Positions 1-64,000 of a DNA stretch of 64,000 bases are shown piece by piece. The notes under the pieces were generated by a model, which saw nothing but the letters and a program-made list of their open reading frames with translations, was not told where the DNA came from and did no database searches. Location of the stretch: NCBI GenBank assembly GCA_029834535.1, contig JAQMWT010000106.1:43529-107528 (forward strand). Reading direction: 5' to 3'. The translations under genes were made by a program, and so were the position numbers. Positions within the stretch are counted from its first letter, which is position 1, and each line of letters opens with the position of its first letter. The stretch is from Chrysophaeum taylorii (taxonomy: Eukaryota > Sar > Pelagophyceae > Pelagomonadales > Pelagomonadaceae).

Positions 1-3000
1 CGTCGAGATCGTAGCAAAACGTCGTCGGCAAGCCAGTCGGCGCCGCGCTCGGTCCAGAAGAAGGCGCGCTCGTCGGGGCAGACGTGGGCGTGCTCGTTGG
101 CAGCGACGTGGGCGCGCTCGCCGGCAAACCCGAGGGACTTACCGTCGGCACCGCAGAGGGCGACGACGATGGCGAGGCCGTCGGCGCCGCGCTCGGTCGC
201 TTCGAAGGAGCGACACTTGGAACGGATGAGGGAGTGCTCGACGGGAGCGCCGTGGGGGCGCTTGCGGGCAAACCCGAGGGACTGGCTGTCGGCCCCGACG
301 TCGGCGCCGGACTTGGTCTGCATCTTTCCAGCCTAGCACTGAACCGATCCGACTCGGTCAGCTTGTAGAGCTCGTCGATCTCTCGTGTCGCGAGGGCCTG
401 GTCGAAGACCATGACATCATCGATCGCGCCGACCCATCCCAGCAGGTCGCTGCTTGGCACGTTCTCGACGTGTCCGACGATGAGGTCTAGGTCGGGGCCC
501 GTCGCGACATCTTCAGGAGGCGTGTACGTCACCAACAACTCGCCGTCGGCGTGGATAAACACGTCGACGCCGTCATAGCTCACGCACAGAAAATGCCAAT
601 CGCTCGGGTTGGCCACTGTCTCAGACGCGTTTAAGAATTGCTCGTCGCAGTTGGACGGCCCGCTGCCGACCCAGGATAGGCCGCCATCGTCGTCGCTGAA
701 CCTGAGCTCGAACCTCGAGCACGTCGATCCGGCGACTTCATCTCCGGAATGGAACAGCGCGTACCACGGCTCGTCGTCCGACGAGACGTCGGCGCGTGCC
801 CAGGCGCAATACGTCCGCGGGTCCGCGCCGCCGGCAGCCACATCGTCGCAAAGCACGTTGCTCGAGCCATCAAAAAGAAGCGCGCCGCTCGAGTCGCCGA
901 GACGATCCGTCGTTGGGGTAGCACCTTGGACCACGCAGTTCTGGCCGCTGCCGGTGTAGTCGACGGCCGCGCCGTCCTCGAATGGGAAGTACGCGACCAT
1001 TCCCAGCCCGTCGAGATCGTAGCAAAACGTCGTCGGCAAGCCAGTCGGCGCCGCGCTCGGTCCAGAAGAAGGCGCGCTCGTCGGGGCAGACGAGGGCGTG
1101 CTCGTTGGCAGCGACGTGGGCGCGCTCGCCGGCAAACCCGAGGGACTTACCGTCGGCACCGCAGAGGGCGACGACGATGGCGAGGCCGTCGGCGCCGCGC
1201 TCGGTCGCTTCGAAGGAGCGACACTTGGAACGGATGAGGGAGTGCTCGACGGGAGCGCCGTGGGGGCGCTGCGGGCAAACCCGAGGGACTGGCTGTCGGC
1301 CCCGACGTCGGCAACGACGTCGGCGCCGGACTTGGTCTGCATCTTTCCAGCCTAGCACTGAACCGATCCGACTCGGTCAGCTTGTAGAGCTCGTCGATCT
1401 CTCGTGTCGCGAGGGCCTGGTCGAAGACCATGACGTCATCGATCGCGCCGACCCATCCCAGCAGGTCGCTGCTTGGCACGTTCTCGACGTGTCCGACGAT
1501 GAGGTCTAGGTCGGGGCCCGTCGCGACATCTTCAGGAGGCGTGTACGTCACCAACAACTCGCCGTCGGCGTGGATAAACACGTCGACGCCATCATAGCTC
1601 ACGCACAGAAAATGCCAATCGCTCGGGTTGGCCACTGTCTCAGACGCGTTTAAGAATTGCTCGTCGCAGTTGGACGGCCCGCTGCCGACCCAGGATAGGC
1701 CGCCATCGTCGTCGCTGAACCTGAGCTCGAACCTCGAGCACGTCGATCCGGCGACTTCATCTCCGGAATGGAACAGCGCGTACCACGGCTCGTCGTCCGA
1801 CGAGACGTCGGCGCGTGCCCAGGCGCAATACGTCCGCGGGTCCGCGCCGCCGGCAGCCACATCGTCGCAAAGCACGTTGCTCGAGCCATCAAAAAGAAGC
1901 GCGCCGCTCGAGTCGCCGAGACGATCCGTCGTTGGGGTAGCACCTTGGACCACGCAGTTCTGGCCGCTGCCGGTGTAGTCGACGGCCGCGCCGTCCTCGA
2001 ATGGGAAGTACGCGACCATTCCCAGCCCGTCGAGATCGTAGCAAAACGTCGTCGGCAAGCCAGTCGGCGCCGCGCTCGGTCCAGAAGAAGGCGCGCTCGT
2101 CGGGGCAGACGAGGGCGTGCTCGTTGGCAGCGACGTGGGCGCGCTCGCCGGCAAACCCGAGGGACTTACCGTCGGCACCGCAGAGGGCGACGACGATGGC
2201 GAGGCCGTCGGCGCCGCGCTCGGTCGCTTCGAAGGAGCGACACTTGGAACGGATGAGGAGTGCTCGACGGGAGCGCCGTGGGGGCGCTCGCGGGCAAACC
2301 CGAGGGACTGGCTGTCGGCCCCGACGTCGGCAACGACGTCGGCGCCGGACTTGGTCTGCATCTTTCCAGCCTAGCACTGAACCGATCCGACTCGGTCAGC
2401 TTGTAGAGCTCGTCGATCTCGTGTCGCGAGGGCCTGGTCGAAGACCATGACATCATCGATCGCGCCGACCCATCCCAGCAGGTCGCTGCTTGGCACGTTC
2501 TCGACGTGTCCGACGATGAGGTCTAGGTCGGGGCCCGTCGCGACATCTTCAGGAGGCGTGTACGTCACCAACAACTCGCCGTCGGCGTGGATAAACACGT
2601 CGACGCCATCATAGCTCACGCACAGAAAATGCCAATCGCTCGGGTTGGCCACTGTCTCAGACGCGTTTAAGAATTGCTCGTCGCAGTTGGACGGCCCGCT
2701 GCCGACCCAGGATAGGCCGCCATCGTCGTCGCTGAACCTGAGCTCGAACCTCGAGCACGTCGATCCGGCGACTTCATCTCCGGAATGGAACAGCGCGTAC
2801 CACGGCTCGTCGTCCGACGAGACGTCGGCGCGTGCCCAGGCGCAATACGTCCGCGGGTCCGCGCCGCCGGCAGCCACATCGTCGCAAAGCACGTTGCTCG
2901 AGCCATCAAAAAGAAGCGCGCCGCTCGAGTCGCCGAGACGATCCGTCGTTGGGGTAGCACCTTGGACCACGCAGTTCTGGCCGCTGCCGGTGTAGTCGAC

Positions 3001-6000
3001 GGCCGCGCCGTCCTCGAATGGGAAGTACGCGACCATTCCCAGCCCGTCGAGATCGTAGCAAAACGTCGTCGGCAAGCCAGTCGGCGCCGCGCTCGGTCCA
3101 GAAGAAGGCGCGCTCGTCGGGGCAGACGTGGGCGTGCTCGTTGGCAGCGACGTGGGCGCGCTCGCCGGCAAACCCGAGGGACTTACCGTCGGCACCGCAG
3201 AGGGCGACGACGATGGCGAGGCCGTCGGCGCCGCGCTCGGTCGCTTCGAAGGAGCGACACTTGGAACGGATGAGGGAGTGCTCGACGGGAGCGCCGTGGG
3301 GGCGCTCGCGGGCAAACCCGAGGGACTGGCTGTCGGCCCCGACGTCGGCAACGACGTCGGCGCCGGACTTGGTCTGCATCTTTCCAGCCTAGCACTGAAC
3401 CGATCCGACTCGGTCAGCTTGTAGAGCTCGTCGATCTCTCGTGTCGCGAGGGCCTGGTCGAAGACCATGACATCATCGATCGCGCCGACCCATCCCAGCA
3501 GGTCGCTGCTTGGCACGTTCTCGACGTGTCCGACGATGAGGTCTAGGTCGGGGCCCGTCGCGACATCTTCAGGAGGCGTGTACGTCACCAACAACTCGCC
3601 GTCGGCGTGGATAAACACGTCGACGCCATCATAGCTCACGCACAGAAAATGCCAATCGCTCGGGTTGGCCACTGTCTCAGACGCGTTTAAGAATTGCTCG
3701 TCGCAGTTGGACGGCCCGCTGCCGACCCAGGATAGGCCGCCATCGTCGTCGCTGAACCTGAGCTCGAACCTCGAGCACGTCGATCCGGCGACTTCATCTC
3801 CGGAATGGAACAGCGCGTACCACGGCTCGTCGTCCGACGAGACGTCGGCGCGTGCCCAGGCGCAATACGTCCGCGGGTCCGCGCCGCCGGCAGCCACATC
3901 GTCGCAAAGCACGTTGCTCGAGCCATCAAAAAGAAGCGCGCCGCTCGAGTCGCCGAGACGATCCGTCGTTGGGGTAGCACCTTGGACCACGCAGTTCTGG
4001 CCGCTGCCGGTGTAGTCGACGGCCGCGCCGTCCTCGAATGGGAAGTACGCGACCATTCCCAGCCCGTCGAGATCGTAGCAAAACGTCGTCGGCAAGCCAG
4101 TCGGCGCCGCGCTCGGTCCAGAAGAAGGCGCGCTCGTCGGGGCAGACGGGGCGTGCTCGTTGGCAGCGACGTGGGCGCGCTCGCCGGCAAACCCGAGGGA
4201 CTTACCGTCGGCACCGCAGAGGGCGACGACGATGGCGAGGCCGTCGGCGCCGCGCTCGGTCGCTTCGAAGGAGCGACACTTGGAACGGATGAGGGAGTGC
4301 TCGACGGGAGCGCCGTGGGGGCGCTCGCGGGCAAACCCGAGGGACTGGCTGTCGGCCCCGACGTCGGCAACGACGTCGGCGCCGGACTTGGTCTGCATCT
4401 TTCCAGCCTAGCACTGAACCGATCCGACTCGGTCAGCTTGTAGAGCTCGTCGATCTCTCGTGTCGCGAGGGCCTGGTCGAAGACCATGACATCATCGATC
4501 GCGCCGACCCATCCCAGCAGGTCGCTGCTTGGCACGTTCTCGACGTGTCCGACGATGAGGTCTAGGTCGGGGCCCGTCGCGACATCTTCAGGAGGCGTGT
4601 ACGTCACCAACAACTCGCCGTCGGCGTGGATAAACACGTCGACGCCATCATAGCTCACGCACAGAAAATGCCAATCGCTCGGGTTGGCCACTGTCTCAGA
4701 CGCGTTTAAGAATTGCTCGTCGCAGTTGGACGGCCCGCTGCCGACCCAGGATAGGCCGCCATCGTCGTCGCTGAACCTGAGCTCGAACCTCGAGCACGTC
4801 GATCCGGCGACTTCATCTCCGGAATGGAACAGCGCGTACCACGGCTCGTCGTCCGACGAGACGTCGGCGCGTGCCCAGGCGCAATACGTCCGCGGGTCCG
4901 CGCCGCCGGCAGCCACATCGTCGCAAAGCACGTTGCTCGAGCCATCAAAAAGAAGCGCGCCGCTCGAGTCGCCGAGACGATCCGTCGTTGGGGTAGCACC
5001 TTGGACCACGCAGTTCTGGCCGCTGCCGGTGTAGTCGACGGCCGCGCCGTCCTCGAATGGGAAGTACGCGACCATTCCCAGCCCGTCGAGATCGTAGCAA
5101 AACGTCGTCGGCAAGCCAGTCGGCGCCGCGCTCGGTCCAGAAGAAGGCGCGCTCGTCGGGGCAGACGTGGGCGTGCTCGTTGGCAGCGACGTGGGCGCGC
5201 TCGCCGGCAAACCCGAGGGACTTACCGTCGGCACCGCAGAGGGCGACGACGATGGCGAGGCCGTCGGCGCCGCGCTCGGTCGCTTCGAAGGAGCGACACT
5301 TGGAACGGATGAGGGAGTGCTCGACGGGAGCGCCGTGGGGGCGCTTGCGGGCAAACCCGAGGGACTGGCTGTCGGCCCCGACGTCGGCAACGACGTCGGC
5401 GCCGGACTTGGTCTGCATCTTTCCAGCCTAGCACTGAACCGATCCGACTCGGTCAGCTTGTAGAGCTCGTCGATCTCTCGTGTCGCGAGGGCCTGGTCGA
5501 AGACCATGACGTCATCGATCGCGCCGACCCATCCCAGCAGGTCGCTGCTTGGCACGTTCTCGACGTGTCCGACGATGAGGTCTAGGTCGGGGCCCGTCGC
5601 GACATCTTCAGGAGGCGTGTACGTCACCAACAACTCGCCGTCGGCGTGGATAAACACGTCGACGCCATCATAGCTCACGCACAGAAAATGCCAATCGCTC
5701 GGGTTGGCCACTGTCTCAGACGCGTTTAAGAATTGCTCGTCGCAGTTGGACGGCCCGCTGCCGACCCAGGATAGGCCGCCATCGTCGTCGCTGAACCTGA
5801 GCTCGAACCTCGAGCACGTCGATCCGGCGACTTCATCTCCGGAATGGAACAGCGCGTACCACGGCTCGTCGTCCGACGAGACGTCGGCGCGTGCCCAGGC
5901 GCAATACGTCCGCGGGTCCGCGCCGCCGGCAGCCACATCGTCGCAAAGCACGTTGCTCGAGCCATCAAAAAGAAGCGCGCCGCTCGAGTCGCCGAGACGA

Positions 6001-9000
6001 TCCGTCGTTGGGGTAGCACCTTGGACCACGCAGTTCTGGCCGCTGCCGGTGTAGTCGACGGCCGCGCCGTCCTCGAATGGGAAGTACGCGACCATTCCCA
6101 GCCCGTCGAGATCGTAGCAAAACGTCGTCGGCAAGCCAGTCGGCGCCGCGCTCGGTCCAGAAGAAGGCGCGCTCGTCGGGGCAGACGTGGGCGTGCTCGT
6201 TGGCAGCGACGTGGGCGCGCTCGCCGGCAAACCCGAGGGACTTACCGTCGGCACCGCAGAGGGCGACGACGATGGCGAGGCCGTCGGCGCCGCGCTCGGT
6301 CGCTTCGAAGGAGCGACACTTGGAACGGATGAGGGAGTGCTCGACGGGAGCGCCGTGGGGGCGCTCGCGGGCAAACCCGAGGGACTGGCTGTCGGCCCCG
6401 ACGTCGGCAACGACGTCGGCGCCGGACTTGGTCTGCATCTTTCCAGCCTAGCACTGAACCGATCCGACTCGGTCAGCTTGTAGAGCTCGTCGATCTCTCG
6501 TGTCGCGAGGGCCTGGTCGAAGACCATGACGTCATCGATCGCGCCGACCCATCCCAGCAGGTCGCTGCTTGGCACGTTCTCGACGTGTCCGACGATGAGG
6601 TCTAGGTCGGGGCCCGTCGCGACATCTTCAGGAGGCGTGTACGTCACCAACAACTCGCCGTCGGCGTGGATAAACACGTCGACGCCATCATAGCTCACGC
6701 ACAGAAAATGCCAATCGCTCGGGTTGGCCACTGTCTCAGACGCGTTTAAGAATTGCTCGTCGCAGTTGGACGGCCCGCTGCCGACCCAGGATAGGCCGCC
6801 ATCGTCGTCGCTGAACCTGAGCTCGAACCTCGAGCACGTCGATCCGGCGACTTCATCTCCGGAATGGAACAGCGCGTACCACGGCTCGTCGTCCGACGAG
6901 ACGTCGGCGCGTGCCCAGGCGCAATACGTCCGCGGGTCCGCGCCGCCGGCAGCCACATCGTCGCAAAGCACGTTGCTCGAGCCATCAAAAAGAAGCGCGC
7001 CGCTCGAGTCGCCGAGACGATCCGTCGTTGGGGTAGCACCTTGGACCACGCAGTTCTGGCCGCTGCCGGTGTAGTCGACGGCCGCGCCGTCCTCGAATGG
7101 GAAGTACGCGACCATTCCCAGCCCGTCGAGATCGTAGCAAAACGTCGTCGGCAAGCCAGTCGGCGCCGCGCTCGGTCCAGAAGAAGGCGCGCTCGTCGGG
7201 GCAGACGTGGGCGTGCTCGTTGGCAGCGACGTGGGCGCGCTCGCCGGCAAACCCGAGGGACTTACCGTCGGCACCGCAGAGGGCGACGACGATGGCGAGG
7301 CCGTCGGCGCCGCGCTCGGTCGCTTCGAAGGAGCGACACTTGGAACGGATGAGGAGTGCTCGACGGGAGCGCCGTGGGGGCGCTCGCGGGCAAACCCGAG
7401 GGACTGGCTGTCGGCCCCGACGTCGGCAACGACGTCGGCGCCGGACTTGGTCTGCATCTTTCCAGCCTAGCACTGAACCGATCCGACTCGGTCAGCTTGT
7501 AGAGCTCGTCGATCTCTCGTGTCGCGAGGGCCTGGTCGAAGACCATGACGTCATCGATCGCGCCGACCCATCCCAGCAGGTCGCTGCTTGGCACGTTCTC
7601 GACGTGTCCGACGATGAGGTCTAGGTCGGGGCCCGTCGCGACATCTTCAGGAGGCGTGTACGTCACCAACAACTCGCCGTCGGCGTGGATAAACACGTCG
7701 ACGCCATCATAGCTCACGCACAGAAAATGCCAATCGCTCGGGTTGGCCACTGTCTCAGACGCGTTTAAGAATTGCTCGTCGCAGTTGGACGGCCCGCTGC
7801 CGACCCAGGATAGGCCGCCATCGTCGTCGCTGAACCTGAGCTCGAACCTCGAGCACGTCGATCCGGCGACTTCATCTCCGGAATGGAACAGCGCGTACCA
7901 CGGCTCGTCGTCCGACGAGACGTCGGCGCGTGCCCAGGCGCAATACGTCCGCGGGTCCGCGCCGCCGGCAGCCACATCGTCGCAAAGCACGTTGCTCGAG
8001 CCATCAAAAAGAAGCGCGCCGCTCGAGTCGCCGAGACGATCCGTCGTTGGGGTAGCACCTTGGACCACGCAGTTCTGGCCGCTGCCGGTGTAGTCGACGG
8101 CCGCGCCGTCCTCGAATGGGAAGTACGCGACCATTCCCAGCCCGTCGAGATCGTAGCAAAACGTCGTCGGCAAGCCAGTCGGCGCCGCGCTCGGTCCAGA
8201 AGAAGGCGCGCTCGTCGGGGCAGACGAGGGCGTGCTCGTTGGCAGCGACGTGGGCGCGCTCGCCGGCAAACCCGAGGGACTTACCGTCGGCACCGCAGAG
8301 GGCGACGACGATGGCGAGGCCGTCGGCGCCGCGCTCGGTCGCTTCGAAGGAGCGACACTTGGAACGGATGAGGGAGTGCTCGACGGGAGCGCCGTGGGGG
8401 CGCTCGCGGGCAAACCCGAGGGACTGGCTGTCGGCCCCGACGTCGGCAACGACGTCGGCGCCGGACTTGGTCTGCATCTTTCCAGCCTAGCACTGAACCG
8501 ATCCGACTCGGTCAGCTTGTAGAGCTCGTCGATCTCTCGTGTCGCGAGGGCCTGGTCGAAGACCATGACGTCATCGATCGCGCCGACCCATCCCAGCAGG
8601 TCGCTGCTTGGCACGTTCTCGACGTGTCCGACGATGAGGTCTAGGTCGGGGCCCGTCGCGACATCTTCAGGAGGCGTGTACGTCACCAACAACTCGCCGT
8701 CGGCGTGGATAAACACGTCGACGCCATCATAGCTCACGCACAGAAAATGCCAATCGCTCGGGTTGGCCACTGTCTCAGACGCGTTTAAGAATTGCTCGTC
8801 GCAGTTGGACGGCCCGCTGCCGACCCAGGATAGGCCGCCATCGTCGTCGCTGAACCTGAGCTCGAACCTCGAGCACGTCGATCCGGCGACTTCATCTCCG
8901 GAATGGAACAGCGCGTACCACGGCTCGTCGTCCGACGAGACGTCGGCGCGTGCCCAGGCGCAATACGTCCGCGGGTCCGCGCCGCCGGCAGCCACATCGT

Positions 9001-12000
9001 CGCAAAGCACGTTGCTCGAGCCATCAAAAAGAAGCGCGCCGCTCGAGTCGCCGAGACGATCCGTCGTTGGGGTAGCACCTTGGACCACGCAGTTCTGGCC
9101 GCTGCCGGTGTAGTCGACGGCCGCGCCGTCCTCGAATGGGAAGTACGCGACCATTCCCAGCCCGTCGAGATCGTAGCAAAACGTCGTCGGCAAGCCAGTC
9201 GGCGCCGCGCTCGGTCCAGAAGAAGGCGCGCTCGTCGGGGCAGACGAGGGCGTGCTCGTTGGCAGCGACGTGGGCGCGCTCGCCGGCAAACCCGAGGGAC
9301 TTACCGTCGGCACCGCAGAGGGCGACGACGATGGCGAGGCCGTCGGCGCCGCGCTCGGTCGCTTCGAAGGAGCGACACTTGGAACGGATGAGGGAGTGCT
9401 CGACGGGAGCGCCGTGGGGGCGCTCGCGGGCAAACCCGAGGGACTGGCTGTCGGCCCCGACGTCGGCAACGACGTCGGCGCCGGACTTGGTCTGCATCTT
9501 TCCAGCCTAGCACTGAACCGATCCGACTCGGTCAGCTTGTAGAGCTCGTCGATCTCTCGTGTCGCGAGGGCCTGGTCGAAGACCATGACGTCATCGATCG
9601 CGCCGACCCATCCCAGCAGGTCGCTGCTTGGCACGTTCTCGACGTGTCCGACGATGAGGTCTAGGTCGGGGCCCGTCGCGACATCTTCAGGAGGCGTGTA
9701 CGTCACCAACAACTCGCCGTCGGCGTGGATAAACACGTCGACGCCATCATAGCTCACGCACAGAAAATGCCAATCGCTCGGGTTGGCCACTGTCTCAGAC
9801 GCGTTTAAGAATTGCTCGTCGCAGTTGGACGGCCCGCTGCCGACCCAGGATAGGCCGCCATCGTCGTCGCTGAACCTGAGCTCGAACCTCGAGCACGTCG
9901 ATCCGGCGACTTCATCTCCGGAATGGAACAGCGCGTACCACGGCTCGTCGTCCGACGAGACGTCGGCGCGTGCCCAGGCGCAATACGTCCGCGGGTCCGC
10001 GCCGCCGGCAGCCACATCGTCGCAAAGCACGTTGCTCGAGCCATCAAAAAGAAGCGCGCCGCTCGAGTCGCCGAGACGATCCGTCGTTGGGGTAGCACCT
10101 TGGACCACGCAGTTCTGGCCGCTGCCGGTGTAGTCGACGGCCGCGCCGTCCTCGAATGGGAAGTACGCGACCATTCCCAGCCCGTCGAGATCGTAGCAAA
10201 ACGTCGTCGGCAAGCCAGTCGGCGCCGCGCTCGGTCCAGAAGAAGGCGCGCTCGTCGGGGCAGACGAGGGCGTGCTCGTTGGCAGCGACGTGGGCGCGCT
10301 CGCCGGCAAACCCGAGGGACTTACCGTCGGCACCGCAGAGGGCGACGACGATGGCGAGGCCGTCGGCGCCGCGCTCGGTCGCTTCGAAGGAGCGACACTT
10401 GGAACGGATGAGGGAGTGCTCGACGGGAGCGCCGTGGGGGCGCTTGCGGGCAAACCCGAGGGACTGGCTGTCGGCCCCGACGTCGGCAACGACGTCGGCG
10501 CCGGACTTGGTCTGCATCTTTCCAGCCTAGCACTGAACCGATCCGACTCGGTCAGCTTGTAGAGCTCGTCGATCTCTCGTGTCGCGAGGGCCTGGTCGAA
10601 GACCATGACGTCATCGATCGCGCCGACCCATCCCAGCAGGTCGCTGCTTGGCACGTTCTCGACGTGTCCGACGATGAGGTCTAGGTCGGGGCCCGTCGCG
10701 ACATCTTCAGGAGGCGTGTACGTCACCAACAACTCGCCGTCGGCGTGGATAAACACGTCGACGCCATCATAGCTCACGCACAGAAAATGCCAATCGCTCG
10801 GGTTGGCCACTGTCTCAGACGCGTTTAAGAATTGCTCGTCGCAGTTGGACGGCCCGCTGCCGACCCAGGATAGGCCGCCATCGTCGTCGCTGAACCTGAG
10901 CTCGAACCTCGAGCACGTCGATCCGGCGACTTCATCTCCGGAATGGAACAGCGCGTACCACGGCTCGTCGTCCGACGAGACGTCGGCGCGTGCCCAGGCG
11001 CAATACGTCCGCGGGTCCGCGCCGCCGGCAGCCACATCGTCGCAAAGCACGTTGCTCGAGCCATCAAAAAGCGCGCCGCTCGAGTCGCCGAGACGATCCG
11101 TCGTTGGGGTAGCACCTTGGACCACGCAGTTCTGGCCGCTGCCGGTGTAGTCGACGGCCGCGCCGTCCTCGAATGGGAAGTACGCGACCATTCCCAGCCC
11201 GTCGAGATCGTAGCAAAACGTCGTCGGCAAGCCAGTCGGCGCCGCGCTGGGGCCAGAAGTCGGTGTGCTCGTCGGGGCAAACGAGGATGTGCTCGTTGGC
11301 AGCGACGTCGGCGCGCTCGCCGGCAAACCCGAGGGACTTACCGTCGGCACCGCAGAGGGCGACGACGATGGCGAGGCCGTCGGCGCCGCGCTCGGTCGCT
11401 TCGAAGGAGCGACACTTGGAACGGATGAGGGAGTGCTCGACGGGAGCGCCGTGGGGGCGCTTGCGGGCAAACCCGAGGGACTGGCTGTCGGCCCCGACGT
11501 CGGCAACGACGTCGGCGCCGGACTTGGTCTGCATCTTTCCAGCCTAGCACTGAACCGATCCGACTCGGTCAGCTTGTAGAGCTCGTCGATCTCTCGTGTC
11601 GCGAGGGCCTGGTCGAAGACCATGACGTCATCGATCGCGCCGACCCATCCCAGCAGGTCGCTGCTTGGCACGTTCTCGACGTGTCCGACGATGAGGTCTA
11701 GGTCGGGGCCCGTCGCGACATCTTCAGGAGGCGTGTACGTCACCAACAACTCGCCGTCGGCGTGGATAAACACGTCGACGCCATCATAGCTCACGCACAG
11801 AAAATGCCAATCGCTCGGGTTGGCCACTGTCTCAGACGCGTTTAAGAATTGCTCGTCGCAGTTGGACGGCCCGCTGCCGACCCAGGATAGGCCGCCATCG
11901 TCGTCGCTGAACCTGAGCTCGAACCTCGAGCACGTCGATCCGGCGACTTCATCTCCGGAATGGAACAGCGCGTACCACGGCTCGTCGTCCGACGAGACGT

Positions 12001-12238
12001 CGGCGCGTGCCCAGGCGCAATACGTCCGCGGGTCCGCGCCGCCGGCAGCCACATCGTCGCAAAGCACGTTGCTCGAGCCATCAAAAAGAAGCGCGCCGCT
12101 CGAGTCGCCGAGACGATCCGTCGTTGGGGTAGCACCTTGGACCACGCAGTTCTGGCCGCTGCCGGTGTAGTCGACGGCCGCGCCGTCCTCGAATGGAAAG
12201 TACGCGACCATTCCCAGCCCGTCGAGATCGTAGCAAAA
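1..12238 (-). repeat. Tandem array of twelve ~1,020-bp LamG-plus-linker units
   Basis: Units recur every 1,017-1,020 bp. A landmark in the LamG part falls at 609, 1628, 2645, 3665, 4684, 5704, 6724, 7743, 8763, 9783, 10803 and 11820. Each unit encodes a roughly 230-residue domain starting FCYDLDGLGMVAYFPFEDGA and ending near REIDELYKL, then a Pro/Ser/Thr linker of about 105 residues. The fold call (LamG / concanavalin A-like, Laminin_G_3 type) rests on the YFPFEDG start, the DWHFLCVSYDG strand and the GAIDDVMVFDQAL end. 1,020 bp is exactly 340 codons, so unit gain or loss keeps the frame. Units differ at only a few positions. The rightmost unit (11,541-12,238) has the most distinct linker. 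Confidence 0.9.
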
Positions 12239-15200
12239 CGTCGTCGGCAAGGCAGTCGGCGCCGCGCTGGGGCCAGAAGTCGGTGTGATCGTCGGGGCAA
12301 ACGAGGACGTGCTCGTTGGCAGCGATGTCGGCGTGTCAACTGGGAGCGACGTTGGCGTACTCGCCGGCACACTCGATGGAGTCGCGGTGGGAGCTGAAGT
12401 TGGCGCCAAGGTTGGTAAGCCGGTCGGCGTCGAGCTCGGTTGCTTTGAAGGAGCAGCACTCGGGACGGATGACGGAACGCTCGTCGGGAGCGCTGACGGC
12501 GCGCTTCCAGGTAAGACGGATGGGCCAAAAGTAGGTACGGACGTAGGACTCGCATTCGGCGCAACGGTTGATGCATCCGACGGGGCTCTCGTCGGGGTCG
12601 AAGATGGCGCGCTCGACGGTGCCTCTGTCGCGCGGATTGTGGGGTCGTTTGTAGGTAACCCTGTTGGAAAGCTCGAGGGCTTGTTGATTGGACTTCTGGA
12701 TGGAGTAAGACTAGGAACCATCGTCGGTGCTTCGGTCGGGTCGCTAGACGGCGCGGCTGTTGGCGTTGGAGTCGTGGGCTCCGTAGACGGGCGTGGACTG
12801 GGGGCACGCGTTGGTGTGGTGGACGGTATCGTGGTGGGGAGGGCTGTCGGTGCGTACGTAGGCTCGGGTGGCCCACACACATACTCTTGATTATATCCGA
12901 AGCCGTGCAAGAGCACGCCGCTGAAATCGTTGCCGTCGTAAGACTTGGCCACCACAAAACCGTTGATGTATCCGATGCCGCTGTTCAAGGGTAAAACTTG
13001 TGCAAACGGCGCGAGAACCGATGGTCCGAACTGCCGACCCGCTCCGTCGGTGAGAACAACATCGGCTGTTCCCAAAAACACGACCAAAGTTTTACCGTTG
13101 TTGTTGGGCTGCGCGTCGTTACCTCCAAAGTCCCTGAGGTCCCAGACGTCGCCGTCTTGTTGCGTGACGACGTGGACGTTTTCCGACGGTTCGATTGCGA
13201 GAGCGAGAGCTTCGATGTCGTCCCAGTCGAACCACTTGGGGAAATTTGATGTCTCCAAGCCGCTTTGAAACGTGACGTCGGCGAGCGGGGTGCCGGCCGC
13301 GACGTAACTGGGTCCGTCGTTCGGATAATTTGCGGAAATTGAGATCGAGTGGCTCAAAAATGTCCTCGTCAACGTCCCTCCTACCACAATCGCGCGGTAC
13401 GTCGACGTCGCCGCGATGTACGCATCGTCGCGCGTTATGAGGGAATATTTCTGAAACGCGGTCGTCAAGTTCTCGTACGCTCGGACGTCGTTACACGGAA
13501 AGTTGAAAGTGGACGGCGCCGGAGACGAAGTCGGCGGCGCGGAAGAACCGGTGGTTGGGAGTACCGTCGGCACACCAGTCGGGTTTGCCGCGGGAGAATC
13601 CGTTGGGGTAGCCGAGGGGCTCCGCGATGGGAGCGGGGAGGGCGCCGCGACGGGATGATCCGAGGGGCCGCCGGTCGGCTCGTAGGTGGGCCTCTCGCTC
13701 GGAGCGCTCGAAGGATGCCGAGACGGTCCCGCAGAGGGCTCGTCTGTCGGTCCCGCAGAGGGCTGGCTCGTCGGCATGGAGGATGGTGCGCTCGCCGGGA
13801 TTGCGGAAGGCTCGTTCGAGGGTGCCGCAGACGGCGCCTTCGTAGGCCCAACCGAGGGCGTCGTAGTCGGTTTTTCGGAGGGCGAGAGACTAGGTACCTT
13901 CGTAGGACCGGCTGCCGGTACTTCCGAAGGTCCGGCAGACGGTACGGACGAAGGAAAGCGCGACGAGGGTGTAACCGACGAAAAGGCTGTCGGCACCGTC
14001 GTGGGGGTGCTCCGCGGTACGGTTGACGGCGTTCCGGTCACCACGGGCGCCGCCGTCGGAGGGTCCGACGGCGCTGGCATCGGTCCAATCGACGGCAATA
14101 TTGTTGGGTCAAACGCACTGGGCGCGACGCTCGGCCCAGCGGAAGGTATCGCTGTTGGGCCCAGAGACGGATTGTCGGAGGGCGCCGCCGACGGCGTGAA
14201 CGACGGCGTATAAGAGGGCGCGAGCGTCGGGAGCGGGACGGGTCGCCGCGACGGCGCGCCCGAAGGGCCCCCCGTTGGGTCCAAGGAGGGCTCGGCGGAG
14301 GGAAAGGTCGTGGGCAACATCGAGGGGCCAACGGTAGGTCGAGTCGACGGCACTCCCGTCGGCGCTCCCGTCGGCGCTCCCGTCGGCCCTCCCGTCGGCC
14401 CTCCCGTCGGCCCTCCCGTAGGCCCGGCCGTCGGCCCGACCGACGGCCCGGCCGTCGGCCCAACCGATGGCATTCCCGACGGCACGCCGCTCGGCTCGGG
14501 CGACAGACACTCGTACTCGTTGGAATACCCCTGGCCGTGGAGCTCGATGCCGTCGAAATCTTGGCCGTCGTAGCTCTTCGCGACTACAAACCCGTCGACG
14601 AATCCTATCTCCTGATTCTTGAGCACAACTTTGGCGAACGGCGCAAATACCGAGGGGCCAAAGGGCCGTCCGTCGCCGTCGGTCAAAATCACGTCGGCCG
14701 TCCCCAGAAACACAGCGAGCGTATTCCCAAAATCGTTACCCTGAGCGTCCGGCCCCCCAAAATCGAACAACGTCCACTCGTCGCCCTCTTCCTGCGTGAC
14801 GATCTTCACGTTCTCCGACTCCTCGAGCGCGAGAGCGAGGGCTTCGACGTTCGACCAGTCCCGGAACCACGACGGTAAGTGGGTCGTGTTGAGACCGCTC
14901 TGGAAGTTCACCTTCTCCAACGGCGTACCGTTCGCGACGTAGCTCGGCCCATCCCCCTGGTAGTTCGAAGCGATTTCGATGCTATGGCCGTTCGTCGTCC
15001 TCTCCAACGTCCCGCCGACCAAAATCTTCCGGTACAACACCTTCGCGGTGATGTACGCGTCGTCGCGCGTCACGAGCGCATACTTTGGAAATTCCTCCAT
15101 CAACTCGGCGAACGCCGAGTTCTCGTCGCACGAATACTGAATCTGCAGTTTACGACGATGCTTGGCATCCTCATCATCATCTGGCGTCGTGGTCTGACGC

Positions 15201-15274
15201 CGCCGGACGCCCACCCACGCCACCAGCACGCCCACGGCGGCGGCGGCGGCGGCGACCACCAAGCGGCGCCGCAT
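1..15274 (-). CDS. Giant membrane-anchored PT-linker/LamG repeat surface protein (3' end outside window, frame broken)
   Basis: Probable cell-surface or extracellular adhesin-like protein. The ATG at 15,274 is preferred over an in-frame upstream GTG at 15,313. Seen in order: a basic start (MRRR) and one hydrophobic segment (about residues 5-22), which suggests a type II signal anchor; a roughly 200-residue domain (about 15,118-14,510); a long P(S/T)xxP(S/T) linker; a second copy of that domain (about 13,500-12,875); another linker; then repeated LamG-like domains from 12,238 leftwards. The paired domains share the TRDDAYI and VGGTL motifs and resemble choice-of-anchor A, a tentative assignment. 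The frame is open from 15,274 to about 7,352. Small indels near 7,352, 4,147, 2,419, 2,256 and 1,270 shift it, but the reading resumes each time in another frame, so this is one gene with recent indels or sequence errors. A thirteenth LamG unit begins at base 1, so the gene continues off the left edge. Ligand and exact role are unknown. Confidence 0.8.
14335..14470 (-). repeat. 12-bp minisatellite coding GPTGGPT/GPTAGPS linker
   Basis: A run of near-perfect 12-bp units (for example ccctcccgtcgg) lies inside the first linker of the surface-protein gene. On the minus strand it encodes GPTGGPTGG-type tetrapeptides. This is the most homogeneous part of the linker and a likely site of slippage. 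Confidence 0.8.
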
Positions 15275-15962
15275 AGTGGTGTTGTAAGTGATTGTCACTG
15301 CTGCTTTTTCCACGCCAGACCCTCGCTCGTGGCCGCAGGGGTCGGGGGCTTTCGAGTTGCACGATCCTCTACTACAACTTGTGTAGAACCTATGCTGCAG
15401 TAAATGGCATTTTCGGAAGGCTTCCAGGAACGAGACAACAACACGAACTTCTTTCTCTATCTAAGCCGTACATATCTTGTGGCAAACACCCATGTCTAAC
15501 GACCGGCTAACGTCATCAAACGTCGTCGGAACCGGCTGTCGTCGTTTTGCTCTTGGTGTTGTGATTTGATTCGATATCGATCGATCGTACCGGGAACGTT
15601 CCATCGCCTTCGGCTCCTGAACTTTGCCATCTTCACCGAGTCGCCGCGGCACAACTTCCGACGCCAAGGCGTCGGTCGTCTTCCCCCGCGGGCTGGACTT
15701 GTTGATTGGTTCTTGCTATTTTTTCCGAAGATCGCCTTCGTCCACGCAATTTCGCCAGAAACAAAGAGCTGACAACACCTCCTCCTCGCCGCCTTGCGTA
15801 TCTTCTTCATCTTCTTCTTGAGAATACGTCGTAATTCTGGCCTCCGGGCGGCGACGCCTTGTTCCCGAACGGGTCGTCTCACTACAGCAAAATTTTTCTG
15901 ACTGGAAACCGGCCCCCGACTACTCCTCCTCAGCGTGAGGGGGCCCTGCTTCTCGATCGACG
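15275..15962. other. Gene-free interval upstream of the surface-protein gene
   Basis: It holds the presumed promoter and 5' UTR of the minus-strand gene. Short ORFs on both strands here are Arg/Ser-rich, overlap each other and resemble nothing I know. I see no repeat, RNA gene or clear promoter motif. Confidence 0.5.
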
Positions 15963-16340
15963 ATGTCCGGCAGCTTCTACTTGGTGAGAGTCTTTCCTCG
16001 GCCAGCGGGCTGGGACGTACGGTTTAACCATCTTCTGCGCGAGAGAGAAATTTTTTTTGTTGTGGCTTCGCGATCGAAGAACGTCTTGATTCGCGAAACC
16101 CTCTTTGCCCAAGACCTTCTCGACTTCAACATCGCCTCTTCGGCGTATTTGCTGCCGATGTCGTTCGTGCCGCCTCTTCGCTACCGAATCGAGGACTGCA
16201 GCAAACTCGCACCCCCGTCGATCGACCGCGAACATCTCTATTACGTCGCCTCGATGCTGCGGGTTCGTGCGGAAGCCGAACGAAACGCGCGTGCGCTGCT
16301 GCAAAAGTCCGCGGCGCATGGTTGCGACGAGATCGTATAA
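15963..16340 (+). CDS. Hypothetical 125-residue protein
   Basis: An ATG-to-TAA ORF with balanced composition, unlike the Arg-rich shadow ORFs around it. It contains mixed hydrophobic and charged stretches (for example RIEDCSKLAPPSIDREHLYY) and an Ala/Arg/Glu-rich helical carboxyl end (RVRAEAERNARALLQ). I recognise no family. It could be one exon of a longer gene, since a GTGAG lies just inside the ORF, or a chance ORF. An overlapping 129-codon minus-strand ORF (15,930-16,319) is the alternative and looks less protein-like. Divergent orientation to the surface-protein gene would allow a shared promoter region. Confidence 0.4.
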   Translation: MSGSFYLVRVFPRPAGWDVRFNHLLREREIFFVVASRSKNVLIRETLFAQDLLDFNIASSAYLLPMSFVPPLRYRIEDCSKLAPPSIDREHLYYVASMLRVRAEAERNARALLQKSAAHGCDEIV

Positions 16341-17195
16341 CCGCCCAGGCTAGTCTGCTGCTGGGGCTCGTTCTTCTTCGAGGAGCGTTTACGCGGTTAA
16401 GGCGTCGTCGTCGTTGTCGTCTGTAGCCTCCTCGAGGCGTGTGTACCACGAGCTTTCGCGCGTCTGCCCGACGCGAACGCCAAGCGGACGCAAGTCGACG
16501 AAATTTGGCGCCAATGTCTCCGAGGTAAATCAATCGTGGCGGGACAGCTCAGCTGGTCGTACCGCGAGTGAGGCTGAACCATGTTGCCGCCTCGCGTACC
16601 TAGCTTAGGACTCCCGCGCATTCAAGGACGTCGCGCGTAGTATGGCCTGGGGCGCAACGCATGCGCCCGCGGGTTGCTCCTCTTTTTCTCTCGCACCCTA
16701 CCCCTCGGCTCAGCGCTTCGGCGGAGTTTTTTTCGCCGCAAATATTGTGCCTGTTACCTCCACCCGCCCGTCTCTTGCCCAAGCACCCCCTAAGGCAGCC
16801 AGCAGCACTCGCGCTTCGGAGGGAAGATTCGTTGTTGTTGCCACCCTTTAAGTTAGGTATTGTTGACATATAGAGTGCTGTAGGCAAACGCAAACTGAGC
16901 ACTCGAACGTCTCGAAGATTCATACCAAGCCCCCTGACGCGAACCCCAACAGCTCCGGGGAACTGCGAACGAGCCCCAAATCGGCTTCGGACTTAATCCA
17001 TAGAGTCGAACGATCGTAAGCTGTCGAAAAGAAATATAGAACCGTGACTTTTGTCCCGGAAGGAGTGAGAAGGACAATGGAGAGTTGACGTTCTCAACGA
17101 ACGGGAAAGAGGCAGGGGTGGGAGTGGAGTAGGCGTGCAAACTCTCTACACCCCCTCGATAAGAACCACGTCGTCAGCGCACATATTCAGCGCAA
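16341..17195. other. Gene-free interval; one short hairpin
   Basis: Only short ORFs on both strands. A hairpin at about 16,558-16,600 pairs GTACCGCGAG with CTCGCGTAC (one bulged C). No repeat family from the rest of the window appears here. The right end borders the truncated LARD copy 1. Confidence 0.5.
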
Positions 17196-18970
17196 TCAAC
17201 CCACTCTCATGACACCACCAATAAACATTACCCCCTTCACTCCACCAACCCCACCGGCGCCTCCACCTCCTTCACTGGAGCCTAACTCCCCACTATCGGC
17301 GACTCCCGCTACACCACCTATCCAAGTTCCCCAACATCCTCGTCAACCCCCTCGCCGCACCACTCATCTCCTTGATGATCATGCCACTTACGGCCATGCA
17401 CTTACGGCCATGACGGCCCCGGCACCTTCATCCCTGACCAAGTCCCCGCCGCGGCTCAAGCTCATGCCGCCCCACTGTCGGATTCCCTTGTCCGATATCC
17501 ATCATCTTCCGCAAGTCACTCTCCTCAGGACTTTCCTCTCCATCCACAAGACCATGCCACCTACGGCCACGACGGCCCCAGCACTTCCATTTCGACCACA
17601 GCTCCTTCCGCGGCTCACGCTACTGCGGCCCAACCATCGGACCCTCCTGACAGACCTTCCTCGCCTTTCGAAAGTTGCTGTCCCCCCGATATGCACCTCC
17701 ACCCGCGTGACTATGCATTCCACAACTACGACCATTCCTCCGTCCCCACTCAAGCAAGCACCCACCTCCTTTCTCAATGTTCCGATGCATCTCCGTCTGA
17801 GCTCCAACACGAGATGGCCACAACTAAGGCTGCACTCCGCTCCCAAAAACCGCTGAATTGGCCGCAACCAAGGCCACGCTCATTCGCAAGGATGACGCTT
17901 TGTCCTCCGCAGCCAACAAACTCACCACCACCGACGCCTCCCTGGCTTTCGCCACTACCCAGCTCGCCATCCAAGCCGACGAACTGGTCTCCACCCGCGC
18001 TGAACTCCATCTCACCCACACCCAGCTCAGGGCACTCGAAACAGACAACGCTGACATCCGCAACTCCCACCTTGAAACCAACGCCGTCCTCTAAACCACT
18101 CTTGCCTCATTGGATGCCACCAACCCCACCAAAGATGCTGCATCGCATCTTTCACCTCCTTTCACCATCAACAACCAACCCTCATCCCCTTCCGAACCAA
18201 CCTCCAATGCCTCTCCTCCAATTCTCCCCGAGTATCATCACCACCTCCGCGGATGCCCTGGACCCGGTTCTCCTGGTTCACCACCTACTCCGCCTCTCTA
18301 TTCTCAACCCCCCGCCATCTCTGGCCCCTCCTCCTCTACCCACTCACTCTTCGCCCCATTGGCACCCCCTAAACCCCTTTACACCCGCTCGCCTTATCAG
18401 CTACCTGGTTCATTCCAACTCGACCACATCCCCGCGTCCGAGTTGCGAGGGCGTACATTCAACACCGGCGACCGTACCTCTAACACCAGCGACGATCTCC
18501 ACGTGCAAAGTCCCACCAAGAAACAAGACCACCAACATAAAGAGCCGACAAGTTCCGAACTATCAAAAGACAGCTCTTTGCCTGATGGTCATGCTCACCA
18601 TCATGCTGCCAAGACATGCATAAGGGCTTCTTCTCTCTTCGGGCACAACGGCCCAGGAAGCAATCTTGTCGAAGAAACACCAAGCTACCTCGTTCCCACT
18701 TTCGACAAGTTAAAGAACAAGACACCACGAGATGTTCCCGAGTATTACGCCTACATCGACTATGGCAACCACACCCAAGAACCTAAGGCTCCGCCGTAAC
18801 CTACGCCCCAGGCACAAGAGCCGCAGGCCACTGACAACATCCCCTCTGATTCAGTCCCCTGGTATGATGCATACAGCGAAGCAGCAAGACCCACTTCACT
18901 AGTCTCGAAGCTGGTCTCCTCGACCATTCCATATCAGCCGCCTGATCCAAGCACCACCAATGACCCCGCA

Positions 18971-20524
18971 ATGCCGAATCCACAAGGACAAAGCACGCTG
19001 TCAACGGTCCCACGGTCAACATACTCGCAGGCACTCACCGCACCTGCAGGTATCAGCTCAGATTCACAAGGCATTCCCGCCTTATTCAATATCTCTCGAT
19101 CAGCAGCTCCCGATCACTTCAAAGCTGGTTCCGCCTCGCCGCCTCCCCTCCTCGAAGACAGGCGCGCACTGCCGCTCACCGGCGCTTGCTGCTGCACCCA
19201 CCATCCACCTTCTCGGTTGGATGCACTGAATGACAATGCTCAGCAGGATGCATGGACCCATCTGCGACCACCGTGTAACGATTTGATGGTTATCTTCGCA
19301 CGAGCACCAGTCGCAACACATGATCACCCGCTCCTCAACTCTCAGTCAGAGGACGCACTCCTTTTGACTGCCGATCCTTATGTCTCACCGCGACCAAGCC
19401 GCTGGAAACCTTTCCCCATGGCTGCAGCAACAGACACCGATTTAGAGAGTTCTGAACGACCCGATCAGCCGCAAACTATGCACGATTCCATTGCGACCAC
19501 TTCGGTCCTGTGTGTCCCCTTGCATAGCTCTCTTCTGGACGCCACACGCTTGCGCTGCCTCCGGAAAATCGACGTTGCGCTCTCAGGAAACATTCTCCGC
19601 GCACTATGCACAGACTCGCTTCAACTGAACCACTTCTGTAAGCATTTTCGCATCACTGGAATGCACGACAAACGTTCCACGCCAGCTGCCGGCTCCACCA
19701 CAAACATGCACCCAAGTCACGTACGTTGCCTCCCTCAAAAGCGTCTTATCGCTCAGCACGTCACTCCTCATTTGAGGGCGCATGTCACATGCCCGCACCT
19801 TCGAATGCTCTACACGCATAAGGGCAACCCTGGTCACTCCGGCACTCACCGCTCTGGTCCCAGCTTCTCCGCTATTGAGGACGCACCCAGCAGGACTGAC
19901 CCTTACATCGCCCTTGGTTCAACTGCACTCTCCTTCGGCGACCCCTCTTTTCGAATTCCCGCACTGGACCCCAAGCATTTCAAGCCGGATACTCTCCACC
20001 ACGGGACCTCAGCTCACGCGCCCATCTGCCCTGCCTTGCAGACAGGTCAGCCTCGAGCCACACTCCTTTTGGCACTGACTTCGGACCACCCGCATCACGC
20101 GCTTTTGCTCTTGGAGCATGACACGCTTTTTGATGCTCTCCGCGTCACCGCCTCTAACACCACGACACTCGTCATTTCCACCGACACTCCGCGCCACAAC
20201 GTATCTCACGACCTTCAGATCACCAACATAAGTCGCTCGCGCCCGCACCACGTCGCGCACGCCTTACGAGGGCGTATTTCGATTGGTCTCCTCACAGGTC
20301 TTTCGATGCATTTTCCGACGTCCGACTTTGAACTTACGAGATACTTTATGGCAATCCCCAATGCCAAGACGTCTGAAGCTGCGCAATCATGTCTCTGGAA
20401 CTCCAAAGCAACAGAAACTGCCAGACAAGAAACTCTCAACAGCTGCTCAACAGCTACCAATAATCTCGCACATAGCAGCGAGTACTATCTCGCAGTCTCT
20501 ATTGGACGACAAGACGAAAGATAA
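18971..20524 (+). pseudogene. LARD copy 1 first internal frame, carboxyl part
   Basis: 517 codons, homologous to 39,594-41,192 in copy 2 and to the frame that in copy 2 begins at the gag ATG (37,692). A TAA at 18,797-18,799 separates it from its upstream part, where copy 2 reads TAT. The product is rich in Ser, Thr, Pro and His with scattered Cys. No domain is recognised. The upstream part includes a heptad-like Ala-rich helix (about 17,858-18,080) that may form a coiled coil. Probably the inactive structural (gag-like) frame of the element. Confidence 0.45.
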
Positions 20525-21309
20525 GACCACAACGGCCAGCTACACCAGCCAGCTCATTGTTGTAGCAGACGAGACAACGCAAACCAACTGCACAGCACGG
20601 TTCCAGACTATGCCGACGATGCTCAGGTCCAACACTCAATTACTCGACCACGCAAACGTTCTGTCACCTGACCTTGCACTGCAACTGGCTCCTGTCTCAT
20701 TCATAGCTGATGCACCCCATCCGATGGACCAATCCTTAAGATATGTCCCGCTCGCAGAAGCACCACCACAGGACACAAAGGTAAATCATGAGGACACAGG
20801 TAAGCGCACCACGATCATGCGCACAACCTCATTGCGCCTATCCGATCACGACGAAACGAAGCTACAGCTTTGCTTGTTCCCTTCGCCTCTGGAAGACAAA
20901 GGCCGCCTTTCAGCCTCCCAGGCACCTGACCCGTCCCTGTCGCTGCAATCCGCATCAGCACAAACGATATCACCTCCCAGCACGACTGCAAATCAGGCAC
21001 AAGCCAATGTCAGCACTCTGCAGAGTTATGCGCACCCGCTGGAATCTAACCAGCACGGCTACCTCAACCAGTCAGGTCACTGCACCACCTCGGTCTCCCC
21101 TGACACCAAGTCGACGTATCGCTCATTCGCGACCACCTCAAGTCATCTAATGGACGACTATGATCTCGAGCATGAACTCATTGCAACGCTTGAGTCATAC
21201 CCAAGAAGGAATCCTACTTTGTAGTCACCTCAGCCACTCCCACAGGAACTTTGGCCACCAGACGCCACCCATGTGATCGTGGTTTCTCCATTGGCTTCCT
21301 CCAAAGCAT

Positions 21310-23880
21310 TTGACTGCCTTCAGAGATAAAATGAACCCTCCCCATGCGACTATAGCCGCATTCTCGTTTGCGACACAAGCATTTACTTCATGTCAGTTGT
21401 TTACGCCCATAGTACCGCGACACACGGCAACCAAGATAGAAGTGGGCTGCGTTCCACCCTCATCTCTGAGCGCCACCCCCGACATGCTGCTCCCGGCACT
21501 ACTAGCCAGTCCCATCACGTCTGAATCGGCCCCCATCGCTTTGTATGACGTCATATGTCATATTCCGATTAAAGCCCAGACACCGCACAGGCTACAATGC
21601 ACTCGCGACGGCATGCTCACCGCCCCTCTCGGTTTAGACTACAAACATTGCCCCATACCCATGGTACACCCACAGTCAACTGAGACGCACGCTCGCTTGT
21701 CGCACAGTACGATGCCCAAACACCTTTTGATTCATGATACGCAGAACACTGTCGTCTCAGCCACCGCTGAAGCGCCTCCTCCGACCGCCGCCCGGCTCTG
21801 CGCTCGTTACGCAATCATGGTCTCTCGGTCTCACCGGCAATTCGAAGATTTCACCCAGTTCGAATTACGAGGGCGCATTAGTCTCCCACCGACGACAAGA
21901 TTCGTTTCGATTCGTATCAGTCATGCCTCCTATGGCTACTCTGGCTACATCGGAACACAATTCAAGGCACGTACCGAAGTCCCTCTTTCTAAGGACCTCT
22001 GTCACACGCCAAGACCTGATGAGTATTCGTCGCTCCTCCCCGCTTCAACGCGACTCCCGACGACCAAATCCCCGACGATTTGTGATGACACTAAGCTCCG
22101 TCATCAATGCAACTCAGAGCCTCCCACGCTCTTCCGTCAATCTGTTGCAGGTCACACCTATCACGCTTCAGCTCGCTCGATTTTATCCAGCATGCTGCTA
22201 TATGCAAACGAAGTTCAGTTACGTCAACGCCACACTTCGCAGTTATCGCCAGTCTCGCGCAATAAATGCCCGCCACCAAATGATAGCCGCACGCAGAGTC
22301 CTTTGCTCACCTCTTTTCACGTCCCTCCCAGCACTATGCTTGACGTTGAAGCTCTGCGCCACTATGGTTCGGTTACAACACAACTTCACGCGAAAATCCT
22401 CGTCCAGTTCTGATCATATTTCGCATCTGTCGACATTGCTATCGGAATCATGCTTCGGACACAACTCAGACTGCACTAGCGTACTACGCTCCTATGACGC
22501 ACTCGGTTCGCTCCTCTCCGTTCGCACTGCAAGTTCCATCTTGCCGAACTCTGAGCCCCACAGCCGCCATTGCGATTCGCACCCAGCCGACGCTTTCCGT
22601 AGCACCCGCGAGGATAACCCCCAATCTCCACAGGTTGGACACGCGCTCTGCTCTAAACATTCCACCGAATCTCACTGCCGCACACCGCTAGCCCCACCCA
22701 GTTGTGTTACAATCAAGGGAAGTTAACTGCCATGACTATTTACTTCTTCATTCCCACACACTCGCTGCTAGCCACAGTCTCGCATGACTCGCTGCCGGAC
22801 AGTTATCGCATTATGGACAGGACCTCGCATCATGTCCATTCTTCGGACATTCCCCGTCTACAGATCAATCCTCTCTTGAAACATACGGTCCCTACACTTA
22901 CACGTTGTATACTGTACAGCTCTCGCATATCGACAATATCCTTCTGTCGAATGTCTCCCCTTTCAGTCACTGCACGATTCACCAGGGATGCACCACGCTC
23001 CCTCGCGCTTGTACATCAAGGGAAGTTTGATTCTGGTGAAAACGCTTCGTTTGATTCTGATGTCAACGACTTCGGACATGAAATGAATAGATCAGTCGAT
23101 TGTCACAGTTTAGGATTACTTTGCAACACAGAACACGAAAGATGCGACTTTGACCATACCTTCGAAGTCAACTCCCCCCCTGGCACGGACACTATCTTCA
23201 AGCAGTCCATCGCCTTCAGGCATTCTCTTCTGTTGTCCAATTCTTCTACATTTTCTGCACGGGGTACCGACTCGTCAGCACAGGACACACGCCCGTATCC
23301 ACCATCATACGCGATACACTCGCAAACCTCAGTCTCCGCCCAATCATCTTTCGATGATAGCCACTGGCGACTTTCACGAGACTACGAACCCAAACCGATA
23401 GCAAATTTGGAGTTTTCATATTTATGGCCAACCCCAGACAACTTTATAACAATATCGCCATCGCACTACGATTACACCCATATCTTTTTACACGCTCATA
23501 ACCTAGCTTCAGCTGTCCCACGCTACACTCAGGACGACAGCTTTGACACGTATGTGACAGGCAATTCTGGTTCTCTCGTCTTCCATAAACAGCTCCGCCT
23601 TACTCGCTCTCATTACGACGATTTCCTTACCATGTCGAAACCGATTTGGTTAAATGGTCATATCTCTTCATGGGATCACGCTGGCGCTCCGTCACATCGT
23701 CAGATCTTTACTAGCAAAAATTTAGTCGCGATAGAATCACATCCCTACGACCACTTTCACTATTCGCCTTTCGATCAACCATTGGTCTGCTGCACGATTC
23801 CCGACTGCCTGACCCATGATCCCTCCTGTTATTATTCGTTAGACCACCCGCCCTACTCGGATGCTCCCCCAGCCACTTAG
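21310..23880 (+). pseudogene. LARD copy 1 second internal frame
   Basis: Two ORFs in one frame (21,310-22,413 and 22,702-23,880) correspond to 42,284-44,875 in copy 2, so the frame is shared by both copies although broken in each. The sequence is Ser/Thr/His/Pro-rich with no metal-binding, catalytic or membrane motif I can name. Without an outside homologue I cannot say whether it was ever translated; low stop density in C-rich DNA could explain part of its length. Confidence 0.35.
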
Positions 23881-24317
23881 GATTTATCCACCGGCACGCA
23901 CCGTCCCCTATCTCATTAGCCAATGAGCAAGATGATGATCTGATCTCTTGCACACCATTCGCCGTACTTCATCGTTACCCTACCTAGCATCTTCCCCCAC
24001 TTTTCTTCTTACTCACGATCAATGCTTTTTCCTTTCTTTGATCATCCACCTCTTCTTGCAATACCCTCTTTCTTTTGCTTCCCATCTCAGCCGATTCTAC
24101 ACTCGACTTCACGCTCTTTCTCCTTTCTCACACACACCTACCTGCATTTCGTTTTCATCTATCTCTTTCATGCACTTCGCACACTTTCCTTCAACGTCTC
24201 CTCACGACTCGACATCCATTTGTCCTTGGCCAGACATTTGTTTTGTTTGTTTTGTTTGTCCCAGATGTCGCTCATCACCGAGTTCAATCTGCGAGGGCGT
24301 AGAGATAGAAAATTCCA

Positions 24318-24498
24318 TTTAGGGTTAAGAACCCCCCCCCCCTTAACCTCACACACACACTCACATTACAACCCCAAATTCGCTGTGTCGTACACCGTGC
24401 TGCTCTTTGTGTCGTTAGAGGACAGGACGAAAGGTAGCACTACCGCTGCCACCATTATCTACCAGAGGCACAGTGATTTTTACTGTTCTCTAGTTCAT
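24318..24498 (+). repeat. 3' LTR of LARD copy 1
   Basis: Begins after TTTAGGGTTA with a C-run and ends ...TTTTTACTGTTCTCTAG. It shares CACCGTGCTGCTCTTTGTGT and the end block with LTRs at 37,318-37,477, 45,416-45,626 and (reverse) about 46,622-46,735. No clear TG...CA ends. Confidence 0.7.
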
Positions 24499-24604
24499 TA
24501 TCCGGAGATGGTTTGCGAGTGAGATAACAAAGGAGAGTTTCGAGGAGACGCGGACTTGGCCATTGTCCGGGTTAAGGAGGCCTGTCCTCTCTTCGCCTGC
24601 CCCA

Positions 24605-24757
24605 CGCCTCGGCGATGACCCCGACTAGGTCCCGCGTACTTATCTCCGCCCGTCAGGCACATCCCTCATACCCCACAAACCCACCCACATCCTTCATGCT
24701 CCCCACACACACCCCCCTTAGCAGTCGACATTTAAAGACAACATCCGCAAGGTGGTT
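24605..24757 (-). repeat. GTCGAC cassette, long form
   Basis: Read on the minus strand: GTCTTTAAATGTCGACTGC, a G-run with GTGTGTG, GAGCATGAAGGATGTGGGTG, GGTATGAGGGATGTGCC, then TACGCGGGACCTAGTC. The same string recurs at 57,955-58,120 (plus), 59,205-59,318 (plus) and 63,465-63,560 (minus). Non-coding; high copy. Confidence 0.85.
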
Positions 24758-24885
24758 TAATATGGGGGGTGACCAGAGGAATGATGGCATTTGCGGCGCA
24801 TAAATAAATTCAAATAAATAAATACATACATAAAAGTCCGGCACCGGGGTTTGTATTTATGATACTCATCATTACTACTAATCTG

Positions 24886-24901
24886 TCTCTCTGTCTCTCT
24901 G

Positions 24902-24987
<86 letters not shown>

Positions 24988-25045
24988 CTCTCTCTCTCTC
25001 TGTCTCTCTTTCTCTCTCTCTCTCTGCCTGTCTTTAACGACTGCG

Positions 25046-25091
<46 letters not shown>

Positions 25092-25112
25092 GTCTTTAAC
25101 GACTGCGCTCTA

Positions 25113-25182
<70 letters not shown>

Positions 25183-25184
25183 TG

Positions 25185-25263
<79 letters not shown>
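24886..25263. repeat. (CT)n / (CTGT)n microsatellite
   Basis: Nearly pure CT with CTGT interruptions and a few islands containing TTTAACGACTGCGCTC, a variant of the GTCGAC cassette core. ORFs reading Leu-Ser repeats here are artefacts of the repeat. Confidence 0.95.
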
Positions 25264-25267
<4 letters not shown>

Positions 25268-25500
25268 GTCTTTAACGACTGCGCTCTATCTGCCTGTCTT
25301 TAAAGGTCGACTGCTCTTTAAAGGTCGACTGCTCTCTCTCTGCCTGTCTTTAAAGGTCGACTGCTCTCTCTCTCTCTGCCTGTCTTTAAAGGTCGACTGC
25401 TAAGACTCTAGTAAGAGGGGGGTGTGTGTGGCGAGCATGAAGGATGTGGGTGGGTTTGTGGGGTATGAGGGTTTGTCCCCCGATTCAAGGTAAGGATCAG
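25264..25500 (+). repeat. Clustered GTCGAC cassette cores plus one long form
   Basis: Four copies of GTCTTTAAAGGTCGACTGC or its shorter core at about 25,297-25,402, then a G-run, GTGTGTGTGG and the GCATGAAGGATGTGGG segment. Followed by a GGTAAGGATCAGGTAGGCCC motif also seen twice at 58,148-58,195. Confidence 0.8.
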
Positions 25501-25529
25501 GTAGGCCCCCGAGCCAGTCATTGATCCTC

Positions 25530-26060
25530 CAAGCCGTCTACGGCGACCTCGCAGACTATTTCCACGACCCGCGGCGGCTCTTTCAGCGCGCCATTCTCAC
25601 GCCCCGTCGAAACGATGTTGTCGATGCTGACAACGCGCGCATGACCGCGGCCTTTTTTTCCCGGAGACGAGGCGTCGGAGTTCTTTTCGGCTGACTAGGC
25701 TGGGTCGGAAGACGACGCCTCGCTCTTTACAGTAGAGTTTTCAACTCCCTGACAACCAACGGCATGCTGACTTTGATCGCGAGCTTAATGTCTTCGCAAC
25801 CTCGACCCGTCGCACGGCCACTGCAACGGTACCAGATACATGATCGATCGTGTCGTTGTCACCGAGGCTCCTCCAACCTGTATCCCTTAAGGCCCGCCTA
25901 CGCCAAACGATCAACAAGAGCCAGGGCCAGACGCCCCGCGAGGTCCGCGTCCTCTTGCCCACAAGCCCGTCTTCTGTCACGTCCAGCTCTACGTGGCTCT
26001 CTGTCGATCGGCAACCCCGAGGATATGCTCTTCTGAGTCGACGACTCCACCCTACCCCAC
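25530..26060 (+). pseudogene. Helitron/PIF1-type helicase relic 1
   Basis: Broken frames encode pieces of the carboxyl part of a Helitron PIF1-like helicase: VYGDLADYFHDPRRLFQRA-type sequence, RAILTPRRNDVVDADNARM, NSLTTNGM, a CNGTRYMIDR-type segment, and TINKSQGQTPREV (helicase motif region) near 25,912-25,950. Those motifs (LNSL..G, CNGTR, INKSQGQT) are characteristic of the family. Stops and frame changes lie between the pieces, and the Rep and early helicase motifs are absent. The same fragment recurs at 58,205-58,730 and 62,930-63,460. Confidence 0.75.
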
Positions 26061-26109
26061 ACGTGCTGCGCAATACCGATAAGCCCCCTCCCGGCGTCTA
26101 CACGCGCAC

Positions 26110-26468
26110 TGTAGGTGAACTTACTGGGACCAGGTGAACTTACTGGGGTTGGAGATTGGGACTAGGTGAATATAGTGACCAGGTGAACTTACTGGGACCA
26201 GGTGAACTTACTGGGGGGTTTAGAGTAAACTCAAAGATTAGCGGCGTGTGCGGATCGAAGCGGCTTGGATTGGCGGAGGCGACAGCGACGAGCTCGAAGG
26301 AGGGTGGGGTGAGTGGGTGTGAGCACGAGTGGGTTTACGCCGAACTTACTGGGGTTAGAGATTTGGACTAGGTGAACTTACTGACCAGGTGAACTTATAT
26401 GAAACTTACTGGGATTAGGTGAACTTACTGGGTTAGAGATTGGGACTAGGTGAACTTACTGGCCTGCA
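26110..26468 (+). repeat. GGTGAACTTACTGGGACCA minisatellite array
   Basis: Repeated GGTGAACTTACTGGG blocks, spaced irregularly with GTTAGAGATTGGGACTAG spacers and one island containing GAGTAAACTCAAAG. It ends with GGCCTGCACTTG, directly against the copia A LTR. Related arrays are at 58,795-59,145 and 62,540-62,885. Confidence 0.85.
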
Positions 26469-26639
26469 CTTGTACCCCCCTATCCTAGGGTTAGCTCTAT
26501 TACCCTTAGCACATTTAATTCAGAAAAACGCTGTGTTTTTCGCACCGTGCTGTCCTTGCTATTGGAGACAGATACGAGGGCAGACTACCACTGCTCTCAC
26601 TCTGCTGAAGGGTAACACAGTTGAAATTACTGTTCTCTA
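26469..26639 (+). repeat. 5' LTR of copia A
   Basis: Starts GTACCCCCCTATCCTAGGGT and ends AAATTACTGTTCTCTA. It matches 36,940-37,108. A degenerate primer site (GGTATTGGGCACCAGTCCCG) follows and resembles the LARD site at 37,478. Confidence 0.75.
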
Positions 26640-26799
26640 GGTATTGGGCACCAGTCCCGGTATCAACAGAGTCCCATGATTTCCAGAAGAGTTCCGCTCC
26701 CTGGCGTTCCTGAACCCAAACAAGACGCCAACCAATCGAGAACTCCAAAAGGAGATAAAAGACCAAGAAGCTCGCATAGAGGCAAAGCATACAAGGGAG

Positions 26800-28821
26800 A
26801 TGCAAGCACAAGCTCAAGTCATACAAGCACAAGCTCAAGCGCTAAAAGCACTCGAAGCACGACTCAATGCCATGCAGACACCACCGGCCGTTGCCGCAGC
26901 GGCTCCCCCCCCCACTCCAGCTCCACAAGACCCCAAGACCAAGTCAAACACCTTCACTGACCCCCCCAGCGCTGTCCTCAAGTCAATGGACTCCGCTCGA
27001 GTCATCCCCCAAATGCTCTCGTTTCGCGTTATGCAGTTGTTCGTCGAACATCTCATGCCTGAAACAGGCATATCGCAATACTTCTTACAAGGCTTCTACA
27101 CGTGGGAATCCGTCTTACAAGGATCTAATGATCTAGCTGACGCTCTCCTAAGCCACTTCACCAAGGAATATGACAAGGACCCCGATAACCACGCCACCAC
27201 CGGCAACACACAAGATTTCCAAGCCCGTTACGTCTTCAACAAGAGCGTCTATCGCAAGTTCGGCAAACGCTTCCTTGAGAACGTCTACGAGCCCAAGCTC
27301 CAAGAACTAAAAGACAGTGACAAGGACACGACCGATACGACGAAAGGAACGTTACAACCGATCACGCAACCTCACCTCCAAGGAAAAGAAGCCGATTTCA
27401 TCGTGTACCTCCGCGAGACAGTGCACCCCCTCTTTCGCCGTTTTCTGCATGCGAAGAAATTGATGCACTCGGATCCTCCCATCCGATAGGACTCGAATTT
27501 GTGTTCCAAGTCCGCCTCGCACTTGACAAGCACACGGGCCAGAACCACGTCCACCATGCGCATTGTGTATACAATGCCTTCCTGGACACGCCGTTCAACC
27601 CTGAGATCCACGAGCCCGCGCATTATATAGATTATATGCGCCACGTTCAACAACAGCTTCGTCAAATTACCGACGATGCCTCCATCCAACGTCCCGACGA
27701 CATGATCCTCAAAGAAATACACAAAATCTTACGGTTCAAGTACCCTCCAAGATAGCTTGACTCCCGCGCCCCAACGCACATCAAGGGGTTCGCCCGTCTT
27801 CCCAACTGCCTTCGTAATCCCAACGACTCACTGTTACTCGACGAAGACAAAGAAGCGACAAACCACCTTCCCAAGTTGATCGCCCGCATCACGGTTATCT
27901 CCACCTTCGAACGCAGCTTCTGGGCTCACCTCAAGCCCCATCCCACTCTGAACTTCAAGCCGTTGCGATTCGTCACTGGCTTTGGTCGTCTACCGACCAA
28001 GGACTAAGATAATCCACGTTTTCACTCCCGCCGTCATGGCCTCCACCTCACCGAAGATGATGCCGACACCTCGCCCTCTGAAGATGAAATCCCCCCAGAT
28101 CCTGATGAAGCATCCCCAGAAGATAACGACTCCGTCGCTGTCTTTCTCACGGAAGCCAACCTCGATAAAGATGACGACACCGATCTCATCCTACACCTAC
28201 ACGCTTACCGAAAGAAACAGATGTCCCGCCATCAGAAGAAGACACCTCCGAAAAAGTCGCCAAATCCTCGCCCCCCGTCGTACTACGATATCAATGACAG
28301 CCCTAAGCCAAAGGCCACCCCTGTCACCCCAACAAAGAACAAACACCCCCCCCTGTGCTTCTCCTGTCACCCCAGACAGACGCGAGCACCCGCACCTCCG
28401 CAAGGTCACTTTTCCCACTCAAACCCATCCACCAAAGCCATCCACTCCTGACCAACGGTTCAAGGTCCCCCTCCGTGATGTTCGTCGCAAGCTCCAGATC
28501 ATCCGGAACCTTAGTCAAGCCGGTCGCCAACACACATCCAACTCAGAGCGCATGACCAAGCTCGTCAACCCCATCACCACTATTTCCGATGAGATACTTC
28601 TCTCCGAGGCTGATTCCGACGCCGCCGAGTTTCTTCAGGTGCTATCATCCGATCCCCAGGATGATCCACCCGATGAGGGCGCAGCCGACGACGTAGATGA
28701 CCAAGGCCACCTCGGTTTCTATGATGATCACGGACAGCTACGCCTCTACGACGAAAACATCCCCGAAATAGATGATGAAGACGACTCCGCTGAAGACTAC
28801 GCACAACGCCACAGCAACTAA
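26800..28821 (+). pseudogene. Copia A gag region (broken)
   Basis: The first ORF (26,800-27,489, 229 codons) begins in a Gln/Ala-rich coiled coil (the same frame is open back to about 26,680), passes a Pro/Ala stretch (PAVAAAAPPPTPAPQDP) and continues into a helical gag-like body (ISQYFLQGFYTWESVLQGSN). After a TAG the reading continues in other frames at 27,501-27,755 and 27,982-28,821, with acidic, Lys- and Pro-rich tails. Position just after the LTR and leader, the coiled coil and the match of the Pro/Ala stretch to LARD gag (38.0 kb) support gag. No complete CCHC knuckle is seen. Broken by at least three stops or shifts. Confidence 0.55.
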
Positions 28822-28972
28822 ATGCGTGCTCTACACCAGAGTCGACTTTTTCGATGATGCTTGCCGACGACACCTGTGCCGCCAACCAAAAACTACTAAA
28901 TCATGCACCACGCCTCATGATGAAGAACTTCCCGACATCATCTGAACTCTCTCCCAGTGTCGCAGACTTCAT

Positions 28973-29386
28973 TTGTGCCACTTACACTACAGGAAAGAAC
29001 CCACAAAGACCAACTCGCTGCACGGATGCAACGGACCCGGCACTGGAATTTCTCTAATTGACGGTGGCGCATTATTCTGCTTCACTCGCACAATCCAACA
29101 TTTTGTTCCCGGGTCCATACGCAGGATTCCCGAACATACCATTCGCACGGGCAGAGGCACCTTAACCAGCCGCTTCATCGGTGTCAAACCGTTGTATTTG
29201 CAGGCTGCAGGTCTCTCCTCAAAGGATATCAAAGACTCCACAGGTTACGTCTTATACCTCGTCTTTCTGGTCGTCCCGCAATTCAGACCAGGTCTACAGG
29301 TTATAGCGACCTCTCAACTGAAAGCTCTAAACGTTAAAGCAACAGATCCGCCGCTGCCTACGAACCATTCTTGTATGAACTTCTGA
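28973..29386 (+). pseudogene. Copia A aspartic protease remnant
   Basis: An ORF of 137 codons contains GTGISLIDGGALFCF, matching the D-(S/T)-G-A active-site pattern of retroviral-type proteases with Gly at the second position. It follows gag and precedes the methyltransferase, as expected for a pol amino end. The reading is lost after about 29,386. Confidence 0.5.
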
Positions 29387-29646
29387 CCACCTCAACTTCA
29401 GATCCCCACGATTACAAAACACTTATAGCCACAACCGCCGTAGTTCTCGCCAATCGCCAAACTAATGGTCTCTTGTCCCTGCCATCCCATCCAAAGCAAA
29501 CATTCCGCGCTGTGTTTAGTTCCACACCGGAACGAAAATGTCCTTCAAGGATGAGCTCGCAAACATAACGCAAAACGTCGCAAAGACGCGCTCGCAATCC
29601 CATCTCCTCGATTTCGCCAAAAAAATTACAGCATCATTCTATATTC

Positions 29647-31730
29647 TTGACGGAATTAATGAGCCTGCCGCGTAGTGTCGTCCAATATGCATTCACTGGC
29701 TCGGCGGACCTCTCTGTGCAAGCACAACCCCCTCCGCTACACACCGCCATTATTGCAGGTGGACTCCACCAAGAAGGCTTTAACTCTTTTCGCAAACGCG
29801 TCGACAAACGCATCACTGTCGTGGCCACATGTGAAATCAACCCTATTGTACGCGCCCGCGCGCAGCAACTTTTTCCCGCACGCTCAGCATTATGCGGATC
29901 TAAGAAAGCTCACTGCCGCTCTGCAAACCGGCAAAAATACGACTACCTCAACTTGACCTGGCTGTCTTCACCTTGCCTTGTCAACACCTGAGTGTAATGA
30001 AAGACTGTGACGGCTATGCCACTCCGGTGACCGCCGACCTTTTCGTCAAAGAACAAATCCGCTTTGTTCGTTGCACGCTCCCGACATACACCACTGTCGA
30101 GAATGTACCCCCAAACCCCCGAACTCACCACGAGTACACTCAGCTCGCCAAATGCTATCAGCGCACGGGTTACTTCAGACACTCCGCCGTCTACAATGCC
30201 TCCGTTTTTGGTGACGTCATACGCAATAACCGCTACCTCGCGCTACCTCGCTCTCTTTGCCAGATATCCGCTCACCGGCTACAACCTCGAGAAAACCGCT
30301 TCTCCCAGGATAGTATCTCCTCCGAGCATGGTTCCCCTCCTGGACCCAAGTCACACTATCCCCGACGACCTCTGGATAGCAAACCCCGCCCTTCGTGGCA
30401 CAGTGACCCCCTCCACGTTGGACTACTGCCAGAACAAAGCACATTCTCGTACGCACCCGCCAACGCAGCTCAACTCTCGATTTCCGAGAATGCACGCATC
30501 TGCCAAATGCTCGCACGCTCGAAGAAGCCCTTCACGGATCTAGGACTCGACGCCGACGGCACCCCCTATGCCTCGATGACCAAAATCTCCCATCTCTTGG
30601 CATTCACATTGCTGCACAATCATTTGTCGCAACACCCTACTCTCACAGCATGGAACACACTCCGCTGCTTTCACGCCTCAGAGTCCCAATGTGCTTACCA
30701 TTTAGATGGAGCCATCACCGGCACTGCCGCTGCCGCCGTCGCATGTGGCTACTTCCCGCGCGTTTCCCTCCCCTTGCATTCACGGCCCCCTAAGGTATTG
30801 GGCTGTTCACGCCAACACGCAATCTTCTCCCCAACTAACTAACTAACTTCAGACCTCTCCCGAGCATGGGAGCCAGGCCGGACCGACAGGAGCCAGTCCG
30901 GAATCACGGGCCTGTAGACGAGGAGCGCCGAAAGGTCGCGCCGAAAGGTCGGTCGGCGGAGAGTGACCATCAAGCTTATCGCCATGCGACGAGGAGACCG
31001 CGATGTGACTGACAACCAACTCGTCGATAACCTTCCGTCTTCGCCCCCCGGCCATACCCCGTCCCACTGCGAACGTTCCGGCTGCCAACCGGCCCGCCCG
31101 GGAGGCGAATAGGTGCCAACCTACGCCGGGAGGGCGGATGCCCTCGCAAGGCTCAGGATTCATGAGGCACCGTCCTCCATCGCAACCGCAGTCGGCGATC
31201 AGGGTAAGGGCTTCTCCCCAACGCACACATTATCCCTGGATGTTCCCAAGGGCACCGCCTTTCTGGTCGTCGCCTATACCAACTCCTTGGCAGCCGTTCA
31301 CAGCTGCTCGCGCTCCTCCACGTGGGTCCACTATATGAATCGCCCGCACCCCGGCTTTGCCGCGATCGATTCACGAAGGAGAATTACTCTCGATGACCCC
31401 ACGGGACTCATAATGTCCGAAGCACGTCCCACCTACGCGGACTATGTTGGCCACATCGGCGACACGCTCCAGAAAAGCACCAAGTGCTACTCGGTCACTG
31501 GCTCGTACCCAACCAACACGAGCTACTCCAACGCACTACTGCTGATCTCTCCCGACCACATCCGATACGCGACTCTCAACGAAATCGCAAAGTTTGGACA
31601 ACACTCGGACCATGAACTGCTCCGCCTGTTCCAACAGCATCCGCCGTACTTCGCGTTCAAGGCACTGGCCAACGCCGTCCCGCACAACATGCTGCAGGCT
31701 AAGTACAGCGCTGTCCTCGCACTCCACGAA
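29647..31730 (+). pseudogene. C5 cytosine DNA methyltransferase inside copia A (broken)
   Basis: Would transfer a methyl group from S-adenosylmethionine to cytosine C5 in DNA. Motifs in family order: I, AGGLHQEGF (about 29,755-29,780); II, CEINP with the SAM-binding acidic residue (29,830-29,844); IV, LPCQ with the catalytic Cys codon at 29,979; VI, VENV (30,096-30,107); VIII, GDVIRNNRYLAL (about 30,210-30,245); IX, a LNEIAKFGQHSD segment (about 31,576-31,610); X, ANAVPHNML (about 31,666-31,693). The target-recognition region between VIII and IX is long and contains a 375-bp inserted element (30,836-31,210) whose removal rejoins the same frame. Another shift lies near 29,878 (between II and IV) and one near 30,245. 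The gene sits between protease and integrase and shares their decay. No PWWP, BAH or other regulatory domain is visible. Family membership is well supported; activity is not expected. Confidence 0.75.
30836..31210. mobile_element. 375-bp non-autonomous element in the methyltransferase, with 12-bp direct repeats
   Basis: Flanked by CTTCTCCCCAAC at 30,824-30,835 and 31,211-31,222, which reads as a target-site duplication. It starts TAACTAACTTCAGACCTCTC and contains the GCATGGGAGCCAGGCCGG block shared with 33.5-34.06, 46.75-47.13 and 55.58-55.86 kb. No transposase. A 9-12 bp duplication suggests a Mutator-like family, by inference. Confidence 0.75.
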
Positions 31731-32249
31731 TCGCATCACCACGTGAACCTTCACATCGAATGGGCAACCATACGCAATGGCATTCCCAGCCCCGGAGACA
31801 TCAACCAGGTTGCAGAATTCTTCTTGAACATCTCCAGCCGTCTCTTTGCAGAGGAGGACCTCAACTTCACCTCCCTCTTCAATGTCGTTGCAGATGCTCA
31901 CCATGCTGCGATCCACAAGCCAAGCAAATCGAAAAACCTCGAGACGCTACTCGCCGAGGCCACAGTTGCTAAAGTCCGAGTCGACAAGCGACACACCCCT
32001 CCTCGGACTTCGACTGCCGCTCTGCCCCCCTTGCACAAGCCCGGCACCACTCAGCACGCAAAAAGAGTGCTTTTGGTCACTCGCTGGCACCGCATCCACC
32101 ACCAACAACCCGAGGTTCTTCGCCGCACGATTGCCGCTAATGTAACGAATCTCCGCCCAGGTGATGATCGGTATCTGCAAGACAGCAGCGAATGCAAGCG
32201 CTGTCAACCGCATGTTAGCTTCAGACATAAGAACTCTTCCTGGTCACAG

Positions 32250-32746
32250 GATGAACTGGCCTACGCCCCTGACCAACATCTCCACATGCATGTGTCCTAC
32301 CCGAGCATCAGCAAGTGCTATGGTGGATTCCGATACATCATGCACTTCGTGTGTGTTGTTTCGGCACACAAATGGGTATACTTCCTGAGGACGTGCTGGC
32401 TGGCATCCTCTACGTGGTCAACGTGATTAAGGTCGAATTCGATGTAAGTGTGAAAATCATCTCATCTGATGCTTTTTCCACATTCCGCTCCGAAGCTTTC
32501 CACCCGCTCAAGGTACAACTCGGTATCCAGTTTCAAGTCAGTGGCCGCCACCTACACCAGCGGAACTTCGCGGAAAACTTCATTAAGGAAAACACACGAG
32601 GCACTGTAGTCCGCCTCCTTGACCTTCGCAGCGTCCGCATCGAAGGAAGCCTACTGGCGCCGAGTATTACCACCCATTTGGTCTACTGCACAAGATCCAA
32701 GCAGACAACCAGCGCTCTCATGGACTGCCCTCGCGCAATGACGTGA
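32250..32746 (+). pseudogene. Copia A integrase remnant
   Basis: Two overlapping frames read an rve-type integrase: YGGFRYIMHFVCVVSAHKWVYFL (frame of 31,113-32,426), then SSDAFSTFRSEAFHPL and QRNFAENFIKENTRG (32,315-32,746). The first catalytic Asp position reads LHMH instead of LHMD, and FVDD reads FVCV. The second Asp (SSDAF) and the Glu (AENF) remain. So at least one catalytic residue is lost in addition to the frameshift. An SSECKRC piece upstream may be a remnant of the zinc-binding amino domain. Confidence 0.65.
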
Positions 32747-33494
32747 CCTGCGCCGTTCCCCGGCGCATCATGTCACCCACGGCACCGCTCCCGAAGCTCC
32801 TCCCCTTTGGCGAACCTGTCACCTTTGTCTATCCTTAAAGTCGCAAACTGGAACCCCCCAGCGTCTCCGCCTCCTAACTCGCAAGCAACAATTACGTCCC
32901 GAACCTCCCCGGCACGGACCGATTTATCCGTGATGTTCACAGCTCTCTATTCTGCTTGTACATCAAGGGCGATATGGAAAATCGCCACATCGCACGACTT
33001 CCACGTTGATGCAGACATGCCAGTCAACCGCAACAAGGAGATCGAGCGGATCAAAGTACACGCACAGATCCCAGCAGAGGCACGGCAAGAGGACCCGCTC
33101 CCAGCTGTAAGCAAGCAGCCAATGCCAGAAATTAGACAGGAATCGCAAAATTAGGGCGAGACTCATGATAACGACCAGGATGATAAACCCGATGATGACG
33201 ACGAGCATAAAGAATCAGTTCCGACCTCTTCTGCTAATCCAAGTCCCGTCAGCGACGAGACACCTGAACAGGATTTTTCGTTCCTCAACCGACCACCTCC
33301 GCCGGACGGTAGCATTCCGATGTCCAAGCGAAAGGGTCGCCTAGAGGTTGCTCTCGATGATTCAGGTTTTACTCCAGTCCTCGTGCATCGCAACCAGAGT
33401 GATAAACTCAATGCAGATCTCAAGGACGAGCGCGGATTCCGCATTCCTAAAGATCAACTCTATATCGTGAAACGTGTCGACGATGGACAACTTT

Positions 33495-34060
33495 TCCCAT
33501 CTAACTAACGAACTTACTTCAGACCCCTCCCGAGCATGGGAGCCAGGCCGGACCGGCAGGAGCCGGCACGGAATCACAGAGGAAAATCACGCAGCTGGGG
33601 CAGAGGCGAGGGACGAGGATGGACTTGTTGATGGTGGATCGCCACTGCGCGCGGTCTTGTGCGAGGTCGTGCGAAAGCGTCGCAGGCCGCGGACGTGTTG
33701 GTCCACGAACAATCGACCTGTCCGTCGCGTTCTGCCCAACCGAGCGAACCCCATCCCAGCGCGGACTTTCCGGGTGCTAACCGGCCAGCCCGGGAGGCGA
33801 GCAGGCACCGTCTCACTCCGGGACGGCCGGGGCCGCCGCAGGGAGCAAGCGTGTTAGGCGCCGTCCTCCATCGCAACCAACGGTTAGCGATCGCACAAGA
33901 CCGCGCGCAGTGGCGGTCCACCATCAACAAGTCCGTCCTCGTCCCTCGCCTCTGCCCCAACTGCGTGATTTTCCTATGTGATTCCGTACCGGCTCCTGCC
34001 GGTCCGGCCGGCTCCCATGCTCGTGAGAGGTCTGAAGTTAGTTAGTTCGTTAGATGGGAA
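33495..34060. mobile_element. Foldback element with ~165-bp inverted arms
   Basis: The left arm (about 33,498-33,665) is repeated in reverse at about 33,885-34,056. Both arms run from CCATCTAAC through ACTTCAGACC, GAGCATGGGAGCC, AGGAAAATCACGCAG and CAGAGGCGAGGGACGAGGA to CACTGCGCGCGGTCTTGTGC, with few mismatches. About 220 bp lies between. The arms belong to the same family as 30,836-31,210 and 46,745-47,132. It sits inside copia A between integrase and RT. A possible CTTTTC duplication flanks it, too short to be sure. Confidence 0.8.
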
Positions 34061-34117
34061 GCTTTTCACCAGGCGCATCATCGCATCCGAGTATGTTCGC
34101 AATTGGAAATACCAGCA

Positions 34118-34242
34118 GGAGCAACCCACGGCTCGCGCCACAGCAGATGCTGGCGGCATGGCCCTGGTGCAGAGCGCTGACACTGATGAGAAACATCAAT
34201 GTGCGGGACATGTTGGCTGTGGCGCGAGCCGTGGGTTGCTCC
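34118..34242. mobile_element. 125-bp element with perfect 27-bp terminal inverted repeats
   Basis: Starts GGAGCAACCCACGGCTCGCG and ends with the exact 27-bp reverse complement (34,216-34,242). The interior carries CACTGATGAGAAACATCAAT. A partial inverted copy lies at 34,473-34,567. No coding capacity. No convincing target duplication. Confidence 0.8.
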
Positions 34243-34472
34243 AGGCAGCACTACCACTGCCATCATTCTCTACCAGAGGCACAGTGATTTTTACTGTTCT
34301 CTAGGTAAGGACCCAGTCAGGTACTGGTAGAGAAACGTCCTCCGAAAGACATCGATCTCGATCGACATCTCGGACAAAGGATCAGGATTTCCAGAAAAGA
34401 GCAATCTCCTGAAGTTCCTGAAAGTTTTAAGACCGTAGTCAAGTTTCATCGCTTGCTACTGGCCATGCCGAA
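34243..34472 (+). mobile_element. LARD LTR-end and leader fragment
   Basis: Matches the end of the LARD LTR (GGCACAGTGATTTTTACTGT), a decayed primer site and the leader GACATCGATCTCGATCGACA, ending before the gag start. It is bounded on both sides by inverted copies of the 125-bp element. Confidence 0.75.
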
Positions 34473-34567
34473 GCAACCCACGGCTCGCGCCACAGCCAAC
34501 ATGTCCCGCACATTGATGTTTCTCATCAGTGTCAGCGCTCTGCACCAGGGCCATGCCGCCAGCATCG
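34473..34567. mobile_element. Partial inverted copy of the 125-bp element
   Basis: Begins GCAACCCACGGCTCGCGCCA and matches the reverse complement of 34,118-34,242 as far as GCCGCCAGCAT, then stops; the far terminal repeat is missing. Confidence 0.75.
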
Positions 34568-34639
34568 CATCTGATCTCAACATTAGACGGGACGCTAAGC
34601 CGCCAGATGATGTTCCGACATGATGCCTCCTCGCAAATA

Positions 34640-36170
34640 CCACTCAAGATTATGGTATCAAGGGCGGCACTGCACTGGATCTGCAGAGAGAAACCGACGC
34701 AGAACTCTTGTACGTTGATTTCCCAAGGAAGCCGTACCACTCATCTGTCTTGGTCGACCACCTGGACAACGACAATTCTGTTCTCGAGAACTATGTATGC
34801 CATGACGAACTGTCACCGGCAGAGTACTATGCGCGTCAATGGAACCAAGAATTCTGTTGTATGAGCTCCTCTCTCTTATGGGACATCTCAGCGCATCAGC
34901 ACTACCACTTAGCTTCTCGTCACAGACACGCCTTCATGCATGATTCTGGCGAACTCGGACACTTCTTTCTAAGTCAGAGTCATCCGAATCAAGACACTCT
35001 CCAATAAGTCATGGACTATGACTTACAGCACATTGACCATGTCGTGTTACAACTCGTGACTGCTGAAGACATTGTCTATGAGCCCGAAAAGATTGTCGAA
35101 CTCAAAGGACTCAGCGAAGAAGATAAGCTTAAGCATATTGCTTCGATTCGCAAGGAAACTGAAGGCTCGAGCTCTAACGGCGTCTTTAAGCTCGAACCTT
35201 TACCGCCAGACCGTTCGTCTATCTCGACGAAACTCGTGCTGAAGATCAAGTCTTTCTCTGACGGCAACCCAGACCGCTATAAAGCCCGTCTAGTTGCCCG
35301 AGGTTTCTTGGCACGTGTCGGCATTGACTTTTGTGCCACATCTTCACCGACCGCGATGCTCGCCACCAACCGGGTTCTGCTCGCCATCGCTGTGAAGCAC
35401 CGGCTCCCGGTCGCGCATGCAGACATCCCCCAGGCATTCATCCAATCGGCACTCGATCGCCCGGTATGGATAGACTTACCTCGAGGGATTCGTGTTTCGC
35501 AAAACCTTATCCAGCAGATACAGAAGAACCACCCAGAGTCCAAGCTACTCTCCGACTCGTCAAGGCTCTCTATGGTCTCAAACAGTCAGCTTTGTTATGG
35601 AACATGAAGCTCGACTCGTTCCTTCAACATGAGTTCGAACGCTCACAAGTCGACACTTGCCTCTATATCAGTTGGGGTCGATCTATCAACAGATGGGCTC
35701 GCCTATCCGTCTCTGTCGATGATCTATTGATCACTGGTACCAACACCGCCAAAATCACGTCTCTTCGCACCGCTTTGGAGAAGGGATATGGCAAAGGTAC
35801 GTGGCATGATAACACTCGCCCCTTTCTTTGTATCGATGTACACTACAACGTCTCCGCTGGTCATCTCACTATGAATGTAGCCTCGAAGATAAACAAGATG
35901 CCCGCCGAGCATAAAATCAACGTCCGTACTACTGACGTCCCCTACTCGGACATTCTCACTCAAAACCCTTCTGCTAAGCTTCTTTCCGACTTGGCTCCTA
36001 CCTTAGAAATTTTACACAAGCATTTTCCCCATTACTGTGGCACTAGTATTTTTTTGTCTGTAACTTGTCGTCCAGACATCACAACTCTGTGCAACAATGC
36101 TGCAGAGGCATGCACAATCCTGAGCAGACCCATCTTCTCCACTCGTATGTTTTACTTCGCTATTTGAAGG
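34640..36170 (+). pseudogene. Copia A reverse transcriptase (broken)
   Basis: Three frames in succession: 34,640-35,607 (one TAA at 35,005), 35,331-36,167 and 36,065 on. They read a copia-type RT: PDRYKARLVARGFLARVGID, VAHADIPQAFIQ with the first catalytic Asp, PVWIDLPRGI, LVKALYGLKQSALLWN, and LSVSVDDLLITG with the VDD active site. The catalytic residues therefore survive while frameshifts near 35,500 and 36,140 and the internal stop do not allow one protein. Family RVT_2 is certain; activity is unlikely. Confidence 0.85.
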
Positions 36171-36868
36171 GCACTCCGAATGATTCTCTCGACTATTCAT
36201 CCGACAGCTCCTCTATTACGCCCTTTATTCAGCATCTGATCAGCACATATCCCGAACTGCATCATCTTCGTTCGCCCATTATTTGTTTTACTGATGCAAG
36301 TTTCGCTGACCGTTCTGACCCTCGCTTAAGATCTCATTCTGGTGTAAGTATTTTCGTATTTGGCAATCTCGTATTCTGGTCTAGCAAACGCCAAACTCTT
36401 ACTGCCAAAAACACCATGGAAGCCGAACTCATCGCCGCTAGCGCAGCCGCTGATGAATGTCAATGGTTTCATAAGATCTTTTCCTCTCACCCTTATCTGT
36501 TTTCACATGATCAAGCTCACGCTATTCCCCTGCTTATTGACAACGCTAGCGCCCTACATGTCGCTAATCATCCTAAAGTCAGTGCTCCCTCTCGTCATAT
36601 CAATTTATGAGAATTTCACATTCGCGACTACCAGGCCAGCTCGGTCATTAGTCCTCTATGGTGTCCCACTCACTACCGGATGGCTGATCATTTTTCAAAG
36701 CTCCTCCCCCGCACTTTATTCCACAAGTTCAAGAACGCCTACGGTTTTCACTCAACATCTTCTTCACCACCATCTCATCAAGTTGCTCTTTCTGCAACCC
36801 TTCCACCGTGCAACTCCGCCCAGAACACGCTCTACATTCTTGTCGATGGAAAATCGCTTCCCGCTTAG
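36065..36868 (+). pseudogene. Copia A RNase H
   Basis: Reads CFTDASFADRSDP, SSKRQTLTAKNTMEAELIAA, LLIDNASALHVANHPK and SAPSRHINL, the copia RNase H order with D, E and D active residues present. A TGA at 36,608 falls where HIDIR-type sequence should continue. The same frame then goes on as EFHIRDYQ and MADHFSKLLPRTLFHKF, the usual copia carboxyl end. One stop codon is the only visible break in this domain. Confidence 0.8.
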
Positions 36869-36939
36869 TTTGATCCAGATTCGCTCAACGAGTTCAATCT
36901 GTGAGGGCGTAGAAAATACAAATGTCGATTTAGGGTTAG

Positions 36940-37108
36940 TACCCACCTATCCTAGGGTTAGCTCTCTCACCTTTAGCACATTTCAATTAAGAAAAACGCT
37001 GTGTTATTCACACCGTGCTGTCCTCGTTATTGGAGACAGATACGAGGGCAGACTACCACTGCTCTCACTCTGCTGAAGGGTAACACAGTTGAAATTACTG
37101 TTCTCTAC
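36940..37108 (+). repeat. 3' LTR of copia A
   Basis: GTACCCACCTATCCTAGGGT to AAATTACTGTTCTCTA, matching the 5' LTR. Preceded by CAATCTGTGAGGGCGTAG and TTTAGGGTTA, the same pre-LTR block as LARD copies 1 and 2. Confidence 0.8.
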
Positions 37109-37317
37109 ACCGGCACGCTCACGATGCACCGTGATGGGGAGACGCCGGTAGAGGCGCGTTGTCTGAGACGCCGTGGCTGCCGCGAGGGAAGGAGCACCCT
37201 CCTTGAGGCCGGTTTTGATGCCAATTTGACGGGCAACACGGTGGAGGGGACCATGTAGATTGTCACTACCCTCCGCGAAAATACCAACTACAAACCCCAG
37301 CACGTGCCCGAACTTAG
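37109..37317. other. Unique spacer between copia A and LARD copy 2
   Basis: About 200 bp with no match to other parts of the window. A short ORF crosses it from the copia A LTR, but it is not conserved elsewhere. Confidence 0.5.
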
Positions 37318-37477
37318 TATCCTCCCCCCAATCCTATCACACTCACACCCAATCACCAATAAAGTCGCTGTGTCGAACACCGTGCCGTTCTTTGTGTCGT
37401 TAGAGACAGTGCGTAAGACCGGCACTACCGCTGCCATCATTCTCTACCAAGGGCACAGTGATTTTTACTGTTCTCTA
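37318..37477 (+). repeat. 5' LTR of LARD copy 2
   Basis: From about GTATCCTCCCCCCAATCC to TTTTTACTGTTCTCTA. Contains CGCTGTGTCGAACACCGTG, the uninterrupted form of the site that carries an insertion in the 3' LTR. Confidence 0.75.
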
Positions 37478-37491
37478 GGTTATGGGCCCAG
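37478..37491 (+). promoter_or_regulatory. Primer-binding site matching the initiator tRNA-Met anticodon region
   Basis: GGTTATGGGCCCAG directly follows the LTR. It is the exact complement of CUGGGCCCAUAACC, the anticodon stem-loop of eukaryotic initiator tRNA-Met. Drosophila copia uses this internal (half-tRNA) priming. Decayed versions follow the LTR remnants at 26,640, about 34,301 and (minus) about 46,620. Confidence 0.75.
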
Positions 37492-37691
37492 TCCGGTACT
37501 GGTAGAGAAACGCCCCTCCGAACGACATCGATCTCGATCGACGTCTCGGACAAAGACCCAGAATTTCCAGGTAAGAGCAATCTCTTGAAGTTCCTGAAGT
37601 TTCTAAGACCGTAGTCAAGTCTAATCGCTTGCTTCCGGTGCAAAAAGTGTGAAAGCTACCAAGCAACAGCGCAAAACGCAACCCCAACAAC

Positions 37692-40600
37692 ATGGCGACT
37701 CACGACACAACCGTCCCGAGTCTGGATTATGCGAAGCAATTCGCTCCCACAACCGTTCGCGCCAACCCCCCCTTCAAAGACAGAGCAATCAAGATCTATG
37801 GCAAGAAAAACAAGCCACAAGAGCGGACATGGACGCTCGCATCGCAGCCGCGGTCGCAACCGCTCTCACCGCATACACGCATGCACCCGCCCCACAACCC
37901 ACCGTCGCCGCAGCGACTCCAACCCCCACTCCGGCTCCACGAAACTCCCCACCGGCTGCTCTTACGGAGAACCCCCCTCAAGCAAACTTCTTTAGAAGTC
38001 GCGACCCAAGACCCGACTGTCTCGATGGTCACCCCCCCTTCTGCCGACAACTCCGCCGGATGTCAAACACCCCACGGCACAGTCTCAGACCCCACTGCCT
38101 TCCCTCCGGACCCAGGCATCGCCAAGGTTACACCACAACCTGGCAAACCCCACATTCACGAGGACACTCCACCTTGTTCCGATATCGCACGAGCAATGTT
38201 GAACACTCCACCACCAACACCACAATACTTTACTCTCTTCACTCCACCAACCCCACCGGAGCCTCCACCTCCTTCACTGAAGCCTAACTCCCCACTATCG
38301 GCGACTCCCACTTCACCATCTATTCAAGTTCCCCACCATCCTCGTGAACCCCCTCGCCGCACCACTCATCTCCTTGATGATCATGCCACCTACGGCCATG
38401 ACGGGCCCGGCACCGTCTTCCCTGACCAAGCCCCCACCGCGGCTCCAGCTCCTGCCGCCCCACTGTCGGATTCCCTTGTCCGATGTCCATCATCTTCCGC
38501 AAATCTCTCTCCTCAGGACTTTCCTCTCCATCCACAAGACCATGAAACCTACGGCCACGACGGCCCCGGCACTTCCATTCCTACCCCAGCTCCTTCCGCG
38601 GCTCAAGCTACTGCCGCCTAACCATCGGACCCTCCTGACAGACCTTCATCACCTTTCGAAAGTCGCTGTTCCCCCGATTTTCATCTCCACCCGCGTGACT
38701 ACGCACTCCACGACTACGACCATTCCTCCGTCTCCACCCAAGCAAAAACTCACCTCCTTTCTCAAAGTTCCAATGCACCTCCGTCTGCGCTCCAACGCGA
38801 GTTGGCCACCACTAAGGCTGCGTTCCACTCCCAAACCGCTGACTTGGCCGCAACCAAGGCCATGCTCATTCGCAAGGACGACGCTTTGTCCTCCACTGCC
38901 GCCAAACTCACCATAACCGACGCCGCCCTGGCTTTCGCCACCGCCCAGCTCGCCATCCAAGCCGACGAATTGGTCTACACCCGCGCGGAACTCCATCTCA
39001 CCCACGCCCAGTTCAAGGCACTCGAAACTGCTCACGCTGATATCCGCAACTCCCACTTCGAAACCAACGCCGTCCTCCGCACCATTCTCACCTCATTAGA
39101 TGCCACCCACCCCACCAACGATACTGCATCGCATCTTTCACCTCCTTTCCCATCCACAACCAACCTTCCTCCCCTTCCGAACCAACCTCCAATGCCTCAC
39201 CCCCGACTCTCCCCGAGTATCATCACCACCTCAACGGATGCCCTGGACCCGGTTCTCCTGGTTCACCACCCACTCCGCCTATCTGTTCTCAACCCCCCGC
39301 CATCTCTGGCCCCTCCTCCTCTGCCAAATCACTCCTCGCCTCTCTGGCACCCCCGAACCCCTTTGCACCCGCTCGCCTTCTCAGCCATCTGATTCATCCC
39401 ATCTCGACCACATCCCCGCTTCCGAGTTGCGAGGGCGTACATCCAACACCGGCGACCGTACCCCTACCACCAGCGACGACCACCACGTGCAAAGTCCCAC
39501 CTAGAAACAAGACCACCAACATCAAGAGTCGACAAGAAACAAGACCACCAACATCAAGAGTCGACAAATTCTGAATTATCAAAAGACAGCTCTTTGCCTG
39601 ATGGTCATGCTCACCATCATGCTGCCAAAACATGCATAAGGGCTTCTTCTCTCTTCGGGCACAACGGCCCAGGAAGCAGTCTTGTCGAAGGAACACCAAG
39701 CCACCTCGATCCCACTTTCGACAAGTCAAAGAACAAGACACCTCGAGATGTTCCCGAGTATTATGCCTACATCGACTATGGCAACCACACCCAAGAACCT
39801 AAGGCCCCGCCGTATTCTATGCCCCAGCCACAAGAGCCGCAGGCTACTGACGACATCCCCTCGGATTCCGCCCCCTGGTATGATGCATACAGCGAAGAAG
39901 CAGGACCGACTTCACTAGCCTCGAAGATGGTCTCCTCGACCATTCCAAATCAGCCGCCTGATCCAAGCACCATCACCAATGCCCCCGCAATGCCGCATCC
40001 ACAAGGACAAGACACGCTGTTAACGGTCCCACGGTCAACATACTCGCAGGAACTCACCGCACCTGCAGGTATCAGCTCAGATTCACCAGGCACTCCCGCC
40101 TTATTCGATATCTCTCGATCAGCCGCTCCCGATCACTTCGAAGCTGGTTCCGCCTCGCTGCCTTCTCTCCCCGAAGACAGGCGCGCACTGCCGCTCACCG
40201 GCGCTCGCTGCTGCACCCACCATCCACCTTCTCGGCCGAATGCACTGGATGACACTGCGCAGCACGTTGCATGGACCCATCTGCGATCACCATTTCACGA
40301 TTCGATGGACGTCTTCGTACGAGCATCAGTCGCAGCACATGATCACCCGTTCCCCAACTTTCAGTCAGAGGACGCACTACTTTCGGCTGCCGACCCTTAT
40401 GTCTCACCGCGACCAAGCTTCTGGAAAGCCTACCCCATGGCTGCAGTAACAGACAACGATTTCGAGAGTTCCGAACGGCCCGATCAGCCGCAAACTATGC
40501 ACGCTTCTACTGCGACCACTTCAGTCCTCTATGTCCCCTTGCATAGCTCTCTTCTGGACGCCACACGCTTGCGCTGCCCCCGGAAAATAGATGTTGTGCT

Positions 40601-42437
40601 CTCAGGAGATATTCTCCGCGCACAATGCACAGACTCGCTACACCCGAACCGCTTCTGTCAGCATTATCGCAGAACTGGAATGTACTACAAATGTCCCACG
40701 CCAGCTGCCGGCTCCAGCACAAACATGCACCAAAGTCACGCACGTTGCCTTCCTCGAAAGCGTCTTATCGCTCGGCACGTAACTCTTCATTCGAGGACGC
40801 ATGTCACATGCCCGCACCTTCGAATGCACTACACGCCTATGGGCAACGTGGGTAACCCTGATCACTACGGCACTCACTGCTCTGGTCCCCGCATCTCCGC
40901 CATTGAGGATGCACCCAGCATGACTGACCCTTCCATCGCCCTAGGTTCTACTGGACTCTCCTTCGGCAATCCCCCTTTTCGAATTCCCGCACTGGACCCC
41001 GAGCATTCGAGGCCGGATACTCTCCACCACGGGATCTCAGCTCACGCGCCCATCTGCCCTACCTTGCAGACAGGTCAGCCGCGAGCCACACCCCTATTGG
41101 CACTGACTTCGGACCTCCCGCATCACGCGCTTTTGCTCTTGGAGCATGACACGCTTCTCGATGCTCTCCGCGTCACCGCCTTCAACACCTAGACACTCGT
41201 CATTTCCACCGACTCTCTGCGCCGCCACGTATCTCACGACCTTCAGATCACCAACATAAGTCACACGCGCCCGCACCACGTCGCGCACGCCTTACGAGGG
41301 CGTATTTCAATTGGTGACCTCACAGGTCTTTCGATGCATTTTCCGACGTCCGACTTTGAACTTACGAGTCACTTTATGGCAATCCCCACTGACAAGACGT
41401 CTGAACCTGCGCAATCATGTCTCTGGAACTCCAAAGCCACAGAAACTGCCAGACAAGAAAGCACTCAGCTCTCCACAGCTGCTCAACAGCTACTTATAGT
41501 CTCGCACATAGCAACGACTACTATCTCGCAGTCTCTCTTGGACGACAAGACGAAAGATAAGACCACAACGGCCAGCTACACCAGCCAGCCCATTGATGTA
41601 GCAGACGAGACAATGCAAACCAACTGCAGAGCACGGTTCCAGAATATGCAGACGATGCCCTGGTCCAACGCTCAGTTGCTCGACCACGCACACGTTCTGT
41701 CACCCGACCTTGCACTGCTACTGGCTCCTGTCTCATTCATAGCTTATGCACCCCATCCGATGGATCAGTCCTTAAGATATGTCCCGCTCGCAGAAGCACC
41801 ACTGTTGGACACACAGGTACATCATGAAGATACAGGTAAGCGCACCACGATCACGCGCATCAGCTCATTGCGCCTATATGATCACCAAGAGATGAAGCTA
41901 CAGCTTTGATTGTTCCCTTCGCCTCTGAACGACAAAGGCCGCCTTCCAGCCTCCCAGGCACCTGACCCGTCCCTGTCGCTGCAATCCGCATTAGCACAGA
42001 CGATCTCGCCTCCCTGCACGACCGCAGATCAGGCACAGGCCAATGTCAGCATTCACCAGAGTTATGCGCACCCGCTGGAATCTTACCAGCACGGCTTCCT
42101 CAGCCAGTCAGGTCACTGCACCACCTCGGTCTCCCCTGGCACCAGGTCAACGTATCGCTCATTCGCGATCACAAGTCATCTATTGGACGACGATGATCTC
42201 GAGTATGGAACCATCGCAACGCTGGAGTCATACCCAAGAAGGAATCCTACTTTGGAGTCACCTCAGCCTCTCCCACAAGAACTTTGGCCACCAGACGCCG
42301 CTCGTGGTTTCTCCATTGGCTTCCTCCAGAGCTTTTTGACTGCAGCAGAGACAAAATGCAACCTTCCCATGCGACTATACCCGCATTCTCGTTTGGGACA
42401 CAAGCATTTACTTCATGTCCGATGTTTACGCTCATAG
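37692..42437 (+). pseudogene. LARD copy 2 gag-like long frame
   Basis: One reading frame starting at ATG 37,692 (MATHDTTVPSLDYAKQF) runs to 42,437, broken by stops at 38,619, 39,390, about 39,501, 41,190 and 41,907. The MATHD start is shared with the minus copy at 46,395, supporting this start. Features: Pro/Thr-rich region (AAATPTPTPAPRN), a twice-repeated TYGHDGPGT motif, and an Ala-rich heptad helix (about 38,820-39,065). Then a Ser/His/Pro-rich tail; its longest open part is 39,594-41,192, 532 codons. Probably a structural protein that assembles with a helper element's proteins; no domain is recognised. Confidence 0.5.
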
Positions 42438-44875
42438 TACCGCCACACACGACAACCAAGATAGAAGTGGACTGCGTTCCACCCTCATCTCTGAGCGCTA
42501 CCCCCGACATGCTGCTCCCGGCACTACTAGCCAGTCCCATTACGTCTGATTCAGCTCCCATCGCTTTTTATGACGTCATACGTCACATTCCGATTACAGC
42601 CCAGACACTGCACAGGCTCCTATGCACTCGCAACGGCACGCTCACCGCCCCTCTCGGTTTAGACTACGAACATTGCGCCATCCCCATGGTGCACTCACAG
42701 TCAACTGAGATGCACGCTCGCTTGTCGCACAGTACGATGCCCGAACACCTTTCGGTTCAAGATAAGCAGAACACTGTCGTCTCAGCCACCGCTGACGCGC
42801 CCTCTCAGACCGCCGCCCGGCTCCGCGCTCGTTGCACAACCACGGTCTCTCCGCCTCACCGGCAATTCGAAGATTTCACCCAGTTCGAATTACGAGGGCG
42901 CATTAGTCTCCCACCGACGACAAGAATCGTTTCGATTCGTATCAGTCATGCCTCCTATGGCTACTCTGGCTACATCGGAACACAATTCAAGGCACGTACC
43001 GAAGTCCCTCTTTCTAAGGATCTCTGTCACACGCCAAGACCTGATGAGTATTCGTCGCTCCTCCCCGCTTCAACGCGACTCCCGACGACCAAATCCCCGA
43101 CGATTTGTGATGACACTAAGCTCCGTCATCAATGCAATTCAAACCCCCCACGCTCTTCCGTCAGTCTCTCGCAGGTCACACCTCTCAAGTTTCAGCTCGC
43201 TCGATTTTATCCTGCATGCTGCCATATGCGAACGAAATACTGTCACGCCAAAGCCACACGTCGCAGTTATCGCCAGTCTCGCGCAATAAATGCCGCCACT
43301 ACATGAGAGCCGCTCGCAGAGTCCTTTGCTCACCTTTCTTAACGTCCCTCCCAGCACTATGCTTGACGTTGAAGCTCTGCGCCATTATGGTTCGGTTACA
43401 ACACAACTTCACGCGAAAATCCTCGTCCAGTTCTGATCATATTTCGCATCTGTCGACATTGTTATCAGAATCATGCTTCGGACACAACTCGGACTGCACT
43501 AGCGTTTTACGCTCCTATGACGCACTCGGTTCGCTCCTCTCCGTTCACACTGCAGGTTCCATCTTGCAGAACTCCGAGCCCAACAGCCGCCATTGCGATT
43601 CGCACCCAGTCGACACTTTCGGTAGCACCCGCGAGGATAAACCCCAATCCACAGGTTGGACACGCGCTCTGCCCTCAGCATTCCACCGAATCTCACTACC
43701 GCGTACCGCTAGTCCCACCCAGTTGTGTTACGAATCAAGGGAAGTTAACTGCCATGCCTATCCACTTCTTCATTCCCACACACTCGCTGAAAGTCACAGT
43801 ATCGCATGACTCATTGCCGGACAGTTCTCGCATTATGGACAGGACCTCGCATCATGTTCATTCTTCGGACATCCCCCGTCCACAGATCAATCCTCTCTTG
43901 AAACATACGCTCCCTTCACGTTGTATACTGTACAGCTCTCGCATATCGACAACACCCTCCTGTCGAATGTCTCATCTTTCAGTCACTGCACGATTCACCA
44001 GGGATGCACCACGCTCCCTCGCGCTTGTACATCAAGGGAAGCTCGATTCTGGTGAAAACGACTCCGGACATGAAATGAACACTGGATCATTCGATTGTCA
44101 CGACTCAGAATTACTTTGCCGAATAGAACACGAAAGATGCGACTACGACAATACCTTCATAGTCAACTCTTCCCCAGGCAAGGACAATAACTTCGAACAG
44201 TCCATCGCCTTCAGGCATTTTCTTCTGTTGCCCAACTCTTCGGCATTTTCTGCACAGGGCACCGACTCTTCTGCACAGGACACACGCCTGTATCCACCAT
44301 CATACGCGATACACTTGCAAACCTCAGTCCCAGCCCAACCATCTTTCGATGATAACCAGTGGCGACTTCCACCAGACCACAACTTCAAGTCCACAGCAAA
44401 TTTAGAGTTTTCATATTTATGGCCACCCCCAGACAACTTTATCCCAATATCCTCATCGCGCTACGATTATCCGCATATTATTTTAGACGCGCATAGTTTA
44501 GCTTCAGCTGTCCCACGCTACACTTAGGACGACAGCTTCGACACGTATGTGACAGGTAATTCTGGTTCTCTCATCTTCCAGGAACAGCCCCGCCTTACTC
44601 GCTATCATTACGACGATTACCTTACCATGTCGAAACCGATTTGGTTCAATGGTCATATCTCTTCATGGGATAACGCTGCCGCTCAGTCACATCGTCACAC
44701 CTTTACTAGCCCAACTTTAGTCACAATAGAATCTCATCCCTACGGCCACTCTCACTATTCGCCTTTCGATCAATCATTGGTCTGCTGCACAATTCCCGAC
44801 TGCCTGACCCATGATCCCTACTGTTGTAATCAGCTAGACTACCTGTTCTACTACGAGGATCCCCCAGTCATTTAG
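42284..44875 (+). pseudogene. LARD copy 2 second long frame
   Basis: ORFs at 42,284-43,306, 43,517-44,527 and 44,549-44,875 lie in one frame and match 21,310-23,880 of copy 1. The breaks fall at different places in the two copies, which would suit a frame that was once open, though C-rich, stop-poor DNA could also give this. No known domain; Ser/Thr/His-rich. Confidence 0.35.
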
Positions 44876-45415
44876 GATTTATCCACCCGCACGCACCGTC
44901 GTCTTACATCACGGAACGCCCACGACTTAATGCGGACAACATTCGACTTCAACTATGACACTGTTACACTCGCTTATTCTTCACGACATTGTCATTCCAT
45001 CCTTATTTCATCAGTCACTGAACAAGATGATGATCTGAGCTCTCGTACAGAATTCGCCATACTTCGCCATTAGCCCACCTAGCATTTTCCTCCACGTTCC
45101 CTTTTCCTTACGATTGATGTCTTTTCCTTTCCTTGATCATTCACCTTTTCTTGCAATATTCTTTTTATATTGCTTCCCCTCTCAACCTCTTCTCCGTTCA
45201 ACTTCGCGCTCTTTCTCCTTTCTCACTCACGCCCACCTGCTATTCCGCTCTACTCTATCTGTCTCATGCACTTCGCACACTTCTCATTCAACGCCTCCTC
45301 ACAACTCAACGTCCAATTGTCTCTGGCCAGACACTTGCTTTGTTTGTTCCAGATTTCGCTCATCACCGAGTTCAATCTGCGAGGGCGTAGAGATAGAAAA
45401 TTCCATTTAGGGTTA

Positions 45416-45626
45416 GGATACCCCCCCCCCGTAGTCTCACACTCACACCTAAGCACCCACAAATCGCTGTGTCTTTAAATGTCGACTGCTAAGAGGGGGG
45501 GGTGTGTGTGGGGCTGTGTCGAACACCGTGCTGCTCTTTGTGTCGTTTGAGACAGGGCGTCAGGGCAGCACTACCACTGCTACAATTCTCTACCAGATGC
45601 ACAGTGAATTTTCCCTGTCTCTAGGG
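45416..45626 (+). repeat. 3' LTR of LARD copy 2, interrupted
   Basis: Begins GGATACCCCC and ends TTTTCCCTGTCTCTAG. It is longer than the 5' LTR because a GTCGAC cassette sits at 45,474-45,513. Confidence 0.75.
45474..45513 (+). mobile_element. Short GTCGAC cassette inserted in an LTR with duplicated flank
   Basis: TTTAAATGTCGACTGCTAAG plus a G-run and GTGTGTGTGGGG, flanked by CTGTGTC at 45,467-45,473 and 45,514-45,520 (8 bp if the shared G is counted). The 5' LTR has CTGTGTC once, giving a natural empty site. Confidence 0.7.
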
Positions 45627-46395
45627 GGCTTGGTCAGGGATGACGGTGCCGGGGCCGTCATGGCCGTAGGTGGCATGATCATCAGGAAGGGGATGAGTGG
45701 TGCGGCGAAGGGGTTGACGAGGATGTTGGGGAACTTGAATAGATGGTGAAGTGGGAGTCGCCGATAGTGGGGAGTTAGGCTCCAGTGAAGGAGGTGGAGG
45801 CTCCGGTGGGGTTGGTGGAGTGAAGAGATTAATGTTTAGTGGTGGTGGTGGTGCAGTGTTCAACATCGCTGCGGCGATATTCGAACAAGGTGGAGTGTCC
45901 TCGTGAGTGTGGGGTGTGCCAGGTTGTGGAGTAACCTTGGCGATGCCTGGGTCCGGAGGGAAGGCAGTGGGGTCTGAGACTTTGCCGTGGGGTGTTTGAC
46001 ATCCGGTGGGGTGGACGACAGGAGATGGGTTCGGTTCATGTTCGAGAACGTTTTGAACAGCAGGAGGGGTGGTGATCATCGAGATGATCGGGTCTTGGGT
46101 CGCGTCTTCGTGAGAAATTTGCTTGAGGGGGGGGTGCCGTAAGAACAGCTGCTGTGGAAGCTTGTTCAAATTGCTCGTCCTGGTCGAGTTGCTCGTATTG
46201 AGCTTCGATTCTTGCGGCGAGCGCAGCATAGTCGGCAGCGTGTTTTGCTCTGAGATTAGCACAATCAGTGGTGACCCGATTATACAAATCAGCCAGGAGC
46301 TGTTCGAGCGGTTGCCAGAAAGCTCGGAGCTCTTGTGGTGTAGCAAATTGCTTCGCTGATTCCAGACTCGGGGCTTGTGGGTCGTGAGTCGCCAT
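45627..46395 (-). pseudogene. LARD copy 3 gag-like fragment
   Basis: Starts MATHDPQAPSLESAKQFA and, unlike copy 2, keeps a helical amino region (FWQPLEQLLADLYNRV, then an Ala-rich heptad stretch) before the Pro-rich part. A frame change near 46,140 joins it to PPLKQISHEDATQDP-type sequence and then the PTPPEPPPPSLEPNSPLSA region shared with copies 1 and 2. This is the best view of the ancestral gag amino end in the window. Truncated at the junction. Confidence 0.5.
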
Positions 46396-46735
46396 CGTTT
46401 TGGGGTTATGTTTTTGCGCGTTGTTAGCCGCCTTTCACACTTTTGTTCACACGTTTTCACCAGTAGCAAGCGATTAGGCTTGACTACGGTCTTAAAACTT
46501 TCAGGAACTTCAGGAGATTGCTCTTACCTGGAAACCCTGAGTCTTTGTCCGAGACGTCGATCGAGATTGATGTCTTTCGGAGGGCGTTTCTCTACCAGTA
46601 CCGGACTGGGTCCAAACCTAGAGAACAGCAAAAATCACAGTGCCCCTGGTAGAGAATGGTGGCAGTGGTAGTGGTCCCTTTCGTCCTGTCCTTTAACGAC
46701 ACAAAGAGCAGCACGGTGTTCGACTCAGCGATTTG
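45627..46735 (-). mobile_element. LARD copy 3: inverted 5' part
   Basis: On the minus strand: LTR end (46,735 to about 46,622), decayed primer site GGTTTGGACCCAGTCCGG, leader, ATG at 46,395 and gag, ending abruptly against the 3' LTR of copy 2. Only the first ~1.1 kb is present, so copies 2 and 3 form a tail-to-tail junction. Confidence 0.75.
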
Positions 46736-46744
46736 TTGGCGTTT

Positions 46745-47132
46745 AGGTGTGAGTGTGGCCGTTGGTTGCGATGGAGGACGGCGCCTAACATGCTTGCTCC
46801 CTGCTGCGGCCCCGGCCGTCCCGGAGTGAGACGGTGCCTGCTCGCCTCCCAGGCTGGCCGGTTAGCACCCGGAAAGTCCGCGCTGGGATGGGGTTCGCTC
46901 GGTTGGGCAGAACGCGACGGACAGGTCGATTGTTTGTGGACCAACACGTTTGCAGCCTGCGACGCTTTTGCACGACTTCGCACAAGACCGCGCGCAGTGG
47001 CGGTCCGTCATCAACGAGTCCTCGTCCCTCGCCTCAGCCCCAACTGCGCGATTTTCCTCCGTGATTCCGGATCGGCTCCTGCCTGTCCGGCCTGGCTCCC
47101 GTGCTCGGGAGAGGTCTGAAGTTAGTTAGTAG
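46745..47132. mobile_element. Copy of the GCATGGGAGCC small-element family
   Basis: From GGTTGCGATGGAGGACGGCG (also at 33.86 and 31.17 kb in reverse) to GGTCTGAAGTTAGTTAGTAG. It contains ATTTTCCTCCGTGATTCCGG and the GCACAAGACCGCGCGCAGTG block of the 33.5-34.06 kb arms. One arm only. Lies between LARD copy 3 and copia B. Confidence 0.7.
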
Positions 47133-47135
47133 TTA

Positions 47136-47287
47136 TGTTACGAATGGTATGAGGCGTTAGACTAGCGATAAGAGAAAGACGTAAGGATACTTGTTACGAA
47201 TGGTATGAGGCGTTAGACTAGCGATAGGAGAAAGACGTAAGGATACTGGATACGTGGTGCAGGGGTAAGTGTCATAGCTTCTTCACA
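47136..47287 (-). repeat. 3' LTR of copia B with duplicated end
   Basis: The 96-bp LTR (47,192-47,287; plus strand TGTTACGAATGGTATGAGGC ... AGCTTCTTCACA) is preceded by a second copy of its first 56 bases (47,136-47,191). TG...CA ends are present. Confidence 0.85.
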
Positions 47288-47479
47288 CAGGTGCTGGAAA
47301 AGAAGGAAAAGGAAAAAGGGGTAAGTGAGGTCTTCACACAGGTGCTGGAAAAGAAGGAAAGGGAAAAGGGTAAGTGAGACGCTCACAGAGGAGAAGCTTT
47401 GAGGAAGACGTCACATTTGAGGAAGACGTCACAAGGCATTGTGGCAAGAAAAAAGAGACAACAGAGATCAGGGCGAAGA

Positions 47480-48956
47480 TCACGAAGTGAGGTAAAGAGC
47501 ACGAAGCCGGAGGAAGGAAGGAGCTTCCGTACTGCGGGTGAAAATATCGCTAAGATTGTTAAGGCGGGGTATGTGCTTGAGATCGATGATGTGGTTGCGA
47601 TGGTACTCGGCGGTACTGTAAAAGCGAATGTCAATATGGCGGGTGCGCCGTGTGAGACATTGGAGACGAACTTGGGTGACGGTGGTGCTATTATCAACAT
47701 ACATTGGGACCGTGTGACGAGGGAGATCAAAGTCATCAAAAGTTTGAGAAGCCAAGAGCTCAGCAGTAGCAGCGTAAAGAGCAAGCAATTCAGCTTCGAA
47801 AGAAGAACGAGCAAGTAAGTATTGCGAGCGGGAGCAGTAGGCTATCATAGAACCAGCAAGGAGAAAACAAAACCAGTTGTAGAGTGGCGGTCATCAGGGT
47901 CGTCGGCCCAGCTGGAGTCGGAATAACCACAGAGATGAAGGGTAGAATCGCGACCAAGAATAAGGGCAAGATCCTGAGTACCGTTGAGGTAACGCAGAGT
48001 GTGGGATAAAGCGTGCCAGTGGGGTTTACCAGGATTGTGGGAAAACGCGCACACTGATTGACGGACCAAGTGATATCAGGGCGAGTCATGATGGAGATGA
48101 AGAGGACACAGCCAACAATACGGCGAAAAGGGATGCGTGCCATGAAAATGTGATCTGGAGAACCAGGAGCCGGACAATCAGCCGCAGAAAGATGAAGACC
48201 TTTGGGAGCGGGAGTGAGTTCAGGTTTACTGTTGATGAAGCGATGTTCGGTAAGGATTTCACGGATAGCATGGGATTGGTCAAGAGTGAGGGTTCTCCGA
48301 GGGCGATCACGCGTAATGCGAAGACCAACGTAAGAGGTGAGATCGAGTTCATTGACGTCAGTGAAAGCGCGGAAACGGAGGAAAAAGGCTTGGTAATGGC
48401 CAATGCAGTGAGGAGGGTGCGCTACAAGAAGATCATCGACGACCAAAACAAGACGGAGGACCACGGTAGAATTGAGCACGAGCTTGTAATGGCAAGTGTC
48501 ACCAGATCCGCGGACGAAGCCACAATCATTGAGAAGGAAGCGTTCCAAATAAAGCCACCAATTGCGACAAGCTTGTTTGCAACCATACCAAGAGCGACGG
48601 AGCTTGTAAACGATTTTGGAACCATCGGTGGGTTGGCGAGGAGCATAGCCTTCGGGTGGCCAGACATAGATGTCTTCGTCAATGGGAGCTTGAATAAAAG
48701 CGGAGCTAACATCCAACTTGTGCAAATCCCAGTCATGAACAGCGACAAAGGTCAGAAAGAAACGGATCGTGACGATGTTGGCAACTGGTGAGTAGGTGTC
48801 ATGATAATCAATGCCGTGAACCTGGGTGTAACCGCGGACGACAAGGCGAGCCTTGTACGATTTGAAGCGGCCAGAGTCATACTTCTTGCGGAGGATCCAC
48901 TTGAGGGTACAAATGTTGCCAGAAAAGTCTGAGGGAGGCGAATCACATCCCAACAA
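47480..48956 (-). pseudogene. Copia B reverse transcriptase and RNase H
   Basis: The RT frame (48,956 down to about 47,850) reads YKARLVVRGYTQVHGIDYHD, LDVSSAFIQAPIDEDIY, YGCKQACRNWWLYLERF, LVLVVDDLLVAH (VDD active site) and PDITWSVNQCARF. A shift follows near 48,050. RNase H pieces continue in other frames: HALSHTLRYLNGTQD, YSDSSWADDPDD, FEAELLALYAATAELL, MYVDNSTTVTQV, TRRTRHIDIRFYSTAEYH, ending at 47,480. All acidic catalytic residues can be seen; the frame cannot be read through. Confidence 0.85.
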
Positions 48957-49173
48957 CCAAGTTGACCAAGAGAGCTGTATTCTTTAGCGATGGCTTGCAA
49001 CCAACCAGGACGCTCAGGATTGGTCGGAGCTAAAGCTTCACGTAAATGGGTGGAAGTGATAGTTTCGTCAAGGTCTGAATACTGGGACATTTCTTCGGAA
49101 GCAGAGTAATAAACGTGTGCATGAGGATCAACAAGGGTGCTAGCTAAACAAAGGGGAAGGAAGACATAATGAA

Positions 49174-49512
49174 CTAACAAACGAAAGCTAACAGAAGAGA
49201 CATACAAAGAGTGACAGGGGAAACAGAAGCGACAGAGGAAACAGAATGGCCCGTATCGACATCAGAATGGCCCGTATCAACATCGGAATGGCCCGTATCA
49301 ACATAATGGCCCGTATCAACATCAGAATGGCCCGTATCAACATAATGGCCCGTATCAACATCAGAATGGCCCGTATCAACATGAGAATGGCCCGTATCAA
49401 CATTGTAACAGGATGAAACATGGCCCGTAAAGTTTGTTGATTTGTCGACTTTGCGCGGTCGGCCCCGTTTGGCACGACGTAATGGTGCACGTTTCGTATT
49501 GGCCGGTAACAT
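49174..49512 (-). pseudogene. Copia B pol linker with AT-hook and VDTGH repeats
   Basis: Between integrase and RT the frame reads FDAPEPALSGLIPTNV, then LRRAKRGRPRKVDKS, a canonical AT-hook with the GRP core, then eight VDTGH units (HSD or HY spacers) from an 18/21-bp minisatellite at about 49,246-49,410. The tail (SVSSVASVSPVTLCMSLLLA) looks out of frame. An AT-hook here could bind AT-rich DNA; that role is inference. Confidence 0.6.
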
Positions 49513-49564
49513 TGTGGCAGTGACGTTTGTGGGGATCAGTCCCGATAAGGCCGGCTCCGGAGCA

Positions 49565-50653
49565 TCAAAAAGAGAGAATTGGGTTGACGGCCGAAGATAG
49601 ACGAGGGTCGTAATAAAACAAGTCAGGAAAACGAGAATCTACGAGAGACGGAGGAAGGGGTTGGGTGGACAGTGACTTACGCAGAGCGAAATTTTCGTCA
49701 AAAACAACATCAATCGAGGTGTGGATGACAGGACCGTGGGGCGTTGAAGCAATATGCGATATCCAGGGCCGGCAGAGGGATACCCAATGAAGATACCGGT
49801 TATAGCTTTGGTAGGCCATTTGTCGCCAGTGAGAATTGCAGCAGGACAGCCCCAAACACGAAGAAAATCGACACGCGGGAGTGTTTCATGTAGCATTTCA
49901 TATGGCGTCATATATCCAGGATTAGAGGCATTTGGCATACGCTCAGAGATGAAGTCAGCCGTTTCCATGGCCCAACGCCAAAAATCAGGTGGACGGTGCG
50001 CATGTACCAAAGAGTGCGAGTAATATCCGCGGTTGCGCGATGAGAGCGTTCCACAACACCGGAAAAAGCGTGAGCTTGTGAAGTTTTGGACTGTGCTGCC
50101 GGAGCGCGCCGAAGCGCAATATTGTTGCCCAGACAGAAGGTTTCGAATTGGCCCATAAGAGAGCGGTCACGATCGGTGTAGATGAGGGCAACGCGATATC
50201 CGAATGGGCGAACCACGGTAGACAGAAAAGTTCGAGTTGTCGAGCGTTCGTAAGGGCATCGTGTCGTGGAGCAAAGTAACGCGTGCGGCGGCGCGTATGA
50301 TCATCGACAAACGTGAGGATCGCGCGATCGTGATATATGTAGGATGGGACGCCAGCAAACATGAGATCGGCGTGGATAATAAGATAGGGCGCAACGGCAC
50401 GTGGACGAGACAAAGGCTCGGAGGAAGGAGACGAAGTGGAAGCATGAGCTTTACGTTGGCCAACATGCGCAGCATGCATTTTACCGAGAGCACAAGCAGG
50501 ACAAAAAGAAAGCGACGCGGAGCTCGGGAAAAACGGTGCGCCGACAGCAAGAGAAGACAAACGCCGAAGATAGGCAGGATATAATGACCAAGACGAGCAT
50601 GCCAAAGATCGAAAGTTAGTTGAGTGCGTTGAGACACAGCGGGAAACGCACAA
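49565..50653 (-). pseudogene. Copia B integrase
   Basis: Frames in order on the minus strand: LTFDLWHARLGHY (GAG-pre-integrase His motif), LIIHADLMFAGVPSYIYHDR and ILTFVDDHTRRRTRYF (first catalytic Asp), YTDRDRSLMGQFETFC (second Asp), AFSGVVERSHRATADI (Glu). Then PDFWRWAMETADFISERMPN, TPYEMLHETLPRVDFLRVWG and AITGIFIGYPSAGPGYRIL of the copia integrase carboxyl end. D, D and E are present. At least three frame changes. Confidence 0.8.
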
Positions 50654-50747
50654 GGATCATGGACACGAGGGGAAGAAGAAAATGCCACAAAAGGTGAAAC
50701 GTAGTCCGTGTAGGGCGCAGCGGTCGTATTGCCGATCCAACAGACGA

Positions 50748-51300
50748 TCAAAAGAAGACCACAGCGACGAAGCAGGGAATAACGTGATGCGTTTGGCGGT
50801 GACGTAAAATACGTTGCGGATAAGCAGGATCAACGGCCTGAATGGTGTGGCAATCGTAACCAACTTGTTCAAGGGAATGATCCGAAAGAATCCGTTTGTC
50901 ACCAAGGCCAGGAGAGATGAGGGTATGCGGAAACGCGACATGTATACCATGAGGGGCGGAGAGAGTGGGTGCAGGAGAAGGAAGACCACGATTGTCAAGA
51001 GGACCAATTGAAGGGAACGTTAAGTGAGCAGTGCCAGAACCGGAAACAGAGCCAGTGCCGATAGCAGAAGTGATGGAATGCTGTTGAGTGTTGTCCAGGT
51101 CAGTGAAGCCAGCGGGAGAATTAAAAAGGCTGACGTTGGCGCCGGTATCATAGACAACGAGACGAAGGTTGGTGCTGTGAAGGTAGTCACGCTCACGAGC
51201 GGTGAGCAGAGCGGTAAAGGGCGTTGGTGGAGGAAAGGACTTGGTGAATGGAGGGGGGAGAAAGAAGGTGGAAATTGTAGGACGGGTAGGTGGGTGCAGA
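50748..51300 (-). pseudogene. Copia B aspartic protease
   Basis: Reads RLVVYDTGANVSLFNSPAGF, with the DTGA active site, then GTGSVSGSGTAHLTF and LISPGLGDKRILSDHSLEQV, typical of copia proteases. The frame drifts into low-complexity sequence after about 50,800, where the GAG-pre-integrase segment starts in another frame. Confidence 0.75.
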
Positions 51301-52437
51301 AAGGGATGGGTCAGGAAGGGTGACAGCGGTGGAAGGCGGGACAGAGGGTGTGGTGGAGGGTGGCAACGCAAGAAGCGGCGGAGAGGATTGAGATGGCGGC
51401 AAGGGTGGATTGGGGATGAAAAGATGGTGTTGGTAGAAGGGTGGATGGGGCCTAGGTGGGTATTGGGGAGTGGACCGAGGTGGGTATTGGGAATGCAACC
51501 GACGTGGGTATTGGTGTTGATGCCGTGGGCGGGCGGTAGCTTGTGAGTGCAAATAGCGCTGACGCTTATGACAATCATTCTGGTGATGGCCAGGAATACC
51601 ACAAAAGTGACAAAGATCAGTATGGCGTTGGCGCTTGCGATGAAGAACCACGTGAAGATGAAGGTGGGTGACGGAATGATGATCGAAAAGAGGGGCGTGG
51701 GCTAGAACGTTGTTGAGAGCGCAAAGCATTGAAGCGATGAAAATACTTTTCAGAAGGATGGCGACCATAAAAGTTGGAGCGTTCACGATGACGGGGACTT
51801 TCACGGAACGTAGCATGGACGTGCATAGACTTGGTCTGAAGATAATCAAAACTTTACTGTGGAGGCGATCAACGAAACCATCATATGTGCGCAATTTAGG
51901 ATCAAGTGCAATGAGATCTTTAGACAAGAGCGAGTCGGGGATTTTCGTTTGGAGCAGCTGCAATGCAGTTGAGTCAGGGAAATCTTGATGATGCCGAGCA
52001 ACTTGAACACCAGTGATGAACTTGTTAAGAAAGGACTCAAGTTCATCGATGTTATTGCACACCAAGGAATGCAATGAAGCAATTGCAGACTGAGCGACAC
52101 GATCTCCATGACCCATGTAAACATCAGTAATGCGTTTGTAAAGCCGCGTGAAGTTCATATCGCGGTTTTCACGGATATCCGCACGATCAGTATCATGCAT
52201 TGGTAGTGCCATGAAGAGTGCACTGTACCAGCGTTGCTGCTTGAGACCAAATTCTTCTTCAGAGCAGCCAGAAGCGGAAATGCTAGTCCAAGTGTCAGTG
52301 GTCAAGATAATGCGATCACCGGTGGAAATGATCATGTTTTCCAAGCGCCGGGCCCAAGGGTGAAAAAGATGTCGCTCACCACTGAAAGCATCGAGTTTTT
52401 GCGAAAGCTTGCTATCCTTAATTTCGATCGAGGACAT
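51193..52437 (-). pseudogene. Copia B gag with CCHC zinc knuckle
   Basis: The probable ATG is at 52,437 (MSSIEIKDSKLSQKLDAFSG); a GTG further up opens the same frame. Seen: KLDAFSGERHLFHPWARRLE amino end, helical body (MGHGDRVAQSAIASLHSLV), and CHFCGIPGHHQNDC, a perfect CX2CX4HX4C knuckle, near 51,560-51,605. A Pro/His-rich tail follows. The stretch around 51,620-51,830 makes better sense in a neighbouring frame, so two compensating indels are likely. Confidence 0.8.
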
Positions 52438-52539
52438 GATAAACGATAACGAACCGAACACGTAGCAATGAACTGAAGCCGAGGAGGAGTCGCTGTTGTC
52501 CGGGAAGTCAAGCGGTCGTGCGACCGTGACGGACACCAG

Positions 52540-52548
52540 CTGCTACCA
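52540..52548 (-). promoter_or_regulatory. Primer-binding site of copia B
   Basis: TGGTAGCAG on the minus strand directly after the LTR end ...CGTAACA. It is complementary to the 3' end of eukaryotic initiator tRNA-Met (CUGCUACCA), so this family primes from the tRNA 3' end, unlike LARD. Confidence 0.75.
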
Positions 52549-52690
52549 TGTTACGAATGGTATGAGGCGTTAGACTAGCGATAGGAGAAAGACGTAAGGA
52601 TACTGGATACGTGGTGCAGGGGTAAGTGTCATAGCTTCTTCACAATACTGGATACGTGGTGCAGGGGTAAGTGTCATAGCTTCCTCACAC
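52549..52690 (-). repeat. Shared LTR between copia B and copia C
   Basis: 96-bp LTR at 52,549-52,644 followed by a partial second copy of its outer half (52,645-52,690, ATACTGGATACGTGGTGCAG onward). It serves as the 5' LTR of B and the 3' LTR of C. Confidence 0.85.
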
Positions 52691-52864
52691 AGGTGCTGGA
52701 AAAGAAGGAAAAAGGAAAAAGGGGTAAGTGAGGTCCTCACACAGGTGCTGGAAAAGAAGGAAAAAAAAATGAAGAAGGGGTAAGTGACGCTCACAGAGGA
52801 GAAGCTTTGAGGAAGACGTCACAGAGGCATTGCGGCAAGAAAATAGCAGAGATCAGAGCGAAGA

Positions 52865-54172
52865 TCACGAAGTGAGGTAAAGAGCGCGAAGCCGGAGGAA
52901 GGAAGGAGCTTCCGTACTGCGGGTGAAAATGTCGCTAAGATTGTGAAGGCGGGGTATGTGCTTGAGATCAATGATGTGGTTGCGATGATATTCGGCGGTA
53001 CTGTAAAAGCGAATGTCAATATGGCGGGTGCGCCGTGTGAGACATTGGAGACGAACTTGGGTGACGGTGGTGCTATTATCAACATACATTCGGACCGTGT
53101 GACGAGGGAGATCAAAGTCATCAAAAAGTTTGAGAAGCCAAGAGAGCTCAGCAGTAGCAGCGTAAAGAGCAAGCAATTCAGCTTCGAAAGAAGAGCGAGC
53201 AAGTAAGTATTGCGAGCGGGAGCAGTAGGCTATCATAAAGCCCGCGAGAAGGAAACAAAAACCAGTTGTAGAGTGGTGGTCATCAGGGTCGTCGGCCCAG
53301 CTAGAGTCGGAATAACCACAGAGACGAAGGGTAGAATCGCGACCAAGAATAAGGGCAAGATCCTGAGAACCGTTGAGATAACGCAGAGTGTGGGATAAAG
53401 CATGCCAATGGGGTTTACCAGGATTGTGGGAAAAACGCGCACACTGATTGACGGACCAAGTGATATCAGGGCGAGTCATGATGGAAATGAAGAGGACACG
53501 GCCAACAATACTGCGAAAAGGGATGCGTGCCATGAAGATGTGATCTGGAGAACCAGGAGTAGGACAGTCAGCCGCAGAAAGATGAAGACCTTTGGGAGCG
53601 GGAGTGAGTTCGGGTTTACTGTTGATGAAGCGATGTGCGGTAAGGATTTCACGGATAGCATGGGATTGGTCAAGAGTGAGGGTTCTCCGAGGGCGATCAC
53701 GCGTAATGCGAAGACCAACGTAAGAGGTGAGATCAAGTTCATTGACGTCAGTGAAAGCGCGGAAACGGAGGAAAAAGGCTTGGTAATGGCCAATGCAATG
53801 ACGAGGGTGCGCCACAAGAAGATCATCAACGACCAGAACGAGACGTAGAAGGACGGTAGAATTGAGCACGAGCTTGTAATGGCAAGTGTCACCAGATCCG
53901 CGGACGAAGCCACAATCATTGAGAAGGAAGCGTTCCAAATAAAGCCACCAATTACGACAAGCTTGTTTGCAACCATACCAAGAGCGACGGAGCTTGTAAA
54001 CGATTTTGGAACCATCGGTGGGTTGGCGAGGAGCATAACCTTCGTGTGGCCAGACATAGATGTCTTCGTCAATGAGAGCTTGGATAAAAGCGGAGTTGAC
54101 ATCCAGCTTATGCAAATCCCAGTCATGAACAGCAACGCCAGACAGGGGCTTGTATGAAAGCAGAGATGACAT
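52865..54172 (-). CDS. Copia C RT (palm onward) and RNase H, open frame
   Basis: An uninterrupted frame of about 435 codons. It reads VAVHDWDLHKLDVNSAFIQA (first RT Asp), YGCKQACRNWWLYLERFLLN, LVLVVDDLLVAHP (VDD), YVGLRITRDRPRRTLTLDQS, PDITWSVNQCARFSHNPGKP. RNase H follows: CGYSDSSWADDPDDHHSTTG, SSFEAELLALYAATAELSWL, MYVDNSTTVTQV, TRRTRHIDIRFYSTAEYHRN, LSDIFTRSTEAPSF. All catalytic acids are present. The RT fingers region lies upstream in another frame (54,200-54,370: TLKWILRKKYDSGRFKSYKA) with a rearranged junction at about 54,130-54,200, where a SAFIQAP piece is repeated. So the enzyme lacks its amino part unless bypassed. It is the best-preserved pol segment in the window. Confidence 0.8.
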   Translation of the reverse strand: MSSLLSYKPLSGVAVHDWDLHKLDVNSAFIQALIDEDIYVWPHEGYAPRQPTDGSKIVYKLRRSWYGCKQACRNWWLYLERFLLNDCGFVRGSGDTCHYKLVLNSTVLLRLVLVVDDLLVAHPRHCIGHYQAFFLRFRAFTDVNELDLTSYVGLRITRDRPRRTLTLDQSHAIREILTAHRFINSKPELTPAPKGLHLSAADCPTPGSPDHIFMARIPFRSIVGRVLFISIMTRPDITWSVNQCARFSHNPGKPHWHALSHTLRYLNGSQDLALILGRDSTLRLCGYSDSSWADDPDDHHSTTGFCFLLAGFMIAYCSRSQYLLARSSFEAELLALYAATAELSWLLKLFDDFDLPRHTVRMYVDNSTTVTQVRLQCLTRRTRHIDIRFYSTAEYHRNHIIDLKHIPRLHNLSDIFTRSTEAPSFLRLRALYLTS

Positions 54173-54701
54173 CTACAGGATGGCACGTGTCGTGGAAAGC
54201 AATGCCGTGAACCTGCGTGTAACCGCGGACAACGAGGCGAGCCTTGTACGATTTGAAGCGGCCAGAGTCATACTTCTTGCGGAGGATCCACTTGAGGGTA
54301 CAAATGTTGCCAGAAAACGTCGAAGGAAGGCGCATAACATCCCAGAAACCAAGCTGACCAAGAAGGGTGTTAGCTAAACACAGGGGAAGGAAGACACAAT
54401 GAACTAACAAACGAAAGCTAACAGAAGAGACATACAAAGAGTTACAGGGGGAAACAGAATGGCCCGTATCGACATCAGAATGGCCCGTATCAACATCAGA
54501 ATGGCCCGTATCAACATCAGAATGGCCCGTATCAACATTAGAATGGCCCGTAAAAAAAAGTTTGTTGGTTGTTGTAACGCGCGTTGGTCGACTTTGCGCG
54601 GTCGGCTCCGTTTGGCGCGACTTTGTTTTGCACTTTCTGTTGTTTTCTCTCTTTTGCACTTTCAGTTGTTTTCTCTCGAGCTCGTAGAATGGTCGGTTCA
54701 T
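54123..54701 (-). pseudogene. Copia C RT amino end and VDTGH linker
   Basis: An ORF with five VDTGH units (minisatellite at 54,455-54,550), then the RT start (SGNICTLKWILRKKYDSGRF, VVRGYTQVHGIAFHDT). It ends in a truncated SAFIQAPVWR piece where B continues through the RT. Upstream DNA can be read KRSRPRKVD in one frame, a decayed form of B's AT-hook. Confidence 0.6.
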
Positions 54702-54839
54702 GTGATGGGGTGATCAGTCCCAGTGAAACCGGCGCATTCTCATCAAACACAGGGGGCAAGGGGGCAACAGCGAACAAGGGGGCAACAGCAGGAACAGGTG
54801 ACAATGGGGCAACAATAGACGAGAGCTTGGAAGCGTGAT

Positions 54840-55560
54840 TCGAGAAAGTCAGAACAACGTTGAAGTTCCTTCGGTGGTTGACATTGCAGGAAATAGGGTA
54901 AGTGAAACTGTCAGCAAAATCGAGGTCTGAAGAACAATAGCGACAAAAGTGCCTGGGATGACGTGCGTTAGACGATTGTTGCCACTGAGGATCGCAGCGG
55001 GGCAAAGATAGCGGAAACACAGGCTGGTACATATGATGGCGGTGTACCAGACGTCTGATGAGAACATGGCCTTTGGGCAGATAGGTTGCATGGTGCATGG
55101 TGACCAGGTTATGACGATGGTCGGAGTCGACGGAAGCGAAAACAGGCGTAAACAGGGTTGATGCGAACGTGGGTGTTTGGTTGTAGTGGCGCGAGCAAGT
55201 TGCCATGGGCACGACCGCGTCCTGTACGCGAAGATGGAAGACTTCGGACGCGCCAGCGGTGTAAGAAACGAACACAGGTAGACCAGGCTGCTGTATGCCA
55301 GCCTGCTGTGACACATAAGAAAGTGGCCCGTTTTCGCAGTCGCAAGAACGAAATTGCCATATGAGCCAACGTTGGAGGAGCAAGCGGCGAGCTTCGCTCG
55401 TCATACTCGAATAGGCTGCGGTAGAAGTTGGCGACGGTGGCAAAACAGTTGTGGCACGTAAGAACGTTGCAGATAGCTTGCAGATAGCGTCGCAGTGGCA
55501 CGTAAGAACATTGCAGATAGCGTCGCGGGTGCTGAGCACGGAATTCACGTCGATAGCAAA
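54840..55560 (-). pseudogene. Copia C remnant after integrase core
   Basis: Overlapping minus ORFs. One reads RCDPQWQQ and another PAAILSGNNRLTHVIPGTFV, which aligns with B's PAAILTGDKWPTKAITGIFI in the integrase carboxyl end. Other parts have no match in B. Frames are shifted and no catalytic motif is present. Confidence 0.45.
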
Positions 55561-55580
55561 ACCGAATTTTAAAGGTCAGA

Positions 55581-55856
55581 AGTAGGTTGGCACCTATTCG
55601 CCTCTCGGGCGGGCAGGTTGGCAGCCGGAACGTTCGCAGTGGGACGGGGTATGGCCGGGGGGCGCAGACGGAAGGTTATCGACGAGTTGGTTGTCAGTCA
55701 CATCGCGGTCTCCTCGTCGCATGGCGACAAGCTTGATGATCACTCTCCGCCGACCCACCTTTCGGCGCCCCTCGTCTACAGGCCCGTGATTCCGGACTGG
55801 CTCCTGTCGGTCCGGCCTGGCTCCCATGCTCGGGAGAGGTCTGAAGTTAGTTAGTT
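55581..55856. mobile_element. 276-bp small element with 10-bp target duplication
   Basis: Flanked by AAAGGTCAGA at 55,571-55,580 and 55,857-55,866 (a preceding T is also shared). It contains GGCTCCCATGCTCGGGAGAG, CTGGCTCCTGTCGGTCCGGC and GGTTATCGACGAGTTGGTTG, matching 30,836-31,127 in reverse. No terminal inverted repeat and no ORF of note. Confidence 0.8.
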
Positions 55857-56065
55857 AAAGGTCAGAAAAGCGGCGAAAAAGTGCGTGAAGGAGAACCACA
55901 AATCACACAGCAAAGAAGCGTCTGTCCAGGATCCCGAAGATGAGCGATCCAACCACATAGGAAGCACGAAAACTGCGCACGCGAAAAATTGACAGGCACG
56001 GCTTAGTTGTGGCAGGTGAAATGCGCGATGGAACGTGATTCGCTGGTTTTACCAAAACCGACAAG

Positions 56066-56328
56066 CACAACGAGGAGTGGATCGACGAATAACTGAAAAT
56101 GCACCACGGGGAGTGGAGCAACGGATAGGCGAAAATGCACAACGGAGAGTGGATCAACGAATAGCTGAAAATACAGAACGAGGAGGGGAGCAACGACGAG
56201 GTGAAAAGACAGAACGAGGAGAGGAGCAACGACGAGGGGAAAATACAGAACGAGGGGTGGAGCAACGAATAGGAAAATACAGAACGAGGCGTGGAGCAAC
56301 GAATAGCGGAAAATACAGAACGAGGCGC
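56066..56328. repeat. ~36-bp minisatellite, about seven units
   Basis: Units like GAAAATACAGAACGAGG plus GTGGAGCAACGAATAGC. Plus-strand frames read a 12-residue NTERGVEQRIGE-type repeat; minus frames read SFCIFxYSLLHS. Which strand, if any, is coding is unclear. It sits where copia C gag should continue. Confidence 0.7.
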
Positions 56329-56499
56329 CTGTGCAATGGGAGCTAAAAACAAAAACGAGGGGCTTCCGTGGGATGGGGCTGTTGATGTGCTTGCATCAGA
56401 CATTCGGCGGTACACACGCTGACTTGGAATCATCTTGAAAATGCTGCGCTGTTGAGAAGAACGGCGATGGCGGGTAGGGCGTTGTCGTGGAATAGCTCG

Positions 56500-57252
56500 G
56501 AACTTTGAAACTTGCGGCAGTCCCCCTTAAAGTGATCCTTGCAGCCGCCAAAAGGACATCGGGTAGTGCGTCGGAATCGAGTAGAGCCAGGTTGTTGGGA
56601 AAGGGGAGCGTCTAGGGTAGGTCAGTTGGAAGAGTCTGAAGTCGTGGCTGACGACGCGGCGGATAGCGCGGCGGAAGTGGTTGTGCATGCCATCGAAATT
56701 GGTTGTTGTTGAACTTCTCAAGGGTACAACCACATTCATCGGTACGAAACGCCAGACGATAAAACAAAGCCAGTAAGGCTTGAAGCACGATGCACGTAGT
56801 CAAATGCGAGGACACACTCGAGGGTGCGTCAGATCAGGTAGAATGTCGAGCAACTTGAACTCCGGTGATTGGTACAATGCCAAGCAACTTGTATACTCCG
56901 ATGATGAACTTGTTGAGGAAGTTCGCTACGCGATCCCCACGGCCCATGTAGACATCGGTAATGCGCTTGTAAAGTCGCGTGAAGTTCATGTCGCGGTTGT
57001 CATGTCGTTCGCGTGAAGTTCATGTCGCGGTTTTCATGGATATCAACGTTGTTGCTTGACGCGAAAGTCTTCTTCAGAGCAGCGAGATGCTGAGATGCTA
57101 GTCCAAGGATCGTTGGTCGAGATAATGTGGTCACCGGTGGAAATGATCGTGTTTTCCAGGCGCCGGGTCCATTGGTGAAAAAGATGTCGCTCACCACTGA
57201 AAGCATCGAGTTTTTGCGAAAGCTTGCTATCCTTAATTTCGATCGAGGACAT
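56500..57252 (-). pseudogene. Copia C gag remnants with variant zinc knuckle
   Basis: The amino end is at 57,252 (MSSIEIKDSKLSQKLDAFSG, then HQWTRRLENTIISTGDHIIS), nearly identical to B. 56,840-57,050 holds a deleted and partly duplicated gag body (the CGTGAAGTTCATGTCGCGGT string twice). Near 56,510-56,555 a minus frame reads CPFGGCKDHFKGDC: CX4CX2HX4C instead of CX2CX4HX4C. Broken frames throughout. Confidence 0.6.
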
Positions 57253-57353
57253 GATAAACGATAACGAACCGAACACGTAGCAATGAACCGAAGCCGATGA
57301 GGAGTCGCCATGAAGTCAAGCTCAGGTCGTCGTCGACGATCACCTGCTTACCA

Positions 57354-57449
57354 TGTTACGAATGGTATGAGGCGTTAGACTAGCGATAAGAGAAAGACGT
57401 AAGGATACTGGATACGTGGTGCAGGGGTAAGTGTCATAGCTTCCTCACA
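57354..57449 (-). repeat. 5' LTR of copia C
   Basis: 96 bp, TGTTACGAATGGTATGAGGC to AGCTTCCTCACA on the plus strand. Next to it, on the minus strand, TGGTAAGCAG is a primer site like B's with one extra A. Confidence 0.85.
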
Positions 57450-57454
57450 AGTTA

Positions 57455-57525
57455 GGTGTGAGTGTCGGAGTGGGGGGGGGTTCCTAACCCTAAATGGAAT
57501 TTTCTATCTCTACGAACAGTGGGAG
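57455..57525 (-). repeat. LARD LTR-start relic
   Basis: Read on the minus strand: GTAGAGATAGAAAATTCCAT, TTAGGGTTAGGAACCCCCC and CACTCACACCTAAC, matching the pre-LTR block and LTR start of LARD copies 1 and 2. Abuts the copia C LTR. Confidence 0.65.
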
Positions 57526-57785
57526 TTGCCGCTACAGCGATGCGGTTACCGCTACAGCGTTGCGCATACAACCAGAATCAAATTTCTTTTGGATGTCGAG
57601 TCATGTGCTTGTTTGGAAAATGTAAAATTTCAATTTGAAAAGTTGATTGTTTTTGATTTCGCGCGTCTAATAACCCTCTTTTCTCAATGATCGATTAATC
57701 TGAGCAGCCCCTCTTCCACGCCCGCTCTGCCTTAACCTTTGAGTTTACTCTCAAACCCTTCCCCTTCACCCTACCCCTGCATCTA
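57526..57785. other. Gene-free AT-richer interval
   Basis: No ORF of note and no match to other repeats except a GAGTTTACTCTCAAA fragment shared with the minisatellite islands. Confidence 0.4.
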
Positions 57786-58200
57786 AAATAAGACGCCCCC
57801 CCCCCTCTTAGCAGTCGAAATCCTTTGGTTGAAAAGCAAGCTCTTCTGGTGATTAATGCGTGCGAGAAACCGTCGTCGCCAGATCAGTATATATCAGTAT
57901 ATCAGTACATCCTAACTACTAATCGACAGATGTTTGTTTGTTTGTCTGTTTGTTTGTCTTTAAATGTCGACTGCTAAGAGGGGGGTGTGTGTGGGGAGCA
58001 TGAAGGATGTGGGTGGGTTTGTGGGGTATGAGGGATGTGCCTGACGGGCGGAGATAAGTACGCGGGACCTAGTCGGGGTCATCGCCGAGGCGTGGGGCAG
58101 GCGAAGAGAGGACGGGCCCCGCCCGTCTGTTTGTTTGTCCCTCGATTTAGGGTAAGGATCAGGTAGGCCCGAGAGTAAGGATCAGGTAGGCGCGAGAGCC
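57786..58200 (+). repeat. GTCGAC cassettes and GGTAAGGATCAGG unit
   Basis: A minus-orientation scrap (CCCCTCTTAGCAGTCGA) at 57,800, then GTTTGTCTGTTTGTTTGTCT and a full plus-orientation cassette from about 57,955 to 58,120 ending GCGAAGAGAGGACGGG. Two GTAAGGATCAGGTAGGC copies follow. Same order as 25.26-25.52 kb. Confidence 0.8.
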
Positions 58201-58204
58201 AGAC

Positions 58205-58730
58205 AGTGATCCTCCAAGCCGTCAACGGCGACCTCGCAGACTATTTCCACGAGCCGCGGCGGCTCTTTCAGCGCGCCATTCTCACGCCCCGTCGAAACGA
58301 TGTTGTCGATGCTGACAACGCGCGCATGACCGCGGCATTTTTTTCCCGGAGACGAGGCGTCGGAGTTCTTTTCGGCTGACTAGGCTGGGTCGGAAGACGA
58401 CGCCTCGCTCTTTACAGTAGAGTTTTCAACTCCCTGACAACCAACGGCATGCTGACTTTGAGCGCGAGCTTACGGTCTTCGAAACCTCGACCCGTCGCAC
58501 GCCCACTGCAACGGTACCAGATACATGATTGATCATGTCGTTGTCACCAAGGCTCCTCCAACCTGTATCCCTTAAGGCCCGCCTACGCCAAACGATCAAC
58601 AAGAGCCAGGGCCAGACGCCCCGTGAGGTCGGCGTCCTCTTTCCCAAGCCCGTCTTCTGCCACGTCCAGCTCTACGTGGCTCTCTGTCGATCGGCATCCC
58701 CGAGAATATGCTCATCTAGGTCGACGACTC
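58205..58730 (+). pseudogene. Helitron/PIF1-type helicase relic 2
   Basis: Nearly the same as the 25.5-26.06 kb copy, with slightly better preserved motifs: RQTINKSQGQTPREVGVLFP and KPVFCHVQLYVALCRS, the Helitron helicase motif VI region. An in-frame TAG interrupts the FFSAD segment at the same place as in copy 1 (GGCTGACTAGGCTGGG), so both derive from an already broken ancestor. Confidence 0.75.
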
Positions 58731-58794
58731 CACCCTACTCCACACGTGCTGCGCAATACCGATTAGCCCCCTCCCGGCGTCTACACGCGCACTA

Positions 58795-59145
58795 TAGGTG
58801 AACTTACTGGGACCACGTGAGCTAACTGGGGTTTGAGATTGGGACTAGGTGAACTGAGTGACCAGGTGAAACTGGGACCAGGTGAACATACTGGGGTTTT
58901 TAGAGTAAAGGGTTTTTAGAGTAAACTCAAAGGTTGGCGGCGCGTGCGGATCAAAGCAGCTTAGATTGGCGGAGGCGAGAGCGACGAGCTCAAAGGAGTT
59001 GGTGTGAGCTAGGTGAACTTACTGACCAGGTGAACTTATATGAAACTTACTGGGACCAGGTGAACTTACTGGGGTTAGAGATTGGGACTAGGTGAACTTA
59101 CTGGGGTTAGAGATTGGAACTAGGTGAACTTACTGTCCTGCACTT
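58795..59145 (+). repeat. GGTGAACTTACTGGG minisatellite, second array
   Basis: Same units and spacers as 26,110-26,468, including GTAAACTCAAAGGTTGGCGG and the end CCTGCACTTGTTGC. Confidence 0.85.
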
Positions 59146-59204
59146 GTTGCATACTAAACGAATCGAAAGAAAACGGGAAGTTCAATGTGCGTCACGTACT
59201 GTCT

Positions 59205-59317
59205 GTCTGTCTTTAAATGTCGACTGCTAAGAGGGGGGGGTGCGTGTGGGGAGCATGAAGGATGTGGGTGGGTTTGTGGGGTATGAGGGATGTGCCTGAC
59301 GGGCGGAGATAAGTACG

Positions 59318-59318
<1 letters not shown>
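59205..59318 (+). repeat. GTCGAC cassette next to the large microsatellite
   Basis: GTCTTTAAATGTCGACTGCT, a G-run, GCATGAAGGATGTGGGTGG and GACGGGCGGAGATAAGTACG, running directly into (CTGT)n. Confidence 0.85.
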
Positions 59319-60377
<1,059 letters not shown>

Positions 60378-60404
60378 TCCTACCAATCTTCCGTATTTTC
60401 TTTT

Positions 60405-60545
60405 TACGTGCTAGAAAGAGAAATTACCTGTAGGACGCCAGACTGTTTGCAAACCAGGAAAGAAAGAAGATAAAGAAAAAAGATAAGCCGTAAGTAACTT
60501 GCTAGAAAGAGAACTTACCTATACGACGCAAGGCTGCTTAGGACG
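60405..60545. repeat. Two direct repeats of GCTAGAAAGAGAA-TTACCT
   Basis: GCTAGAAAGAGAAATTACCT (about 60,411) and GCTAGAAAGAGAACTTACCT (about 60,501), each followed by a GACGC motif. The second, read on the minus strand, gives AGGTAAGT, a perfect 5' splice-site consensus, but no convincing minus-strand exon is seen. Confidence 0.4.
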
Positions 60546-60692
60546 TCTTCCGGTTTTTCTCGCGGTAAACCGCGTCGGCTCGCCCTTTCGTGGAGAGCGA
60601 CGGCGGACCGCCGCGCGGCCCGAGATGACGAGACAAACCGTCCAGCGCTCGGCGGGAGATCGTGCGGGAAAACGAAAGACGCGCAAGTTCCT

Positions 60693-61110
60693 TTGAAAAG
60701 GAACTGGTACTCGAGTGTCCTCGCCCAGGAGTGGAATGGCGAAAAGAAAGTGTACAAGCGCGCTGTTGATGCGTGGAAGCGCTTGTGGCGTGTTCGAGAC
60801 GATCGTTTTATCGAGCGCGAACGTGCGGTCCGTCGCGACAAGATGGGGCGATTGCGGACCGCTCGTCGTGAAGCTCTTGCCGCCGGCGACGAGATGCGGC
60901 GATGTTGCTTGAGCGTCAACGCGAGGCCAAGCGTATTGCAATTGCAGAGCGGCATGATGATCGTCTAGAAGAAGCGCACGCCGGCGAGGAGGACGCGATG
61001 CGCGCGCTCGAGGACGAACGCGAGAGTCATCGTCTGCGCCACGCCGTATGCTGCAAGAGCTGCAGGGAAGCTAAACGAGCTCGTCGTAGTCACCAGCAGC
61101 GCCCCCCCCC
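60693..61110 (+). CDS. Possible Arg/Glu-rich coiled-coil protein fragment
   Basis: Frame 60,693-60,900 (AVDAWKRLWRVRDDRFIERE, RREALAAGDEMRR) appears to continue, after a one-base shift near 60,900, as LLERQREAKRIAIAERHDDR and HAVCCKSCREAKRARRS in the next frame. The composition and spacing suggest a long helix. There is no ATG at the start of the first frame, and it stays open upstream for at least 70 bases. Minus-strand ORFs of 140-146 codons overlap it, so the coding strand is uncertain. No family recognised. Confidence 0.3.
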
Positions 61111-61194
61111 CCTATCTAACCTTTTTTTTTTAATTTTCATCCAAAGCGCTGCCGCGCCTGCCTTAATTAAATTCGAATTAAAAAAACCCTAATT

Positions 61195-61560
61195 CTCGCA
61201 CACCCTCCCCTTAGCAAAACCCCTATTTCTCACGTCTCTACGCAAGCCACCATAGCCTTCCAGGCACCCCTCGCGTCTCCACACAACCCAAAGCCACCCA
61301 ACGCTCGTGCACCCCTCTTAGCAGCAGACGACTTTAGAATATCCACCACCGAAAGCCTCTCCCTCGCTCGCACCCCTCCCCCCTATTCGCAGTCGACATT
61401 TAACAACAACCCATTCAGTAAGATCACGCAAGGAGCATCATTAGTTCTCTATGAACCACGGAAGCAGCAGCCATGCTCCTTCTTGATCGACCCCATTACA
61501 TCGTGGAAGGTTCCATTTCTTTCAGGGTCTTTCCGGAGATTCGCGTTGGACCGACATCAC
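61195..61560. other. Gene-free interval with cassette remnants
   Basis: Two decayed minus-orientation GTCGAC cassette ends (CACCCCTCTTAGCAGCAGAC near 61,311; CGCAGTCGACATTTAACAAC near 61,390). No ORF of note. Contains or adjoins the 3' UTR of the ITPase gene. Confidence 0.45.
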
Positions 61561-61645
61561 TAGTACTGAGAAGTTCTTTACCTATTTATCCGCATCGAGA
61601 CGGGTTCCTTCATCATCTTTATAAGTCTCGAGCATATTAACGCGG

Positions 61646-62311
61646 TCACGATTTTTGAGAGATGTCGCAGATGTCGTCGAGGAGGTCGGGGTTAGCCCGA
61701 AGGTAGGCGGCGAGACTGCGGAGGGCGTTGGCGCGGTGGCTGATCTTGTTTTTGTGTCGCACAGGCATTTCGGCGAAAGTGAGATCGGAGCCGTCCGGCT
61801 GGAAGCAACGGTCCCAGCCAAACCCCCTCTCCCCCCTCGGCTCGACGATGGTGCCCTCGCATCGGCCCTCGAAGACAACGGGAGGGCCTCCGTTGGAAAA
61901 GGCGACGCAACACAGCGCGACAGCCCTCTTGCTCTCGAAGCCGTCCAACATCCGAGGCAGCACGTCGTCTCTCGTTTGGAACCACTTGATGAACGGGCCA
62001 GGCATGTCACCAAGCGCCTCGAGACACAGCGAGGTGTCGTCGACCATCGTCGGGCCAAGCGTCGTCCTGGCGGCCACCTCACACTTCTCAGCGGCGATGC
62101 GTCGAGGCTCCGCCTGGAGCTCGTCCAAGTCGAGATTCGTTCGCACCAACGGCAAGGGCAGTCCGAGCTCGTCCAAAATCTCCTCGACTTCGGCTATTTT
62201 CTGTCCGTTCCCCGTGACGAACCGAATCACGTCGCACTCCAACGAACTCGCCATTGGAGCCAACAATCTGGTGCTGAGAGCGCTGCTCGCGGCAAACACG
62301 AAGAGCAGCAT
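61646..62311 (-). CDS. ITPA: Inosine triphosphate pyrophosphatase (ITPA/HAM1 family)
   Basis: Hydrolyses ITP, dITP and XTP to monophosphates plus pyrophosphate, clearing deaminated purines from nucleotide pools. 221 codons, one exon, ATG at 62,311; about 25 residues longer than the ~194-residue human enzyme. Family motifs in order: FVTGNGQKIAEVEEIL (nucleotide-binding start), LDLDELQ, MVDDTSLCLEALGDMPGPFI (the D-D/E-T metal and substrate loop), GRCEGTIVEPRGERGFGWDR, CFQPDGSDLTFAEM, and KNKISHRANAL. The extra amino end (MLLFVFAASSALSTRLLAP) is hydrophobic and could be a targeting peptide; alternatively translation starts at Met20 (62,254), which gives the normal family length. No frameshift or missing key residue. 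It is flanked on both sides by mobile and satellite DNA and is the only clearly intact host gene. Confidence 0.93.
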   Translation of the reverse strand: MLLFVFAASSALSTRLLAPMASSLECDVIRFVTGNGQKIAEVEEILDELGLPLPLVRTNLDLDELQAEPRRIAAEKCEVAARTTLGPTMVDDTSLCLEALGDMPGPFIKWFQTRDDVLPRMLDGFESKRAVALCCVAFSNGGPPVVFEGRCEGTIVEPRGERGFGWDRCFQPDGSDLTFAEMPVRHKNKISHRANALRSLAAYLRANPDLLDDICDISQKS

Positions 62312-62379
62312 GACAACCTCGATGCTAACCCTGAGCCTTGCTTAGCTTTGATCACGTCCTTCCTAACTACTAATCGACA

Positions 62380-62535
62380 GATGTTTGTCTTTAAATGTCG
62401 ACTGCTAAGGGGGGGGGGGGGGGTGTGCGGACAGATGTTTGTCTCTTTGTCTGTTTGTTTGTCTGTTTGTTTGTCTGTCTGTTTGTCTTTAAATGTCGAC
62501 TGCTAAGGGGGGGGTGTCTGCCTGTTTGTCTTTAA
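62380..62535 (+). repeat. Two GTCGAC cassette cores with GTTT microsatellite
   Basis: GTCTTTAAATGTCGACTGCT at about 62,391 and 62,486, each with a G-run, separated by (GTCTGTTT)n. Ends GTCTTTAAACAAGTGCAGGCC, joining straight to the next array. Confidence 0.85.
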
Positions 62536-62890
62536 ACAAGTGCAGGCCAGTAAGTTCACCTACTCCCAATCTCTAACCCCAGTAAGTTCACCTGATCCCG
62601 TTAAGTTCACCTAGTCCCAATCTCTAACCCCAGTAAATTCGGCGTAAATCCACTCGTGCTCACATCCACTCACCCCACTCTCCTTTGAACTCGTCGCTCT
62701 CACCCCCGCTAATCCAAGCTGCTTTGATCCGCACGCGCCGCCAGCCCTTGAGTTTACTCTAAAAACCCCAGTAAGTTCACTTGGTTCCAGTAAGTTCACC
62801 TGGTCACTTAGTTCACATTGTCCCAATCTCTAACCCTAGTAAGTTCACCTGGTTCCAGTAAGTTCACCTGGCCCAGCAAGCTCACCTACA
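62536..62890 (-). repeat. GGTGAACTTACTGGG minisatellite, third array (inverted)
   Basis: Reverse complement of the 26.1 and 58.8 kb arrays, including the CTTTGATCCGCACGCGCCGC island and AGTGCAGGCC at its left edge. Confidence 0.85.
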
Positions 62891-62929
62891 GTGCGCGTGT
62901 AGACGCCGGGAGGGGGCTTTTGCGCAGCA

Positions 62930-63460
62930 CGTGTGGGGTAGGGTGGAGTCGTCGACTCAGAAGAGCATATCCTCGGGGTTGCCGATCGACAGAGAGCCAC
63001 GTAGAGCTGGACGTGGCAGAAGACGGGCTTGGGCAAGAGGACGCCGACCTCGCGGGGCGTCTGCCTCTGGCTCTTGTTGATCGTTTGGCGTCGGTGGGGC
63101 TTGAGGGATACAGGTTGGAGGAGCCTCGGTGACACGACACTATCGATGATGTATCGGGTGCCGTTGCAGTGGCCGTGCGACGGGTCGAGGTTGCGAAGAC
63201 TTTAAGCTCGCGATCAAAGTCAGCATGCCGTTGGTTGTCAGGGAGTTCAAAACTCGACTGTAAAGAGCGAGGCGTCGTCTTCCGACCCAACCTAGTCGGC
63301 CGAAAAGAACTCCGACGCCTCGTCTCCGGGAAAAAAAGGCCGCGGTCATGCGCGCGTTGTCAGCATCGACAACATCGTTTCGACGGGGCGTGAGAATGGC
63401 GCGCTGAAAGAGCCGCCGCGGGTCGTGGAAACGGTCTGAGAGGTCTCCGTACACGGCTTT
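62930..63460 (-). pseudogene. Helitron/PIF1-type helicase relic 3
   Basis: Inverted copy of the relics at 25.5 and 58.2 kb. Minus frames read VYGDLSDRFHDPRRLFQRAI, LTPRRNDVVDADNARM, NSLTTNGMLTLIASL, RQTINKSQRQTPREVGVLLP and KPVFCHVQLYVALCRSATPR. Here the FFSAD segment reads FFSADxVG without the TAG (the plus strand has CCTAGTCGGCCGAAAAG), so this copy is slightly less decayed. Frames still shift between segments. Confidence 0.75.
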
Positions 63461-63461
63461 G

Positions 63462-63805
63462 AGACTAGGTCCCGCGTACCTATCTCCGCCCGTCAGGCAC
63501 ATCCCTCATACCCCACAAACCCACCCACATCCTTCAAGCTCCCCACACACACCCCCCTCTTAGCAGTCGACATTTAAAGACTAACTCCCTCATACCCACA
63601 AACCCACCCACATCCTTCATGCTCCCCACACACAACCCCCTCTTAGCAGTCGACATTTAAAGACAAACACCCCACATCCTTCATGCTCCCCCCCCACACC
63701 CCTCTCTTAGCAGTCGACATTTAAAGACAAACACCCCCACAACCCACCCACATCCCTCATGCTCCCCACACAACCCCCTCTTAGCAGTCGACATTTTAAA
63801 GACAA
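63462..63805 (-). repeat. Tandem run of four GTCGAC cassettes
   Basis: Minus-orientation cassettes ending at about 63,580, 63,662, 63,728 and 63,803. Each runs ...CATCCTTCATGCTCCCCACA, a C-run, CTTAGCAGTCGACATTTAAA GAC (written in two parts). This is the densest cluster of the family in the window. Confidence 0.85.
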
Positions 63806-63864
63806 ACAGACAAGTGACAAGGGTGTGTTAGCTTTGCAAGTGGACCAGAATCGCGGAACGATGG

Positions 63865-64000
63865 AGAGCTACAAATCATTGACAATGAAGCGTTCTAAGT
63901 ACAGCCACCAGTGGGTGGAGGGGGACCATGCTTTGCGGGCGGGAGCCGTACCAAGAGCGACAGAGCGTGTAATGATTTTGAAACCATCGGGGGTGGGTGG
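63865..64000 (-). pseudogene. Diverged copia RT fragment at the right edge
   Basis: ATCATTGACAATGAAGCGTT, TACCAAGAGCGACAGAGCGT and ATTTTGAAACCATCGG match the RT region of copia B at about 48,525-48,630 (ATCATTGAGAAGGAAGCGTT, TACCAAGAGCGACGGAGCTT) with many differences. Too short for a frame; an older member of the copia B family continuing off the window. Confidence 0.6.

Follow-up and report, generated by a model that had tools for sequence, protein, structure and literature searches.

It is a paradox that a retroelement should encode the very enzyme by which such elements are normally silenced, and three element classes are known to do so (PMC5890265). The available text of that report (de Mendoza et al., 2018) describes DNMT-bearing LINE and DIRS elements in Symbiodinium and a DNMT-bearing Gypsy element in Klebsormidium; SymbioDIRS-Dnmt3 and SymbioLINE-Dnmt are present in hundreds of copies, KnitGypsy-Dnmt3 of Klebsormidium nitens is intronless, and the Copia elements of Symbiodinium are stated to carry no DNMT. 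Two of the DIRS enzymes methylate CG when placed in yeast; for their LINE and Gypsy counterparts no activity was detected there, an outcome that the authors termed inconclusive (PMC5890265). A 2025 article refers to DNMT3 in ‘LTR Copia and DIRS families’ and credits the 2018 paper; in the part available, its Copia mention concerns streptophytes and dinoflagellates, not ochrophytes, and the 2018 text that it cites says Gypsy (PMC12344493; PMC5890265). A survey of DNMTs in microeukaryotes mentions none in a copia element in its accessible sections (PMC9998398), and in the literature searched, which covered few subscription journals, no title reports a copia-borne C5-cytosine methyltransferase (C5-MTase) in an ochrophyte. 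Among stramenopiles, the DNA transposon Sola1-1_Ec32 of Ectocarpus likewise bears a DNA methyltransferase, in the form of a ParB-MTase accessory gene, and may mark its own DNA, according to the excerpt at hand (PMC12477816).

The element analyzed here, called family A, shares with KnitGypsy-Dnmt3 its status as an LTR retrotransposon, the location of a C5-MTase inside Pol, a multicopy state and purifying selection, and it shares with SymbioDIRS-Dnmt3 and SymbioLINE-Dnmt a retroelement-encoded cytosine methyltransferase under purifying selection, as far as these are described in the text available (PMC5890265). It differs in its vehicle, which is Ty1/copia rather than Gypsy, DIRS or LINE, in its ochrophyte rather than charophyte host, in the position of the MTase between protease and integrase, and perhaps in the type of the enzyme: the KnitGypsy enzyme is of DNMT3 type (PMC5890265), and the family A MTase appears nearer to prokaryote-type enzymes than to the host DNMT2 or DNMT5, in a small reference set that had no DNMT3 and where DNMT5 was unlisted. 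A first-pass annotation of this DNA had referred to the Symbiodinium and Klebsormidium cases and proposed another such capture. The proposal is supported, with two amendments: the cases in the literature concern LINE, DIRS and Gypsy elements, so that copia is a different vehicle, and the phenomenon extends beyond one family to two further groups, B and C. Retroelement-borne MTases as such were already known; what appears to be new is Ty1/copia as the vehicle, its occurrence in an ochrophyte, and the divergent groups B and C. The addition to the known paradox is a Ty1/copia element whose MTase differs from the DNMTs identified in the host, in divergent families and at some 300 scored places of a 71-Mb genome.

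The host and the copy in the window

The window is the whole 64,000-nucleotide stretch that was analyzed, and it lies in contig C106 of the 70.8-Mb, 697-contig assembly that was searched. NCBI taxonomy places Chrysophaeum taylorii in the Ochrophyta, Pelagophyceae, and the stramenopile host that had been guessed from the letters alone is borne out by the RuBisCO large subunit, whose closest solved structure is 7yk5, which we take to be a diatom RuBisCO. The host has its own cytosine methyltransferase genes: a DNMT2 that matches 1g55 (3.9e-39), and a DNMT5-like gene that matches 7r76 (E 3e-143, listed as Rad8), presumably the Cryptococcus DNMT5. The main text of the genome paper for strain NIES-1699, as far as word-start searches reach, is without transposon, retro, reverse transcriptase or DNMT (PMC10366177).

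The Ty1/copia retrotransposon at about 26472-37107 of the window is, as judged from its sequence, a dead copy, and its pol has the order protease, C5-cytosine methyltransferase, integrase and reverse transcriptase (RT). Motif positions were counted by hand on translations and by alignment to L009, a copy elsewhere in the genome with an open pol, and the parts are as follows.

26472..26639, plus strand: 5' LTR remnant, with its 5' end missing and a terminus ...TCTCTA as in the LTRs of other copies
26680..27755, plus strand: gag-region ORF pieces (26680-27489 and 27321-27755), open frames between LTR and protease
28991..29359, plus strand: protease region with LIDGGA at ~29054 (tblastn against L009 pol residues 59-181, 83% identity)
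29701..29935, plus strand: MTase motifs I-III (AGGLHQEGF at ~29755, CEINP), in ORF 29569-29991 (tblastn against L009 pol)
29904..30866, plus strand: MTase motifs IV-VIII (LPCQ at ~29973, VENV at ~30096, RNNRYLAL at ~30222) and the start of the target-recognition region (PF00145; tblastn)
30867..31145, no strand: insertion of ~280 bp splitting the MTase (gap between tblastn pieces)
31146..31725, plus strand: remaining part of the target-recognition region, with motifs IX and X of the MTase (LNEIAKFG at ~31570, ANAVPHNML at ~31665), in ORF 31113-32426 (tblastn against L009 pol 645-1058, 86% identity)
32211..32961, plus strand: integrase region, broken (tblastn against L009 pol ~1000-1254)
33494..34060, no strand: short nested element whose long terminal inverted repeats have arms of 119 nt and 51 nt (gap between tblastn pieces)
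34471..35972, plus strand: pre-RT linker and reverse transcriptase (RVT_2), split over two frames (RVT_2; tblastn)
36047..36610, plus strand: probable RNase H region (an ORF, placed by position and by eye, without Pfam support)
36939..37107, plus strand: 3' LTR (LTR-pair comparison)

The MTase segments that the first-pass annotation had read by eye are present in the translations in the place and order it gave, after the DGGA protease at ~29054 and before the integrase. The PF00145 search that it had proposed as a test returned a match in ORF 29904-30842 (8.4e-6, 25.9 bits against a Pfam cut-off of 22). Its view of the copy as dead, with relatives that may be intact, is also supported: frame changes, the ~280-bp insertion within the MTase and the second insertion at 33494-34060 break the window copy, and open polyproteins of 1952 aa (L009) and 1868 aa (L010) occur in the same genome. 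The gag-region pieces occupy the position equivalent to the 578-aa ORF1 of L009, and a Pfam search of them returned nothing above cut-off. A 75-nt repeat at 30833-30907, in a stretch (30833-31120) inside the MTase region, recurs at 33503-33577 in the nested inverted-repeat element.

Assignment to Ty1/copia, within LTRs as had been claimed, rests on the RVT_2 type of the RT (2.6e-18 and 9.6e-14 within 35008-36167 of the window, 1.6e-38 in L009 and 7.7e-42 in the group B locus L036), on an integrase upstream of the RT, and on short LTRs. In L009 a single frame contains LIDGGA at residue 80, the MTase motifs at 313-818, an rve match at 1016-1110 that is weak (E 0.0061, below the curated cut-off), and RVT_2 at 1686-1933. 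The integrase residues D1025, D1090 and E1125, which are D, D and E by our own assignment, are retained in 21/22, 21/21 and 20/21 rows of family A. LTR pairs of ~200 bp are 97.5% identical in L019 and 93.9% identical in L027, and the window remnants (26472-26639 against 36939-37107) are 94% identical (159/169); a 5-bp target duplication, GTATA, was read by eye in one of the two assessable copies (L019, with none in L027). The usual LTR termini are TG...CA; the LTRs of L019 and of other family A copies start with TAGAGA and end with TCTCTA.

Family A across the genome

Searches of the assembly yielded at least 57 matches to PF00145 (with 123 of 474 candidates scored) and at least 79 matches to a 645-aa open MTase ORF used as query (68 of 830 candidates scored). 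Merged, these matches amount to 96 places, two of which are host genes. With the window and five places found later, family A comprises about 100 places; this and the other family A counts are lower bounds because the candidates were scored only in part, and some of the places are probably duplicate contigs (C10/C297 and C25/C521).

Retention of the MTase was assessed in the first 89 of 126 integrase rows, those of ~240 aa or more. An MTase match was found upstream in 56 of these 89 rows and was not listed for the other 33, of which five were sampled; the upstream DNA of all five has MTase sequence, which is whole in L031, L032 and L034 and partial in L033 (from residue 335, L009 numbering) and L030 (from residue 429). 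Copies of the same family that lack the segment had been named as evidence against a captured MTase, and none was found among the 56 matched rows and the five sampled ones.

Selection was estimated as median dN/dS by the Nei-Gojobori method from stop-free stretches only, a choice that favours intact copies, after the duplicate loci L004 and L006 and eight saturated protease pairs were dropped. The catalytic part of the MTase gave 0.149 (18 copies, 153 pairs), the whole MTase 0.209 (9 copies) and the target-recognition region 0.265 (15 copies), so the latter evolves faster than the catalytic part. The corresponding values are 0.117 for protease (15 copies), 0.105 for integrase (10) and 0.131 for RT (6); within one set of eight copies, the catalytic part gave 0.149 and the integrase 0.111. 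The MTase of family A is thus found in frame with pol, in many copies and under purifying selection. Together with its presence in each family A copy that was tested, and in the matching slot of groups B and C, this indicates that pol has retained it for a long time.

Homology of the family A domain

The family A domain is almost certainly a C5-MTase domain within copia pol, between protease and integrase as the first-pass annotation had it. The PF00145 cut-off was exceeded by all nine open family A MTase domains tested, with the Pfam model covering only the N-terminal half of the domain, and NCBIfam dcm matched the same number (9/9) at E<=1, the best at 2.6e-8 and 33.9 bits, where the model cut-off of 100.65 is well above. 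The N-terminal part, represented by a profile of 19 rows from 17 distinct copies, was compared with a reference profile of 19 MTases (Dcm, 16 phage or bacterial enzymes, host DNMT2 and host DNMT5). The probability was 94.5, and the score of 58.0 lay above the maximum of 29.0 that was reached in 100 column shuffles. Motifs I, IV (PC), VI (ENV), VIII, IX and X are present in this order and are kept among copies; in rows that cover the site, broken copies included, the motif IV Cys is found in 29/29, the motif VI Glu in 28/29 and the motif X Asn in 26/29.

Spacings between motifs, in residues for A/B/Dcm/DNMT2, are 72/78/83/63 from I to IV, 41/42/48/42 from IV to VI, 44/43/50/39 from VI to VIII, 313/346/127/123 from VIII to IX and 35/34/35/40 from IX to X. 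The target-recognition region of A and B is therefore ~200 residues longer than that of Dcm and DNMT2, and outside VIII-IX the spacings of B resemble those of Dcm and A. The motif expressions used for spacing were written with the sequences already in view, and their count of 0 of 20000 shuffles therefore has little weight as a control. The expression for B was unmatched in A, Dcm and DNMT2, and that for A was applied to no other group.

Affinity within the C5-MTases was judged from the family A profile, which scores all 17 prokaryote-type references above host DNMT2, in a set without DNMT3 where 16 of the 17 are close relatives of one another and host DNMT5 was unlisted. Known relatives are distant. 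The ORF of locus L004 had no protein homologue at E<=0.001 among 7997 candidates scored and no match in the PDB, and the A1 profile had none at E<=0.1 among 7996 candidates scored from 5.8 billion proteins. The single PDB match to A1 was a cytosine-specific methyltransferase (8yf3, E 0.036), a PDB search with A2 returned C5a chains alone (E 0.69 and above), and none of 149 pattern matches in viral contigs was confirmed.

This distance from known MTases is what would be expected if the resemblance were due to chance or composition, and one might also suppose that an MTase had inserted separately into a single copia copy. Both suppositions are rejected for family A, and the probability left to them is negligible: PF00145 is matched by every open domain tested, the profile score stands above its shuffles, and the MTase lies in a continuous open frame with protease, integrase and RT and is present in all copies tested.

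Groups B and C

The first RT locus fetched for comparison (L029) begins with apparent motifs IX and X, and it led to two more copia groups, which very probably have an MTase of more divergent sequence at the position that it occupies in family A. Group C (L029, L035 and L037) has at least 144 matches (144 of 1028 candidates scored), and group B (L036) at least 74, with 69 scored places (69 of 1603 candidates scored). RTs of B and C are ~63% identical to one another and 33-37% identical to those of A. The ORFs of both groups contain, in order, CSG, (P/S)PCT, EM, QxRER, a motif IX-like segment and NA(L/I)P, followed by integrase and RT, and a protease-like DSCA segment was seen by eye upstream in L036. 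In L037 (1171-6000), the integrase-RT linker is duplicated internally (YNLLPNASLERIYNKVLSPQQ... is present twice).

PF00145 was matched by none of eight group B members, nor by L036 or L037. In an hhalign comparison, a combined B and C profile matched the Dcm/phage/DNMT2/DNMT5 reference with E 7e-4, a score reached in 0/100 and 0/60 shuffles, and C alone scored 27.9 against a shuffle maximum of 21.9. In PHROG, L036 and L037 each match one family only, the DNA methyltransferase phrog_116, at weak values (0.054 and 0.38). A plain hmmsearch with the reference profile gave B and C 0.6 bits, the protease part of A 1.5 and the MTase of A 21.4; the 0.6 bits slightly weaken the case for B and C as C5-MTases, which remains highly probable. 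The motif IV Cys and motif VI Glu are invariant in B (8/8), and in C they are found in 9/9 and 8/9, respectively.

Among 150 RVT_2 rows, 38 share one score (148.1 bits, E 9.4e-42, model positions 8-220), such as near-identical RTs would give, which suggests recent spread. Seven of these 38 have a group B MTase ~2.3-2.9 kb upstream on the same strand, as read by eye. A B/C-like MTase fragment with stops (L025:2-1006; tblastn 43% to L036) is found next to a group A copy, within one 10-kb stretch.

One capture or several

A direct comparison of profiles links A to B and C weakly: 3/100 shuffles were as high with the first profile, 0/60 with a deeper B+C profile and 14/60 with C alone. Homology between the target-recognition regions of A and B was considered and set aside as not significant (18/100 shuffles as high). 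Because A, B and C share an identical slot and a similar long layout, we infer that one old capture could account for all three. It can be proposed, tentatively and as a reading that we hold to be more doubtful than probable, that an ancestral copia captured a C5-MTase once, between protease and integrase and before the split of A from B/C, and that the MTase has since been a core pol enzyme of an entire clade of copia elements in pelagophytes, working inside the particle on cDNA of the element itself, while the enlarged target-recognition region determines its specificity. If this is true, self-marking would be an inherited step built into a lineage of retroelements.

The minus strand of the window also has a copia family that seems to be MTase-free (47790-52542 and 52865-54172; RT 88.5% identical between the two copies). 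The element at 47790-52542 leaves no room for an MTase, with 765 residues from the protease to the RT motif vs 1639 in L009, and its RT is 30% identical to that of A and 26% identical to that of B. Since A, B and C share their slot and MTase-free copia coexists in the same genome, the benefit of the MTase to the element becomes testable.

Possible function of the methyltransferase

The best explanation of the whole, which we regard as probable, is a copia element of the order protease, MTase, integrase and RT whose MTase is retained by selection and methylates the element's own cDNA. For its last part, that self-methylation of cDNA is the function under selection, we can claim only that it is quite possible. 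According to this proposal, the element's protease would free the MTase from the polyprotein, and the freed enzyme would enter the virus-like particle along with integrase and RT. There it would methylate cytosines of the element's cDNA, or of the RNA/cDNA hybrid, either ahead of integration or during it. Each new copy would thus arrive in the genome already bearing the marks of silent, host-like DNA, which host DNMT5 could go on to maintain.

Base composition was consulted for traces of methylation. The observed/expected ratio of CpG is 1.00-1.03 for family A, 0.93 for group B and 0.86-0.91 for group C; it is 1.08 for the MTase-free copia and 1.26-1.46 for three stretches of host genes. Family A thus does not show the CpG depletion that would point to self-methylation. 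Transitions at CG, CHG and CHH sites are 0.121, 0.085 and 0.102 in A, where CG is slightly raised, 0.114, 0.078 and 0.112 in B, and 0.311, 0.341 and 0.259 in C, where alignments are short and there is no clear CG excess. With CpG undepleted and CG transitions barely raised in family A, heavy inherited CG methylation of its copies is therefore not visible.

Undepleted CpG would also suit an MTase that acts on RNA in the manner of DNMT2, with either the genomic RNA of the element or the tRNA that primes it as substrate, where it might protect the template or aid priming. The particle of the polyprotein holds RNA, and DNMT2 shows that the fold is able to act on tRNA. We nevertheless think an RNA target unlikely: the VIII-IX region, which spans 313-346 aa in A and B compared with 123 in host DNMT2 and 127 in Dcm, is more in keeping with a domain that recognizes DNA, and the family A profile ranks host DNMT2 below all of the prokaryote-type references, closely related to one another as 16 of these 17 are.

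The MTase might instead modify host DNA in trans, by altering chromatin at target sites or by silencing competing elements or viruses. Such effects were suggested for Symbiodinium in the 2018 paper, in the part of it available (PMC5890265), and the high copy number found here, with some 300 scored MTase-bearing places in 71 Mb, would be in keeping with them. A trans effect would extend to MTase-free copies as well, and therefore by itself it explains neither retention in every family A copy tested nor the fixed position in pol; as the selected function we consider it improbable.

That catalysis is dispensable and the domain is kept for nucleic-acid binding or for folding of the polyprotein would fit the short motif I of A (AGG), the restriction of the Pfam match to the N-terminal half, and a motif VI that reads EM, not EN, in B and C. 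The near-complete conservation of the catalytic Cys of motif IV and Glu of motif VI, in A (29/29 and 28/29) as in B and C, argues against this, and we judge a purely structural role to be quite improbable. Methylation of the element's own cDNA is accordingly the function that we put forward, at the tentative level given above.

Other observations in the window

Two stretches on either side of the copia element, 20000-23389 and 41028-44384, lie ~21 kb apart, contain long ORFs and are 85-95% identical in matched blocks. The minus strand at 1147-15460 has long host-like ORFs in which near-identical modules are repeated, with PS..PT..P repeats between them.
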